A program made the position numbers and the translations under genes. A stretch of 48,815 nt of DNA from Prevotella sp. (GTDB taxonomy: Bacteria; Bacteroidota; Bacteroidia; Bacteroidales; Bacteroidaceae), in the NCBI GenBank assembly GCA_017449025.1, contig JAFSKJ010000105.1:1-48815 (forward strand), written 5' to 3'. Shown here one piece after another: positions 1 to 48,815 of this stretch (the first letter of the stretch is position 1; each line of letters opens with the position of its first letter). A model generated the notes under the pieces. It did no database searches, was not told the DNA's origin, and saw only the letters and a program-made list of their open reading frames with translations.

Positions 1-80
1 GGCACTTTACGGCCGTAAAGTGGCACTTAATTTCAAAAAAGTGCCACTTTAGCTCCGTAGAGTGCCACTCTACGGATGAG
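1..80. repeat. Repeat A, copy 1: nested palindromes built on AGTGGCAC/GTGCCACT
   Basis: This non-coding stretch contains a perfect palindrome CACTTTACGG/CCGTAAAGTG (3-22), a second one with arms CCGTAGAGTG/CACTCTACGG (55-75), and a pairing of AGTGGCACTT (20-29) with AAGTGCCACT. Nearly the same 80 bases occur in inverted orientation inside 24341-24425, with only a handful of differences by eye. The element may extend beyond the left edge of the window. It looks like a dispersed intergenic palindromic element (REP/MITE-like) and encodes nothing. Confidence 0.8.
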
Positions 81-186
81 CCTCAATGTTTCACGGTCGA
101 AAAGTATAAAAAATTCAGAATTGTGTCTGACTGTTAAGAATAAAAAAAATAAGTTGGTGTTTTACTTCTTAGAATTATTTTTGTTG

Positions 187-194
187 TATATTTG
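187..194 (+). promoter_or_regulatory. Bacteroidota -7 box (TATATTTG) for the ABC ATPase gene
   Basis: TATATTTG matches the TAnnTTTG consensus and sits 21 bases before the ATG at 216, giving a leader of roughly 15 nt. I see no convincing -33 TTTG. The in-frame TTG at 192 lies inside this box, which argues against using it as a start. Confidence 0.6.
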
Positions 195-215
195 CGCCCT
201 AATTGGGAGACAGAG

Positions 216-977
216 ATGATAGAGATTAAAGACCTTTGCAAGAGCTTCGACGATAAGGAGGTGCTGAAGAACATCAACGCCGTGTTTGAAGACGGCAAGA
301 CTAACCTGATAATAGGTCAGAGCGGCAGCGGCAAGACGGTGCTGATGAAGAACCTCGTGGGCCTGCTCGACCCTACGAGCGGCAAGGTTCTCTACGACGG
401 TCGCGACTTTGTGAGCATGACAAAGAAGGAGAAGGTGATGATGCGCCGCGAGATGGGAATGATATTCCAGAGCGCAGCACTCTTCGACTCTCTCACTGTG
501 CTGGACAACGTGATGTTCCCGCTCGACATGTTCTCGTCGATGACCCTCCGCGAGCGTCAGAAGCGCGCCATGTACTGCTTAGACCGCGTGAACTTAGTGG
601 GTGCCGAGGAGAAATACCCCGGCGAGCTTAGCGGCGGCATGCAGAAGCGCGTGGCCATAGCGCGCGCCATAGCCCTCAACCCCAAGTACCTGTTTTGCGA
701 CGAGCCTAACAGCGGCCTCGACCCCAAGACGTCGCTCGTCATCGATGACCTGCTGCACAGCATCACCCGCGAGTTCAACATGACCACTATCATCAACACC
801 CACGACATGAACTCCGTGATGGGTATCGGCGAGAATATCATCTTCATCTATGAAGGCCACAAAGAGTGGCAGGGTGTGTCAGCCGACATCATGGATTCGA
901 GCAACAAGCGCCTGACAGACTTCATCTTCGCCTCCGACCTGCTGAAGGAGATGCGCGAGGCCCTTCACAACAAATAA
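216..977 (+). CDS. MlaF-like ABC transporter ATP-binding protein
   Basis: A 253-residue cytoplasmic ATPase of the Mla/Ttg2A class, whose known relatives power phospholipid traffic between inner and outer membranes together with an MlaE permease and an MCE-domain MlaD protein. Visible motifs are Walker A GQSGSGKT (34-41), Q-loop Gln85, signature LSGGMQ (138-143), Walker B YLFCDEP (158-164) and H-loop His196. ATG 216 was chosen because the upstream in-frame TTG at 192 is part of the -7 promoter box. No permease or MCE gene is visible; an MlaE gene could lie left of the window, but this gene has its own promoter. It converges on the esterase operon, ending 40 bp from it. Assignment to the Mla branch rests on overall sequence style and is less certain than the ABC call. 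Confidence 0.88.
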   Translation: MIEIKDLCKSFDDKEVLKNINAVFEDGKTNLIIGQSGSGKTVLMKNLVGLLDPTSGKVLYDGRDFVSMTKKEKVMMRREMGMIFQSAALFDSLTVLDNVMFPLDMFSSMTLRERQKRAMYCLDRVNLVGAEEKYPGELSGGMQKRVAIARAIALNPKYLFCDEPNSGLDPKTSLVIDDLLHSITREFNMTTIINTHDMNSVMGIGENIIFIYEGHKEWQGVSADIMDSSNKRLTDFIFASDLLKEMREALHNK

Positions 978-1010
978 TTACTACTTGAAGATGTTGAGAT
1001 GACGCTGGAA

Positions 1011-2027
1011 GCTAATGTCACTTCAGCACCACTTTCTTGCCGTTCTTGATGAAGATGCCCTTGGAGGGGTTGGCAATGGCCTGTCCGTTGAGGTTGTAGA
1101 TGCGGTCGGGGCTGTCGGCGGCTGTGACGGTGGTGATGGCTGTCACCGGCTCTCCGCTGTAGGCCAACGAGAGGTAGCCTATTAGGGCGTCGCTCCAACC
1201 GGAGGCATCGCTATAGATGGCGAGGACATAGTTTCCGCCCTCGTAGACGTCGAACTCAAACGTCTCCTGCTTGGAGCCGCTGAAGCTGTTGGAGGTGACG
1301 TTGCCCACATTCACCGTAGGCATGTACTCCACCTGCGCCACCGCCTGACCGTCGTCAAGTTTCTCCACGGCCACCTCCACCTTCGAGAACTCCTCGCGGT
1401 TCCAGTTGCAGATGCGGTATTTGAGTGTGTAGTGCCCGCGGGCGAGTATTATAGAGCTGTTGGCCTCCGGCAGTCCGTACTTGGCGTAGCCCTGATGTGC
1501 CTGACCGTTCTTGTTACGTATGTAGAGGCCATAGGTGAAGTCGCGCGGTGAGCCTGTCATCTGCAGTATGCGGCAGCCCTGTGAGAAACCTCCCACATAG
1601 CCTATGCGCTTCTCGTCGCTGTCGTAGGTCACCCATCCTGCCGGCACGCTGTTGGCCTCGGTGAACTTCGACGAGAGCACTACGGCAGCCTGTGGTGCGG
1701 AGAGTGTCACTTTTGCCGACGTGGAGCCAGTCTCGCCGTCGTTGTCGGTGGCCACCACCTTCAGTGTGTGGATGCCTGCTGTAGCTCCGCTCAGCGTTGC
1801 CTTGTAAGGCTCGGCGGTGACGGTGGCAATCAGCGTGTTGTTGTCGTAGAAGTCCACCTGCGAAATGGTTCCGTTGGGGTCGTAGGCGGAAGCCTCTATG
1901 GTGATGTCGGGGAACGTAGCCTCACCTTGGGGTGCATAGCTGTAGTACATGCCGCCCCCTTTCGGCGAGGTGATGCTCACTATCGGTGCAGTCTTGTTCA
2001 GCGAGAATCGCTTGCAGAAGTTCCAGA
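1011..2027 (-). repeat. Direct repeat, copy 1 (about 1 kb, 3' halves of the two esterase genes)
   Basis: This stretch matches 2835-3851 at a constant offset of 1824 bases. For example, 1021-1080 and 2845-2904 differ at two positions. It covers the Ig-like domain, the jelly-roll-like domain and the secretion tail of the esterase genes. The similarity starts just past the stop codon and fades near 2027. Confidence 0.92.
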
Positions 2028-2784
2028 TAAGGTGTCGGTTGAGGTCCATGGGCCAGTGTCCGCCGTTGTGATAGGAGTATAGCCACACCTCGCCGCCGTT
2101 AGGTCCGCCGGTCCATTTCTCAAGGTCTCCGTTATACCAGCTTGAACTTATGGGCTTGTAGTTGGCAGTCTTGGTGTAGTTGGTGTGATTGTCGTGCTTG
2201 GCATAGTTCTCAATGTAGTCATGTATGCCGTATTGCTCATACCCAAACACATTGTCGTCGTAGGCTATGCACTCCAGCAGGTTAACGGGTTTCTTGCAGT
2301 TGTTCCAAGGCTGCTCAGAAAACTGTATTCCACTTGTCGGTGCAAAGGCTGCAATCTTGTCCTGCATGTTGGCTATGCAATGGTGGATGAGCATCGACCC
2401 CATGGAGAATCCCGACCAATAGACGCGGTTGGTATCGATGTCGAAGCGTTTCTCCATCTCGTCGATGGTGCTGATGACGAAGTTCTGGTCTTTCGTCCCT
2501 CCTGTATCCCATGTGCTGCCGTCGCTGCGCAGGTAGGTTATGACGAACTTGGCCGTGTCTATCATCTCATACATCTTGTCTGCCCCGTACTGGTATTCGG
2601 GGTCTTGGTTCATGCCGTGAGTGACGATGAACAGGGGCGACTTGGCCGGAAGGGTGCTTGGTGTGAAAACCACCATGTTCCTGCTTTGTCCATTTACTGT
2701 GATGTTTATTTCCTGCTTCTTGTAGGCCGATGCCTGCAAGGCCAAGATGAGGAAAAGAAAGATTGAAAATACGGAACGTCTCAT
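1018..2784 (-). CDS. Secreted CE1-type esterase (acetylxylan/feruloyl esterase or PHB-depolymerase-like), multidomain
   Basis: 588 residues. A signal peptide (1-20, ending QASA) is followed by an alpha/beta-hydrolase domain (about 25-260) of the esterase/PHB-depolymerase type, with HG at 56-57 and the nucleophile in GFSMG (Ser127). A later NGGHW motif probably supplies the catalytic His. An Ig-like domain follows (about 268-365, SITSPKGGG...), then a beta-sandwich, carbohydrate-binding-like region (about 370-550), and the C-terminal tail ending KGIFIKNGKKVVLK, which resembles a T9SS sorting signal. Family knowledge suggests removal of acetyl or feruloyl esters from xylan, and the neighbouring GH5-GH43 gene supports this; the substrate is inferred. 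It is the last gene of the four-gene operon, 57 bp after its paralogue, with which it shares the whole second half at near DNA identity while the catalytic domains have diverged. Confidence 0.85.
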   Translation of the reverse strand: MRRSVFSIFLFLILALQASAYKKQEINITVNGQSRNMVVFTPSTLPAKSPLFIVTHGMNQDPEYQYGADKMYEMIDTAKFVITYLRSDGSTWDTGGTKDQNFVISTIDEMEKRFDIDTNRVYWSGFSMGSMLIHHCIANMQDKIAAFAPTSGIQFSEQPWNNCKKPVNLLECIAYDDNVFGYEQYGIHDYIENYAKHDNHTNYTKTANYKPISSSWYNGDLEKWTGGPNGGEVWLYSYHNGGHWPMDLNRHLIWNFCKRFSLNKTAPIVSITSPKGGGMYYSYAPQGEATFPDITIEASAYDPNGTISQVDFYDNNTLIATVTAEPYKATLSGATAGIHTLKVVATDNDGETGSTSAKVTLSAPQAAVVLSSKFTEANSVPAGWVTYDSDEKRIGYVGGFSQGCRILQMTGSPRDFTYGLYIRNKNGQAHQGYAKYGLPEANSSIILARGHYTLKYRICNWNREEFSKVEVAVEKLDDGQAVAQVEYMPTVNVGNVTSNSFSGSKQETFEFDVYEGGNYVLAIYSDASGWSDALIGYLSLAYSGEPVTAITTVTAADSPDRIYNLNGQAIANPSKGIFIKNGKKVVLK

Positions 2785-2834
2785 AATGATTGTTGATGGT
2801 TAGATTTTAGATATGTGCATTTTTATTCGTCAGT

Positions 2835-3851
2835 GCTAATGTTACTTCAGCACCACCTTCTTGCCATTCTTGATGAAGATGCCCTTGGAGGGGTTGGCAA
2901 TGGCCTGTCCGTTGAGGTTGTAGATGCGGTCGAGGCTGTCGGCGGCAGCGACGGTGGTGATGGCTGTCACAGGCTCTCCGCTGTAGGCCAACGAGAGGTA
3001 GCCTATTAGGGCGTCGCTCCAACCGGAGGCATCGCTATAGATGGCGAGGACATAGTTACCGCCCTCGTAGACGTCGAACTCAAACGTCTCCTGCTTGGAG
3101 CCGCTGAAGCTGTTGGAGGTGACGTTGCCCACGTTCACCGTAGGCATGTACTCCACTTGCGCCACCGCCTCACCGTCGCCAAGCTTCTCCACGGCCACCT
3201 CCACCTTCGAGAACTCCTCGCGGTTCCAGTTGCAGATGCGGTATTTGAGTGTGTAGTGCCCGCGGGCGAGAGTCATCGAGCAGTTGGCCTCCGGCAGTCC
3301 GTACTTGGCATAGCCCTGATGTGCCTGTCCGTTCTTGTTGCGTATGTAGAGGCCATAGGTGAAGTCGCGCGGCGAGCCAGTCATCTGCAGTATGCGGCAG
3401 CCCTGGCCGAAGCCTCCCACATAGCCTATGCGCTTCTCGTCGCTGTCGTAGGTCACCCATCCTGCCGGCACGCTGTTGGCCTCGGTGAACTTCGACGAGA
3501 GCACGTATGCTGCCTGGGGGGCGGTGAAGGTGACAGAGGTAGACGTGGAGCCGGTCTCGCCGTCGTTGTCGGTGGCCACCACCTTCAGCGTGTGGGTGCC
3601 TGCTGTGGCTCCGCTCAGCGTTGCCTTGTAAGGCTCGGCAGTGACTGTGGCAATCAGCGTGTTGTTGTCGTAGAAGTCCACTTGAGCAATGGTTCCGTTG
3701 GTGTCGTAGGCGGAAGCCTCTATGGTGATGTCGGGGAACGTTGCCTCGCCCTTTGCTGCGAAGCTGGTGTATGTGCCGCCTCCCTTTGGCGAGGTGATGC
3801 TCACCGACGGCGATGTCTTGTTCAGCGAGTAGCGCTTGCAGAAGTTCCACA
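2835..3851 (-). repeat. Direct repeat, copy 2 (about 1 kb)
   Basis: Partner of 1011-2027, in the same orientation. Recombination between the copies would delete 1,824 bp and leave one intact chimeric esterase gene. Confidence 0.92.
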
Positions 3852-4617
3852 TCTCCTTACCAGTGTACACCTGGGTCTCCTTGCATATCCAGTGCCCCTT
3901 GTCGGCCAGTTCCAACAGCCTTACCTCCACACCGTCGTCGCCAGGTCCCCAGATGTGGAGCTTAGCACCGCCGAAGCCGTTGTAGCTATTAATGGTCTTG
4001 GCCGTTGTAGGACAGTTGTTGTGGTTTATCCAAACGTTGAGTGCAGGCTGCACACCGCTGAAGGCGCAGGTGCCATCGCCCGTGCCATGGATCTGCATGA
4101 TGGGAATAGGTCGCACGTTGGCATTGGCCGAAGCACCGCCCATGGGGTAGCCGCTGACGGGGACGAAGGCGGCAATGAGGTCGGGAATCTTGTTCATGGC
4201 GTGGTAGGTGAACATGCCGCCCATGGAGAATCCGCCGAGATAGACGCGGTTGCGGTCAATCTTGTACTGTGTGGACATCTTGTCGATAAGGGCCTTGACG
4301 AAGTTGATGTCGCGGTCGCCGCCGGTGTCCCACGACTTGTCGATGCCATTAGGGAAGACGACGACGAACTTGGCAGTGTCGCACACGGCCTGCATGCTGA
4401 CATTGTCGTTTTTGAACTCATTGTTGATCATCCATCCGGCATCCTGGCTGTAGCCGTGGCAGAAGATGAACAGCGGGCGGTTCTCGCCCAGATCCTTAGG
4501 TGCATAGGCAATGTAGGTGCGATTAGTGCCGTCGACGGTGATGGTCGACGTGGCCTGTGCGTTGCTGTGCAGACAGCCCGTTACGAGCAGCACAGCGGCA
4601 ATGAATAGTTGTTTCAT
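2842..4617 (-). CDS. Secreted CE1-type esterase, paralogue of the downstream gene
   Basis: 591 residues with the same architecture as the next gene. The N-terminal export signal is ambiguous: VTGC at 12-15 could be a lipobox, but cleavage after a later SNA site by signal peptidase I is also possible. The hydrolase domain shows CHG at 53-55, nucleophile Ser131 in GFSMGG, a probable acid in HGTGDG and a His in DKGHW. The Ig-like, jelly-roll-like and T9SS-like tail regions follow and are almost identical to those of the paralogue. The catalytic domain is clearly different, so the two enzymes probably cleave different esters or positions. It starts 13 bp after the CotH gene and is presumably cotranscribed. 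Acetylxylan or feruloyl esterase activity is the best inference; a cutinase or PHB depolymerase role is less likely in this context. Confidence 0.87.
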   Translation of the reverse strand: MKQLFIAAVLLVTGCLHSNAQATSTITVDGTNRTYIAYAPKDLGENRPLFIFCHGYSQDAGWMINNEFKNDNVSMQAVCDTAKFVVVFPNGIDKSWDTGGDRDINFVKALIDKMSTQYKIDRNRVYLGGFSMGGMFTYHAMNKIPDLIAAFVPVSGYPMGGASANANVRPIPIMQIHGTGDGTCAFSGVQPALNVWINHNNCPTTAKTINSYNGFGGAKLHIWGPGDDGVEVRLLELADKGHWICKETQVYTGKEMWNFCKRYSLNKTSPSVSITSPKGGGTYTSFAAKGEATFPDITIEASAYDTNGTIAQVDFYDNNTLIATVTAEPYKATLSGATAGTHTLKVVATDNDGETGSTSTSVTFTAPQAAYVLSSKFTEANSVPAGWVTYDSDEKRIGYVGGFGQGCRILQMTGSPRDFTYGLYIRNKNGQAHQGYAKYGLPEANCSMTLARGHYTLKYRICNWNREEFSKVEVAVEKLGDGEAVAQVEYMPTVNVGNVTSNSFSGSKQETFEFDVYEGGNYVLAIYSDASGWSDALIGYLSLAYSGEPVTAITTVAAADSLDRIYNLNGQAIANPSKGIFIKNGKKVVLK

Positions 4618-4630
4618 GACTGTTGATGTT

Positions 4631-7027
4631 TTATTTTATTATTACTTTCTTTCCGTTTATGATATAGATACCCTTGGCGGGCTGGCTCACGCTCTGGCCG
4701 CAGAGGTTGAAGATGCTGTTGCCGGATTTGTTGTTGTCGGCCATCGGGCTGATGACAGGTGCAGTGCCCTCGCCCGGAGTCAGATATACAGCGCTCACCT
4801 TTGCCGAGCTGTTCCAGTCAACCTTGATGGCGTTGAGGTGGAGGAATGGGTCAATGCGGGTCTTGCCCTCGTTAGTGGTGGTGTTCTTGATGTCCTTCAG
4901 CGGTATTACGATGGCCTTCTTCTCGCTGTCCCAGTAGCGGTCCCACTGGTTGAACGACACCTTTATCTCCTTCCACGGGCCGTGGCTGACAAGGCGGTTG
5001 GCAAGTATGCGCAGTCCGGAGCCAGAGCCTCGGATTACAAGGTCGCCATAGCCGGAGAGGTCGGCGAAGAGGGTTTCGGTGACGCTGGTGAAGCCGGCCA
5101 CGGTGGAGCCGCCCTTGACGTCGCTGCCCATGTTCCACTCGGCGCTCACCGTCTTGTCGGTATGCTGGGCTGAGGCACCCGTGCCGTCCCACTCGTAGAA
5201 CATGTCGGCAGAGAGCAGCGTCCAGTCGTCGGGAGCCACAAAGTCGTCGATGTCGACAAAGCTGAGTATGCTTGCCAGCACATTGTCGCTGCGGTATGGG
5301 AAATAGTTGTTGAGCAGGCGGTTGCGTTCAGCCATGTAATGGTCGTCGACGGTATACAGCTGCCCGCGTGAGGTGTAGGGATGCACGTCGCGTCGGTAGT
5401 CGCCCCACCGTGCAGCCTCGTCGTAGAGTGCTGCGGATATGGTGTTGTAAAGGCTGTCCCAAAGCTCCACCACAGAACGCTGGCCTAACAGGCCGTCGTC
5501 GGCAAACACCTGCTTGGCGCGCTGCTGATAGCGTCGGGCAAAATCGGTGTTGCGCAGCAGGTTGTGGAAGATGCCCGTGGGGTAGCTGCTGCCGTTGTTC
5601 TTCGACAGCACGTTCTCGTTGACGCTCTCGAAGATAATCTCGCTGTCCCAGCAGAGGAAGCGGAAACCCTGGCTCTCGGCTCCGCGGCGGCGCAGGGCAT
5701 ACCAGTTGTGATGGTCCCAGTCGGTGTTGCCGCCATACTGGTTTATGAGCATGTAGTCGATGAAGCCGTCGATGTCGAGCAGCGGCTCCAACTCCTCGCT
5801 GGCATTGCCGTCGGCATCGAGGCCCTGCAGGCGCAGGTAGCTCTCGTCGGTGGGCGACGCCCCCACGGCCTTGACCGTCTGTACCATCAGTTCCCAGGCT
5901 TCCATGTCGCCCTCGCTGGCTTCCAGGTGGTTGCCGCCGTCTTCCTCAATCTTTATCACGTCGATGTCGGTTTTCTTGCCTCCGAGGTGGTGCTTGCCGA
6001 AGGTGTCGTCGACGCGCTCGGCAATGTTGTAGAGTCCCCAGTACATGCCATTAATAAATAGGTGTACGTAGAGGGCGTTGACGCTGGTGTGGCCCATGCG
6101 GCGCTGCATGCGCCTTGCCCACACGTCGCGCGTGTACTGGGCTTTCTGGCGGTTGCCCTCGGCCCAGTGCTGCCAGGCGTTGCCGAAGTGGCAGCGGAGC
6201 ACAAGCTGGTCGAACTTGGCGGGTTCGTCCTTGCCGAAGAGCGGGTACTCGAGCGAGCCGGGGCCGTACTCCTTCTTGAAGACAAGGCGGAACGAGTGCT
6301 TGGGGTTCTTCTCGGCCAAACGACCGTGGCCGCCGTGCAGGCGCATGCCGCAGTTGACGCTCAGGTCGTGGATGCCAGAAGATGCCGGCTGGTTGGGGTC
6401 GGGGCCGAACAGCTCCACGCTGGCGGGGCGTGTCCACCCGTGGCCGGTGGTGTCGCCCACGGGCGGGCCTGTGAAGATGTAGATGCCGCCACGGTCGGGG
6501 TCTTCCTCGTGACTGAAGAAGTTGTCCTTGTCGGAGACTATGCTAAGTATGGGCAGCGACTTCAGGCCGGCGATGATTTTCGGCCGCAGACGGCTGTCGT
6601 TGGTCATCTCGGGGTCCATGCCGTAGTCGGCGGGAGCAACACCAAATTCCTGGGTGAAGTGTCCCCACTCTGTGGGGTAGCCGTCGGGGTAGTCGGGCTG
6701 GCTGAGCACTGAGCTTACGAAGAGGTAGGTGGCGGTGGTGATGGTGGAGCTGACAGCACCGTCCTTTACCTCTGCTGCGCGCAGCAGAGTGGTCTGTGTT
6801 AGCGTCAGCGGCTCGGTATAGAGAGCGCTGGCTGCCGTAGGCGCGCTGCCGTCGAGAGTGTAATGGATGGTGGCGTCGGCGTCGGAAGACGTAATGGCAA
6901 CGGTTATGCTGTTGTCCTCGTACAGGCCGTGGGGCTTGCTGAACTGTGGTTGGGCATGAGCGGCCAGTGCTGCTGCGAAGAGCAGCACTGTGGCCATACT
7001 CATGGGTTTACGGTTGACTGTGTTCAT
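4631..7027 (-). CDS. Secreted CotH-domain (kinase-like) protein with CHB_HEX_C-like and carbohydrate-binding-like domains
   Basis: 798 residues. Signal peptide 1-25 (AAHA/Q). Residues about 30-105 resemble the small chitobiase/hexosaminidase C-terminal fold (TIHYTLDGSAPT motif). Residues about 155-480 form a CotH domain, with NPKHSFRLVFK, YNIAERVDD, NTDWDHHNWYALR and CWDSE matching the conserved basic and acidic positions of that family. A beta-sandwich region (about 590-750) is followed by a T9SS-like tail ending GIYIINGKKVIIK. Known CotH proteins include spore-coat kinases; in Bacteroidota such proteins are secreted and mostly of unknown role. Here it sits between the GH5-GH43 gene (33 bp upstream) and the esterases (13 bp downstream). 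I infer a surface protein that binds or modifies glycan or glycoprotein; catalytic activity is unproven. Confidence 0.85.
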   Translation of the reverse strand: MNTVNRKPMSMATVLLFAAALAAHAQPQFSKPHGLYEDNSITVAITSSDADATIHYTLDGSAPTAASALYTEPLTLTQTTLLRAAEVKDGAVSSTITTATYLFVSSVLSQPDYPDGYPTEWGHFTQEFGVAPADYGMDPEMTNDSRLRPKIIAGLKSLPILSIVSDKDNFFSHEEDPDRGGIYIFTGPPVGDTTGHGWTRPASVELFGPDPNQPASSGIHDLSVNCGMRLHGGHGRLAEKNPKHSFRLVFKKEYGPGSLEYPLFGKDEPAKFDQLVLRCHFGNAWQHWAEGNRQKAQYTRDVWARRMQRRMGHTSVNALYVHLFINGMYWGLYNIAERVDDTFGKHHLGGKKTDIDVIKIEEDGGNHLEASEGDMEAWELMVQTVKAVGASPTDESYLRLQGLDADGNASEELEPLLDIDGFIDYMLINQYGGNTDWDHHNWYALRRRGAESQGFRFLCWDSEIIFESVNENVLSKNNGSSYPTGIFHNLLRNTDFARRYQQRAKQVFADDGLLGQRSVVELWDSLYNTISAALYDEAARWGDYRRDVHPYTSRGQLYTVDDHYMAERNRLLNNYFPYRSDNVLASILSFVDIDDFVAPDDWTLLSADMFYEWDGTGASAQHTDKTVSAEWNMGSDVKGGSTVAGFTSVTETLFADLSGYGDLVIRGSGSGLRILANRLVSHGPWKEIKVSFNQWDRYWDSEKKAIVIPLKDIKNTTTNEGKTRIDPFLHLNAIKVDWNSSAKVSAVYLTPGEGTAPVISPMADNNKSGNSIFNLCGQSVSQPAKGIYIINGKKVIIK

Positions 7028-7060
7028 TGTTATTAGCTATGGTAAAAGGTGTTGGTGGTC

Positions 7061-10000
7061 CTACCTCACGGCAATCTTGCGCCCGCCAACAACGTAGATG
7101 CCGGCAGGAAGGCCGCGGGTGGCCTCGGTGCGTGGCACTCGGTGGCGCAGCATGGTTCCGGTGAGAGTGTAGACACTGACCGTGTCATCGGCAATCATGC
7201 TGATGTCGCTGATGCCAGATGAGGGATCCATGCGGCTGTAGTCATCGTTGTTGGTAACGTAGATGTCCTTCATCACTATGGTTCCCGTACCGTTGCCGGT
7301 GAAGGTGATCATGTAGACGTGCTCGGTGCTGAGCGGGCGGTTCTTGAGGGTATTCGACGTGTTCTTGGCGTTCTTCAGGTCAACCACAATCTGCAACTCT
7401 GTGCCGAAGGCGGGTGTGGTGTGGCAGGCTCCGTTGACCTTGTTCGAGGTGTAAATGTTCAGCTTGGCGTCGGCCGTCTGTTTCTGGTTGAGCTTCACCA
7501 CGAGGTACTTGTATGCCGAAAGGTCGATGCCCTCAGGGTACACCCATCCCACCTGCCCGTTGCTGCCGGGCTTGAACACGCAGGTCGTGGCGTTCTTGCG
7601 GTACGAGCCCTGACCCACTACGTTGGTGGTGATGAACTGTGCTTCGGTGGGGAAGAGTGAGGATGTAACCATGAACGTGGTCTGCACCTGATTGCCGAAA
7701 GCGTCGGTATAGGTGGCGGTGACGTTGGTAGTGCCTTCGCCTATGCCGATCATCTGCCCGTTGCGGAACTCCACGATGCCCGGTGTCTCACACTCGAAGC
7801 TGGTCTGCGTGGTGACGTTCTCCGTGTGCTTGTCGGCGAAGGTTGCCGTGAGTATGGGGGCACACCAGCCGCCAATCATGGCCTCCATGGAGGTCTTCGA
7901 CGGCTTGAGGCTGTTGACGGTGAACATTTTCTCGTCGATGGTGGCAGTGAAGGCGGGATAGATGGCATCCTCGTCGAAGTCGGCCTCGGTGGTGAACCAG
8001 TCGAAGTCGGCAGAGCCGCCGGCAGCTTTTGTGGCATAGCAGAAAAGACCGTAGCGGGCTCCGACGAAAACGTTGAGGTTGAAGCTCAGCTTTGTCTCTC
8101 CGCCGAGGGCATTCCACTCCTTGTTGTCGAGTGAATAGTAGAACTTGGTGAGGCTGGTGGCATAGTCGATGGTGGCGCGCAGGTAAATGATGTCATTAAC
8201 CTCGACGCCCTCGGCAACGGTCTCCTTGGGCGTGAAGTTGTTGTCGACGCGCAGCGTGTCCTGCCGCCAGAACACCTGGAACTTGTTGTCCTTCTTCTCC
8301 ACGCCAATCATGGCCTGCGGGTCCTGGAAGATGCAGATGCCGGCGCGGTCGCCCTCGAGCATGCGGCTAACGTCAAGGCGGACGGTGCCCGTGCTGGCCT
8401 TGCCGTTGAGCGCGAAGATGCGCTGGGTAAGCATGTTGCGAGCCTGAGTAAGGCGGTTGGTGACGTTCGACGTCTTCAGGCGCAGCCAGCCCGGACGCTC
8501 GAAGAGGCTCCAGGCCTTGTCGTCGGGGTTGTGATTCCACTCCCACTGCATGCCCAAGGGGTAGGTGCGGAAATTGTCGGTGGTGGGAAGGCGCTTCACG
8601 CCGATGTCGCCCACGGCCTTGGGCTTGGTGTAGGTGTCGTAGGGCACGCCGTTGTTGCCCACGATGGGCCAGTTGTCGGTCCATGTCACGGGCTGCAGGT
8701 TGGGCATACGGCCAAATGCACCGAGGTCTTCCTGCATGATGGTCCACCACTTGCCGGCAGCATCCTCTATAAGCGAGCCTTGGTGTATGGTGTTCACCTT
8801 GCCGTTGATGTTCTTCTCCAAAAGCATCTTTTCCTCGTATGGACCGAAGACGTTCTTGGAGCGGAAAGCCACCTGGCCTGACGGCCATCCGCCGTATGTG
8901 GCGTAGATATAGTAGTAGTCGCCTACCTTATAGAAGTGGCAGCCCTCAAGGCCGGAGCCGTCCCTTGTGATGACGGTCTTCTCCTGCTTGAAGTTGAAGT
9001 TCTCGTCAAGCTCGCACACGTTGATGTGGTCAATGCCGCAAGCAACGTACACCTTGCCGTTGTCGAAGAGCATTCCCGGATCGTAGTAGATGCGCGAGAG
9101 CTTCTTCTTCTCCCATGTGCCCTCAGGGGTGGATGTTGTCAGCAGCCAGCCGCCGGCATCGTTGCCATTGATGAGCAGATAGAACTTTCCGTTGTAGTAC
9201 TTCATGGAGCATGCCCACATGCCGGCGGCGTAGGCGTTCTTGCCGTTGAGCAGGTTGTAGCGGTCGTTGTCGGCCAACTGCAGCAGGGGCTGTGCACAAT
9301 ATTCCCAGTTCACCATGTCCTGCGACTTCATGATGGTGGCTCCCGGGAAGTGGTGCATGGTGGTCGACACCATATAGTAGGTGTCACCAACGCGGATGAC
9401 GTCGGGGTCGGGCACATCGGCGCGGACGATGGGGTTCTGGTACTTGGTACCCCTGTCGCTGACTGGGGTGCTGACAAAGTCGGGCAAGGGGTTGTTAACC
9501 TTTGCCCATTCGGCATACCAGTCCATGCAAGCCTTGCCGCAGGCCTCCTCCAAGCCTCCGAAAGCAGGTGTCACATTACCACTGCGCAGTAGCTCGTCAA
9601 TGTCGATGAGGCAGCCCGTGCCAGAGAGGGTCATGGAGATGTTTCCGTAGTAGTCGTGTACGGCCTTGTAGACCGTACCCCACATCGATGTGCGGCCTGT
9701 GGCCCATGTGCCGTAGTTAGACTCCACCCAGACGCCGTGCTCGTTGTAGTGGCCAGTGCCTGGCTTGTTGGGGCTCCAGTCAATCTCGGTGATGATGACG
9801 GGGTTGGTGTCTAACACTGGCACTTGATTGTGGAACTGGTTGATCTTGTTCTTCTTGGCCTGCTCCAGATTGGCGGCGGTAAGGTTTTTGTCTTCACAGC
9901 CATACCAGCCGTCGTAGTCGTGAACGGCGTAGCCAATGTTGTAGCCCTCAATGGGGTATTGCTTGTAGTTGCTGTAGCCCGACTGCCATCCGGAGCCAGG

Positions 10001-10729
10001 CACCCAGATGATGCCAGTGAAGCCGTTGGCACGGATTTTGTCCACTACAGGCTGGAAGTAGTCGTGAAGGGCACGGGCATTGTCGGCGTTGTTGGCATCC
10101 CTGACGTTAACAGGCTCGTTGGCCAGCTCAATGCTGATGTGGCCTGCATGGCGGCGGATGGAGTCGTTCTGGGTGAACAGATCCCATACCGTTATGAGAT
10201 ACTGCTGGTAGTAGTCGCCAACCTTAAGGTCGTGGGGGCAGACACCCGGCGGGCGCACCACAACGTACATGCCGTGCTTCATGGCACGCTGCATGAGTGG
10301 GTAATACAGGCTTTTGAGGTAGGTGGTGAGGCGCGTGGGGTTGAACTTCCTGATATCGGCCTCGCCGCTCGCATCCGACGACTGCCCCTGTGCCCCAGAG
10401 TAGGTGTAGGAGCTGTTGGGGTCGTTAGTCCATGCCGGCTCAAGGTGGAGGCGGAAGACGTCGCAGTTGGCCTTCTCAAGACCTGTGAACAGCTTCTCGA
10501 AGTAGGCTTGACAGTTGGCTACGCCGGTGGCATTGTAGCCGCCCGACCAGCGGTTGCCGTTGAACCACATGCTCGGCGTGTCCATCACGCCGTGAAGCAC
10601 CACATGGTTGCCATGACTGTCCACCAGCCACTTTCCTTCTACGTGGAGTGAGGGGAGGGGTTTAGTTACTTGGGCGTTGGTTGCCATACAGATGGCGGCA
10701 ACCATTAGGGAAAGTAAAATTCTCTTCAT
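7061..10729 (-). CDS. Secreted bifunctional GH5-GH43 glycoside hydrolase
   Basis: 1,222 residues from the ATG at 10729; an upstream TTG in frame lies in the leader, and only the 10729 start yields a signal peptide (MKRILLSLMVAAICMATNAQ). Residues about 25-410 are a GH5 (alpha/beta)8 domain with the acid/base in ELANEPV (Glu205) and the nucleophile in IITEIDW (Glu315). Residues about 430-720 are a five-bladed GH43 domain starting NPIVRADVPDPDVIR (base near Asp441), with a later LEGCHFY Glu as probable acid. A GH43-associated beta-sandwich, a Big_2-like Ig domain, a carbohydrate-binding-like module and a C-terminal tail ending GIYVVGGRKIAVR follow. Expected roles are endo-cleavage of a beta-glycan backbone plus release of arabinose or xylose side groups, consistent with arabinoxylan; the exact subfamilies were not determined. 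It is the first gene of the operon. Confidence 0.9.
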   Translation of the reverse strand: MKRILLSLMVAAICMATNAQVTKPLPSLHVEGKWLVDSHGNHVVLHGVMDTPSMWFNGNRWSGGYNATGVANCQAYFEKLFTGLEKANCDVFRLHLEPAWTNDPNSSYTYSGAQGQSSDASGEADIRKFNPTRLTTYLKSLYYPLMQRAMKHGMYVVVRPPGVCPHDLKVGDYYQQYLITVWDLFTQNDSIRRHAGHISIELANEPVNVRDANNADNARALHDYFQPVVDKIRANGFTGIIWVPGSGWQSGYSNYKQYPIEGYNIGYAVHDYDGWYGCEDKNLTAANLEQAKKNKINQFHNQVPVLDTNPVIITEIDWSPNKPGTGHYNEHGVWVESNYGTWATGRTSMWGTVYKAVHDYYGNISMTLSGTGCLIDIDELLRSGNVTPAFGGLEEACGKACMDWYAEWAKVNNPLPDFVSTPVSDRGTKYQNPIVRADVPDPDVIRVGDTYYMVSTTMHHFPGATIMKSQDMVNWEYCAQPLLQLADNDRYNLLNGKNAYAAGMWACSMKYYNGKFYLLINGNDAGGWLLTTSTPEGTWEKKKLSRIYYDPGMLFDNGKVYVACGIDHINVCELDENFNFKQEKTVITRDGSGLEGCHFYKVGDYYYIYATYGGWPSGQVAFRSKNVFGPYEEKMLLEKNINGKVNTIHQGSLIEDAAGKWWTIMQEDLGAFGRMPNLQPVTWTDNWPIVGNNGVPYDTYTKPKAVGDIGVKRLPTTDNFRTYPLGMQWEWNHNPDDKAWSLFERPGWLRLKTSNVTNRLTQARNMLTQRIFALNGKASTGTVRLDVSRMLEGDRAGICIFQDPQAMIGVEKKDNKFQVFWRQDTLRVDNNFTPKETVAEGVEVNDIIYLRATIDYATSLTKFYYSLDNKEWNALGGETKLSFNLNVFVGARYGLFCYATKAAGGSADFDWFTTEADFDEDAIYPAFTATIDEKMFTVNSLKPSKTSMEAMIGGWCAPILTATFADKHTENVTTQTSFECETPGIVEFRNGQMIGIGEGTTNVTATYTDAFGNQVQTTFMVTSSLFPTEAQFITTNVVGQGSYRKNATTCVFKPGSNGQVGWVYPEGIDLSAYKYLVVKLNQKQTADAKLNIYTSNKVNGACHTTPAFGTELQIVVDLKNAKNTSNTLKNRPLSTEHVYMITFTGNGTGTIVMKDIYVTNNDDYSRMDPSSGISDISMIADDTVSVYTLTGTMLRHRVPRTEATRGLPAGIYVVGGRKIAVR

Positions 10730-10769
10730 AGAAAAAGTCTTTATGTTTTGGCATGTTATTTTCAAGTTG

Positions 10770-10777
10770 CAAAGTTA
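10770..10777 (-). promoter_or_regulatory. Bacteroidota -7 box for the GH5-GH43/CotH/esterase operon
   Basis: The minus strand reads TAACTTTG, 40 bases before the start codon at 10729. The four genes downstream are separated by only 33, 13 and 57 bp, so this is likely the operon promoter. No clear regulator-binding site was recognised nearby. Confidence 0.6.
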
Positions 10778-10892
10778 CACATTATTTATTATTAGTGCTT
10801 AGGTTTATGTTGCACATGTTTTCACAAACGTTTCATTAGGGAAGTGAGAGAATAAAGTGGCGCCTGCTATTGCAGGATTGGAGAAAAATGAG

Positions 10893-10900
10893 TACCTTTG
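10893..10900 (+). promoter_or_regulatory. Bacteroidota promoter for argB
   Basis: TACCTTTG matches TAnnTTTG, and a TTG at 10870-10872 lies 20 bases upstream, the expected -33 spacing. The predicted transcript starts near 10906, so in-frame codons before that point cannot be used. Confidence 0.65.
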
Positions 10901-10936
10901 CACCCGCATTTGAGACAATACTCAACAATGATGACA

Positions 10937-11713
10937 ATGAAAGAGAAACTGACTATTGTAAAGGTTGGCGGAGCAGTCGTGGAAGACGAGAAACAGCTCG
11001 GAAGACTGTTGGCGGACTTCTGTGCCATTGAAGGGCGTAAGGTGCTGGTACATGGCGGAGGGAGAAGGGCCACCCAAGTGGCGGCAAAGCTCGGAATAGA
11101 GAGCAAGATGGTGGACGGACGGCGCATCACCGATGAAGAGATGCTGGAGGTGGTGACCATGGTCTACGGAGGGTTGGTAAACAAGAACCTTGTGGCAAGG
11201 CTGCAGGCAGGAGGCGTTAACGCCCTCGGACTAACGGGAGCCGACATGGATGTGTTGCACTCACACCGCCGTCCGGTGAAGAACGGCATAGACTTCGGAT
11301 TCGTAGGCGACGTGGACCGTGCCGACGGAGCAATACTGGCCTCACTTATAGAGAAAGGTGTAACGCCGGTGATGGCGCCGCTGACACACGACGGACAGGG
11401 CAACATGCTTAACACCAACGCCGACACCATTGCCTCTGAGACCGCCAAGGCCCTGGCCGAATTCTATGACGTGACGCTCATATACTCGTTTGAGAAAAGA
11501 GGGGTGCTGGCAGACCCTGACGATGACAACAGCATGATAGAAACCATCACACACGCTGACTTTGAGCGATACCGTGCCGACGGCACCATCAGTGGGGGCA
11601 TGCTGCCAAAGATTGAGAATGCACTGGCAGCCATCGACGCTGGCGTGAGCCGCGTAATCATCACCTTGGCTACAGCTATTGACGGCAAGCACGGCACGGT
11701 GATAAAAAAATAA
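10937..11713 (+). CDS. argB: Acetylglutamate kinase
   Basis: 258 residues from ATG 10937 (ATGs at 10928 and 10931 are also possible; the family usually begins close to MKEKLTIVKVGG). It phosphorylates N-acetylglutamate in arginine biosynthesis, in the cytoplasm. Seen in the sequence: the N-terminal KVGG nucleotide-binding loop, HGGGRRAT (acetylglutamate-binding glycine loop), LGLTGAD, the TNADTIA segment and a C-terminal SGGMLPKIENAL motif, all typical of the amino-acid kinase family and of ArgB. The length is normal. No other arginine genes are adjacent; a sigma-factor operon follows 60 bp downstream with its own promoter. Confidence 0.95.
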   Translation: MKEKLTIVKVGGAVVEDEKQLGRLLADFCAIEGRKVLVHGGGRRATQVAAKLGIESKMVDGRRITDEEMLEVVTMVYGGLVNKNLVARLQAGGVNALGLTGADMDVLHSHRRPVKNGIDFGFVGDVDRADGAILASLIEKGVTPVMAPLTHDGQGNMLNTNADTIASETAKALAEFYDVTLIYSFEKRGVLADPDDDNSMIETITHADFERYRADGTISGGMLPKIENALAAIDAGVSRVIITLATAIDGKHGTVIKK

Positions 11714-11732
11714 AAAAAATTCTCCAACAACT

Positions 11733-11758
11733 GTAACTTTCCGCCCCTTCATTCGTCG
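11733..11758 (+). promoter_or_regulatory. Putative ECF-sigma-dependent promoter (GTAAC-N16-CGTC)
   Basis: GTAAC at 11733-11737 and CGTC at 11754-11757 are separated by 16 bases, the geometry of ECF sigma promoters, and transcription would begin about 10 bases before the sigma gene ATG. No TAnnTTTG box is present here. This suggests the sigma factor drives its own operon. Confidence 0.5.
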
Positions 11759-11773
11759 TATTATATAGAGAGG

Positions 11774-12292
11774 ATGAAAAACATCAGCTTCCGAGACGAC
11801 ATCCTGCCACTGAAGAATGAGCTCTTCAGGCTTGCTCTCCGCATCACTCTCAATCCTGCGGAGGCCGAAGATGTTGTTCAGGAAACAATGATAAAAGTTT
11901 GGGGGCGCCGCGAACAGTGGCAGCAGATAGACAACATGGAGGCTTTCTGCATTACCACATGCCGCAATCTGGCTCTTGACAAGACGAAAAAGATGGCTAA
12001 CCGCAGCCAAAGCCTTGATGATGACAGCCTTGGCGCACCCGACAACAGCTACGCCTCTAACCCCGAGGAGCAAACCATTCAGCGCGACCGTATAGAACTG
12101 GTTAGGAAGCTGATGGACAGCTTGCCAGAGAAACAGCGCACGGTTATGCTGTTACGCGAGACTGAAGGCAAGAGCTACAAGGAGATTGCTGCGATAATGG
12201 ATGTCAGTGAGGAACAGGTGAAGATAAATATCTTCCGAGCACGACAGACTATCAAGCAAAGGTATTTGAAGACGGAAAATTATGGACTATAG
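11774..12292 (+). CDS. ECF-type RNA polymerase sigma factor
   Basis: 172 residues. Region 2 (about 12-78) includes the core-binding and -10 recognition segment AEDVVQETMIKVW. Region 4 (about 108-165) includes LPEKQRTVMLLRETEGKSYKEIAAIMDVSEEQVK, cut here as the helix-turn-helix GKSYKEIAAIMDVSEEQVK. It redirects RNA polymerase to a small regulon, usually on release from a membrane anti-sigma protein. A purine-rich AGAGAGG precedes the ATG. The stop codon overlaps the start of the next gene by 11 bases, indicating translational coupling with that putative partner. An upstream GTAAC/CGTC pair suggests autoregulation. Confidence 0.92.
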   Translation: MKNISFRDDILPLKNELFRLALRITLNPAEAEDVVQETMIKVWGRREQWQQIDNMEAFCITTCRNLALDKTKKMANRSQSLDDDSLGAPDNSYASNPEEQTIQRDRIELVRKLMDSLPEKQRTVMLLRETEGKSYKEIAAIMDVSEEQVKINIFRARQTIKQRYLKTENYGL

Positions 12293-12791
12293 CTATATTG
12301 AACAACTCCTGAATCTCTATTGGCAGTGTGAGACAACGCTGCAAGAAGAGGAAATCCTGCGCCAGTTCTTCGCGCAGGAGGATATTCCATTTGCTTTAGA
12401 GAAGTATCGTCCGCTCTTTGCCCGCCAACAGCAGCCGACGCTGGATGACGCATTCGACGAGCGTGTGCTACAGGCCATAGACGAACCCCAGCCCGTGAAG
12501 GCTCGTGTGGTTGGGCTACACCACCACTTGGGACCGCTACTGAAAGCTGCGGCAATAGTGACCGTTATCTTTACTCTCGGCAATGTGGCTCGATTCTCAC
12601 TGTCGGGCGATGATGGCAGCGATGACATCAACTACGCAGACTACAAGGACACATACCAGGATCCCGCGATGGCGTATGACAATGTGGAAGATGCCCTGCA
12701 ACTCATCTCCGAGGGTATTAGCCAGGCAACACAGGCCGACTCACTGCTCTCGGCCACACGTCTTGACCAGGACTCTCTCAGGACAGAATAA
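12282..12791 (+). CDS. Putative anti-sigma factor / single-pass membrane protein
   Basis: 169 residues, no named family recognised. Residues 1-80 are a charged, largely helical cytoplasmic region, 84-101 form one hydrophobic segment (LGPLLKAAAIVTVIFTLG), and the remaining acidic part would lie in the periplasm. This topology, the 11-base overlap with the sigma gene and the downstream DUF4252 gene match sigma/anti-sigma operons common in Bacteroidales. The anti-sigma role is inferred from context and topology; I do not see a canonical zinc-binding HxxxCxxC motif. Confidence 0.7.
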   Translation: MDYSYIEQLLNLYWQCETTLQEEEILRQFFAQEDIPFALEKYRPLFARQQQPTLDDAFDERVLQAIDEPQPVKARVVGLHHHLGPLLKAAAIVTVIFTLGNVARFSLSGDDGSDDINYADYKDTYQDPAMAYDNVEDALQLISEGISQATQADSLLSATRLDQDSLRTE

Positions 12792-12799
12792 CAGAATAA

Positions 12800-13303
12800 A
12801 TGAGACGCGCTCTTTGCTTATTGGTAATAATGCTTGTTGCAGTGGCGGCAAACGCCCAGCACAATCAGGATTTCGCTTCGAAGTTCATGAAGATGAACAA
12901 GGCAGACAGCACCATAAGGTGCGTGACCGTCAGCCCGAAGATGATGATGACGCTGCAAGGGAACACTGACGAGAACCATACGGCTGGCATGCGCCAGGCA
13001 GTGTCGAAACTGAAGAGCGCAAGGATTGTGACTGCTGCCGACAGCTACTTCGATGTGGCTGTGGAACTGTTAAGGCAAAACGCCAAGCGCTTTTCGCTGG
13101 AGCGTGACTTTAGGAATGGAGAACAACACTGGGCGTTCTACAAGCGGGCAAGCAAGAGAGGAAACATCGTGGAGCTGATAATGCTTCAAGCCGACAGCAA
13201 TAAGAGGCAACTGACAATAGTCAACTTGACAGGAAACCTCGACGATGACTTCATACGAAGTCTGACACAAGACGTTACGGAGGAGGAACATCATACGGAA
13301 TAA
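12800..13303 (+). CDS. DUF4252 family exported protein
   Basis: 167 residues with a signal peptide (MRRALCLLVIMLVAVAANAQ). The mature part has the DUF4252 pattern: FASKFMKMNKADSTIRCVTVS near the start, a central SARIVTA segment and a C-terminal IVNLTGNLDDDFIRSL strand-turn. The molecular function of the family is unknown; members are typically exported and encoded beside ECF sigma factors in Bacteroidales, as here (8 bp after the putative anti-sigma gene). It may be a sensor ligand or an output of the system. The operon ends at the hairpin at 13441. Confidence 0.82.
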   Translation: MRRALCLLVIMLVAVAANAQHNQDFASKFMKMNKADSTIRCVTVSPKMMMTLQGNTDENHTAGMRQAVSKLKSARIVTAADSYFDVAVELLRQNAKRFSLERDFRNGEQHWAFYKRASKRGNIVELIMLQADSNKRQLTIVNLTGNLDDDFIRSLTQDVTEEEHHTE

Positions 13304-13440
13304 GGACAAGGGGCGTGAGCCTCACCATGATTAAGGATATATTTTCTATGCTTTCTCAAAATAATATCATTTGTTAAAAACACAACGAAACTGTGAAGTT
13401 TCGCTTTCTCTCAAATTTTTCATAACATACTAATGACGAC

Positions 13441-13488
13441 GAGAAGGGGCTGGACATCGGGATTCCGAGGCAGCCCTTCTCTATTTTT
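13441..13488 (+). terminator. Rho-independent terminator of the sigma-factor operon
   Basis: GAGAAGGGGCTG pairs with CAGCCCTTCTC across a 17-base loop and is followed by TATTTTTG. It lies 138 bp after the DUF4252 stop. A weaker hairpin, CGAAACT/AGTTTCG (13385-13402), precedes it. The rest of 13304-13536 shows no gene. Confidence 0.75.
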
Positions 13489-13536
13489 GTTACCCAAGCT
13501 CAAGGAATGTGTGAATATGGCATGTGGAGCAGGCGC

Positions 13537-14802
13537 TTAGGGACGCGTCTGTCCTTGGCCTTCTATAATCCACTTGTATGTGGTTATCTCTTCAAGGGCC
13601 ATGGGGCCGCGCGGGCCGAGTTTCTGTGTAGAGATACCTATCTCAGCTCCTAGGCCGAACTGTGCGCCGTCGGTGAAGGAGGTGGGAGCATTCCAGTAGA
13701 CACAAGCGGCATCGACATGCTGCTGGAAACGGGAAGCGGCCTCGGCATCGGTGGTGACTATTGCCTCACTGTGGCCGGAGCCATAGCGGTCGATGTGCTC
13801 AAGGGCTTCGTCGAGCGAGGCAACGGTTTTGATAGCCATCTTATAGTCCATGAATTCCGTTCCGAAGCTGTCTGCTGTGGCGTGTTGTATAAGCGATGAG
13901 TGTGGGGCGAAAAGCCTTGAACCGGCTACTGCTGCATACGATTGCTCGTCACAATACAGTGTGACGGGTGGAGTGTGGGTGAGTAGCGGTTCTACTATGG
14001 CAGGCAGGTCTGCAAGGCGCTTCTTGTGTATGATGAGGCAGTCGAGAGCGTTGCATACCGACACGCGGCGCGTCTTGGCGTTGTTGACAATGGCACGGCC
14101 AATCTCTATGTCGCCATCCTCATGGAAGTATGTGTTCACTACTCCTGCACCAGTCTCAATGACTGGTATACGTGCATTGTCGCGCACGAAATCTATTAGT
14201 CGCCGTCCCCCGCGAGGAATGCAGATGTCAATGTATCCCACGGCTCCCAGCATCTCGCCCGTGGCCTCGTGGGTGGCGGGGAGCAATGCCACCACGTCGG
14301 GGTTGACTCCGTACTGCTGAAGCACATCGTGGATGAGTGCCACCTCGGCCCTGTTGGAGCAGTCGGCATCTCTTCCGCCCTTGAGAACGCATGCGTTACC
14401 GCTCTTGAAGCATAGCGAGAACACGTCGAAGGTGACATTCGGCCGTGCCTCGTAAATCATGCCAATGACTCCGAAAGGCACCGACACCCGGTACAGCTCC
14501 AACCCGTTGGGCAGGGTGTGACGCTTGGTGATGTGCCCGAGGGGCGATGGCAGGTTGCTCACGCTGGTCATGTCGGAGGCAATGCCTCCCAGACGGCTTT
14601 CTGTGAGCTGCAGACGGTCGTAGAGCGGGTTGGTGACCTCCATCTTGGCGAGGTCTTCGGCATTGGCCTTTAGAATAACATCTTTCTTGTCGATGATGGC
14701 AGCTGCCACTGCGCGCAGAATCTCGTTGCGCTGCTGGTCGTTGATGAGTGTGAGGCTCTTGCTGGCCTTCTTCACTCGCTCGAAGGTTTCTTTCAATTGC
14801 AT
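13537..14802 (-). CDS. proA: Glutamate-5-semialdehyde dehydrogenase (gamma-glutamyl phosphate reductase)
   Basis: 421 residues, a normal length for ProA. It reduces gamma-glutamyl phosphate with NADPH to glutamate-5-semialdehyde, the second step of proline synthesis. Recognisable segments are [43 protein letters not shown], the region [11 protein letters not shown] with the catalytic Cys, and the C-terminal [20 protein letters not shown] cofactor/substrate segment. It follows proB by 40 bp on the same strand and is the last gene of the run that starts with the OPT transporter. Confidence 0.96.
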
Positions 14803-14814
14803 GGTTCGTTTGGG

Positions 14815-14862
14815 GGATTATGGGGTTATGGGACTTATGGGGCTAATGGGACTTATTGGGTG
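14815..14862. repeat. Degenerate short tandem repeat (TTATGGGG/CTAATGGG units) across the proB stop
   Basis: The plus strand reads as successive G-rich units such as TTATGGGGTTATGGGACTTA and GGCTAATGGGACTTATTGGG. The repeat fills the proB-proA gap and runs into the proB coding end, so the last residues and the stop codon of ProB lie inside it. Unit lengths are not multiples of three. Confidence 0.7.
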
Positions 14863-15652
14863 TGCTTGGGATGAATTCGGTGTGAGGAGTCTGGCTGTTT
14901 CGTTCCATGAGGTCGATGAGGATGTTGTCACGCTCACCGTTGGCTATTATCACGCGTATGCCGGCTTGCGACACCTTGCTTGCTGTTGTGTATTTGGAGT
15001 GCATTCCTCCTCGTCCGAATGCGCTTTTTTCCGGACTGATATACTCGCTGAGGTCTCGGCCTGGAGCCACAGTGGCTATCAGCTCCGCCTGCGGGTCGTC
15101 GGGGTGCGTGGTAAAGATGCCGTCGATGTTCGACAGCAGTACCAGCGTCTCGGCTTTCATCATCTGTGCTATAAGCCCTGACAGCTCATCGTTGTCGGTG
15201 AACATCAGCTCAGTTACGCTGACGGTGTCGTTTTCGTTGACTATCGGCAGCACTCCGTTGTCGAGCATCACAGTCATGCAGGCCCGCTGGTTCCTGTACT
15301 GCTCTCCCGGCTCGAAGTTCTCCTTCATGGTCAGCACCTGTCCCACGTGCATGTGGTATTCCCTGAAGAGGTCGTAGTACAGGCCAATGAGCTTTGCCTG
15401 TCCGAGGGCAGAGAACAGCTGTCGCTGTTCCACTGAGTCCATGTCGTGGTCAACCTTCAGTTCCCCACGTCCGCTGGCCATGGCTCCTGACGACACGAGA
15501 ATCACCTCGTACCCGTTGTTCCAAAGGTATGCTATCTGGTCTACGATGGCCGACATTCGTGTGACGTCAAGCTTGCCGTCGCTTCTTGTGAGCACGTTAG
15601 AGCCCACCTTCACTACTATCCGTGTCTTTTGGTTGATGGCTGTCTTTTCCAT
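14843..15652 (-). CDS. proB: Glutamate 5-kinase, short form without PUA domain
   Basis: 269 residues. It phosphorylates glutamate at the gamma position, the first step of proline synthesis. The amino-acid-kinase core is visible: RIVVKVGSNVLT, VSSGAMASGRGEL, NENDTVS, DNDELSGLIA, LLSNIDGIFT and FGRGGMHSKYTTASKV. The ProB of enterobacteria is about 100 residues longer because of a C-terminal PUA domain; that domain is absent here, as in many Bacteroidota. The C-terminus (STPNKSH) comes from the short tandem repeat. It is 22 bp after ybeY and 40 bp before proA. Confidence 0.95.
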   Translation of the reverse strand: MEKTAINQKTRIVVKVGSNVLTRSDGKLDVTRMSAIVDQIAYLWNNGYEVILVSSGAMASGRGELKVDHDMDSVEQRQLFSALGQAKLIGLYYDLFREYHMHVGQVLTMKENFEPGEQYRNQRACMTVMLDNGVLPIVNENDTVSVTELMFTDNDELSGLIAQMMKAETLVLLSNIDGIFTTHPDDPQAELIATVAPGRDLSEYISPEKSAFGRGGMHSKYTTASKVSQAGIRVIIANGERDNILIDLMERNSQTPHTEFIPSTPNKSH

Positions 15653-15674
15653 TTAGTTGCTTTTGTGTTTATTG

Positions 15675-16085
15675 CTATAGCATTGCGAGTGCCTGGTTTT
15701 CGGCCTCTTCCATCTGCTGGCGCTGTCCTGGGCCTTTGTCGTCGATGCCGCAGAGGTGGAGTATGCCGTGGATTATCACCCTGTGCAGCTCGTCGTCGTA
15801 TTCCTTGCCGAAGAGCTGTGCGTTTGAGCGCACGGTGTCTGTCGAGATTACAATGTCGCCGTTGAGAGTGTCGCCCTCGCAGTAGTCGAAGGTGATGATG
15901 TCGGTGTAGAAGTCGTGGCCTAAATACTCGTTGTTCACGCTTAGTATCTTGTCGTCGTCAACGAAGAGGTAGCCCACTTCTCCCACACGCTTGCCATAGC
16001 TCTCGGCCACCTTGCGTATCCATGCCGTGGTGTCGCGCTTCCTTATGCTTGGCATCTTTGTGCCTTCTGCTTGGTATGTTATCAT
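15675..16085 (-). CDS. ybeY: Endoribonuclease YbeY (rRNA maturation factor)
   Basis: 136 residues from the ATG at 16085 (a longer frame to 16139 overlaps coaD and lacks family similarity). YbeY acts in 16S rRNA 3' maturation and 70S quality control. The metal site usually reads HGxLHLxGxDH; here it reads HGILHLCGIDDKG, so His106 and His110 are present but the third ligand position is Asp116. The DFYTDIITFDY segment is typical. I recall the same DK variant in other Bacteroidota, so it is probably lineage-typical and not a loss of function. It lies 7 bp after coaD and 22 bp before proB. Confidence 0.93.
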   Translation of the reverse strand: MITYQAEGTKMPSIRKRDTTAWIRKVAESYGKRVGEVGYLFVDDDKILSVNNEYLGHDFYTDIITFDYCEGDTLNGDIVISTDTVRSNAQLFGKEYDDELHRVIIHGILHLCGIDDKGPGQRQQMEEAENQALAML

Positions 16086-16092
16086 CTTGGTG

Positions 16093-16554
16093 CTATTTGT
16101 TTGTAGTATGCCGCTCTGGCAGGAATTGTGACACGTCAACCCCGAAGTGCCTCAGCTCGCGTACTGCTGTCGAGGAGACGCTGGCCAGCTCAGGCTCGGT
16201 GTATAGCAGTATCGTCTCTATGCCTCCCAACCTGCGGTTGATGTCGGCCTGCCACTGCTCGTGCTCGAAGTCGCTGACAGTGCGCACACCTTTTATTATA
16301 TATGCAGCTCCCTCCTGCCGCGCAAAGTCTATGGCGAGACCGTTGTAGATTTTCACCTCTATGTGGCTGTCTCCGGCATACAGCTCCTTGATGGCCTGCA
16401 TCCGGTTTTCTGCGGGAGTCATATTCGGCTTGTGCACATTGTCGCCCACAACCCCTATTACAAGCCTGTCGAAGAGGCCAGCGGCACGGCGTACTATTGA
16501 GTCGTGGCCTATGGTGAAGGGGTCGAAGGTTCCTACGAATATTCCTGTTTTCAT
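16093..16554 (-). CDS. coaD: Pantetheine-phosphate adenylyltransferase
   Basis: 153 residues, standard for the bacterial enzyme that transfers AMP from ATP to 4'-phosphopantetheine, the penultimate step of coenzyme A synthesis. The nucleotidyltransferase motif GTFDPFTIGH (His18) is at the N-terminus, with IIKGVRTVSDFEHE and a C-terminal SSTAVREL (ISSS-like) motif. It is 13 bp after the PgpH-like gene and 7 bp before ybeY, inside the six-gene run. Confidence 0.96.
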   Translation of the reverse strand: MKTGIFVGTFDPFTIGHDSIVRRAAGLFDRLVIGVVGDNVHKPNMTPAENRMQAIKELYAGDSHIEVKIYNGLAIDFARQEGAAYIIKGVRTVSDFEHEQWQADINRRLGGIETILLYTEPELASVSSTAVRELRHFGVDVSQFLPERHTTNK

Positions 16555-16567
16555 GTTCTTTATTGAG

Positions 16568-18649
16568 CTACTGTGGCTTCTGCGAGGCCTGTGACTGCTT
16601 CTTTAGTTCTGGATAGCTGATACGTGTGTGGTAGATGGTTTTCAGCTTGTCTATGAGCACAGTCTTGGAGTACTGTATGTCACGGAAGGTGATGGGGCAG
16701 TCGCGGAAGTACCCGTCTTCCACTTGGCTGTCGATGATGCGGTTCACCAGCTCGCGGATGGTTTTCTCTGTGTAGTCGGGCAGTGAGCGCGATGCAGCCT
16801 CCACGCTGTCGGCCATCATCAGTATTGCCTGCTCCTTGGTGAAGGGGTTTGGCCCCGGGTATGTGAAGAGCAGGTCGTCGACGGGTTCGTCAGGGTGCTC
16901 GTTCTTCTGCTTCACGTAGAAGTACTTTGTCTTGCCTTGGCCGTGGTGTGTCTGGATGAACTTCTGTATCACGTCTGGCAGGTTGTACTTGTCGGCCAGC
17001 TTCAATCCCTCCGTAACGTGGCTTATCAGCATTTGTGCGCTTTCCACATAGCTGAGGCTGTCGTGAGGGTTCATGCCTCCCGACTGGTTCTCTGTGAAGT
17101 ATGCGGGGTTCTGTATCTTTCCCACGTCGTGGTATAGCGCTCCCGTCCTCACCAGCAGGCTTTTGCCGCCAATTTTGTGTGCTATCTCTGCCGCCAGGTT
17201 TCCCACCTGTATGGAGTGCTGGAAGGTGCCTGGTGCCACCTCGCTCATCTTGCGCAGCAGTTCCTTGTTCATGTCCGACAGCTCTATGAGCGTGATGTCC
17301 GACGTATATCCGAACACTTTCTCAATAAGATAGAGCAGCGGGTATGAGCAGAAGATAAGTATTGCATTGACAACGAGGAAGTTGAAGTCGCTGTAGTCAA
17401 CCTCCGAGAGGTCGTCGCTGCGTATCCAGTCGAGGGAAAGGTCAACCACAATGGTCACCACGGCCACGATGATGGCAGTCTTGAACAGCTGCGAGCGGCT
17501 GCTAAGGTCGCGCAGGGAGTAGATGGCCGCCAGTCCCGCCGCCGTTTCCACGGCCAGGAACTCAAGTGGGTGGTGCAGCATGGGAGCACAGACGAGCAGC
17601 ATGGTGATGTGGGCCATGAATGCCGTCCTGCTGTCCATGAACACTCTCACTATTATCGGTACAAAGGCGAAAGGCAGTATGTAGACATGCAGTATGCCTC
17701 TTCCCACGAGCAGCGAGGTGAGTGCCGAGAAGAGTATGATGATGGTGTAGAGCATGGCTGCCGACCGCCACTTCTCAAAGTAGTCGTCGCGCCACAGGCA
17801 TAGGTAGACGGTGAATAGCATCACTAACGTGAACACATAGAGTATCTGCCCCATGATGGTTGTCGAGAGCTTGGCATCGTCCTTTTTCCTCCTCTCGTTC
17901 TCCATGTTGTACGACTTCAGTATGTTGTACGTGCGCTCGTCTATTATTTCTCCGCGGTCAATGATTTTCTGTCCGCGCTGCACTATGCCTATGGCCAGTG
18001 GTATGGAGTTGAGCAGGTCGCTCTGGCTGGCCTCGGTGCGCTCGCGGTCGTAGATCAGGTTGGGCAGTATGTAGTCGTTCAAGGCGCACTTCTGAAGCTG
18101 CTCGCGGTGGTCGGCAAGCATAGGGTCGAGGAACAGCTGCTCGTAGGCCGACACCGTGGAGTACATCTGGCTCACGGGCAGGCTGTTGGCCGTGCGCCCG
18201 CTGACCACGCGGATGGTCTTCAGCGAGTCCTTGCTCAGGTTGCTGTAGTCTGAGGTGCTCATTATGCCCTGCTTGTATATGCTGTGCAGGCGGTTGGCCA
18301 CCACGCTTATGTAGTCGGAACTCAACTCGGGAATGCCCTGGCTGTAGTCGCGCAGGAACTGCCTCACCTGTGCCTGCTCTATGGTGTTGTCAAGCGTATA
18401 GTATGGCTCAAACTGGCGCAGTGCGCTGTCGCGCTCGGCGGCCACCGCCTTCTCGCTCTTGTAGATGGGGAAGTCGAAGGGTGCCGTAAGGTCGGCATAC
18501 CGCCACGGCCGTCCCGGCTCCATGCTGAAAGTGCTTTGGCTGTCGGTGGGCATGAGCCAGACAATCACAGCCACCGTTACCACCACTATGGCTGTGCGGA
18601 TGAGCAGCTGCTTCCACGACAATGAGCTTAGTTTTATCTGTTTACTCAT
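16568..18649 (-). CDS. PgpH/YqfF-like 7TM-HD membrane phosphohydrolase (putative c-di-AMP phosphodiesterase)
   Basis: 693 residues. An N-terminal membrane anchor (about 12-31) precedes an extracytoplasmic 7TMR-HDED domain (about 40-265), then a multi-helix membrane block (about 270-465) and a cytoplasmic HD domain (about 480-660). HD-domain hallmarks are GTFQHSIQVGNLAAEIA, GALYHDVGKIQNP and a later QTHHGQGKTKYFY. Known members of this architecture hydrolyse cyclic di-AMP. It is directly upstream of coaD (13 bp) and 10 bp downstream of the OPT transporter. c-di-AMP activity is inferred from family architecture; no cyclase gene is visible in the window. Confidence 0.92.
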   Translation of the reverse strand: MSKQIKLSSLSWKQLLIRTAIVVVTVAVIVWLMPTDSQSTFSMEPGRPWRYADLTAPFDFPIYKSEKAVAAERDSALRQFEPYYTLDNTIEQAQVRQFLRDYSQGIPELSSDYISVVANRLHSIYKQGIMSTSDYSNLSKDSLKTIRVVSGRTANSLPVSQMYSTVSAYEQLFLDPMLADHREQLQKCALNDYILPNLIYDRERTEASQSDLLNSIPLAIGIVQRGQKIIDRGEIIDERTYNILKSYNMENERRKKDDAKLSTTIMGQILYVFTLVMLFTVYLCLWRDDYFEKWRSAAMLYTIIILFSALTSLLVGRGILHVYILPFAFVPIIVRVFMDSRTAFMAHITMLLVCAPMLHHPLEFLAVETAAGLAAIYSLRDLSSRSQLFKTAIIVAVVTIVVDLSLDWIRSDDLSEVDYSDFNFLVVNAILIFCSYPLLYLIEKVFGYTSDITLIELSDMNKELLRKMSEVAPGTFQHSIQVGNLAAEIAHKIGGKSLLVRTGALYHDVGKIQNPAYFTENQSGGMNPHDSLSYVESAQMLISHVTEGLKLADKYNLPDVIQKFIQTHHGQGKTKYFYVKQKNEHPDEPVDDLLFTYPGPNPFTKEQAILMMADSVEAASRSLPDYTEKTIRELVNRIIDSQVEDGYFRDCPITFRDIQYSKTVLIDKLKTIYHTRISYPELKKQSQASQKPQ

Positions 18650-18659
18650 GGCTGTCTTA

Positions 18660-20672
18660 TTATCTGTTCTTTGTCATCACCGCCTTGATGAAATATGCAA
18701 TCAGCAGGATGTAAGCCAGCAGGGAGAGCAGCTCCGAGAGCGGGCTGGCCCACCAACCTTCATAGTCGAACGACACTCCGCCGAACCTGAGCAGGGCGCT
18801 CACCACGCCCATCAGCGCTCCACCGGCAATGAATCCCGAGGCGAGTAGCGTGCCACGCTCACCGCGGGCATCGTTGACGGCCTTGTCCTTCGACCGTGAA
18901 GTGACATACCAGTTGACGGCACCGCCCACCAACAGGGGCACATTCAGTTCCAGCGGGATGAACATACCCAATGCGAAGGGAAGGGCCGGCACCTTGCACA
19001 GTGTGAGCACCACAGCCGTGGCGGCTCCTATGGCGTAGAGCACCCACGGCGCGCCCACGCCGTTCATCAGCGGGTCGATGACGGCTGCCATGGCGTTGGC
19101 TTGCGGTGCGGCCAGCTGCCCCGAGGCGAAACCGTAGGTCTCGTTGAGCAGCATCATCACTCCGCCCACGGTGGCTGCCGACACCAGGGTGCCCAGGAAC
19201 TTCCATGTCTCCTGCTTCCTCGGGATGGTGCCTATCCAGTAGCCTATCTTCAGGTCGGTGATGAAAGCACCGGCCATTGACAATGCCGTGCACACCACGC
19301 CGCCCATGATCAGTGCGGCCACCATGCCCGACGTGCCCTTAAGCCCCACGCCCACCATCACCACCGAGGCCAGTATCAGCGTCATCAGTGTCATGCCGCT
19401 GACGGGGTTCGAGCCTACTATGGCTATGGCGTTGGCTGCAACGGTGGTGAAGAGAAAGGCTATCACGGCCACCAGCACTATGGCTACCAAGGCCTGCAGA
19501 ACGTTGCCGTCCATCACTCCGAACCAGAAGAACAGGAATGTGACTATTAGCGTTGCTGCCGATGCCATGGCTATGAAGCGCATCGACAGGTCAAGCCCGC
19601 GCCTGTCACCTGTCGAGGCGTCGCCTGCTTGCAGGCGCCCTTCCTCTGCATGTGCGCCAGACTGTTGGTTGCCGCGCTTCAGGTTTTTCACCGCGCTCCA
19701 TATTATGTCCTTGCTCTTTATTATCCCTATTATTCCGGCCATGGCTATGCCGCCGATGCCTATCGACTTGCCGTAAGCACGGAATATCTGCTCGGGCGAC
19801 ATCTCGCCTACTGCCGTGGTGATGCTCGGATCCCACTGGTTAAGCACCTCACTGCCGAACAGCAGCGACATCAGCGGCACCACGAGCCACCACACCGACA
19901 GCGAGCCAATGGTGATGATGAGCGCATACTTAAAGCCGATGATGTAGCCTAAGCCCAGCACCGCAGCACCCGTGTTCACCTTGAACACCAGCTTCGCCTG
20001 GTCGGCAATCTGCTCTCCCCACCCCACTACGCGGCTCGTGAAATTCTCGTTCCACCAGCCGAAGGTGGCCACAACAAAGTCGTAAAGACCGCCCACTATG
20101 CCTGCCACGAGCAGCGGCTTCGCCTGGCCGCCGCCCTTGGAGCCGCTCACCAGCACCTGCGTGGTGGCCGTAGCCTCGGGGAAGGGGTAGCGACCGTGCA
20201 TGTCGCTGACAAAGTATTTCCTGAATGGTATCAAAAAAAGTATGCCGATGATGCCGCCCAAGAGCGACGCAATGAATATCTTCAGAAACGAGGCCGACAT
20301 CTCCGGATACTTGGCTTGCAGGATGTAGATGGCAGGCAGGGTGAAGATGGCTCCTGCCACCACGGCTCCCGAGCAGGCGCCTATCGACTGGATAATGACG
20401 TTCTCACCCAGCGCGCGCGAACGCTTGGTGGCTGTCTGCAGGCCCACGGCGATGATGGCTATTGGTATGGCCGCCTCGAACACCTGGCCCACCTTCAGGC
20501 CCAAGTAGGCAGAGGCTGCCGAAAACAGCATAGCCATCAGCACGCCCCACGTCACCGACCACGCGCTCACCTCGGGGTATCTCCCCCCCGCGGGCAGCAT
20601 CGGCACGTAACTCTCTCCGTCCTTCAGCTCACGGAACGCATTCTCCGGCAGCTGTGTATTCATCTCTTCCAT
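18660..20672 (-). CDS. OPT family oligopeptide (or metal-chelate) transporter
   Basis: 670 residues, nearly all hydrophobic helices, with sequences such as GLKVGQVFEAAIPIAIIAVG, GACSGAVVAGAIFTLPAIY and FPEATATTQVLVSG that characterise the OPT superfamily. These inner-membrane carriers take up small peptides or metal-siderophore-type ligands with protons; the substrate cannot be read from sequence. A hydrophilic loop near residues 335-365 interrupts the helices. ATG 20672 is used; an ATG three codons later is also possible. It is first in a six-gene run (gaps of 10, 13, 7, 22 and 40 bp) from the promoter at 20743. Confidence 0.93.
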   Translation of the reverse strand: MEEMNTQLPENAFRELKDGESYVPMLPAGGRYPEVSAWSVTWGVLMAMLFSAASAYLGLKVGQVFEAAIPIAIIAVGLQTATKRSRALGENVIIQSIGACSGAVVAGAIFTLPAIYILQAKYPEMSASFLKIFIASLLGGIIGILFLIPFRKYFVSDMHGRYPFPEATATTQVLVSGSKGGGQAKPLLVAGIVGGLYDFVVATFGWWNENFTSRVVGWGEQIADQAKLVFKVNTGAAVLGLGYIIGFKYALIITIGSLSVWWLVVPLMSLLFGSEVLNQWDPSITTAVGEMSPEQIFRAYGKSIGIGGIAMAGIIGIIKSKDIIWSAVKNLKRGNQQSGAHAEEGRLQAGDASTGDRRGLDLSMRFIAMASAATLIVTFLFFWFGVMDGNVLQALVAIVLVAVIAFLFTTVAANAIAIVGSNPVSGMTLMTLILASVVMVGVGLKGTSGMVAALIMGGVVCTALSMAGAFITDLKIGYWIGTIPRKQETWKFLGTLVSAATVGGVMMLLNETYGFASGQLAAPQANAMAAVIDPLMNGVGAPWVLYAIGAATAVVLTLCKVPALPFALGMFIPLELNVPLLVGGAVNWYVTSRSKDKAVNDARGERGTLLASGFIAGGALMGVVSALLRFGGVSFDYEGWWASPLSELLSLLAYILLIAYFIKAVMTKNR

Positions 20673-20698
20673 GCTTTTATTCTCTTTTAAAACAACAT

Positions 20699-20728
20699 CC
20701 GACAGCTTGTTTGCTCAGCGGCTGTCGG
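20699..20728 (-). other. Hairpin in the 5' leader of the OPT operon
   Basis: CCGACAGC (20699-20706) and GCTGTCGG (20721-20728) are perfect inverted arms around a 14-base loop, located between the -7 box and the start codon, so the leader RNA would fold here. It could be regulatory or simply protective; nothing shows which. Confidence 0.5.
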
Positions 20729-20742
20729 CACGCTGGGCGATG

Positions 20743-20750
20743 CAAAGGTA
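20743..20750 (-). promoter_or_regulatory. Bacteroidota -7 box for the OPT-PgpH-coaD-ybeY-proBA run
   Basis: The minus strand reads TACCTTTG. Transcription would start near 20736, giving a leader of about 64 nt that contains the CCGACAGC hairpin. Confidence 0.6.
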
Positions 20751-20774
20751 GTGGTTTTCTCGTAACCATGCAAA

Positions 20775-20810
20775 TATTTTGGGCAAAAACTTCAGCCTTC
20801 GCCCAAAATA
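20775..20810. terminator. Inverted repeat, possible terminator of the HMA operon
   Basis: TATTTTGGGC (20775-20784) and GCCCAAAATA (20801-20810) are perfect 10-base arms with a 16-base loop, just downstream of the HMA gene on the minus strand. The T-run after the stem is poor, so termination is likely but not certain. Confidence 0.45.
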
Positions 20811-20861
20811 GGTATGCAAGCCGACAGACTGGCATTATTACGCCTGACTGCCGGTGACAGG

Positions 20862-21173
20862 TCATTTCTGCTCCTTGTCTTTTTCCTTGTCTTCTTTCAC
20901 CTCTGTGGCCTTATAGCCAAACTTCTCGAAGCTCTTGATAATTGTCTCCGGCTTGGTCTTGTCTGCGTCGTAAGTAATGGTGACACGCTGCTCTTCAATG
21001 TTGCACTCAATCTGCTTGACGCCCTTCTCGAAACGCAGGTTGCCCTGGATTTTTTTCTCACAGCTCTCGCAGTGCATCTGTGGCTGAGTGGTTACTACAA
21101 CGGTCTTGATGTCCTTTGCCAAGCCAACCACGGTGGTCAGCATCATGGCACTTAATACTAATGCTTTTTTCAT
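20862..21173 (-). CDS. Exported heavy-metal-associated (HMA) domain protein
   Basis: 103 residues. A signal peptide (about 1-19) is followed by one ferredoxin-like HMA domain (about 22-92), with the metal-binding loop MHCESC (Cys35 and Cys38), and a lysine/glutamate tail. HMA domains bind Cu(I), Zn or similar metals; export implies periplasmic metal handling. It is 19 bp after a TonB-dependent receptor gene and presumably cotranscribed, so metal capture or hand-off for that receptor is a reasonable inference. The metal cannot be read from the sequence. Confidence 0.88.
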   Translation of the reverse strand: MKKALVLSAMMLTTVVGLAKDIKTVVVTTQPQMHCESCEKKIQGNLRFEKGVKQIECNIEEQRVTITYDADKTKPETIIKSFEKFGYKATEVKEDKEKDKEQK

Positions 21174-21192
21174 AATTCTAAATTCTTAATTC

Positions 21193-23145
21193 TCAAAGTC
21201 TTCCAAAATTCACACGGATGCCGGCATACAGCATGGCACCTTGCACGGGTCCCCACACCATGGTGGGGTCGAACGTGCTGCTCCAAGGGTCTTCTGCATT
21301 AATGATGCTCTGCTTTTGGCGGAAGCCCGTCAGGTTCTCTCCACCTATATATACAGAGAAATGACGGAACCAGCGGGTAATCTGTGCCGACACCTGCTCG
21401 TAGGCATGAAAGCGCTCGCCCCAAAGGCCATCGACGGGAGTAGGCATGCGTCCGCCACCATTCAGCTGCAGCGTGGCATCAAACTGCCAGAGGCCGAGGG
21501 GGGTCTTGTAGCTGGCTGTTACGAGCCCCTTGTAACGGCTGGTCAGCGGCTTCTCCTTCAGCTCGCCGCCGTAGGTACACTTCACGTCGTTCCAGCGCCA
21601 GGCGGCAGTCAGCTCCAGACCTTTCACTATGGGATAGGTGGCATCCACCTGGACAGTGTTCGAATACGACTTGCCGTCGAGGTTGGTGATGCGGATCTGC
21701 GAAGCATTGCTATCATAGTCTACAACGGCCTGCTGACTGAAATGGGTATGGTAGTACTCGGCATTCAACTTCAGAGTCTTGCCGAACAGGGGTATGTAGA
21801 ACGAGCTGCTGAGGCCGTAGTTCCAGGCCTGCTCCTGCTCCAAGTCGTCGACAACCAGTTGGCGTCCGCTGGCCAGCAGATTGTTGTTCTCTGCCAGAGC
21901 GTGAACGGTACGGTAGCCCTTGCCTGCCGACAGTCGCAGATTGACTATTTCGTTAGGCATCAGCTTCAGGTGGAAACGGGGTGTCACAAACGTACCGTAA
22001 CGGCTGCTGTGGTCGGCTCTCACACCAGCCATCGCCACCACCTTGTCGTTCAGGTTGTAGGTGTACTGGGCGTATGCACCCGGCGTGGTCTCCTTGTCGT
22101 CATGGGTCAGGTAATCATGATTCAACGACAAACCGGCCGAGAGGTTGTGCTCCTTAGTGAAGTTGGTCTCGAACAGCAGTTGGGCGTAGGCATTCTTCTG
22201 GTTCACACTGTAGTGCTTGTCACCATAGTTGGCATCCAGCAGGTGCATCGAGGCGTTGCCCATGACGGCGATGTTGGTGCCGTGCTCAGCATCGAGGATG
22301 AAGGCGTGCTTCATGTAGCCGTCGTAGCGGTCGGTCTCGACGCCTATCTCATACAGACGGTGGGCGCTGGGCGCAGTATGATGCGTCTGTCCACCCCCAC
22401 GCTTCTCTTTCACCATGCTGATGCCACCGTGGAACATGTAGTGCTCGCCCTTCCATTTCCAACGGTTCTGCAAATTCCATTGGCGCACGTTGGGCTGGTC
22501 CAGAAAACCGTCATCGTTCTGGTCGTGGTGCCCGAAGTCGTCCTGATAGTGAGCAAGCACCTCGGTACTCAGCTTGTCGTCCAAATGTATGTTGCCATCG
22601 GCATTAGCTTCCACACGGCTCATCGTGTTGCCATAGAGGTTCACCGTCACGCCCTCGTCGTTGTCGGGCTTCAGGTACTCAATGTCTATCTGTCCTGTTA
22701 TACTCTCATAGCCATTTCTCACCGACGACGACCCCTTCGACACCTGGATGCTGTTCATCCAAGGGCCTGGAACGTAGTCGAGGGCATAGGGGGCGGCGGC
22801 GCCGCGGAAGTTGGGCAGATTCTCGGTCAGCATCTGCACGTAGGTGCCGCTCAGCCCCAGCAGCTTTATCTGCTTGGCTCCCGTGGCGGCATCGCTATAG
22901 TTCACGTCCACGGAGGGGTTGGTGGTGAAGCTCTCGCCAAGGTTGCAACAGGCGGCCTTGAACAGCTCTTCACGCCCTATCAGCACGGCGTTTGCCGGTC
23001 CGGCCACACGCTTTGTTCCTGCGCGGCGCGAGGTTATAGTAACGTTCTGAATGTTCTGCTCCTTGTCAACCTCCAACGAGTCATTGTCCTGTCCGAATGC
23101 AGACAGGGTTAGCATCATGACGATGCTTGTCAGTACGATTCTCAT
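21193..23145 (-). CDS. TonB-dependent outer-membrane receptor (probable metal-related)
   Basis: 650 residues. Signal peptide 1-19 (LSAFGQ). A plug domain (about 35-150) contains AACCNLGESFTTNPSVDVNY and LLGLSGTYVQMLTENLP, followed by a 22-strand-type barrel with alternating aromatic residues ending in the terminal strand GAMLYAGIRVNFGRL. TonB receptors import scarce ligands through the outer membrane. The CC pair in the plug, the His-rich stretches (DDFGHHDQND, GGGQTHHTAPSAH) and the flanking HMA and Cys/Met-rich genes suggest copper or another soft metal, by inference. It is much smaller than SusC-type receptors and has no SusD partner. Confidence 0.92.
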   Translation of the reverse strand: MRIVLTSIVMMLTLSAFGQDNDSLEVDKEQNIQNVTITSRRAGTKRVAGPANAVLIGREELFKAACCNLGESFTTNPSVDVNYSDAATGAKQIKLLGLSGTYVQMLTENLPNFRGAAAPYALDYVPGPWMNSIQVSKGSSSVRNGYESITGQIDIEYLKPDNDEGVTVNLYGNTMSRVEANADGNIHLDDKLSTEVLAHYQDDFGHHDQNDDGFLDQPNVRQWNLQNRWKWKGEHYMFHGGISMVKEKRGGGQTHHTAPSAHRLYEIGVETDRYDGYMKHAFILDAEHGTNIAVMGNASMHLLDANYGDKHYSVNQKNAYAQLLFETNFTKEHNLSAGLSLNHDYLTHDDKETTPGAYAQYTYNLNDKVVAMAGVRADHSSRYGTFVTPRFHLKLMPNEIVNLRLSAGKGYRTVHALAENNNLLASGRQLVVDDLEQEQAWNYGLSSSFYIPLFGKTLKLNAEYYHTHFSQQAVVDYDSNASQIRITNLDGKSYSNTVQVDATYPIVKGLELTAAWRWNDVKCTYGGELKEKPLTSRYKGLVTASYKTPLGLWQFDATLQLNGGGRMPTPVDGLWGERFHAYEQVSAQITRWFRHFSVYIGGENLTGFRQKQSIINAEDPWSSTFDPTMVWGPVQGAMLYAGIRVNFGRL

Positions 23146-23236
23146 TATTTCTGATATTGATGTTAATATGATACATTACTTTACCAGGACACTGCCAGGC
23201 AAAGGCAATACCCTGAAACACAGAATCATATTAAAA

Positions 23237-23623
23237 TCAAATCAGCAAGACGCGGATTAAGTTCAGATAGTCGCGGGGTGGACCTTTCCACACCTGCGCA
23301 GTGAACTCACAGGCGGCCTTGTTATCCGTAGGCACCAGCCATTCTGCTACAAGGCTTGGCAGGATGGCCAGCAGGGGCTGCATCACGTGGAAGTCGTAAG
23401 CCACGGTCTGCGCCATATTCGTCGGCGAGAGTTCATAATGCTCCGTGGTCATGCAGCTGGCATTCATATCGCAACTCATATCGCCCATATCGCCGCTGTT
23501 GAATACGGTCATCACCTTTAGTGTTCCCGTATGTGCACAGCGTGTAACGGTAATACCACTTCCCATGCACAGCAACGTCACAGAAAGCAGCACCGACAGG
23601 CAGATATCACCGATCTTCTTCAT
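23237..23623 (-). CDS. Small exported Cys/Met/His-rich protein of a metal-uptake operon
   Basis: 128 residues from the ATG at 23623; this start gives an N-terminal hydrophobic segment (MKKIGDICLSVLLSVTLLCM), whereas the longer frame to 23665 does not start with a signal. Notable features are TRCAHTG (29-33), MSCDMNASCM (about 50-59), a HYELSP motif and a C-terminal GPPRDYLNL. It resembles small Cys-containing exported proteins that precede metal-linked TonB receptors in Bacteroidota (I recall a family called HYC_CC_PP, unverified). The gap to the receptor is 91 bp. A metal-binding or sensing role is inferred. The promoter box lies only 8 bases upstream, so the mRNA would be almost leaderless. 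Confidence 0.75.
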   Translation of the reverse strand: MKKIGDICLSVLLSVTLLCMGSGITVTRCAHTGTLKVMTVFNSGDMGDMSCDMNASCMTTEHYELSPTNMAQTVAYDFHVMQPLLAILPSLVAEWLVPTDNKAACEFTAQVWKGPPRDYLNLIRVLLI

Positions 23624-23631
23624 ACCGTCTG

Positions 23632-23639
23632 CAAAGATA
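23632..23639 (-). promoter_or_regulatory. Bacteroidota -7 box for the metal-uptake operon
   Basis: The minus strand reads TATCTTTG, ending 8 bases before the start codon at 23623. Given usual spacing, the 5' leader would be 0-5 nt. Confidence 0.5.
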
Positions 23640-23768
23640 GCATATTTTCCGAATAAAATGTACATCTGCCGACGATTACTTAAGCATATTTAACACTCCG
23701 GCAGACAAAGAGTCTACACTGCCATACGCGAAAAAGGAAAGATATTACCATAATTATTCTTCGAGATA

Positions 23769-24205
23769 GCTATGTCTAAAGCCCCCAGAGGGGATGATAA
23801 CGACAACCTAAACAACTTGGACAACTTATCTGTGCATTCTCGTACGCACGCGAGTGGATGTGTCAGCTGGGCGGGCGAGGTCGCCCGCGTTCCTATACAT
23901 TCTCGGACGCGCGCGAATGGATATCCTGGAACGCGGGCGTCCTCGCCCGCCCGCAGCCTAATGCCCCAGAGGGGCATGATAGGAGTAGCCAGCCATACAG
24001 CCATGCCGTAGGTATGGCGAAATGGCTGGTGGAATGCCATCACAAAGAAAGCCTGCCTCGTAGGTAGGCGACAAAGAGCGCGGATTGTCGCGTACCTAAA
24101 GCCACGCACGTTACCACCACCATATTCCCAGCCATTTCGCCGTACCTAAAGGCACGGCTGTATGGCTGGCTACCCCTATCTGATGTCTACGGCATCGTCT
24201 TCCCG
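23769..24205. repeat. Repeat B, copy 1: complex palindromic intergenic element
   Basis: No gene is visible here. The region includes a GC-rich hairpin with 23-base arms differing at one position (23871-23893 and 23928-23950), a CCCAGAGGGGCATGATAGGA block, and AGCCAGCCATACAGCC with its inverse GGCTGTATGGCTGGCT. The same blocks occur in inverted orientation at 30170-30560 and partly at 24498-24715. I read it as a non-coding mobile-type repeat; no transposase is associated. Confidence 0.8.
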
Positions 24206-24222
24206 GACATGTGTAAAAAACC

Positions 24223-24266
24223 TGCGGTTGAAAACGGCCTGAAAGGCCCTTTCAGGCCGTTCCGCA
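24223..24266. repeat. Repeat D, copy 1: hairpin around ACGGCCTGAAAGG
   Basis: TGCGG / ACGGCCTGAAA (24234-24244) pairs with TTTCAGGCCGT (24250-24260) / CCGCA. The left arm, 26 bases from 24223, recurs at 48155-48180 with one difference. Confidence 0.75.
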
Positions 24267-24295
24267 GCTATGATACACAGCAAAATTCCAACCGC

Positions 24296-24471
24296 ACACG
24301 TAAAATTTTTCTTAAAAATGGAGTGGAACATAGAGTCCTCATCCGTAGAGTGGCACTTTACGGAGCTAAAGTGGCACTATTTTGAAATTAAGTGCCACTT
24401 TACGGTAGTAAAGTGCCACTCCTCATCAGGCATGTTCCACACGCCATTTTTATGTAAACTTTTTTACGTGT
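24296..24471. repeat. Repeat A, copy 2: 176-bp imperfect palindrome
   Basis: The outer arms begin ACACGTAAAA (24296) and end TTTTTACGTGT (24471). AAAAATGGAGTGGAACAT on the left mirrors ATGTTCCACACGCCATTTTT on the right. The core carries four copies of AGTGGCAC/GTGCCACT and is the inverse of bases 1-80 of the window. The whole would fold into one long stem. It has the form of a miniature inverted-repeat element; I saw no clear target-site duplication. Confidence 0.8.
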
Positions 24472-24497
24472 CAGAGGTGTCAATAGAAAAAGTATGT

Positions 24498-24715
24498 TAA
24501 CGACAACCTAAAACGTTCGACCTATGGTCGCTTGCAAGGCAAGAACTTGGACAACTTATCTGTGCCTTCTCCGACGCACACGAGTGGATGTGTCAGCGGG
24601 GCGGGCGAGGTCGCCCGCGTTCCTATACCTTCTCGGACGCGCACGAGTGGATGTCCTGGAACGCGGGCGCCCTCGCCCGCACCCCAATGCCCCAGAGGGG
24701 CATGATAGGAGATGT
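24498..24715. repeat. Repeat B, copy 3 (partial, same orientation as copy 1)
   Basis: It contains the same AACTTGGACAACTTATCTGTG block, the GC-rich hairpin (arms 24601-24623 and 24658-24680) and CCCAGAGGGGCATGATAGGA, with a short insertion near 24515-24545. Nothing in it looks coding. Confidence 0.78.
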
Positions 24716-24760
24716 GTAAAAAAGATTCGTGTGGATTAATGTTTCTTGGTGCTTACAGAA

Positions 24761-24797
24761 CTGCCCCGCAAGCCGGTAGGTTCCGGTTGCGGGGCAG
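24761..24797 (-). terminator. Conserved GC-rich hairpin downstream of microprotein gene 1
   Basis: CTGCCCCGCAA (24761-24771) and TTGCGGGGCAG (24787-24797) form an 11-bp stem, capped on the RNA strand by CGGAACCTACCG, which itself can fold. The same stem and cap (CGGAACCATCCG) occur after microprotein gene 2. It lacks a clear U-tract, so it may be a processing, stability or regulatory element and not a simple terminator. Confidence 0.6.
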
Positions 24798-24830
24798 ATA
24801 GGCGACAAAATATCACCTTAATGATATTAC

Positions 24831-25004
24831 TTATTCGTCCTCTTCGTCGTCCCAAACAGAGTTTTGGCGACGCGACAGCACTTCCGTTCCGCTGCTGGCG
24901 CTTGTTTCGCTGTACACGGTTGTTCCTGCCGCAGATTCACCTAACATGAGATGCGGCTTTACGTTTACGATGATGGTCATCGGCTGCTGATATGTCTTTT
25001 TCAT
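24831..25004 (-). CDS. Microprotein 1, MKKTY family (unknown function)
   Basis: 57 residues, easily missed by length filters. It starts MKKTYQQPMT and ends LSRRQNSVWDDEEDE. The middle is Ser/Thr/Ala/Gly-rich, there is no signal peptide or Cys, and the C-terminus is strongly acidic after an SRR motif. A second gene at 27676-27852 encodes a protein of the same design (MKKTY..P, LSRR, W-acidic end). Each lies downstream of a large surface-protein gene and upstream of the same hairpin. Codon structure and the conserved ends support real translation. I do not know a function; possibilities are a small regulator, a chaperone-like partner of the secreted protein, or a peptide precursor. The 254-bp gap to the upstream gene is occupied by repeat C. 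Confidence 0.72.
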   Translation of the reverse strand: MKKTYQQPMTIIVNVKPHLMLGESAAGTTVYSETSASSGTEVLSRRQNSVWDDEEDE

Positions 25005-25042
25005 AATCTTCTTTGCTTTAATGTTTAACTGAACTTTCCCAC

Positions 25043-25250
25043 ATTTAAGGCCGAAGGCCTGATAAGACTATAGGCAGGGGTGAAAACCCCTGCAAAAAGG
25101 GCGACCAACACAAACCCCGAAGGGGTGGCAGAGCATTCTGTCGCCCTTTCAGGGCTAATGCAACTGTCATCTTTTGCAGGGGTTTCACCCCTGCCTGTGG
25201 TCTGAAGGCCCTTTCTGGGCTATGCTTTCTGTGGCTCATTACGGGTGGGA
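25043..25250. repeat. Repeat C, copy 1: long palindrome with GCAGGGGTG arms
   Basis: AGGCAGGGGTGAAAACCCC (from 25072) pairs with the mirrored GGGGTTTCACCCCTGCCTG (to 25198). GGGCGACC/GTCGCCC and TTCCCAC/GTGGGAA pair outside or within. It sits between the surface-protein gene and microprotein 1. The CAGGCAGGGGTG / CACCCCTGCCTGTG arms recur in the palindrome at 48603-48690. Confidence 0.78.
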
Positions 25251-25258
25251 AACTATTG

Positions 25259-27472
25259 TTACTTAATCACGAGTTTACCGTTCACAATGTAGAGACCCTT
25301 TGTGGGCTGAGCCACGCGGCGGCCCTGCAGGTCGTAGACAGTCTTGCTCTCCGTGCGCTGCTCGTCAATACTCTCGATGCCGGCTGCCTCATCCTCATAG
25401 ACTATGGAGATACGGCTGCTATTGCTCTGGGCGGTAAGATAGGCGCGGAAGGGTTTGATTTTGATGTCATCAGTAGTGACCTTGTAGAAGCCTACATTTT
25501 CGCCCTGCTTCTGCAGCACATAGCTGTTAGCTGGAACTGTACCAGTTTCGAACACACCCGTCAAGGCGCCGCTTACGTTATTAGCCGAAGCGCTGACAGC
25601 ACCGGAGCCTGTAAAGGTGCACTCTTCACTGCCATTCAGCAGAACAGGGGTATTGGCTGATATTGTTCCTGTCACAGGCGTTGCCGTAGCTTTGTCGCCA
25701 CTGGTGTAGGCAAGCGTATAGGCCTTCACACCCTCGGGAATTGTGGCTGCAAACGGCAGGCACAGCGTGCCTGCGCCAGCAGCAGCTTGAATAGTAGTGT
25801 TATAAGTGGCGTTGGTAGCCGTAAAGGCTACAGGAGCCTTGAAGGGATAGCCGTCGGTGAGCACGAGCTTGTCGCAAGCACCGGAGACAATGACATTGTT
25901 TTCGTTGTTAAGCTGATCTGCATTAGCTACAAACAGACAGTTGGGATTAGCTGGTGTGAGAGTTACCCCCTTACCTGTTGCATCTTTTATGTCAATGACT
26001 TTTGCAGATTCGTCGCTAAGAGCTGTAATAGCCGACGCAGTCATTGCTCCATCTTTGATGTCTCCACTCAAAACATAGTCTGTTCCAGTTTTCGCCGTCG
26101 GATCAATGAGCACAATATTGGTGATTGTTGTTTCACCGCCGCCGTTTACGACCTTAATCGCATTGAGATGAACATAAGGATATGTGCTAAGGTCTAATGT
26201 GGTTCCTTCAGCTGTTGGAGTAACCTGTACCTCAGTTAATGCGCCACCATCACTTACACGATTCATCATGATTCTGAGATTAGAGCCAGTTCCATAAATT
26301 TTCATGGCAGAATACTTGGAAAGGTCTGCATAGTCAAGATATGAAACATTACCACTTCCATAAATGCAAGATCCTCCAGTTCCAACCTCTCCGTATGAAA
26401 GCGCAGCATAATAAGGAGTGTTAGAGGTAATTGTCGCATCTGCATCCGGACTACTCCAAGTCTTAAACATTCCAGGTATCAGCTGGACTTCAGAAACAGG
26501 AACAACAGCCGTTACCTCAGGATATGCTATTTCAACACCATATTGAGGACTATTCCAACCGTCATCGCCCCAGTTAGATGCAATGCCATTGTCGAAACCT
26601 CCATCGTTTATCAAGTTCGTTGTGGAACCTTGCTCCACCAGTTTAACATCGTCGAACCATACCGTGCCATTCAGAGAACCGAAGCACCACTTTAGATGTG
26701 TCAAATCGTCAACAGCAGTGAAGGTGCAAGAGCAGTCTCCCCATTCTGTTCCGATATTATATCCTGTATAATTGGTTCCACCACCATCACCTGTTTTGTA
26801 TGGCCAAAACGGCATGTTATACGCTTCTGAGCATTTGGCCTTCATTGTAAGAACGTATGTCTTATCTTTCTCCAAGGGGGTGTCCAGTCTATACCAGACA
26901 GCCCATTCCCAAGCTTTTTCTTTGACACTATTGGTTGTCATCTTCAGACAGCGTGTAGGGTTGTTCTCAGACTCATAGATAGCGTATTCTGGTTTGTTCC
27001 AACCGTCATTACCCCAGTTTGCATCCAGTCCCGAATCGAAATCGCCTCCAGTTATCAAATTGGTGGTTGTACCCTTTTCAACAAGCTTAATGTTGTCGAA
27101 GCGCAAATAACCATTCAGAGAACCAAAATCCCATACCAAGCGATTCAATGCATCATTAGCTTCAAATTCGCAAGTACAGGTAGACCATTCTGTCCCAATC
27201 TTGTAACCAGTATATTTTGTCTGTCCTCCTTCAGCAGTATTGCATGGCCAAAAAGACATCTGATACTCTTCAGAGCATTTGGCATCCATGGAGAGGACAT
27301 AAGTCTTTCCTGATTCCAACGGCGTAGCTAATTGATACCAGATAGCCCATTCCCAAGCATTAGTCTTTGCCTCGTTTGTAATGATCTCAAGGTAATGATT
27401 CCCAGCTTTTACCCCCCCCACTCCAGTGATGAGGAGTGCGGAGATGAGTAATAATTTTGTGATAGTTTTCAT
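25259..27472 (-). CDS. Large secreted surface protein with two CBM-like repeats and a T9SS-like tail
   Basis: 737 residues. Signal peptide 1-23 (GGVKAG). Two homologous jelly-roll-like repeats (about 24-133 and 160-285) share KTYVLSM/TMKAKCSE, WP, YTGY(K/N)IGTEW and FGSLNG; they resemble CBM4/9-type carbohydrate-binding modules. A further beta-domain (about 320-470) has LSKYSAMKIYGTGSNLRIMM and YVHLNAIKV. Residues about 475-705 form a domain shared with the upstream 695-residue protein (TGYPFKAPVAFTATNATY-type region). The tail ends GLYIVNGKLVIK, T9SS-like. No catalytic domain was recognised, so I infer glycan binding or adhesion at the surface. No TAnnTTTG box is visible upstream, so it may depend on the promoter at 30020. 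DNA is AT-richer than in most of the window. Confidence 0.82.
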   Translation of the reverse strand: MKTITKLLLISALLITGVGGVKAGNHYLEIITNEAKTNAWEWAIWYQLATPLESGKTYVLSMDAKCSEEYQMSFWPCNTAEGGQTKYTGYKIGTEWSTCTCEFEANDALNRLVWDFGSLNGYLRFDNIKLVEKGTTTNLITGGDFDSGLDANWGNDGWNKPEYAIYESENNPTRCLKMTTNSVKEKAWEWAVWYRLDTPLEKDKTYVLTMKAKCSEAYNMPFWPYKTGDGGGTNYTGYNIGTEWGDCSCTFTAVDDLTHLKWCFGSLNGTVWFDDVKLVEQGSTTNLINDGGFDNGIASNWGDDGWNSPQYGVEIAYPEVTAVVPVSEVQLIPGMFKTWSSPDADATITSNTPYYAALSYGEVGTGGSCIYGSGNVSYLDYADLSKYSAMKIYGTGSNLRIMMNRVSDGGALTEVQVTPTAEGTTLDLSTYPYVHLNAIKVVNGGGETTITNIVLIDPTAKTGTDYVLSGDIKDGAMTASAITALSDESAKVIDIKDATGKGVTLTPANPNCLFVANADQLNNENNVIVSGACDKLVLTDGYPFKAPVAFTATNATYNTTIQAAAGAGTLCLPFAATIPEGVKAYTLAYTSGDKATATPVTGTISANTPVLLNGSEECTFTGSGAVSASANNVSGALTGVFETGTVPANSYVLQKQGENVGFYKVTTDDIKIKPFRAYLTAQSNSSRISIVYEDEAAGIESIDEQRTESKTVYDLQGRRVAQPTKGLYIVNGKLVIK

Positions 27473-27523
27473 GATGAATGTTGTTATTGTTGTTAGTTAT
27501 AATATTTGTTTTCTTGCTCCATG

Positions 27524-27589
27524 TGGTGATAAGTTACTAATAGTTGCAGGAGTGTCCCTTTAGGCGACTACCTTAGGACGTTATCACCA
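27524..27589. other. Inverted repeat upstream of the 737-residue protein gene
   Basis: TGGTGATAA (27524-27532) and TTATCACCA (27581-27589) are perfect 9-base arms. Inside, GTCCCTTTAGG and CCTTAGGAC offer further pairing. The element lies between the hairpin after microprotein 2 and the next start codon, so it would form a structured intergenic RNA. Nothing else is recognisable in 27473-27675. Confidence 0.5.
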
Positions 27590-27607
27590 TACAGATTAAT
27601 TATGGTG

Positions 27608-27644
27608 CTGCCCCGCAGCGCGGATGGTTCCGACTGCGGGGCAG
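27608..27644 (-). terminator. Conserved GC-rich hairpin downstream of microprotein gene 2
   Basis: CTGCCCCGCAG (27608-27618) and CTGCGGGGCAG (27634-27644) form an 11-bp stem with a CGGAACCATCCG cap on the RNA strand, matching the hairpin at 24761-24797. No strong U-tract follows. Confidence 0.6.
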
Positions 27645-27675
27645 CGGTGATAGAGGTTATGCCTTGCGGCAGTGC

Positions 27676-27852
27676 TTACCAGTCTTCCTCATCGTCCTCC
27701 CAAGTGTCGAATCTGCCGGAGCGGCGGGAGAGGCTCTCCTTGTCGGGGTCGGCAGGGTCTGAACTCTTTACTGGCGATGCTACGTTGAGAAGAGCATCGG
27801 TCATGTCTACGTTCTCGGGCGAGATGGCGGGGATGATATATGTCTTTTTCAT
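27676..27852 (-). CDS. Microprotein 2, MKKTY family (unknown function)
   Basis: 58 residues. It starts MKKTYIIPAI and ends LSRRSGRFDTWEDDEEDW. Like microprotein 1 it has the N-terminal MKKTY..P, a central polar part (here SPVKSSDPADPDKE), the LSRR motif and a Trp-plus-acidic end, with no signal peptide. It follows the 695-residue surface-protein gene by 39 bp with AAAGGA just upstream of the ATG, and is followed by the conserved hairpin. The pairing surface protein plus microprotein plus hairpin occurs twice in a row. From memory, small proteins with this outline are frequent in Prevotella and generally uncharacterised; that was not checked. Confidence 0.75.
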   Translation of the reverse strand: MKKTYIIPAISPENVDMTDALLNVASPVKSSDPADPDKESLSRRSGRFDTWEDDEEDW

Positions 27853-27891
27853 AATAATTGTCCTTTCCTAAATATTACGTTAAACGTTCAA

Positions 27892-29979
27892 CTACTTAAC
27901 CATTACCTTCTTGCCACCGACAATGTAGAGGCCCTTCTGGGCGTTAGCCACGCGCTGGCCGTTAAGGTTGTAGATGTTGCTGTCAGCAGTCTCGCTGTCT
28001 ACGGCAGCCTCGCTGATGCCTGTCACATCGTCGTCTAAGTTGAAGAACAGGCGGGTGGTGGTAGCATCTGCAAGGTAAGCACGGAAGGCATTGACCTCAA
28101 CACCAGTCTCGCCAGCCTTATAGAAGTTAACACCGTTGTCTTGGCTCTGTAGGACATAACCGTCGGCAGGAACGACTGTAGTGTTGTAGACACCACAGAG
28201 CAGGCCGTTTGCCACAGCGGCGTCGGGAGTAGCGGCAATGGCGGCATTGGTGGCAGTGAACTTAAACGTTCCGTTGTTCTTCAGCATGACGGGCTTGTTT
28301 GCCTTAATGCTCTCCGCATCTTCCTTGACAAGCTTATCCCCGTCGCTGCCAGTGATGTTATATGCCAGAACACCCTCGGGAAGAGCTGCGTCGAACGGAA
28401 TCACCATCGTGGCATAGCCTGCATCTGACACTGTCTTCGTGAACTCAGCATTTGTAGCGGTAAAAGCGGAAGGAGCCTTAAACGGCTTCTGGTCGGTAAG
28501 AACGAGGTTGGCACAAGTGCCATTGACAATCACGTTGGTGGTATTTGTCAACTGTCCTTCGTTTGCAATGAAAAGTGCATTGGGGTTTTCAGCTACCAGT
28601 CCAATACCAGTTCCCGTAACGCCTGTGGCGTCGTAGCTTGTTGCTGTGGCATCGGCGAGGGCTGCGGTAACACTGGGAGTAAAGGCTCCTGAGCCAGAGA
28701 TAACATAACTGTATGCAACAGGAAGTGAAGCTTTATAAAGAACAACTTTAGTAATGATTCCTGTCTGACCATCCCACGGGAACTTAAAAGCATTCAGTTG
28801 TTGAGCGGAAAGTGACTTCAAATCTAACGAATAGAAGCCGTCATCATTTAGATTTCCAGTTATTTCTTTTTGATTATCCGAACTCCAGTTGAAAAGCAGA
28901 CGAATCGATTTTTTTTGTGTTCCATAGATATGCATTTCGTCGTACTCAGAAAGGTCAGCATATTGGTCTGCCAGTACACCTCCATTACCATAGATGGTTG
29001 TTCCCTGACCCACAGATTCGCCAAAATGGCTTTCACATCCACCAACGAACATGGCTGATGTCAAAAGTGTCTCATGAGGATTGCTTGCAGTGATAACGCT
29101 TGCCTTCAGCTTAATGGAAGTAATCGTCATTGTGCCCGCAGTCGAATTGCTGTTCCATTTCCAGTTGGTAATTGCTGCTGGGTTACCAACGTTTGCTGCT
29201 GTCATGTGCTGGTTCAAATCATTCCTTCCAGTGACATTACTCCAAAAACCTTTATTTGTTGTACCATCTCCAATCTCAAAGTTGTTGAAAAGATTATCAC
29301 CAGTATATGTTACAGAGAAACCAGTAAGAGAGGTTAGGTCTACACCACCTGAAGGGAAATTGATTTTGAGACTGCCAGATTCGCCTGTGCCAGTAAGTTC
29401 ACCTGTTTGTTCGTTAAGTGAGAAGCCTCCAGTAGCAGTCAAGTCTGTAATGTCAATCTCTGCATTTCCGTCGTCACCCCATACCAACTCCATCGGCTTC
29501 TGCAAATAGGGCTTTTTTGTGATGGTGATGCTATGAGTACCGTTGCTGGAATCATATCCTTTTCCGCCAAATCTGATATTTGTGACATTCGAGAGATTAC
29601 AATCAAGTTTATCGTCAACATTTGCCCAAATTTTATTGTTTTCCGCATCAATATAAATGGTCTTGTCACCAGCAGAATAAAAAAGGATTTCTGCAAGAGT
29701 ACTACCACCATTTTGAAAGCACATACGGTAGGAGCCTGTGGTATAGTCACTGGTAGAGAAATGCAACTCTGTAAAATTACCTAACTCGCCTGATCCAAAT
29801 GAGAATAAGTCCATCATATTGCTCCAACCAGCTGTCCAAGTATATACGCCTGTTCCTGAATCAAAGCTACCAGACGATTGTACGTTACCATACGTAGCGT
29901 ATAGTTTTGTAGCTTTCGCTCCTCCCACTCCGACAACGAGCATTGCCAGTGTGAGCATAAATTTCGTAATAATTTTCAT
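27892..29979 (-). CDS. Large secreted surface protein with a T9SS-like tail
   Basis: 695 residues. Signal peptide 1-23 (VGGAKAT). The N-terminal half is beta-rich with no family recognised with confidence; it includes a domain (about 300-440) with YADLSEYDEMHIYGTQKK and QLNAFKFPWDG that parallels one in the 737-residue protein and in the CotH protein. Residues about 450-650 share a domain with the 737-residue protein (CANLVLTDQKPFKAPSAFTA, PADGYVLQSQDNGVNFYK). The tail ends GLYIVGGKKVMVK. It is probably the first gene of a run of four with microprotein 2, the 737-residue protein and microprotein 1. A surface or extracellular binding role is inferred; no enzyme motif was seen. Confidence 0.82.
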   Translation of the reverse strand: MKIITKFMLTLAMLVVGVGGAKATKLYATYGNVQSSGSFDSGTGVYTWTAGWSNMMDLFSFGSGELGNFTELHFSTSDYTTGSYRMCFQNGGSTLAEILFYSAGDKTIYIDAENNKIWANVDDKLDCNLSNVTNIRFGGKGYDSSNGTHSITITKKPYLQKPMELVWGDDGNAEIDITDLTATGGFSLNEQTGELTGTGESGSLKINFPSGGVDLTSLTGFSVTYTGDNLFNNFEIGDGTTNKGFWSNVTGRNDLNQHMTAANVGNPAAITNWKWNSNSTAGTMTITSIKLKASVITASNPHETLLTSAMFVGGCESHFGESVGQGTTIYGNGGVLADQYADLSEYDEMHIYGTQKKSIRLLFNWSSDNQKEITGNLNDDGFYSLDLKSLSAQQLNAFKFPWDGQTGIITKVVLYKASLPVAYSYVISGSGAFTPSVTAALADATATSYDATGVTGTGIGLVAENPNALFIANEGQLTNTTNVIVNGTCANLVLTDQKPFKAPSAFTATNAEFTKTVSDAGYATMVIPFDAALPEGVLAYNITGSDGDKLVKEDAESIKANKPVMLKNNGTFKFTATNAAIAATPDAAVANGLLCGVYNTTVVPADGYVLQSQDNGVNFYKAGETGVEVNAFRAYLADATTTRLFFNLDDDVTGISEAAVDSETADSNIYNLNGQRVANAQKGLYIVGGKKVMVK

Positions 29980-30019
29980 GATAGTAATTTTGAATTGTTA
30001 GTTATTTGAAATTGTTCGG

Positions 30020-30027
30020 CAAAGGTA
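30020..30027 (-). promoter_or_regulatory. Bacteroidota -7 box for the surface-protein/microprotein run
   Basis: The minus strand reads TACCTTTG, 40 bases before the ATG at 29979. It is the only TAnnTTTG box I found upstream of any of the four genes in the island. Confidence 0.6.
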
Positions 30028-30169
30028 TACATTATTATACGTGGGTGTTTGTCCGCATGTCTCATATCCTTATTTTTTTGTGCGCAGGGGCCGTGGCGGC
30101 GCGGTGTTGACACAAAAACCCAAGGGGAAAGAGACGTTTTTCGTGTAGATTGTCCCTCTCATGCATAGG

Positions 30170-30560
30170 GAAAACGATGCCGTAGGCATCAGATAGGAGT
30201 AGCCAGCCATACAGCCGAGAGACGATGCCGTAGGCATCAGATAGGAGTAGCCAGCCATACAGCCGTGCCTTTAGGTGCGGCGAAATGGCTGGTGAATATG
30301 GTGATGGTATAATGTGCGTGCCGTAGGTACGCGACAAAGAGCGCGGATTGTCGCCTACCTACGAGGCAGGCATTCTTACCTATGACATTCCACCAGCCAT
30401 ACAGCCATACCTACGGCATGGCTGTATGGCTGGCTACTCCTATCATGCCCCTCTGGGGCATTGAGGTGCGGGGCGGGCGTACGAGAATGCACAGATAGGT
30501 TGTCCAAGTTGTTTAGGTTGTCGTTAACATCCCCTCTGGGGCATTCCCACATTACGTGCG
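30170..30560. repeat. Repeat B, copy 2 (inverted relative to copy 1)
   Basis: This is the inverse of most of 23769-24205, including the AGCCAGCCATACAGCC blocks, the GACAAAGAGCGCGGATTGTC block, CCTATCATGCCCCTCTGGGG and the ACAGATAGGTTGTCCAAG end. It lacks the internal GC-rich hairpin. A further partial copy of the end block occupies 30556-30612. No gene is visible in 30030-30620. Confidence 0.8.
30175..30265. repeat. Tandem duplication of a 48-bp unit inside repeat B copy 2
   Basis: GATGCCGTAGGCATCAGATA followed by GGAGTAGCCAGCCATACAGC occurs twice with a 48-base period; the second unit begins at about 30223. Confidence 0.85.
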
Positions 30561-30620
30561 CGTACGAGAATGCACAGATAGGTTGTTCGAGTTGTATTAG
30601 TTGTCGTCAATAAATAACAG

Positions 30621-31451
30621 TTACTTCTCCAAGAACTGCAGGGGAATGTTGCCGAGCCTTGCTGCCATCTTCGAGAAGGTGCTGCCTTTGGAGCCGTAGA
30701 TCTTGTGGGTGGCGGCAAGCGTGTACATGTCGGCAAGGCCGCCGCGAATTCCGTCGATGCCGTCGCGTCGCGCCTCTGCGTCGGGCGTCACTATGCGCTG
30801 TCCGAAGGCCTGCCGCAGCTCACGCTTCACGTCGTTGCTGTCGGTGGCGAGGAACACCTTGGTGTCGGCATGGGCATCAATTTCCTCTTTTATCTTGTCT
30901 ATGAAGAGGCTCGTGGGACTGCTCTGTATGGAGATGACATGGTCGGTGCGGCGGATGTGTATGCCCACGATGTTGGATGAGGAGAGCTGATTGCGGAAAC
31001 GGTCAACGGCATCGGCCACCTCGCTGACAGGCACGAAGAGACGATGGAGCAGCTCTGAGGGATAGGGGTGGAAGTCCATGTAGTTGCTCATGTAGCAGCG
31101 GCTGTCGCGTGCCCAGGCAGCAAAGTCGAAGTTGCTGGTCATCAGCGTCCAGATGTCTTCCTCATGAAGGCGCTTGGAGAAGAGCAGGCGCTGGGGCAGT
31201 GCCGGCAGCCACAGGTTATGGCGGCGCGCGCGGTCGTAGAGCAGGTGGTCGGCGATGGTGGCCTCGCGCAGTGGCAGCATGGGCTGCGGCTTGAAGATGG
31301 CACTGAAGGGGGCGTTCAGCGCCCAGTCTCTGAACCACACTATCTGCAGGCTGTTGCCCGTCTGCTGGGCCAAGGCGAAGGCCGATGCCGTTGCCCTCAT
31401 CCTGTTGGCAAGCCCTCCGCAGGGCACCATCACAAATGTGTTTCTATCCAT
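30621..31451 (-). CDS. Fucosyltransferase-like glycosyltransferase (GT23/GT11-type fold)
   Basis: 276 residues, cytoplasmic, no signal peptide. An N-terminal GGLANRMRATASAFALAQ motif and the downstream GIHIRRTDHV (about 160-170) and SKGSTFSKMAARLG motifs match GDP-fucose-dependent transferases related to NodZ/FUT8 and the alpha-1,2 family. It would add a sugar, perhaps fucose, to a lipid-linked or surface glycan. It overlaps the end of the flippase gene by 8 bases and is translated from the same transcript. The donor sugar is an inference. Confidence 0.78.
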   Translation of the reverse strand: MDRNTFVMVPCGGLANRMRATASAFALAQQTGNSLQIVWFRDWALNAPFSAIFKPQPMLPLREATIADHLLYDRARRHNLWLPALPQRLLFSKRLHEEDIWTLMTSNFDFAAWARDSRCYMSNYMDFHPYPSELLHRLFVPVSEVADAVDRFRNQLSSSNIVGIHIRRTDHVISIQSSPTSLFIDKIKEEIDAHADTKVFLATDSNDVKRELRQAFGQRIVTPDAEARRDGIDGIRGGLADMYTLAATHKIYGSKGSTFSKMAARLGNIPLQFLEK

Positions 31452-32895
31452 TGAGTTTATTAAGTTTAGAGGTGATGAACGTGATGCACTCGTCGAAGAT
31501 TCTGACGCGGAGCAGGCTCATGGCACCGTAGTAAAGGCCCACGGCGAGCACTATGCGGGCGGCAAGCCGCAGGTAGAGGCTTTCCATGCCGGCAGTGAGG
31601 AACCACGTGGCAGCCATCACCGCCAGGGCTATGGCGCAGAAGGGCACTATGTCCTTAAGGAAGCTGGTGAGTGTGTAGCCCGTGAAGCGGCGGACGAAGA
31701 AATGCCAGGCAAAGGTCCACAGCGAATAGATGACCACGTAGGCCACAACCATGGTGCCGATGCCGTAGGGGTAGAGTGCCAGCATGGCTGCGATAAGCAG
31801 CACGCACTGCCCGAGCGTGAGCTTGAAATATGTGCCGCTGTGGCCTTTGCTGATGAGCAGGTTGGTAAGCACGGAGCAGATGGGGATGAAGGCACTGCTT
31901 ATGCAGAGCAGCTGGAGGTAGGCCGAGGACACGTGCCACTTCTCGCCAATGGTGAGCACTATGAACTCACGTGCCACCATGCCGAAGCCGAAGAGCAGGG
32001 GGAAGGAAATGAAGGCGGTGAAGCGCACCAGCTTGCGCAGTATGCGCAGCTGCCGCTCGCGCTCGTCGGCCACGTTGGTGAACACGGGCTGTGCCACCTG
32101 CGCCAGTGTGCCCTGCATGAGATAGCACACCTTGCTGCTCCACTGGTAGGCCTGGTTGTAGTCGCCCACCTCAGTCTTGGTGAAGAACTTGCCCAGCAGC
32201 ACATTCATGATGCTTGTGTTTATGCGCTCCAGGATGGTTGTGGCCAGCATCTTCCAGCTGAAGCCGAACATCTGGCGCACGGGGCCGAAGTCGAGGCTCA
32301 GCGAGGGCCGCCAGTCGGACACCCCCCAGAGCAGCGCCGAGTTAAGGCCTATGTATACCAGCGACTGCGTGGCCAGTGCCCAGTAGCCGCAGCCTGTGAG
32401 CGCCATGGTCAGGCCTACGAGGTTTGACACTATGGTGGCTGTCATGTTGCACTTGGCCTGCTCCTTCACCTTGAGGTTGCGGAAGAGGTAGGCCGACTGT
32501 GCCGTGCCCAAGGCAGAGAAGATGATGCTCAGGAAGGCCACTCGGCATAGGGTTACCAGCTCTGGCGTGGAATAGAACGAGGCTATCAGCGGTGCCGCAA
32601 GGAACAGCACGGCATAGCAGCCGATGCCTACTGTGACGTTGAACCAGAACACGGAGTTGTAGTCGCGGTGCTGCGGGGTGCGGAGGTTGGCCAATGCGCT
32701 CTTGAAGCCGCTGTCCTGTAGGGCTGTGGCCACCAACGAGAAGACGGCAATCATGGCAACCATGCCGTAGTCCTCGCGTGCCAGCCGGCGAGCCACGATG
32801 ATGCCAATCAGGAGTCCCAGCCCCTGCTGAACCACGTTGTTCATGCCGCCCCAGAGTAGGCCGCGAGTGGTCTTGTCCTTAAGTGTCTCAGCCAT
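31444..32895 (-). CDS. Polysaccharide/oligosaccharide flippase (MOP superfamily, Wzx-like)
   Basis: 483 residues from the ATG at 32895 (MAETLKDKTTRGLLWGG); the longer frame upstream crosses the promoter box and was discarded. About 12-14 transmembrane helices, with the typical N-terminal amphipathic start and GLLIGIIVARRLAREDYGMVAM segment. The family moves undecaprenyl-linked glycans across the inner membrane. Its partner gene, a glycosyltransferase, overlaps its 3' end. A divergent acyltransferase gene shares the promoter region. Together they look like a small surface-glycan locus without a full polymerase set. Confidence 0.88.
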   Translation of the reverse strand: MAETLKDKTTRGLLWGGMNNVVQQGLGLLIGIIVARRLAREDYGMVAMIAVFSLVATALQDSGFKSALANLRTPQHRDYNSVFWFNVTVGIGCYAVLFLAAPLIASFYSTPELVTLCRVAFLSIIFSALGTAQSAYLFRNLKVKEQAKCNMTATIVSNLVGLTMALTGCGYWALATQSLVYIGLNSALLWGVSDWRPSLSLDFGPVRQMFGFSWKMLATTILERINTSIMNVLLGKFFTKTEVGDYNQAYQWSSKVCYLMQGTLAQVAQPVFTNVADERERQLRILRKLVRFTAFISFPLLFGFGMVAREFIVLTIGEKWHVSSAYLQLLCISSAFIPICSVLTNLLISKGHSGTYFKLTLGQCVLLIAAMLALYPYGIGTMVVAYVVIYSLWTFAWHFFVRRFTGYTLTSFLKDIVPFCAIALAVMAATWFLTAGMESLYLRLAARIVLAVGLYYGAMSLLRVRIFDECITFITSKLNKLNG

Positions 32896-32914
32896 CAATA
32901 GCGCAATTTGCGCA

Positions 32915-32922
32915 CAAAAGTA
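32915..32922 (-). promoter_or_regulatory. Bacteroidota -7 box for flippase-glycosyltransferase
   Basis: The minus strand reads TACTTTTG, 19 bases before the flippase ATG. It forms one arm of an inverted repeat with the acyltransferase promoter. Confidence 0.6.
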
Positions 32923-32966
32923 CAAAAATAATTGCTACGGGACTCTTGTTATTCATAATTATTTCG

Positions 32967-32974
32967 TACTTTTG
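32967..32974 (+). promoter_or_regulatory. Bacteroidota promoter for the acyltransferase gene
   Basis: TACTTTTG, with TTG at 32946-32948, 18 bases upstream. The leader would be about 45 nt. Confidence 0.6.
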
Positions 32975-33026
32975 CAAAAAATTATATGTGCGCCAAGGGC
33001 GCACGCACGGAAAACTGCTTAAGACA

Positions 33027-34130
33027 ATGGAAACCATACCCCAGAAGAAGCCCAGGCTGGAGTGGCTCGACGCGCTGCGCGGATTCACCATGATACTTGT
33101 CGTGGCCAACCACGTGAGCCAGATGGGTTTCGAACAGCACAGCAAGCTATCGTCGTCGCTGTCGTTCCTGCTGCTGTTCCGCATGCCCCTGTTCTTCTTC
33201 GTCAGCGGATTCCTGGCCTACAAGGCCTCGCAGGTGTGGAACCTTAGCGGGCTGTGGCAGTTGGTGAAGAAAAAGCTGCGGGTGCAGCTCATCCCCACGG
33301 CGGTGTTCTTCATACTGTTCTGTGCAATCATCTGCAACAACTTTCTCAACAGCATAGTGAACAACCTTCACTCGCCCACCAAGGGCGGCTACTGGTTTAC
33401 AATAGCCTTGCTCTGGATGTTCATAATCTACTACCTGTTCTCCTACGCCGAGAGCAAGCTGAAAGAGACGCGGCTGTTCAAGGAGCACAACATAGGCGCC
33501 GTGCCCATACTGCTGCTGTTCGTGGTATCGCTGTGTTTCTACGAGACGTGCTTCCTGCCAAAGATTTTCCCTTGGGCGCAGGGACACAAGATGCCCTCCA
33601 TAGGGTGGTTGAACGACCTGTGCCTCGAGCGCGTGTTCTACCACTTCCCATTCTTCCTGTTCGGCAATATTGTTCACCGCTACTGGAACAAGTCGCAGCG
33701 CATAATGGACTCGCGATGGTTCTACCCGATGGTGATTACGGTGGTGATTGTTGCCACGGTTGAGGTGATAAAATGGCACAACCTCAGGTTTGCATGGACC
33801 AACCTGCCGTCGACCGTGGCCAAGTTCGGGCTGCTCACCATAGCGTTCATGTACTTCCGCCACTACCAAAAATACTTCACCAAGCTAACTGTGGCTGGCA
33901 GCACTCTGCAGTACATAGGCCGCCGGACGCTTGACATCTATCTGATACACTTCTTCTTCATGCCCAACATACCCACGATAGGCATGTTTTTCGACAAGTA
34001 CCGCCACAACTTCGTGCTTGACACTACACTGTCGGTGATAATGGCGCTGCTGATTATCGGCTTCTGCTGCATCACGTCGAACATCCTGCGTGTCAGCCCC
34101 TTCCTGAAGAAGTGGCTCTTCGGGCGGTAA
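33027..34130 (+). CDS. Acyltransferase 3 family membrane protein
   Basis: 367 residues from the ATG at 33027; upstream in-frame codons lie before or within the promoter. The family start RLEWLDALRGFTMILVVANHV, with the conserved Asp-Ala-Leu-Arg-Gly and the active-site His of the membrane helix, is followed by FRMPLFFFVSGFLAYK and about ten hydrophobic helices. Members transfer acyl groups to surface sugars at the inner membrane. It is divergent from the flippase-glycosyltransferase pair and convergent with the GH95 gene, 9 bp away. O-acetylation of a surface glycan is the natural inference. Confidence 0.88.
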   Translation: METIPQKKPRLEWLDALRGFTMILVVANHVSQMGFEQHSKLSSSLSFLLLFRMPLFFFVSGFLAYKASQVWNLSGLWQLVKKKLRVQLIPTAVFFILFCAIICNNFLNSIVNNLHSPTKGGYWFTIALLWMFIIYYLFSYAESKLKETRLFKEHNIGAVPILLLFVVSLCFYETCFLPKIFPWAQGHKMPSIGWLNDLCLERVFYHFPFFLFGNIVHRYWNKSQRIMDSRWFYPMVITVVIVATVEVIKWHNLRFAWTNLPSTVAKFGLLTIAFMYFRHYQKYFTKLTVAGSTLQYIGRRTLDIYLIHFFFMPNIPTIGMFFDKYRHNFVLDTTLSVIMALLIIGFCCITSNILRVSPFLKKWLFGR

Positions 34131-34139
34131 ATGGACACC

Positions 34140-36644
34140 TTACTGGGCTGTGACGGTATAGGAGCTGCCGGGCGCGGTGTCGATGTCGTACTCGTAGACC
34201 TTCTTTATGTCCAGCATCTTCAGCTCCTTCAGCTCCGGCGAGCGTAGGGGCTGTGCTATTGTTGCGGGGGCATAGAGCGGGTTGGGGCATTGGCCCTCGG
34301 CAGTGCGCAGGCCCTTGCCCTTCAGCGGGACGTAGGAGCGCAGGCGCAGGGTGCCGCCTATGGTGGAGCGCACCACTGCCGACCGCAATTGCCCTTCGCT
34401 CCATGTCTCGTCGACGATGAAGCCTCCGCGTGCACGCAAGCCTTTCACACTTCCGCCAGCCCATTCTGTAGGCAGTGCGGGCAGCAGGTGGAGGGCGCCG
34501 TCGTGGCTCTGCACCAGCATCTCGCAGATGCCTGCCGATACGCCGAAGTTGCCGTCGATCTGGAAAGGCGGGTGGGCGTCGAACAGGTTGGGATAGGTGC
34601 GGCCGGCGGGGAAGTCGCGAGTCTTGGAGTCGTCGGGCAGCAGGTGGAGCATGTTCTTGATGATGAGGAAAGCGTGGTCGCCGTTGAGCATGCGCGCCCA
34701 GAAGTTGGTCTTCCAGCCTAAGCTCCAGCCCGTGGCCATGTCGCCGCGCTGGTTCAGCGTGTTGGCAGCGGCGGTGAAGAGGTCGGGATGTGAGTAGGGC
34801 GAGATTTGGTTAGACGGGTACAGGCCGTAGAGATGTGAGATGTGGCGATGCTCGTCCTTGGGGTCGTCGGCATCGATGAGCCACTCCTGCAACTGGCTGT
34901 GGCGGCCTATCTGCATTGGCGGCAGGTTTTTCAGGCTGAAGCGGAGGCTTTCGGCAAACAGGCTGTCGCAGCCCAGCACCTGCGTTGCCTGCAGAGCCTG
35001 CGACAGCACGTCGAAGGCTATCTGGTTGTCCATGGTAGAGCCGGCGGTGACGTTGGTGCCCTTGCCGCGCGGGCCGTGCTCGGGCGACACGGTGGGCACG
35101 GTCATGAGCCATCCGGCAGCCTGCTTCAGCTCGCCAGCAGCGGGATATACCTGCATGTAGTCGAGCAGGAACTGGGCAGCGCCCTTCAGCACGGGGTAGT
35201 AGTTCTGAAGGAACAGCTTGTCGCCGGTGTAGAGATAGTGCTGCCAGATGTGGGTGGTGAGCCAGGCACCTCCGGTGGGGAACATTCCCCAGGGTGTGCC
35301 GTCGACGGGTCCGGCAATGCGCCACAGGTCGGTGTTGTGGTGAGCCACCCATCCGCGGCAGCCATACATCTCCTGTGCCGTCTTGGTGCCCGTCACGCTG
35401 AGGTCGCTAATCATAGAGAACAGCGGCTCCTGCGTCTCGGCGATGTTGCCGACGAGGGCGGGCCAGTAGTTCATCTCGGCGTTGATGTTGATGGTGTACT
35501 TGGAGTCCCAGGGGGCGTTCATCTTGTCGTTCCACACACCTTGCAGGTTGGCAGGCTGTCCGCCGGGCTGGCTCGAGGAGATGAGCAGGTAGCGGCCGTA
35601 CTGCATCATGAGCGACACCATGTCGAGGTCGCTGGCGTCCTGCTCGAAGGCGGCCACGCGCTTGTCGGTCTCCAAGGTGGAGTTCGCCGACTTGGGCAGT
35701 GTCAGCTGTACGCGGTTGTACTGCTCCTGATATTTCTTGATGTGGTCGGTCAACAGCTGCTTATACGACTTCTCGTCCACTGCACGTAGCGTTCCGCAGA
35801 CTTTCTCGTTGGCATCGCCGCTGACATCATTGTAGTTCACAAAGTTCGTGGCGGAAGCAATGAAGAGCGTAGCCGTGGTGGCATTCTTTACGGACACAGA
35901 CCCTTTTTCGTTGCCAGACACCTGGCCGTCGGTCTTGACACACGCCCTACACTTAGCTTTCAGTCCCGATTGAATGCCTTCCTGTTCCACGCCATCGACC
36001 GTGGCACAAAGCTCTGCATTATAGCCGTCCTGCCAACCTGAGATTCTACCAATCAAAGGCTCACAGGTGTTCTGTAATTGAGAAGTGAAATCGATGTCGA
36101 ACGACAGAGAACCTTTTTTCGACGCAGTCATCCGCACGACGATGACATTGTCGGCCTGCGAGGCAAAGACGGTGCGCTCGTAGCGTACACCTTTATATAT
36201 ATAAGAGGTGGTGGCGGTGGCATTGCCGAGGTTCAGGGCACGCTCGTATTTCGACACGTCCTTATGTCCTAACGACAGCTTCAGGCTGCCGAGGGGCAGG
36301 AAGCGCATGCCGTGAGGGCCTTTCACGAAGTGCTTGTCGATGAGCTTGGCGGCCATGCCCTCCTTGCCCTCGAAGATGAGGCGGCGCACGTCGGGCAGTG
36401 CATCGAGCGACTCGCTGCTGTTGTTGGAGTGTGGCGAGCCGCTCCAGAAGGTCTCCTCGTTAAGCTGAATCTCCTCGGTGTCGGTGCCTCCGTAGACCAT
36501 GGCTCCCAATGCGGAATTGCCAATGGGCAGGGCTTCGAGCCAGTGGGTGGCAGGCTTGGAGTACCACAGCCTGTGGTGTTGCTGGCCTGCGACGGGCATT
36601 ATGGCTGCCGCAGCCAGTAGCAATGCAGACAATAATCTCTTCAT
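34140..36644 (-). CDS. GH95 family alpha-L-fucosidase (or alpha-L-galactosidase)
   Basis: 834 residues, full length. Signal peptide 1-20 (MPVAGQ). An N-terminal beta domain begins [20 protein letters not shown], a family signature (LPIGNGxLGAM-like), and an (alpha/alpha)6 barrel carries [21 protein letters not shown] cut here as [27 protein letters not shown] with the probable catalytic Glu, and [13 protein letters not shown] with the key Asp. GH95 enzymes release alpha-1,2-linked fucose (or galactose) by inversion. There is no T9SS-like tail, so the protein is probably periplasmic, unlike the xylan-operon enzymes. It starts 46 bp after metG with no visible promoter and may be cotranscribed with it. 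Confidence 0.93.
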
Positions 36645-36690
36645 ATATATAATATGTGTACGGTTTTTCTTGTTGCAGGAAACAGATGGA

Positions 36691-38799
36691 CTATCCCACC
36701 TGACTGCCAGGTTTTACATCTTTTGTGGTGGTGACCACGCTGAGGCTGTCGTCGGCATCTACTGCTGAGAGTATCATGCCCTGGCTCTCTATGCCCATCA
36801 TGGCACGCGGTGCGAAGTTTGCCACGAAGAGTATGCGCTTGCCGATAAGCTCCTCGGGGTTCTCGTAGAAGGCGGCAATGCCGGAGCAGATGGTGCGGTC
36901 ACGGCCGGAGCCGTCGTCGATGGTGAACTGCAGCAGTTTCTTCGACTTCTTTACTTTCTGGCAGTCCTTGACCAGTCCCACCCTGATGTCGAGTTTCTCG
37001 AACTCCTCGAAACTCACCGTTTCCTTTATGGGCGCTGCCTTATGCTGTGCGGCCTCATTGGCCTTCTTTGTGGCTTCGAGCTTGTCGAGCTGTTTCTGTA
37101 TGACCTCGTCCTCGATCTTCTCGAAGAGAAGGGCGGGTTCGCCAAGCTGGTGTCCGGCCTTGAGAAGGTCGGTGCTGCCCAGCTGCTCCCACTCGAAGCT
37201 GTCGATGGCGAGCATGTCGCGCAGTTTCTTCGACGAGAACGGCAGGAACGGCTCGAAGGCGATGGCGAGGTTGGCAGTGAGCTGGAGGCAGATGTTGAGG
37301 ATGGTCTCGCAGCGCACGGGGTCGGTCTTCCACACCTTCCACGGCTCGCACTCGGTGATGTAGCGATTGCCGATGCGGGCAAGGTTCATGGCCTCGAACT
37401 GTGCGTCGCGGAACTTGAACTGCTCCAACAGCACCTCAACCTTCTGCTTCACGTCCTTGAACTCCTCAAGGGCCTGGCGGTCAACGTCGAGCAGCTCTCC
37501 GCAAGCAGGAACGACTCCGTTCCAGTATTTCTTTGTCAGCTGGAGGGCGCGGTTCACGAAGTTGCCATAGACGGCCACCAGCTCATTGTTGTTGCGGTCC
37601 TGAAAGTCGCGCCAGGTGAAGTTGTTGTCCTTGGTCTCAGGGGCGTTGGCGGTCAGCACGTAGCGCAGCACGTCTTGCTTGCCGGGCATGTCTACAAGGT
37701 ACTCATGGAGCCAGACAGCCCAGTTGCGCGACGTTGAGATCTTGTCGTTCTCTAAGTTCAGGAACTCGTTGGCGGGCACGTTGTCGGGCATGATAAAAGC
37801 CCCCCTCGTTCCCCCCTTGGGGGGATGAATGGCGTTCGCTTCGTTCCATGTCTTCATCATCGTGGGGAAGATGATGCAGTGGAACACTATGTTGTCCTTG
37901 CCTATGAAGTGTACCAGGCGGGTGTCCTCGTCCTGCCACCACTTTTCCCAGTTGCCCCACTTCTCCGGCTCCTTCTGGCATAGCTCAACAGTGTTCGACA
38001 CATATCCTATTGGCGCATCGAACCAGACGTAGAGCACCTTGCCCTCAGCACCTTCTATGGGAACGGGGATCCCCCAGTCCAGGTCACGGGTCATGGCGCG
38101 TGGCTGCAGGTCCATGTCGAGCCACGACTTGCACTGCCCGTAGACATTGGGTCGCCACTCCTTGTGTTCCTCTAATATCCACTGCTTCAGCCAGTCCTGG
38201 TAGTCGTTCAGGGGGAGGTACCAGTTCTTGGTCTTTTTCAGCACAGGCGTGGAGCCGCTGATGGTAGACTTGGGGTTTATCAGCTCAGTGGGACTGAGGT
38301 CACGGCCGCATTTCTCGCACTGGTCGCCGTATGCTCCCTCGTTATGGCAGTGGGGGCACTCGCCAACCACATATCGGTCGGCAAGGAACTGCTTTGCCTC
38401 CTCGTCGTAGAGCTGCTCGGTGGTTTCCTCCACCAGCTTGCCCTCGTCATAGAGCTTGCGGAACCAGTCTGCAGCAAACTTATGGTGAGTGGCACTTGTG
38501 GTGCGGCTATAGATGTCGAAGGAGATGCCGAACTCCTCGAAAGAGTCCTTGATCATTTTGTGGTAGCGGTCTACCACGTCCTGCGGCGTGATGCCCTCCT
38601 TGCGGGCACGCACGGTGATGGGCACGCCGTGCTCGTCGGAGCCGCCTATGAAGAGCACCTCACGCTTCTTCAGACGGAGGTAACGCACGTAGATGTCTGC
38701 AGGAACATAGACTCCGGCCAAGTGGCCGATGTGCACACCACCGTTGGCGTATGGCAGAGCCGACGTCACGGTTATTCGCTTGTAATTCTTATTTTCCAT
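36691..38799 (-). CDS. metG: Methionyl-tRNA synthetase with C-terminal tRNA-binding domain
   Basis: 702 residues. The class I signature is [12 protein letters not shown] near the N-terminus; the zinc knuckle is [18 protein letters not shown]; the KMSKS equivalent is KISTS. A C-terminal EMAP/Trbp111-like domain (about 590-702, [11 protein letters not shown]) aids tRNA binding and dimerisation. It charges tRNA-Met. Between FPTMMK and FIMPDNVP there is an extra stretch with [12 protein letters not shown], encoded by DNA containing CCCCCCTTGGGGGG; from memory of Bacteroides MetG the two flanks are normally separated by about four residues, so this looks like an in-frame insertion of about 14 residues. 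The remainder is normal and the reading frame is intact, so the enzyme is presumably functional. Confidence 0.95.
37798..37839. repeat. Putative in-frame palindromic insertion in metG
   Basis: The block contains CCCCCCTCGTT, then CCCCCCTTGGGGGG (37811-37824), a 6-bp-arm palindrome unlike the surrounding sequence. It encodes the residues between the conserved FPTMMK and FIMPDNV blocks. Similar C-run/G-run palindromes occur in the intergenic repeats. Confidence 0.55.
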
Positions 38800-38835
38800 G
38801 GGGTCTTGTAATACGTTTTAGATGATTTGCGCCTG

Positions 38836-38843
38836 CAAAGGTA
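38836..38843 (-). promoter_or_regulatory. Bacteroidota -7 box for metG
   Basis: The minus strand reads TACCTTTG, 36 bases before the ATG at 38799; the leader would be about 30 nt. Confidence 0.6.
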
Positions 38844-38895
38844 ATAAAAAAACTGCAAACGTCAGCATTTTCCTGCTGTTTTTAGCGCAGAACAC

Positions 38896-38921
38896 AAAAA
38901 AAGGGGCTTCGCTAAGCCCCC
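38896..38921 (-). terminator. Intrinsic terminator of the putative small RNA
   Basis: GGGGCTT-AGCG-AAGCCCC is followed on the minus strand by TTTTTTT (38902 down to 38896). It could also stop read-through from the DUF2807 gene about 190 bp upstream. Confidence 0.75.
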
Positions 38922-38959
38922 AACCTTTATTAACCTTAAATCTAATACTATGAAAAACA
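38896..38959 (-). ncRNA. Putative small RNA of about 60-65 nt
   Basis: On the minus strand a strong promoter (38965-38996) is followed by an AT-rich stretch containing TTAAGGTTAATAAAGG and then by GGGGCTTAGCGAAGCCCC plus seven U. No open frame fits between promoter and terminator on that strand. The predicted transcript runs from near 38959 to 38896. I recall similar intergenic strings (AGATTTAAGGTTAA before a terminator hairpin) in other Bacteroidales but cannot confirm that. Function is unknown. Confidence 0.6.
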
Positions 38960-38964
38960 CGTTG

Positions 38965-38996
38965 CAAAGTTACAACATTATTATTATGTCTCCAAA
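38965..38996 (-). promoter_or_regulatory. Strong Bacteroidota promoter (TTTG-N20-TAACTTTG) for the putative small RNA
   Basis: The minus strand has TTTG at 38996-38993 and TAACTTTG at 38972-38965 with 20 bases between, the best match to the consensus in the window. The nearest protein gene start in that direction is more than 160 bases away (metG), with its own box and with the terminator in between. Confidence 0.7.
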
Positions 38997-39110
38997 CAAT
39001 TATGGAGTTTTCTTATTTTGAACACTGATTTCTTGACACAAATCAAAACTCTCGTCGGGCAAACAGTTTTTCACGGCGCATATCACACTGGGGTTTGTCG
39101 CAAAGGAAAA

Positions 39111-39854
39111 CTACATCGGCGAGATGTTGCCCACACCGTTGCGGTTGAGATGCTTTTCCTCGGGATTGCCGCCGTAGGTCAGCGACCCTACTCCCGTAAC
39201 CTCACCCCTGATGGACTGCACAGCGTGGCACTGAATACTTCCGACACCGCTGACACGAGCTGCCACGTCGCGGCCTCTGAGTGCTGAAGCCTTGATGCTG
39301 CCCACCCCGCTGGTCTCCAGCTTCACATCCAGTGACGTGCCGCTCAACTCAATGTTGCCAACACCACTGCACTCAGCCTCAACCTTGCGGAATTTAAGGC
39401 CGTTGAGGTAGATGGTGCCAACACCGGAATTCTCCACTTCAAGGCTGTTGCCGCTGAAGCGGTCGGCCTCAACCGAGGACAGACCTGAGTTTTCCAACTC
39501 TGTAAGCTGTGGGGTATAGATGGTCACGTCAACGTTCTCTGTCTCGATGCTGATGTTGTCCTCTATGAAGTCCACATCCAACTCGCCGTTGTCCACCCTG
39601 AAGGAGAACAGCTCGATGTAGTTCTCTGGTGCTGACAGCACCACGCGGTAGTCATTGGTGTCTCCCTGGATAATCTTCACGTTGGCCATGGCCTTTATGT
39701 CAATCTTGGTGAAGGGCGACTGCCGATATTCCTTCTTGACTATGCTGCCTTTCGGGGCGACCTGATTCGACAAACCTATTGTAGAGAAGTTGTAGTTGCA
39801 TGAGGTGAGTGTCACCATACAGGTCATCACCATTAATAAAAATACCTTTTTCAT
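39111..39854 (-). CDS. DUF2807 (GIN domain) lipoprotein
   Basis: 247 residues from the ATG at 39854; the longer frame begins inside the upstream region and lacks a signal. A lipoprotein signal (MKKVFLLMVMTCMVTLTSC, lipobox LTSC) is followed by the beta-helical head-GIN domain of DUF2807. At least six repeats of the pattern (S/N)GVG(T/N/S)I occur between about residue 145 and the end (NSGVGTIYLNG, CSGVGNIELSG, TSGVGSIKAS, VSGVGSIQCH). It would sit on a membrane facing the periplasm or surface; the family function is unknown, with adhesion suggested in annotation. It is divergent from the FemAB-like gene. Confidence 0.88.
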   Translation of the reverse strand: MKKVFLLMVMTCMVTLTSCNYNFSTIGLSNQVAPKGSIVKKEYRQSPFTKIDIKAMANVKIIQGDTNDYRVVLSAPENYIELFSFRVDNGELDVDFIEDNISIETENVDVTIYTPQLTELENSGLSSVEADRFSGNSLEVENSGVGTIYLNGLKFRKVEAECSGVGNIELSGTSLDVKLETSGVGSIKASALRGRDVAARVSGVGSIQCHAVQSIRGEVTGVGSLTYGGNPEEKHLNRNGVGNISPM

Positions 39855-39981
39855 ACCTTTAATGTCTAAAATGACTTGTTTTACTGTTCTTTTTCTGCCT
39901 GTTTGACGGTTGTAGGAGGCAAAAAGTTGCAGAAGAGCAAGAATTATTTCACTTTTCCACTCCAATGTCGAAAAAAAAGTG

Positions 39982-39989
39982 TAAATTTG
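39982..39989 (+). promoter_or_regulatory. Bacteroidota -7 box placing the FemAB-like gene on a leaderless mRNA
   Basis: TAAATTTG ends 4 bases before the GTG start at 39994. With normal spacing, transcription would begin at or very near the start codon. Confidence 0.5.
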
Positions 39990-39993
39990 CGCT

Positions 39994-40974
39994 GTGAACA
40001 AGCTTACAACCACCATCTACACCGACTTGGCAGAGTTGCCGCCTCTTGACGAGAGCAACTTTTTCCATAGCAGCCGCCTTTTCGGCATCTTCAGACAGAC
40101 GCCGAGGCACAAGCCTTACATGCTGGTCTGCCGCAATGCCGACGGCCAGACGGTGGGGCACATGCTTGCCATAGTGCGCTACCGCACGTCGCTGCTTCCG
40201 CCATACCTCTACAGCCACTGCCGCATACTGGGCGAAGGCGTATACTACGATAGTGACCAGCAGCAGAACAACGAGGTGTTAGGCTGCATGCTAAAGGCTG
40301 CCGTAAAGACCCTCGCCACCAGTGTATTATATATAGAGGTGAGCCACCTAAGTCGCAAGATGGTGGGATACCGACAACTGCGCCAATATAATTTCTTCGG
40401 CGTGAGGTGGATGAGCATACACAACTCACTTCACAGCCACTCCCCGGAAGAGCGCCTCAACGAGACGATGATGAAGAGGATTGCCTCGTGTGAGAACCGA
40501 GGCGTGTCTACCTCAGTGGTTGGCAACGAGCAGGACTTTGAGGCTTTCATGAAACTGCTGAAGGCACACAGCGTGACAAAGCTGCACAGATTTCTGCCAC
40601 ATTCAACCTTCTTCCGGGAAACAGCGGAAAGCAACGACGGACAATTGCTGCTTACCCGCTACAAAGGGCACGTCATAGGCTGCTCGATGCTGGTCTACAG
40701 CGGACGAAACGCATACCTATGGTACACTGCCTTCAGAAGGAAGTCGTTCGCATTCGTGCATCCCGACCTTATGACCATCTGGCACGCAATGAAATACTGC
40801 CACGCGCAGGGGTTCGACCATATATTCTTCATGAATGTGGGACTGCCGTTCAGGAAAAACTCCTTCAGGGAGTTCATCCTCAGCTTCGGAGGCAAGCCTA
40901 CCAGCACCTTGCGGTGGTTCCGCTGTTCCATCTGGTGGATAAACCGCCTGCTCTCCTGGATTTACAGAAACTGA
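39994..40974 (+). CDS. FemAB/GNAT-like acyltransferase family protein
   Basis: 326 residues from a GTG start (MNKLTTTIY); the next in-frame ATG would remove the conserved N-terminus (SNFFHSSRLFGIFRQTPRHKPYMLVCR). The pattern of an N-terminal strand block, a central basic linker and a C-terminal YKGHVIGCSMLVYSGRNAYLWYTAFRRKS block is typical of FemAB-related (CelD/GNAT-like) proteins that transfer amino acids or acyl groups in cell-envelope synthesis. The actual substrate is unknown. It is divergent from the DUF2807 gene and convergent with the MATE gene, 23 bp away. Confidence 0.78.
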   Translation: MNKLTTTIYTDLAELPPLDESNFFHSSRLFGIFRQTPRHKPYMLVCRNADGQTVGHMLAIVRYRTSLLPPYLYSHCRILGEGVYYDSDQQQNNEVLGCMLKAAVKTLATSVLYIEVSHLSRKMVGYRQLRQYNFFGVRWMSIHNSLHSHSPEERLNETMMKRIASCENRGVSTSVVGNEQDFEAFMKLLKAHSVTKLHRFLPHSTFFRETAESNDGQLLLTRYKGHVIGCSMLVYSGRNAYLWYTAFRRKSFAFVHPDLMTIWHAMKYCHAQGFDHIFFMNVGLPFRKNSFREFILSFGGKPTSTLRWFRCSIWWINRLLSWIYRN

Positions 40975-40997
40975 CTTGGAAGTTTCGGATGTTACTG

Positions 40998-42398
40998 TCA
41001 GCTCTCTTTCTGCCACTCCCCGCGTAACATGCGCACGAGGAAGATGGAGCCGCGGAAGGTGAGCTCGATGGCCATGGCCGTCCAGACACCTCTCAGGCCG
41101 TAGCGCGGTGCTAACCATGCTGCAAGTGTCAGGCGTACGCCCCACATAGACGTGAGGCTCATAATGGCAGGCTTCAGCGTGTCGGCAGCACCTATGAACA
41201 CTCCATTGCAGACAATGGAAACCGCAAACATAGGCTCTGCCCACGCCTCTATGCGCAGAGCATCTGCACCTTGGGCGATAATCTCCTCAACGGGCGACAT
41301 GATGGCCATAAGCTCCGGGGCGAACACCCACATAAGCAGTCCCATGAACGTCATAACCATTATGCCTAACCCTACCGACAGATTGGCAAACGAGCGGGTG
41401 AGCATGCGCTGTCCGGCTCCGGCACCCTGTCCCACGAGCGTTGTGGCAGCCTCGGCAATGCCGAAGCCAGGCATGTAGCAGAGGCTCTCAACGGTGATGG
41501 CCAGCGAGTTGGCGGCAATGGCAACAGTGCCTAAGGGTGCCACAATGATGGTGCTCACAATCTGGGCACCGCCCATGAGCGTGTGGTTAAGTCCCATGGG
41601 CGCTCCAATCTTGAAAGCTGTGCCCACAACGTCTGACGTGGGACGGTAGAGAGCAGCCTTCTCCTGCCTGCCGGACTTCATGGCATGCCCGAAGAGGGCC
41701 AGCATGGGCGAGCGTACGAGCAGGAAATAGAGCATGAGGCCTGCAGTAACCAGCATAGCCACGCCCGTGCCGAGGGCCGCACCCACAACTCCCATGTCGA
41801 AAATGTAGATGAAGAAATAATTGAACACCACGTCCATCAGGCACATAAGTATATTAAGGGCCGACGGCATCTTCATGTTGCCAGAGCACTTTAGCATGGA
41901 GCCTGCCAACCCCTCCATCTGGAAGAATATGCCGCTGACGCCAATGAGCAAGAAATAGATTGACGCATCGTGTGCTATGTCTGCACTGCCGCCTAACCAG
42001 TAAGGCAGATGTGCATGGACAGCGAAGGCAACAAGAGTAATCATCAGGCTCCAAAGCATGCAACACACCAACGACTGGCGCAAGACACGGCGTGCCGACT
42101 CAAAGTCGTTGGCGCCGATGAAGTGGGCCACTTGGACAGAAAAACCCATGTTTGCCGCCGACCCCAAGCCACCCATGAGCCATGTGGTGGTCTCCACCAG
42201 CCCGATGGCAGCAGAGGCGCGTGCGCCGAGGTGCCCCACCATGGCCGCATCGATGAAGAACATTACCGTGGCGGAAATCTGGGCCAGGATGCTGGGTACG
42301 GACAGACTGACGATGAGCCGAAGCTTCTCGGCCTGGGTCATCGTGCGCCCTTCCCGGATGTATGACAGCAGTCTTTCGCTCTTACTCATGCTCTTCAA
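40998..42398 (-). CDS. MATE family efflux transporter
   Basis: 466 residues with 12 predicted helices in two homologous halves. The N-terminal half has LSVPSILAQISATVMFFIDAAMVGHLGA, with the characteristic VPSILAQ...DAAMVGHLG signature, and the second half has GAPMGLNHTLMGGAQIVSTI. Such proteins export cationic drugs or metabolites using Na+ or H+ gradients; the substrate cannot be read. The ATG at 42398 gives a leader of about 20 nt from the -7 box at 42425. An ATG three codons later is an alternative. Confidence 0.92.
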   Translation of the reverse strand: MKSMSKSERLLSYIREGRTMTQAEKLRLIVSLSVPSILAQISATVMFFIDAAMVGHLGARASAAIGLVETTTWLMGGLGSAANMGFSVQVAHFIGANDFESARRVLRQSLVCCMLWSLMITLVAFAVHAHLPYWLGGSADIAHDASIYFLLIGVSGIFFQMEGLAGSMLKCSGNMKMPSALNILMCLMDVVFNYFFIYIFDMGVVGAALGTGVAMLVTAGLMLYFLLVRSPMLALFGHAMKSGRQEKAALYRPTSDVVGTAFKIGAPMGLNHTLMGGAQIVSTIIVAPLGTVAIAANSLAITVESLCYMPGFGIAEAATTLVGQGAGAGQRMLTRSFANLSVGLGIMVMTFMGLLMWVFAPELMAIMSPVEEIIAQGADALRIEAWAEPMFAVSIVCNGVFIGAADTLKPAIMSLTSMWGVRLTLAAWLAPRYGLRGVWTAMAIELTFRGSIFLVRMLRGEWQKES

Positions 42399-42424
42399 GG
42401 TTTGCTTCTATGGAAAAAGAGGTG

Positions 42425-42432
42425 CAAAGATA
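42425..42432 (-). promoter_or_regulatory. Bacteroidota -7 box for the MATE gene
   Basis: The minus strand reads TATCTTTG, 26 bases before the ATG. It is back to back with the helicase promoter at 42476. Confidence 0.6.
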
Positions 42433-42475
42433 CACATTTTTATTGAAAAACAGCTGCTCTCTCGCTTTTTTTTCT

Positions 42476-42483
42476 TACTTTTG
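42476..42483 (+). promoter_or_regulatory. Bacteroidota -7 box for the helicase gene
   Basis: TACTTTTG ends 22 bases before the ATG at 42506, giving a leader of about 15 nt. Confidence 0.6.
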
Positions 42484-42505
42484 CATCTGCTTAGCAACCA
42501 GCTGC

Positions 42506-43978
42506 ATGATCAACGACGAACTAAGATACCAAATACGGCGAGCCTTCACAACAGTCAAGGAAGATGGCACCACACTCTCGCTGGCTCCCACCACCGAGCA
42601 GGAACAGGTAATTGACGCTTTCCTGCGGTTTATGGCCGACAGAAGCGAGCGGGTGGTGATGATTCTGCGCGGCTCGGCGGGAACGGGAAAGACCACTCTG
42701 GCAGGAGCCATTGTAAGGGCACTGGCGGCCCTGGGGCAGAAACTGGTGCTCATGGCACCAACCGGGCGAGCAGCAAAGGTGTTCGCCATGAATGCCGGGC
42801 AGCCGGCATACACCATCCACCGCCGCATCTACCGCCAGCGGACGGCAGGCGACATGTCGGCCTTCAACCTGAATGTCAACTTAGGGCGCGACACGCTCTT
42901 CGTGGTCGACGAGGCATCGATGATTGCCAACCAAGGCTTCACAGAGTCGGCCTTCGGCAGTGGATGCCTGCTTGACGACCTGGTTAGTTTTGTTTACGGG
43001 GCGCAGTCAAACTGCAGGATGCTGCTCATTGGCGATGCGGCACAGCTGCCGCCTGTGGGAGAAGACGAGAGCCCCGCACTGTCGGCGCGGATGCTCAGGG
43101 GCTACGGACTGAGCGTCTACGAGGCCGGCATGCACGAGGTGCTGCGCCAGGCAGCACTCTCGGGAATACTATGGAATGCCACCATGATACGCCAGTTGAT
43201 AACCCACGACGAGACCACCGCACTGCCGCGGATACGGCTGACGGGGTTCGCCGATGTGACAGTGGTGCCAGGCGACGAGCTGATAGAGCAGTTGGCCACA
43301 AGCTACAGCCGTGTGGGACTGGACGAGACAATAGTGGTATGCCGCTCGAACAAGCGCGCCAACATCTACAACCGCGGAATACGCGCCACCGTGCTCGACC
43401 GTGAGGAAGAACTCTGCCGCTCCGACCGCCTGATGATTGTCAAGAACAACTACTTCTGGCTGAACAAGCCCTTGGACAACAACCCTTCACCCTCCACGCT
43501 CACATTCCTCGCCAACGGCGACACCGCCATAGTGAGACGCATGAGGAATGTTCACGAGCTGTACGGTTTCCGTTTTGCCACCGTCACACTCGAATTGCCC
43601 GATTATGACGACAAGGAGGTAGAGGCCACGGTGCTGCTCGACACGCTGACGGCCGAGGCGCCGGCGCTGACACGCGAACAGCAGCAGCAACTCTATGAGG
43701 GAGTAATGGGCGACTACGCCGACATCCCGCTCAAGGCCGACCGCATGAAGCAGCTGCGGCAGGACAGCCACTTCAACGCACTACAGATAAAGTTCGCCTA
43801 CGCGGTGACATGCCACAAGGCGCAGGGCGGGCAATGGGAGCATGTCTACATTGACCAGGGCTATATGACCGACGACATGCTCACCCCCGACTACATACAC
43901 TGGCTATACACAGCTTTCACGCGCGCCAAGACCCACCTGTTTCTTGTCAACTGGCCCGAAAGCATGACTGCTCCTTAG
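42506..43978 (+). CDS. RecD-like SF1 DNA helicase
   Basis: 490 residues from the ATG at 42506, which lies just after a TAnnTTTG box; the longer upstream frame crosses the promoter and the divergent MATE gene. Walker A GSAGTGKT (56-63), Walker B LFVVDEASMI, motif III LLIGDAAQLPPVGEDESPAL and C-terminal UvrD_C_2-like motifs VTCHKAQGGQWEHVYID and LYTAFTRAKTHLFLVN are all present. This is a short, single-subunit RecD2-type helicase (5'-3') lacking the long N-terminal extension. Function in repair or recombination is inferred from the family. Confidence 0.92.
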   Translation: MINDELRYQIRRAFTTVKEDGTTLSLAPTTEQEQVIDAFLRFMADRSERVVMILRGSAGTGKTTLAGAIVRALAALGQKLVLMAPTGRAAKVFAMNAGQPAYTIHRRIYRQRTAGDMSAFNLNVNLGRDTLFVVDEASMIANQGFTESAFGSGCLLDDLVSFVYGAQSNCRMLLIGDAAQLPPVGEDESPALSARMLRGYGLSVYEAGMHEVLRQAALSGILWNATMIRQLITHDETTALPRIRLTGFADVTVVPGDELIEQLATSYSRVGLDETIVVCRSNKRANIYNRGIRATVLDREEELCRSDRLMIVKNNYFWLNKPLDNNPSPSTLTFLANGDTAIVRRMRNVHELYGFRFATVTLELPDYDDKEVEATVLLDTLTAEAPALTREQQQQLYEGVMGDYADIPLKADRMKQLRQDSHFNALQIKFAYAVTCHKAQGGQWEHVYIDQGYMTDDMLTPDYIHWLYTAFTRAKTHLFLVNWPESMTAP

Positions 43979-44041
43979 GCTTTTTTTTGCCCTATTTGCG
44001 TTAATCTTCTGTAAACGTTTCCGTTTCTCAGCAATATTTAT

Positions 44042-44049
44042 TATCTTTG
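44042..44049 (+). promoter_or_regulatory. Bacteroidota -7 box for the DUF2723-deacetylase operon
   Basis: TATCTTTG ends 36 bases before the ATG at 44086. A weak TTTC at 44018-44021 could act as -33. Confidence 0.6.
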
Positions 44050-44085
44050 CAGCCAAATTTTTAAATATTTAATAGATTCTTGCTA

Positions 44086-47000
44086 ATGAAACTGTTCTCG
44101 GACAAGCCAAGCGGCAAAGCCGGACGCTCTGCTGAGAGTAACGGCAGAGCCACCTACCGCCTTGTTGACAACATCTTCGGATGGGTCGCCTTCTTAGTGG
44201 CGGCCATTGTCTATTGCTCGACCATCGAACCGACAGCCTCGTTCTGGGACTGTCCGGAGTTTATCACCACTGGCTACAAAATGGAAATCGGACACCCACC
44301 GGGGGCACCGTTCTTCATGCTTACGGCCAACCTGTTCTCGCAGTTTGCCAGCGACCCCTCTCAGGTGGCCTACTGGGTGAACACCATGAGCGCGCTGCTC
44401 TCGGCAGCGTGCATACTGTTCCTCTTCTGGACCATCACCCACTTGGTGAGAAGACTGCTCATTGACAGCTGGGAAGAGTTAACCACAGCCAAGCTGATAG
44501 CCATAGAGGCTGCAGGAATGGTAGGAGCACTTATCTACACGTTTAGTGACACCTTCTGGTTCTCGGCCGTTGAGGGTGAGGTATATGCCTACTCTTCTGC
44601 CTTCACGGCAGTGGTGTTCTGGCTCATCCTCAAGTGGGAGGATCATGCCGACGAGGCTCACTCCGACCGCTGGCTGGTACTCATTATGTACCTCACAGGA
44701 CTCAGCATTGGCGTTCACCTGCTGAACCTGCTGTGCCTTCCCGCCATCGTGCTGGTGTACTACTACAAGCGGTTCCCCAATGCCGACCTTAAAGGTTCGC
44801 TCATCGCACTCTGCATATCGTTTGTGCTTGTAGCAGCTGTGCTCTACGGCGTGGTGCCGGGAATCATCACCGTGGGAGGATGGTTTGAATTGTTCTTCGT
44901 CAACACCCTCGGCATGCCCTTCAATACCGGCCTGTATATCTACATACTGTTACTTGCGGCTACAGTGGTATGGGCCATCTACGAGACACAGAATGCCACA
45001 GACACACTGCCCCCTGCCGCCAACGGCAAGAAGGGAAACAACTGGATGCGGCAGAACATTGCCACCACGCTGGCCGTAGCCATGCTCGGAATACCATTCT
45101 ACGGCTATGGCTGGTCGGCAGTGCTCATAGGAGTTGTTGTCCTGGCACTGATGTGGTTTTTGCTCAACCGCCGATACAAGGAAAAGCCCTTGGTGCCCGC
45201 ACGTCTCAAGAACACAGCATTGCTATGCATGCTGATGCTTATGATAGGCTACTCCACTTATGCCGTCATAGTGATTCGCTCCGATGCCAACCCGCCCATG
45301 GACCAGAACTCGCCCGAAGACATCTTCACCCTCGGCGACTACCTTGGACGCGACCAGTACGGCTATCGCCCGCTGTTCTACGGACAGGCCTACACCTCGC
45401 AGGTGGCGTTAGAGAGCGACGGCCGGATGTGCCGCCCCGTGATGAATGTCGGCAAACCAGTCTACCAGCGCAAGGAAAAGGCATCGGCCGACGAGAAGGA
45501 CTCCTATTTCATTGTACGAACCAAGGACGAGTATAAGTACGCGCAAAACATGCTCTTCCCGCGCATGTACGATGCCGGACACACACAGTCGTACGAGCAG
45601 TGGATGGGAGAGATAAGCGGCTACGACGTGCCTTTCGACCGATGCGGAGAGGAGATAATGGTGCACATGCCGTCGCAGTGGGAGAACTTGCGTTTCTTCT
45701 TCAGCTACCAGTGCAACTGGATGTATTGGCGATACTTCATGTGGAACTTCGCCGGAAGGCAGAACGACATACAGGGCCACGGCGACCTGGAGCACGGCAA
45801 CTGGATTACGGGAATACCGTTTATCGACAATGCACGGTTGGGCGACCAGTCTTTGCTTCCCGACGACCTCAAGCAAAACAAGGGACACAACGTGTTCTTC
45901 TGCCTCCCCCTTATCCTCGGACTCATAGGACTGTTCTGGCAGTCGCTCAAGAAAGGCCAGAAGGGAATACAGCAGTTCTGGGTGGTCTTCTTCCTTTTCT
46001 TCATGACGGGACTGGCCATCGTGGTCTACCTGAACCAGACACCGCTGCAGCCGCGTGAGCGAGACTACGCCTATGCTGGCTCATTCTACGCCTTCGCAAT
46101 ATGGTGCGGCATGGGCGTGGCTGCCATCTGGGAGTTCATCTTCGGTGGAGGCAAGAAGATGAAAGGCGGAATTGTCGGAGCTGCCGTCGTAGGCATAGCC
46201 TGTCTGCTCGTACCAATACAGATGGCCTCGCAGACATGGGACGACCACGACCGCTCAGGCCGCTACACCTGCCGCGACTTCGGACAGAACTACCTGATGT
46301 CGCTACAGCAGACAGGCAACCCCATAATCTACACAAACGGAGACAACGACACCTTCCCACTCTGGTACAATCAAGACACAGAGGGAGTGCGCACCGACGC
46401 GCGCGTCTGCAACCTCAGCTATCTGCAGACCGACTGGTACATAGACCAGATGATACGCCCGGCATACGACTCGCCGTCGCTGCCCATCACATGGTCCAGA
46501 CTGGAGTATTGCGCAGGCACAAATGAATACGTGCAGGTAGACCCGAGGTACAAGGAAGATGTTCTCTCATTCTACAAAGAGAACCCCGAACAGGCACGGG
46601 AGCAGTTCGGCGACGACCCCTTTGAGCTGAAGAATGTACTCAAGTACTGGGTACGCTCCACGTCCGGCGACATGCACATCATACCCACCGACACACTCTA
46701 TATGACCATCGACAAGGAGGCCGTGAGAAAGAGTGGCATGATGCTGCAAAGCGACAGCATACCCGACCGGATGGTAATATCGCTAAAGGGCAAGGGAGCA
46801 TTGTACAAGGGAGACCTGATGATGCTCGAGATGATTGCCAACGCCAACTGGACACGCCCCATCTATGTGGCACTGACAGTAGGACAGGAAAACTATATGA
46901 ACCTTGGCGACAACTTCGTGCAGGAAGGACTGGTGAACCGCATCACACCATTCACCACCAACACACCCGGCATGAAGAACTTCGACTCCGAAAAGACCTA

Positions 47001-47502
47001 CGAGGCCGTGACCAAGCACTTTAAGTTCGGAGGAGTGAACACACCAGGCATCTACCTCGACGAGACCGTCATGCGCATGTGCTATACCCACCGCCGGCTC
47101 TTGGGACAGCTCGCCATGCACCTGTCAAGCGAGGGCAAGGACGACAAGGCTGCAGAGATACTGGCACTGGCCGAGAAGGAACTGCCCGACGAGAACGTCA
47201 CCGTTGACTACCAGAGCGGCACGCTCGACATGGCAAGGGCATACGTCAACGTGGGCAACAAGGCAAAGGCCAAGGAGAAGCTGCAGAAACTCTTCGACAA
47301 GTCCATGCAGTACATAAACTACTACAACTCCCTGCAGGGCGCGCGGTTTGCCAACGCCCACCAGGAATGCATGTACCACTTCTATATCATTCAGCATGTG
47401 CTTGAACTGGCAGACACCGTCGACGAGAAGTATGGCGAGCAGCTCAACAAGAAGTTCGAGGAGGCACTCAACATCTATGAACGCAAAGGCGGAGGGCTGT
47501 AG
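44086..47502 (+). CDS. DUF2723 GT-C-type membrane protein (protein O-mannosyltransferase-like)
   Basis: 1,138 residues from the ATG at 44086 (an in-frame TTG two codons earlier is unlikely). The N-terminal part (about 30-420) has about ten helices and the family motif TASFWDCPEFITTGYKMEIG, with the Asp-Glu pair typical of GT-C glycosyltransferases in the first periplasmic loop. Two or three further helices lie around 600-700. The large C-terminal part (about 710-1138) is extracytoplasmic and ends in a helical, TPR-like region (LDMARAYVNVGNKAKAKEKL). The family is thought to transfer sugars from a polyprenyl donor to protein or glycan; the acceptor is unknown. A polysaccharide deacetylase gene starts 3 bp after its stop. 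Confidence 0.88.
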   Translation: MKLFSDKPSGKAGRSAESNGRATYRLVDNIFGWVAFLVAAIVYCSTIEPTASFWDCPEFITTGYKMEIGHPPGAPFFMLTANLFSQFASDPSQVAYWVNTMSALLSAACILFLFWTITHLVRRLLIDSWEELTTAKLIAIEAAGMVGALIYTFSDTFWFSAVEGEVYAYSSAFTAVVFWLILKWEDHADEAHSDRWLVLIMYLTGLSIGVHLLNLLCLPAIVLVYYYKRFPNADLKGSLIALCISFVLVAAVLYGVVPGIITVGGWFELFFVNTLGMPFNTGLYIYILLLAATVVWAIYETQNATDTLPPAANGKKGNNWMRQNIATTLAVAMLGIPFYGYGWSAVLIGVVVLALMWFLLNRRYKEKPLVPARLKNTALLCMLMLMIGYSTYAVIVIRSDANPPMDQNSPEDIFTLGDYLGRDQYGYRPLFYGQAYTSQVALESDGRMCRPVMNVGKPVYQRKEKASADEKDSYFIVRTKDEYKYAQNMLFPRMYDAGHTQSYEQWMGEISGYDVPFDRCGEEIMVHMPSQWENLRFFFSYQCNWMYWRYFMWNFAGRQNDIQGHGDLEHGNWITGIPFIDNARLGDQSLLPDDLKQNKGHNVFFCLPLILGLIGLFWQSLKKGQKGIQQFWVVFFLFFMTGLAIVVYLNQTPLQPRERDYAYAGSFYAFAIWCGMGVAAIWEFIFGGGKKMKGGIVGAAVVGIACLLVPIQMASQTWDDHDRSGRYTCRDFGQNYLMSLQQTGNPIIYTNGDNDTFPLWYNQDTEGVRTDARVCNLSYLQTDWYIDQMIRPAYDSPSLPITWSRLEYCAGTNEYVQVDPRYKEDVLSFYKENPEQAREQFGDDPFELKNVLKYWVRSTSGDMHIIPTDTLYMTIDKEAVRKSGMMLQSDSIPDRMVISLKGKGALYKGDLMMLEMIANANWTRPIYVALTVGQENYMNLGDNFVQEGLVNRITPFTTNTPGMKNFDSEKTYEAVTKHFKFGGVNTPGIYLDETVMRMCYTHRRLLGQLAMHLSSEGKDDKAAEILALAEKELPDENVTVDYQSGTLDMARAYVNVGNKAKAKEKLQKLFDKSMQYINYYNSLQGARFANAHQECMYHFYIIQHVLELADTVDEKYGEQLNKKFEEALNIYERKGGGL

Positions 47503-47505
47503 CCA

Positions 47506-48126
47506 ATGATCATCGAACAGCCTGCCGTGTATCTCCGTTGGCTCTACCCAAGGGCACTGTGGAGAATGGACCGTCGGGAGAAGGCAGTATACCTGACCTT
47601 CGACGACGGTCCCATACCGCAGTCTACTCCATTCATACTTGAAACACTGCGCAGGCTAAGCGTCAAGGCCACCTTCTTCATGGTGGGCGACAATGTGAGG
47701 AAGTACCCCGGTCTCTACGAACAGATAGTGAGTGAAGGCCACCAAGTGGGAAACCATACCCACAACCATATCAGCGGCTTCCGCCATACACTACGCGAGT
47801 ACAGTTTCAACGTAGAGAAGGCCAACGCCTACATACGCAGCCCGCTGTTCAGGCCGCCACATGGATGGATGCGACTGGCGCAGTACGCACTGCTGAGCAG
47901 GAAGTACAAGGTGGTGATGTGGGACCTCGTGACGCGCGACTATTCCAAGTGGCTGACAGCTGAGGACGTGGTGAACAACGTGAAGCGCTACGCCCGCCCC
48001 GGCTCCATCATCACATTCCACGACTCCTTAAAGTCAATAGGCAAGCTCCAGACCGCCCTTCCAGAGAGCATAACGTGGCTGCGCGAGCAAGGCTATGAGT
48101 TCAAGACCATTCCAATAGAAACCTGA
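47506..48126 (+). CDS. Polysaccharide deacetylase (NodB/CE4 family)
   Basis: 206 residues. CE4 motifs are complete: TFDDGP (MT1), HTHNH (MT2, metal-binding His pair), RPPHGW (MT3), DLVTRDY (MT4-like) and FHDS (MT5). It removes N- or O-acetyl groups from glycans. No clear signal peptide is seen; the start is short (MIIEQPAVYLRWLYPRALWRM) and might act as a weak anchor. A GGAGGG in the tail of the preceding gene provides a ribosome-binding site, and only 3 bases separate the genes, so the pair is translationally coupled. A joint role in making or trimming a surface glycan is likely. Confidence 0.92.
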   Translation: MIIEQPAVYLRWLYPRALWRMDRREKAVYLTFDDGPIPQSTPFILETLRRLSVKATFFMVGDNVRKYPGLYEQIVSEGHQVGNHTHNHISGFRHTLREYSFNVEKANAYIRSPLFRPPHGWMRLAQYALLSRKYKVVMWDLVTRDYSKWLTAEDVVNNVKRYARPGSIITFHDSLKSIGKLQTALPESITWLREQGYEFKTIPIET

Positions 48127-48154
48127 CACGTACCGCCCAATAATTGACATGCTG

Positions 48155-48180
48155 TGCGGTTGAAAACGGTCTGAAAGGCC
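48155..48180. repeat. Repeat D, copy 2
   Basis: These 26 bases (TGCGGTTGAAAACGG..., ending CTGAAAGGCC) match 24223-24248 with one difference. Here they lead directly into the palindromic region that follows the deacetylase gene. Confidence 0.75.
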
Positions 48181-48190
48181 AATAAGCACA

Positions 48191-48535
48191 TAGCCCAGGG
48201 CATCGTCCTGGGTAAGGCAGTGCGTAGCCCACGCCCTGAAGGCTTAGATAATGCGCCAAAGGATGCGCCTTTGACAGACGAAGATATAATGCAGGAAATG
48301 ATTATCCGCAATCAGGTGACAAAGACGCTGAAAGCGTCACCGCTCAATAACCGAGGGTACGAGCGCAGCGAGCACCCCCGGACAGCAGACATATAGGTAA
48401 CATCGACTCTGAAGGAGTCGCCCCTTCGCGCAGATGGGGCACTCCTTCAGAGTGCTTTCCATTGCATTTCGCTGTCCGCAGGTCCTTCGGACACTGCGGT
48501 TATTGAGAGGCGACGCTTTCAGCGTCATTAGTACG
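48191..48535. repeat. Complex of nested inverted repeats
   Basis: No gene. The outer arms are 48324-48353 (GACGCTGAAAGCGTC plus CGCTCAATAACCG) and 48497-48526 (the inverse). Inside, ACTCTGAAGGAGT...GCCCC (48406-48424) pairs with 48437-48453, and GTCCTTCGGAC forms a small hairpin. Upstream, TAGCCCAGG/CCTGGGTA form another. The sequence could fold as a branched RNA or DNA structure. Confidence 0.75.
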
Positions 48536-48550
48536 ATTGATGATAATAAT

Positions 48551-48745
48551 TATTAATGATTATCCGCTATCGTACCACCAAAGCCCCAAAGGGGCAACAG
48601 ATCACAGGCAGGGGTGCCGCTCCAGCTCCGCTGGCTTGCTACCGAAGGGACGCAAGCGACCTTAGAAATCGAGCGGCACCCCTGCCTGTGGTCTTATCAG
48701 CCCTTCGGGCTTTGGTGGTATCTTTGCGGATAATCATAAATAATA
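48551..48745. repeat. Repeat C, copy 2: 195-bp palindrome
   Basis: The outer arms are ATTAATGATTATCCGC...ACCACCAAAGCCC (48551-48586) and its inverse (48707-48745). The inner perfect 20-base arms are CACAGGCAGGGGTGCCGCTC (48603-48622) and GAGCGGCACCCCTGCCTGTG (48671-48690). The GCAGGGGTG/CACCCCTGC pair is shared with repeat C at 25043-25250. The last 70 bases of the window show nothing recognisable. Confidence 0.82.
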
Positions 48746-48815
48746 ATATAATGTCACTTTTTTACCTACATTGCCTACACTATTATATAAGTTTCTGGTT
48801 TACAAGACGATAAAC

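Follow-up and report, generated by a model that had tools for sequence, protein, structure and literature searches.

Linear polyphosphorylated peptides (LPPs) are produced from the lpp cluster of Paenibacillus alginolyticus, and the LPP-type gene set has been shown to work upon expression of the Paenibacillus cluster in Bacillus subtilis (Popov et al., 2026; PMC13381572). This RiPP family was described in May 2026 and is called restricted to Bacillota; the main text of that paper does not contain the string "Bacteroid", and its Discussion gives the biological role of LPPs as unknown. As presented there, an LPP system comprises a precursor with a YxxP leader followed about 18-19 residues on by a Ser, a discrete RRE, an HprK-like kinase, an S26 (SpI)-like peptidase with Ser, His, and Asp, an NTP transferase, and an ABC exporter, situated in a capsule locus. 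The system treated here resembles it in precursor, RRE, and S26-like peptidase and tentatively in an HprK-like protein; NTP transferase and exporter are encountered in its fullest cluster (L271), and neighbors of capsule-locus type in several of the genomes that lack a match to SprA. It differs from the published LPPs in its occurrence in Bacteroidota-type genomes and in the large number of precursors for each cassette, which are not linked to it and have a surface protein as individual partner. The precursors also have another leader consensus and, close to the C-terminus, a conserved Trp.

Paeninodin-like lasso peptides, for which an HprK-like kinase, an NTP transferase, and a B1-type RRE are reported in the same paper, are similar with regard to the RRE-binding type of leader and the presumed tailoring by kinase and NTP transferase. 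RiPP clusters of Bacteroidales have been mined with BAGEL4 and, as given in PMC10352776, involve GG leaders and C39 transporters together with radical SAM, YcaO, or Lan enzymes; like the genes studied here they encode Bacteroidales RiPP precursors, but none of the present kind is among the clusters consulted from that paper. For T9SS cargo, short C-terminal signals are described in Prevotella intermedia (PMC11969387), in a main text from which the terms "small protein" and "downstream" are absent. The word "Prevotella" is likewise absent from the main text of PMC13376575, and our literature search yielded no recognizable paper on the microproteins described below.

Results

The window analyzed is a stretch of 48,815 nucleotides from Prevotella sp. 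(contig JAFSKJ010000105.1). On its minus strand two modules follow each other, each consisting of a surface protein, a microprotein, and a hairpin, as proposed in the initial annotation (Table 1). The C-terminal domain and tail which the two surface proteins had been said to share are 43% identical over the last 200 amino acids, and the microproteins (38% identity) indeed combine a variable middle with conserved ends, start, LSRR motif, and Trp-plus-acidic end being common to the pair.

Table 1. Features of the two modules within the window.
Feature	Positions	Strand	Basis	Remarks
Surface protein A, 695 aa	27892..29979	-	ORF; tail profile, domain model	No named family in the N-terminal part; domain at the C-terminus and short tail of the T9SS type (TGI ... 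YNLNGQRV ... KGLYIV.GKK..VK)
C-terminal 200 aa of protein A	27895..28494	-	Alignment, own-genome domain model	Partner domain of about 150 aa plus tail
Microprotein A, 58 aa	27676..27852	-	ORF; profile seed; family alignment	Proposed precursor peptide, presumably RRE-dependent; leader with MKKTYxxP..., then a variable middle and LSRR, ending in Trp plus acidic residues
GC-rich hairpin 3' of microprotein A	27609..27643	-	Fold z -6.5 (27580-27675)	Terminator-like
Surface protein B, 737 aa	25259..27472	-	ORF	CBM_4_9-like, carbohydrate-binding sequence in two stretches; partner domain and short tail of the T9SS type at the C-terminus
C-terminal 200 aa of protein B	25262..25861	-	Alignment	Partner domain plus tail
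254-nt gap, surface protein B to microprotein B	25005..25258	-		Contains inverted-repeat element, arms 25065-25089 / 25179-25203
Microprotein B, 57 aa	24831..25004	-	ORF; profile match 3.1e-23 (itself a profile seed)	Proposed precursor peptide
GC-rich hairpin 3' of microprotein B	24762..24796	-	Fold z -5.8 (24740-24830)	Terminator-like

Surface protein A has no match over cut-off in Pfam or NCBIfam; surface protein B matches CBM_4_9 of Pfam in its two stretches (2.7e-7) and, at E 1.3e-18, the PDB entry 4mgq, whose molecule name is Glycosyl hydrolase family 10. By eye, both tails resemble the P. intermedia signals (PMC11969387) in the cleavage-site Ile of TGI, the Tyr/Gly motif, GxYI, and the final Lys. 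Neither protein matches TIGR04183 or PF18962 at E up to 1, and among 91 surface proteins weak matches (E up to 0.1) are found to TIGR04183 in seven and to PF18962 in two. The own genome possesses the T9SS translocon protein SprA (G000:C59, 2655.9 bits).

A search of the own genome for MKKxYxxP identifies 11 places, nine of which correspond to microprotein ORFs of 52-65 amino acids, the remaining two being an internal ATG of a 305-aa ORF and a 14-aa ORF. All nine microprotein ORFs directly follow, at a distance of 18-254 nt, a gene whose product ends in a short tail of the T9SS type. The suggestion of a functional unit in fixed order is supported. Profiles of the microprotein find matches in 100 of 151 genomes of the same family, distributed over 19 of 25 genera and with up to 25 matches per genome. 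In a draw of 296 genomes from the whole phylum a match is obtained in only 3, one of them being the own genome; as just two further genomes of the same family are among those listed for this draw, the count reflects rarity outside the family, not inside. SprA is present in 93 of the 100 microprotein-bearing genomes versus 24 of the 51 others, and one genome without SprA match (G010) encodes 17 microproteins. Comparison of the microproteins with Pfam and NCBIfam gives no match above the curated cut-off, and none is obtained in the PDB up to E 1.

The initial annotation had left it to such a search whether relatives lie near T9SS-tail proteins or are scattered. They are not scattered among the 111 contexts examined, which are the best-scoring ones, biased to relatives of the seeds, with six too short to judge; together with the nine contexts of the own genome they led to rejection of a chance association. 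In other genomes the gap between surface protein and microprotein is below 90 nt in 71 of 80 cases. A counterpart of module B exists in another Prevotella MAG (L235), where a surface protein 58% identical to that of the window is followed by a microprotein sharing 18 of 56 aligned residues with microprotein B; this latter pair is nearly saturated (pS 0.62, pN 0.47). A minority of microproteins is encoded directly 5' of lipoprotein-like genes, with 10 cases among the 111 best-scoring contexts, a class assigned by text pattern in which, by eye, L171 is receptor-like and L154 doubtful.

Near-neutral evolution, named at the outset as an argument against function, is not seen in most comparisons. 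A finite dN/dS could be estimated for 25 pairs, which are not independent of each other, and for 22 of them it is below 0.5. The other three lie at 0.66-1.33, two further pairs show non-synonymous changes only, and the single pair from the own genome, the tandem pair on contig C87, is indeed near neutrality (1.01).

Partners of the microproteins share one domain of about 150 amino acids, which is mostly followed by a T9SS-type tail. A model of this domain, built from 17 proteins of the own genome, detects it in 76 of 80 proteins linked to a microprotein in other genomes; of the 54 tail proteins of the own genome that lack a microprotein, 7 have it. Inspection of these 54 proteins rules out the tail alone as determinant of the pairing; tails by themselves fail to predict a microprotein, and pairing tracks the C-terminal domain. 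Microprotein and partner domain show weak co-divergence, with r 0.20 over all genomes (without control for relatedness) and, within the own genome, r 0.13 (p 0.10).

PqqD, the family to which RREs are assigned here, is present in 138 of 151 genomes, being absent from 4 of the 100 that bear microproteins and present in 42 of the 51 without detected ones. The own copy (E 4.2e-12 in the genome search) is a protein of 89 amino acids (1.2e-12) and thus a discrete RRE, as LppB is in the LPP system, and the RRE profile matches the lasso RREs TfuB1 (5.2e-9) and TbiB1 (3.3e-4) in the PDB. The 13 genomes without SprA match contain 24 microproteins, some of these 24 being weak matches (E up to 0.01); for 11 of them a PqqD/RRE gene is located at a distance of no more than 7.5 kb, with 0.16 expected; after removal of the four genomes where the linkage was first noticed, 7 of 18 are near PqqD. 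The fullest operon (L271) combines a microprotein with genes for kinase-like, S26-like, and RRE proteins, a nucleotidyltransferase, and an ABC exporter, its NTP transferase being 30% identical to a protein from L238 that is assigned to NTP_transf_5 (2e-36). At L274, a lipoprotein-like gene occurs together with HprK-like, RRE, and NTP transferase genes, and fusions join S26 to ABC in L237 and L272 and HprK to S26 in L270. By eye, glycosyltransferase- and Wzz-like neighbors indicate the capsule-locus setting.

The own genome encodes a trio of kinase-like, S26-like, and RRE proteins unlinked to the precursors; no NTP transferase or exporter was found in the neighborhood of this own cassette. Among SprA-bearing genomes with microproteins, the own one included, the trio is contiguous in all 11 PqqD loci examined, of which six seeded the models and five are independent of seeding. 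S40, H78, and D93 are invariant in nine of nine S26-like proteins, providing the Ser-His-Asp set, although matches to Pfam S26 (E 0.0046, below cut-off) and in the PDB (only LexA, 0.036) are weak. In all 12 HprK-like proteins compared, the P-loop SGTGKST is invariant, as are two other motifs; a match to Hpr_kinase_C (E 0.0014, below cut-off) is obtained with L241 only and no Pfam match with the own copy, and PDB matches are weak and indirect (ABC transporters 0.0077, PEPCK 0.01).

The microproteins carry a leader of the RRE-binding type. Y and P of this leader are present in 89 of 89 aligned microproteins, a count which is partly by construction as seeds were chosen by MKKxYxxP and the remainder by profiles of the seeds. 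The pattern [YW]xxPx[LVIAFY] occurs in 42 of 89 (mean of shuffles 0.5) and a Ser at Y+19 in 62 of 89 (at most 17 in shuffles). Of the LPP consensus YxxPxVLxHQxIxFETxxS (PMC13381572), the microproteins match Y, P, some hydrophobic positions, and a shifted Ser only; HQ and FET are missing and Ser is at Y+19 instead of Y+18. In contrast to a classic leader with a free core, both ends are conserved.

Discussion

We favor, as a likely though not firmly established reading, that the microproteins serve as precursors in a RiPP system of LPP-like kind, RRE-dependent and kinase-modified, in which one cassette serves many precursors. Linkage to RRE, kinase-like, and S26-like genes argues for a RiPP-type precursor and against a secretion chaperone or a regulator; the processed peptide was among the roles initially offered. 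Many surface-protein genes of this Prevotella-like bacterium are followed by a tiny, overlooked gene that resembles one for the precursor of a modified peptide, and the enzymes for maturation are probably common to all these precursors and encoded at a separate locus. For processing and function we infer the following course of events. The RRE would bind the KKxYxxP leader, the kinase-like enzyme would modify the conserved Ser near Y+19, and the S26-like peptidase would cleave just before this Ser, releasing a core of variable middle and Trp/acidic end for export. As in Prevotella-type genomes, that of the window included, the cassette mostly does not adjoin the precursors, it presumably acts in trans, a single one serving about 20 precursors.

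More tentatively, the mature peptide might act on or with the adjoining surface protein, e.g., in assembly, anchoring, or modification, which could be why each such surface protein has its own precursor. That T9SS surface proteins with the partner domain each carry their own phosphorylated peptide, encoded in the same operon, matured by the shared trio, and joined to or assembled with the protein outside the cell as a decoration of the cell surface, is a possible but rather doubtful extension; if true, it would provide a first function for LPP-type RiPPs, and secreted proteins would have a post-translational partner of a new kind. A gene set like that of LPPs occurs in many Prevotella-related genomes, with precursors paired one-to-one with secreted surface proteins that share a single domain, and this pairing offers a concrete hypothesis for what LPP-type peptides do. 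The favored reading would connect these recently described peptides with bacterial surface proteins; it would also account for many microproteins that have so far lacked annotation, and it suggests that a route of peptide processing exists alongside T9SS.

A dedicated cytosolic chaperone or pilot, synthesized from the end of each message and binding the C-terminal domain of nascent T9SS cargo for export, would suit the fixed 3' position, the strict pairing with one C-terminal domain, the association with SprA-bearing genomes, and the lack of a signal peptide by eye. However, members encoded 5' of lipoprotein-like genes and in genomes without SprA match, with G010 as an extreme case, do not fit it, it leaves the linkage to RRE, kinase-like, and peptidase genes unexplained, and a conserved Ser together with a variable middle would be unusual for such proteins, so that we regard it as unlikely. 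Still less probable is a regulatory role, in which an unprocessed small protein, or the translation of an ORF at the 3' end, would control how the operon of the surface protein is expressed: neither specificity for the partner domain nor RRE linkage is predicted by it, and the database comparisons gave no known or solved relative, although the short conserved protein and the terminator-like hairpin behind it would agree with such a role.

Tandem copies such as the window pair and the C87 pair, as well as the co-divergence between microproteins and tails of the own genome (with r 0.34 at p 0.0015), would be expected for a functionless 3' cassette hitch-hiking in duplications with domain and tail, but the low dN/dS of most pairs, non-independent as they are, and the spread over genera make this very improbable. 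Hardly credible, finally, are true lasso-peptide precursors using a lasso B1 protein (RRE). The YxxP leader, the resemblance of the RRE profile to B1 structures, and weak matches of the microproteins to two lasso precursor models (6/89, best E 0.094; 3/89, 0.014) speak for them, but in none of the 14 genomes rich in precursors does the lasso leader peptidase (B2, PF13471) exceed the cut-off, the one match below it, in G404, containing a stop. On this result lasso-peptide membership was rejected; the peptidase present is S26-like instead, and by eye no lasso cyclase (protein C) is seen in the examined PqqD loci.

For the hairpin, the claim of a conserved 3' element did not hold. With up to three mismatches, its sequence occurs in the own genome (80.65% complete) only at the two sites of the window, and other family members have different hairpins downstream, which rules it out as a conserved element of the unit; it is common to this pair. 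Strong structure within 90 nt after the microprotein is nevertheless found in 60 of 80 cases, as compared with shuffles that keep single-base content only.

Microproteins and their surface proteins

Both tandem modules of the window are as the initial annotation had described them, with a surface protein bearing a short T9SS-type C-terminal signal (tail), a microprotein and a hairpin. MKKxYxxP starts occur at 11 places in the genome of origin (G000; 3.5 Mb, 80.65% complete), nine of which are microprotein ORFs of 52–65 aa, the remaining two being an internal ATG and a 14-aa ORF. All nine microproteins sit on the same strand as, and 18–254 nt downstream of, an ORF whose product has a C-terminal tail, for example YDLQGRRVAQPTKGLYILNGKKVVMK. 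Profile A2, built from these nine, gives 19 matches in G000 at E ≤10, and the new ones mostly adjoin tails like the seeds.

The microprotein genes are conserved and paired with surface proteins. With the wider profile A4, 100 of the 151 genomes searched in the taxonomic family of G000 have members, spanning 19 of 25 genera, but in a draw from the phylum 3 of 296 genomes do, the own genome counted among the three. SprA, the T9SS translocon marker, is present in G000 and in 93 of the 100 microprotein-bearing genomes vs 24 of the 51 others. Among 111 distinct microproteins with fetched surroundings, a sample biased toward relatives of the seeds, 80 have a tail protein directly upstream, which is the placement 3′ of T9SS-tail proteins that the initial annotation had proposed to test for. 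A lipoprotein-like gene, called by text pattern, lies directly downstream in 10 contexts (two, L171 and L154, doubtful by eye), six leave no room to judge and 15 fit neither class. In nine of these 15 the partner domain described below is upstream, with a tail of another type or none recognised, two microproteins are situated 5′ of a lipoprotein-like gene, and the last four comprise a second microprotein (L083), a dockerin-type protein (L085), a false match (L090) and a second copy (L141). Since microproteins follow differing C-terminal ends, i.e., NGVKYSxNGQ-type or MYNVQGMKL ends at loci L131, L157, and L079 and a dockerin-type end at L085, the microprotein system may be common to more than one tail type.

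The tail profile obtains 130 matches in G000 at E ≤10, 18 of them with a microprotein (linked); 54 unlinked tail proteins (14 + 40) were inspected, picked by score order, with 58 others outside the inspection. A model of the approximately 150 aa preceding the tail (partner domain), built from 17 own-genome linked proteins only, recovers this domain from 76 of the 80 linked proteins outside G000, compared with 7 of the 54 unlinked proteins within it (E < 0.001). When 91 domain-plus-tail sequences were scanned with Pfam/NCBIfam (E ≤0.1), each model matched at most 7 of them, T9SS tail models being the most frequent. PDB matches include an arabinanase chain, 4kca (E 1.7e-10). In Pfam scans, lectin-like and LRR families are commonest and enzymes few among 57 linked proteins; enzyme families are numerous among 50 unlinked tail proteins of G000. 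By eye, the tails fit the short C-terminal signals of T9SS cargo in P. intermedia, as given in the available text of PMC11969387. The microprotein profile finds no match beside the four further tail-bearing proteins of the window. At L043 (contig C85 of G000), a 45-aa ORF with an acidic end and no YxxP lies 11 nt past a tail protein with the partner domain and is perhaps a diverged or degraded family member.

Coding selection and 3′ structure

Near-neutral substitution ratios, which the initial annotation had named as speaking against a functional unit, are not the rule: among 28 close microprotein pairs, which are not independent, 25 gave finite estimates and 22 of these have dN/dS < 0.5. The three higher values are 0.66, 1.01, and 1.33, 1.01 belonging to the sole own-genome pair, and two of the three pairs without estimate showed non-synonymous changes only. 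Prevotella sp. RGIG4329 encodes a counterpart of the module-B surface protein (58% identical), which is followed after 55 nt by a microprotein of 58 aa that has the same termini. This microprotein and that of module B have 18 of 56 aligned residues in common, and their genes are near saturation (pS 0.62, pN 0.47).

The hairpin pattern occurs in G000 at the two window sites only. The 90 nt 3′ of the microprotein gene hold strong structure at 60 of the 80 loci, vs 6 of 80 inside the gene, and a run of at least 4 T is present in 52 of the 80 3′ stretches, a count without control. Judged by this structure and the T runs, the hairpins look like terminators closing each message.

Linkage to RRE, kinase-like and peptidase genes

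In genomes without SprA match, microprotein genes are often linked to genes for PqqD (RRE) proteins, which are encoded in 138 of the 151 same-family genomes. The two had shared contigs in genome-wide match lists before the linkage test, in which 25 genomes, 22 of them without SprA match, were searched and microproteins were taken at E ≤0.01. Thirteen genomes, all without SprA match, possess a total of 24 microproteins, 11 of which lie <7.5 kb from a PqqD gene vs 0.16 expected; without four genomes noticed beforehand, 7 of 18 do so.

At L271 (G355), genes for HprK-like, S26-like and RRE proteins, an NTP transferase, an ABC exporter and a microprotein follow one another on one strand, the NTP transferase being 30% identical to an L238 protein that Pfam names NTP_transf_5. 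L274 (G424) comprises a microprotein, a lipoprotein-like gene, HprK-like, RRE and NTP transferase. G446 and G431 have a microprotein, a lipoprotein-like gene and RRE, with S26-ABC fusions nearby, and in G054 an HprK-S26 fusion adjoins RRE and microprotein. In SprA-bearing genomes with microproteins, HprK-like, S26-like and RRE genes are contiguous at all 11 PqqD loci examined, including the own locus L236; six of these seeded the models and five did not. Within the fetched stretches, a microprotein is near this trio at two loci only, some 0.3 kb away at L241 and some 6.6 kb away at L245.

Comparison with LPP peptides and a possible mechanism

In the available text of Popov et al. 2026 (PMC13381572), linear polyphosphorylated peptides (LPPs), a RiPP class, are described in Bacillota. 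Their precursor LppA carries YxxP, the leader motif bound by the RRE in lasso and LPP peptides, LppB is the RRE, HprK-like LppK phosphorylates core Ser3 several times, and SpI-like LppS (Ser, His, Asp) needs the RRE for its action; NTP transferase LppN and exporter LppD also belong to the set, and that text leaves final product and role open. The microprotein family resembles LPPs in having a gene set of apparently the same kind, in the peptidase residues Ser/His/Asp, kept in 9/9 S26-like proteins, and in a conserved Ser, at Y+19 in 62 of 89 microproteins and somewhere in Y+17 to Y+21 in 86. In contrast, the family is not from Bacillota, its leader consensus departs from that of LPPs, a Trp end is conserved (82/89) and, chiefly, there are many precursors per cassette, each with its own surface protein. 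Lasso precursor models match weakly to 6 and 3 of the 89 microproteins, and lasso peptidase PF13471 is over cut-off in none of 14 precursor-rich genomes.

We consider it fairly probable that the microproteins are precursor peptides. The RRE would dock on YxxP of the leader, the kinase-like protein would modify the conserved Ser and the S26-like peptidase would release the core. The released core might act together with the co-encoded surface protein, a role to which we give clearly less credence than to the precursor function. Against this count the mostly separate locations of precursors and cassette in Prevotella-type genomes, the scores of two of the three enzymes, which stay below the family cut-offs, the lack of a PqqD match in four genomes with microproteins, PqqD in 42 of 51 genomes where no microproteins were detected, and one genome (G010) with 17 members yet without SprA match.

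Surroundings of the modules

Features in the window and at locus L273
Position	Strand	Feature	Remarks
1021-7228	minus	Four more tail-bearing proteins	Tail matches at 1021, 2845, 4634, 7064
23772-24204 and 30168-30552		Interspersed repeat array in two copies of opposite orientation	On either side of the island formed by both modules, with about 6 kb between the copies
25045-25240		Palindromic insertion-like element	Between module-B surface protein and its microprotein
30621-34130		Surface-polysaccharide-like genes adjoining the modules	NodZ/GT11-like below cut-off; flippase-like and acyltransferase-like by eye
G431:C1:1793000-1811000 (L273)		Three YxxP proteins, 35-41 aa, around RRE and NTP transferase genes	A fimbrillin-like lipoprotein gene (by eye) directly follows each of the three

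The main arms of the flanking array (149, 80, 73, and 50 nt) are 88–96% complementary, and recombination between the arrays could invert the island. Each of three short motifs of the palindromic element occurs in 3 of 100 G000 loci checked, these loci overlapping each other and the window.
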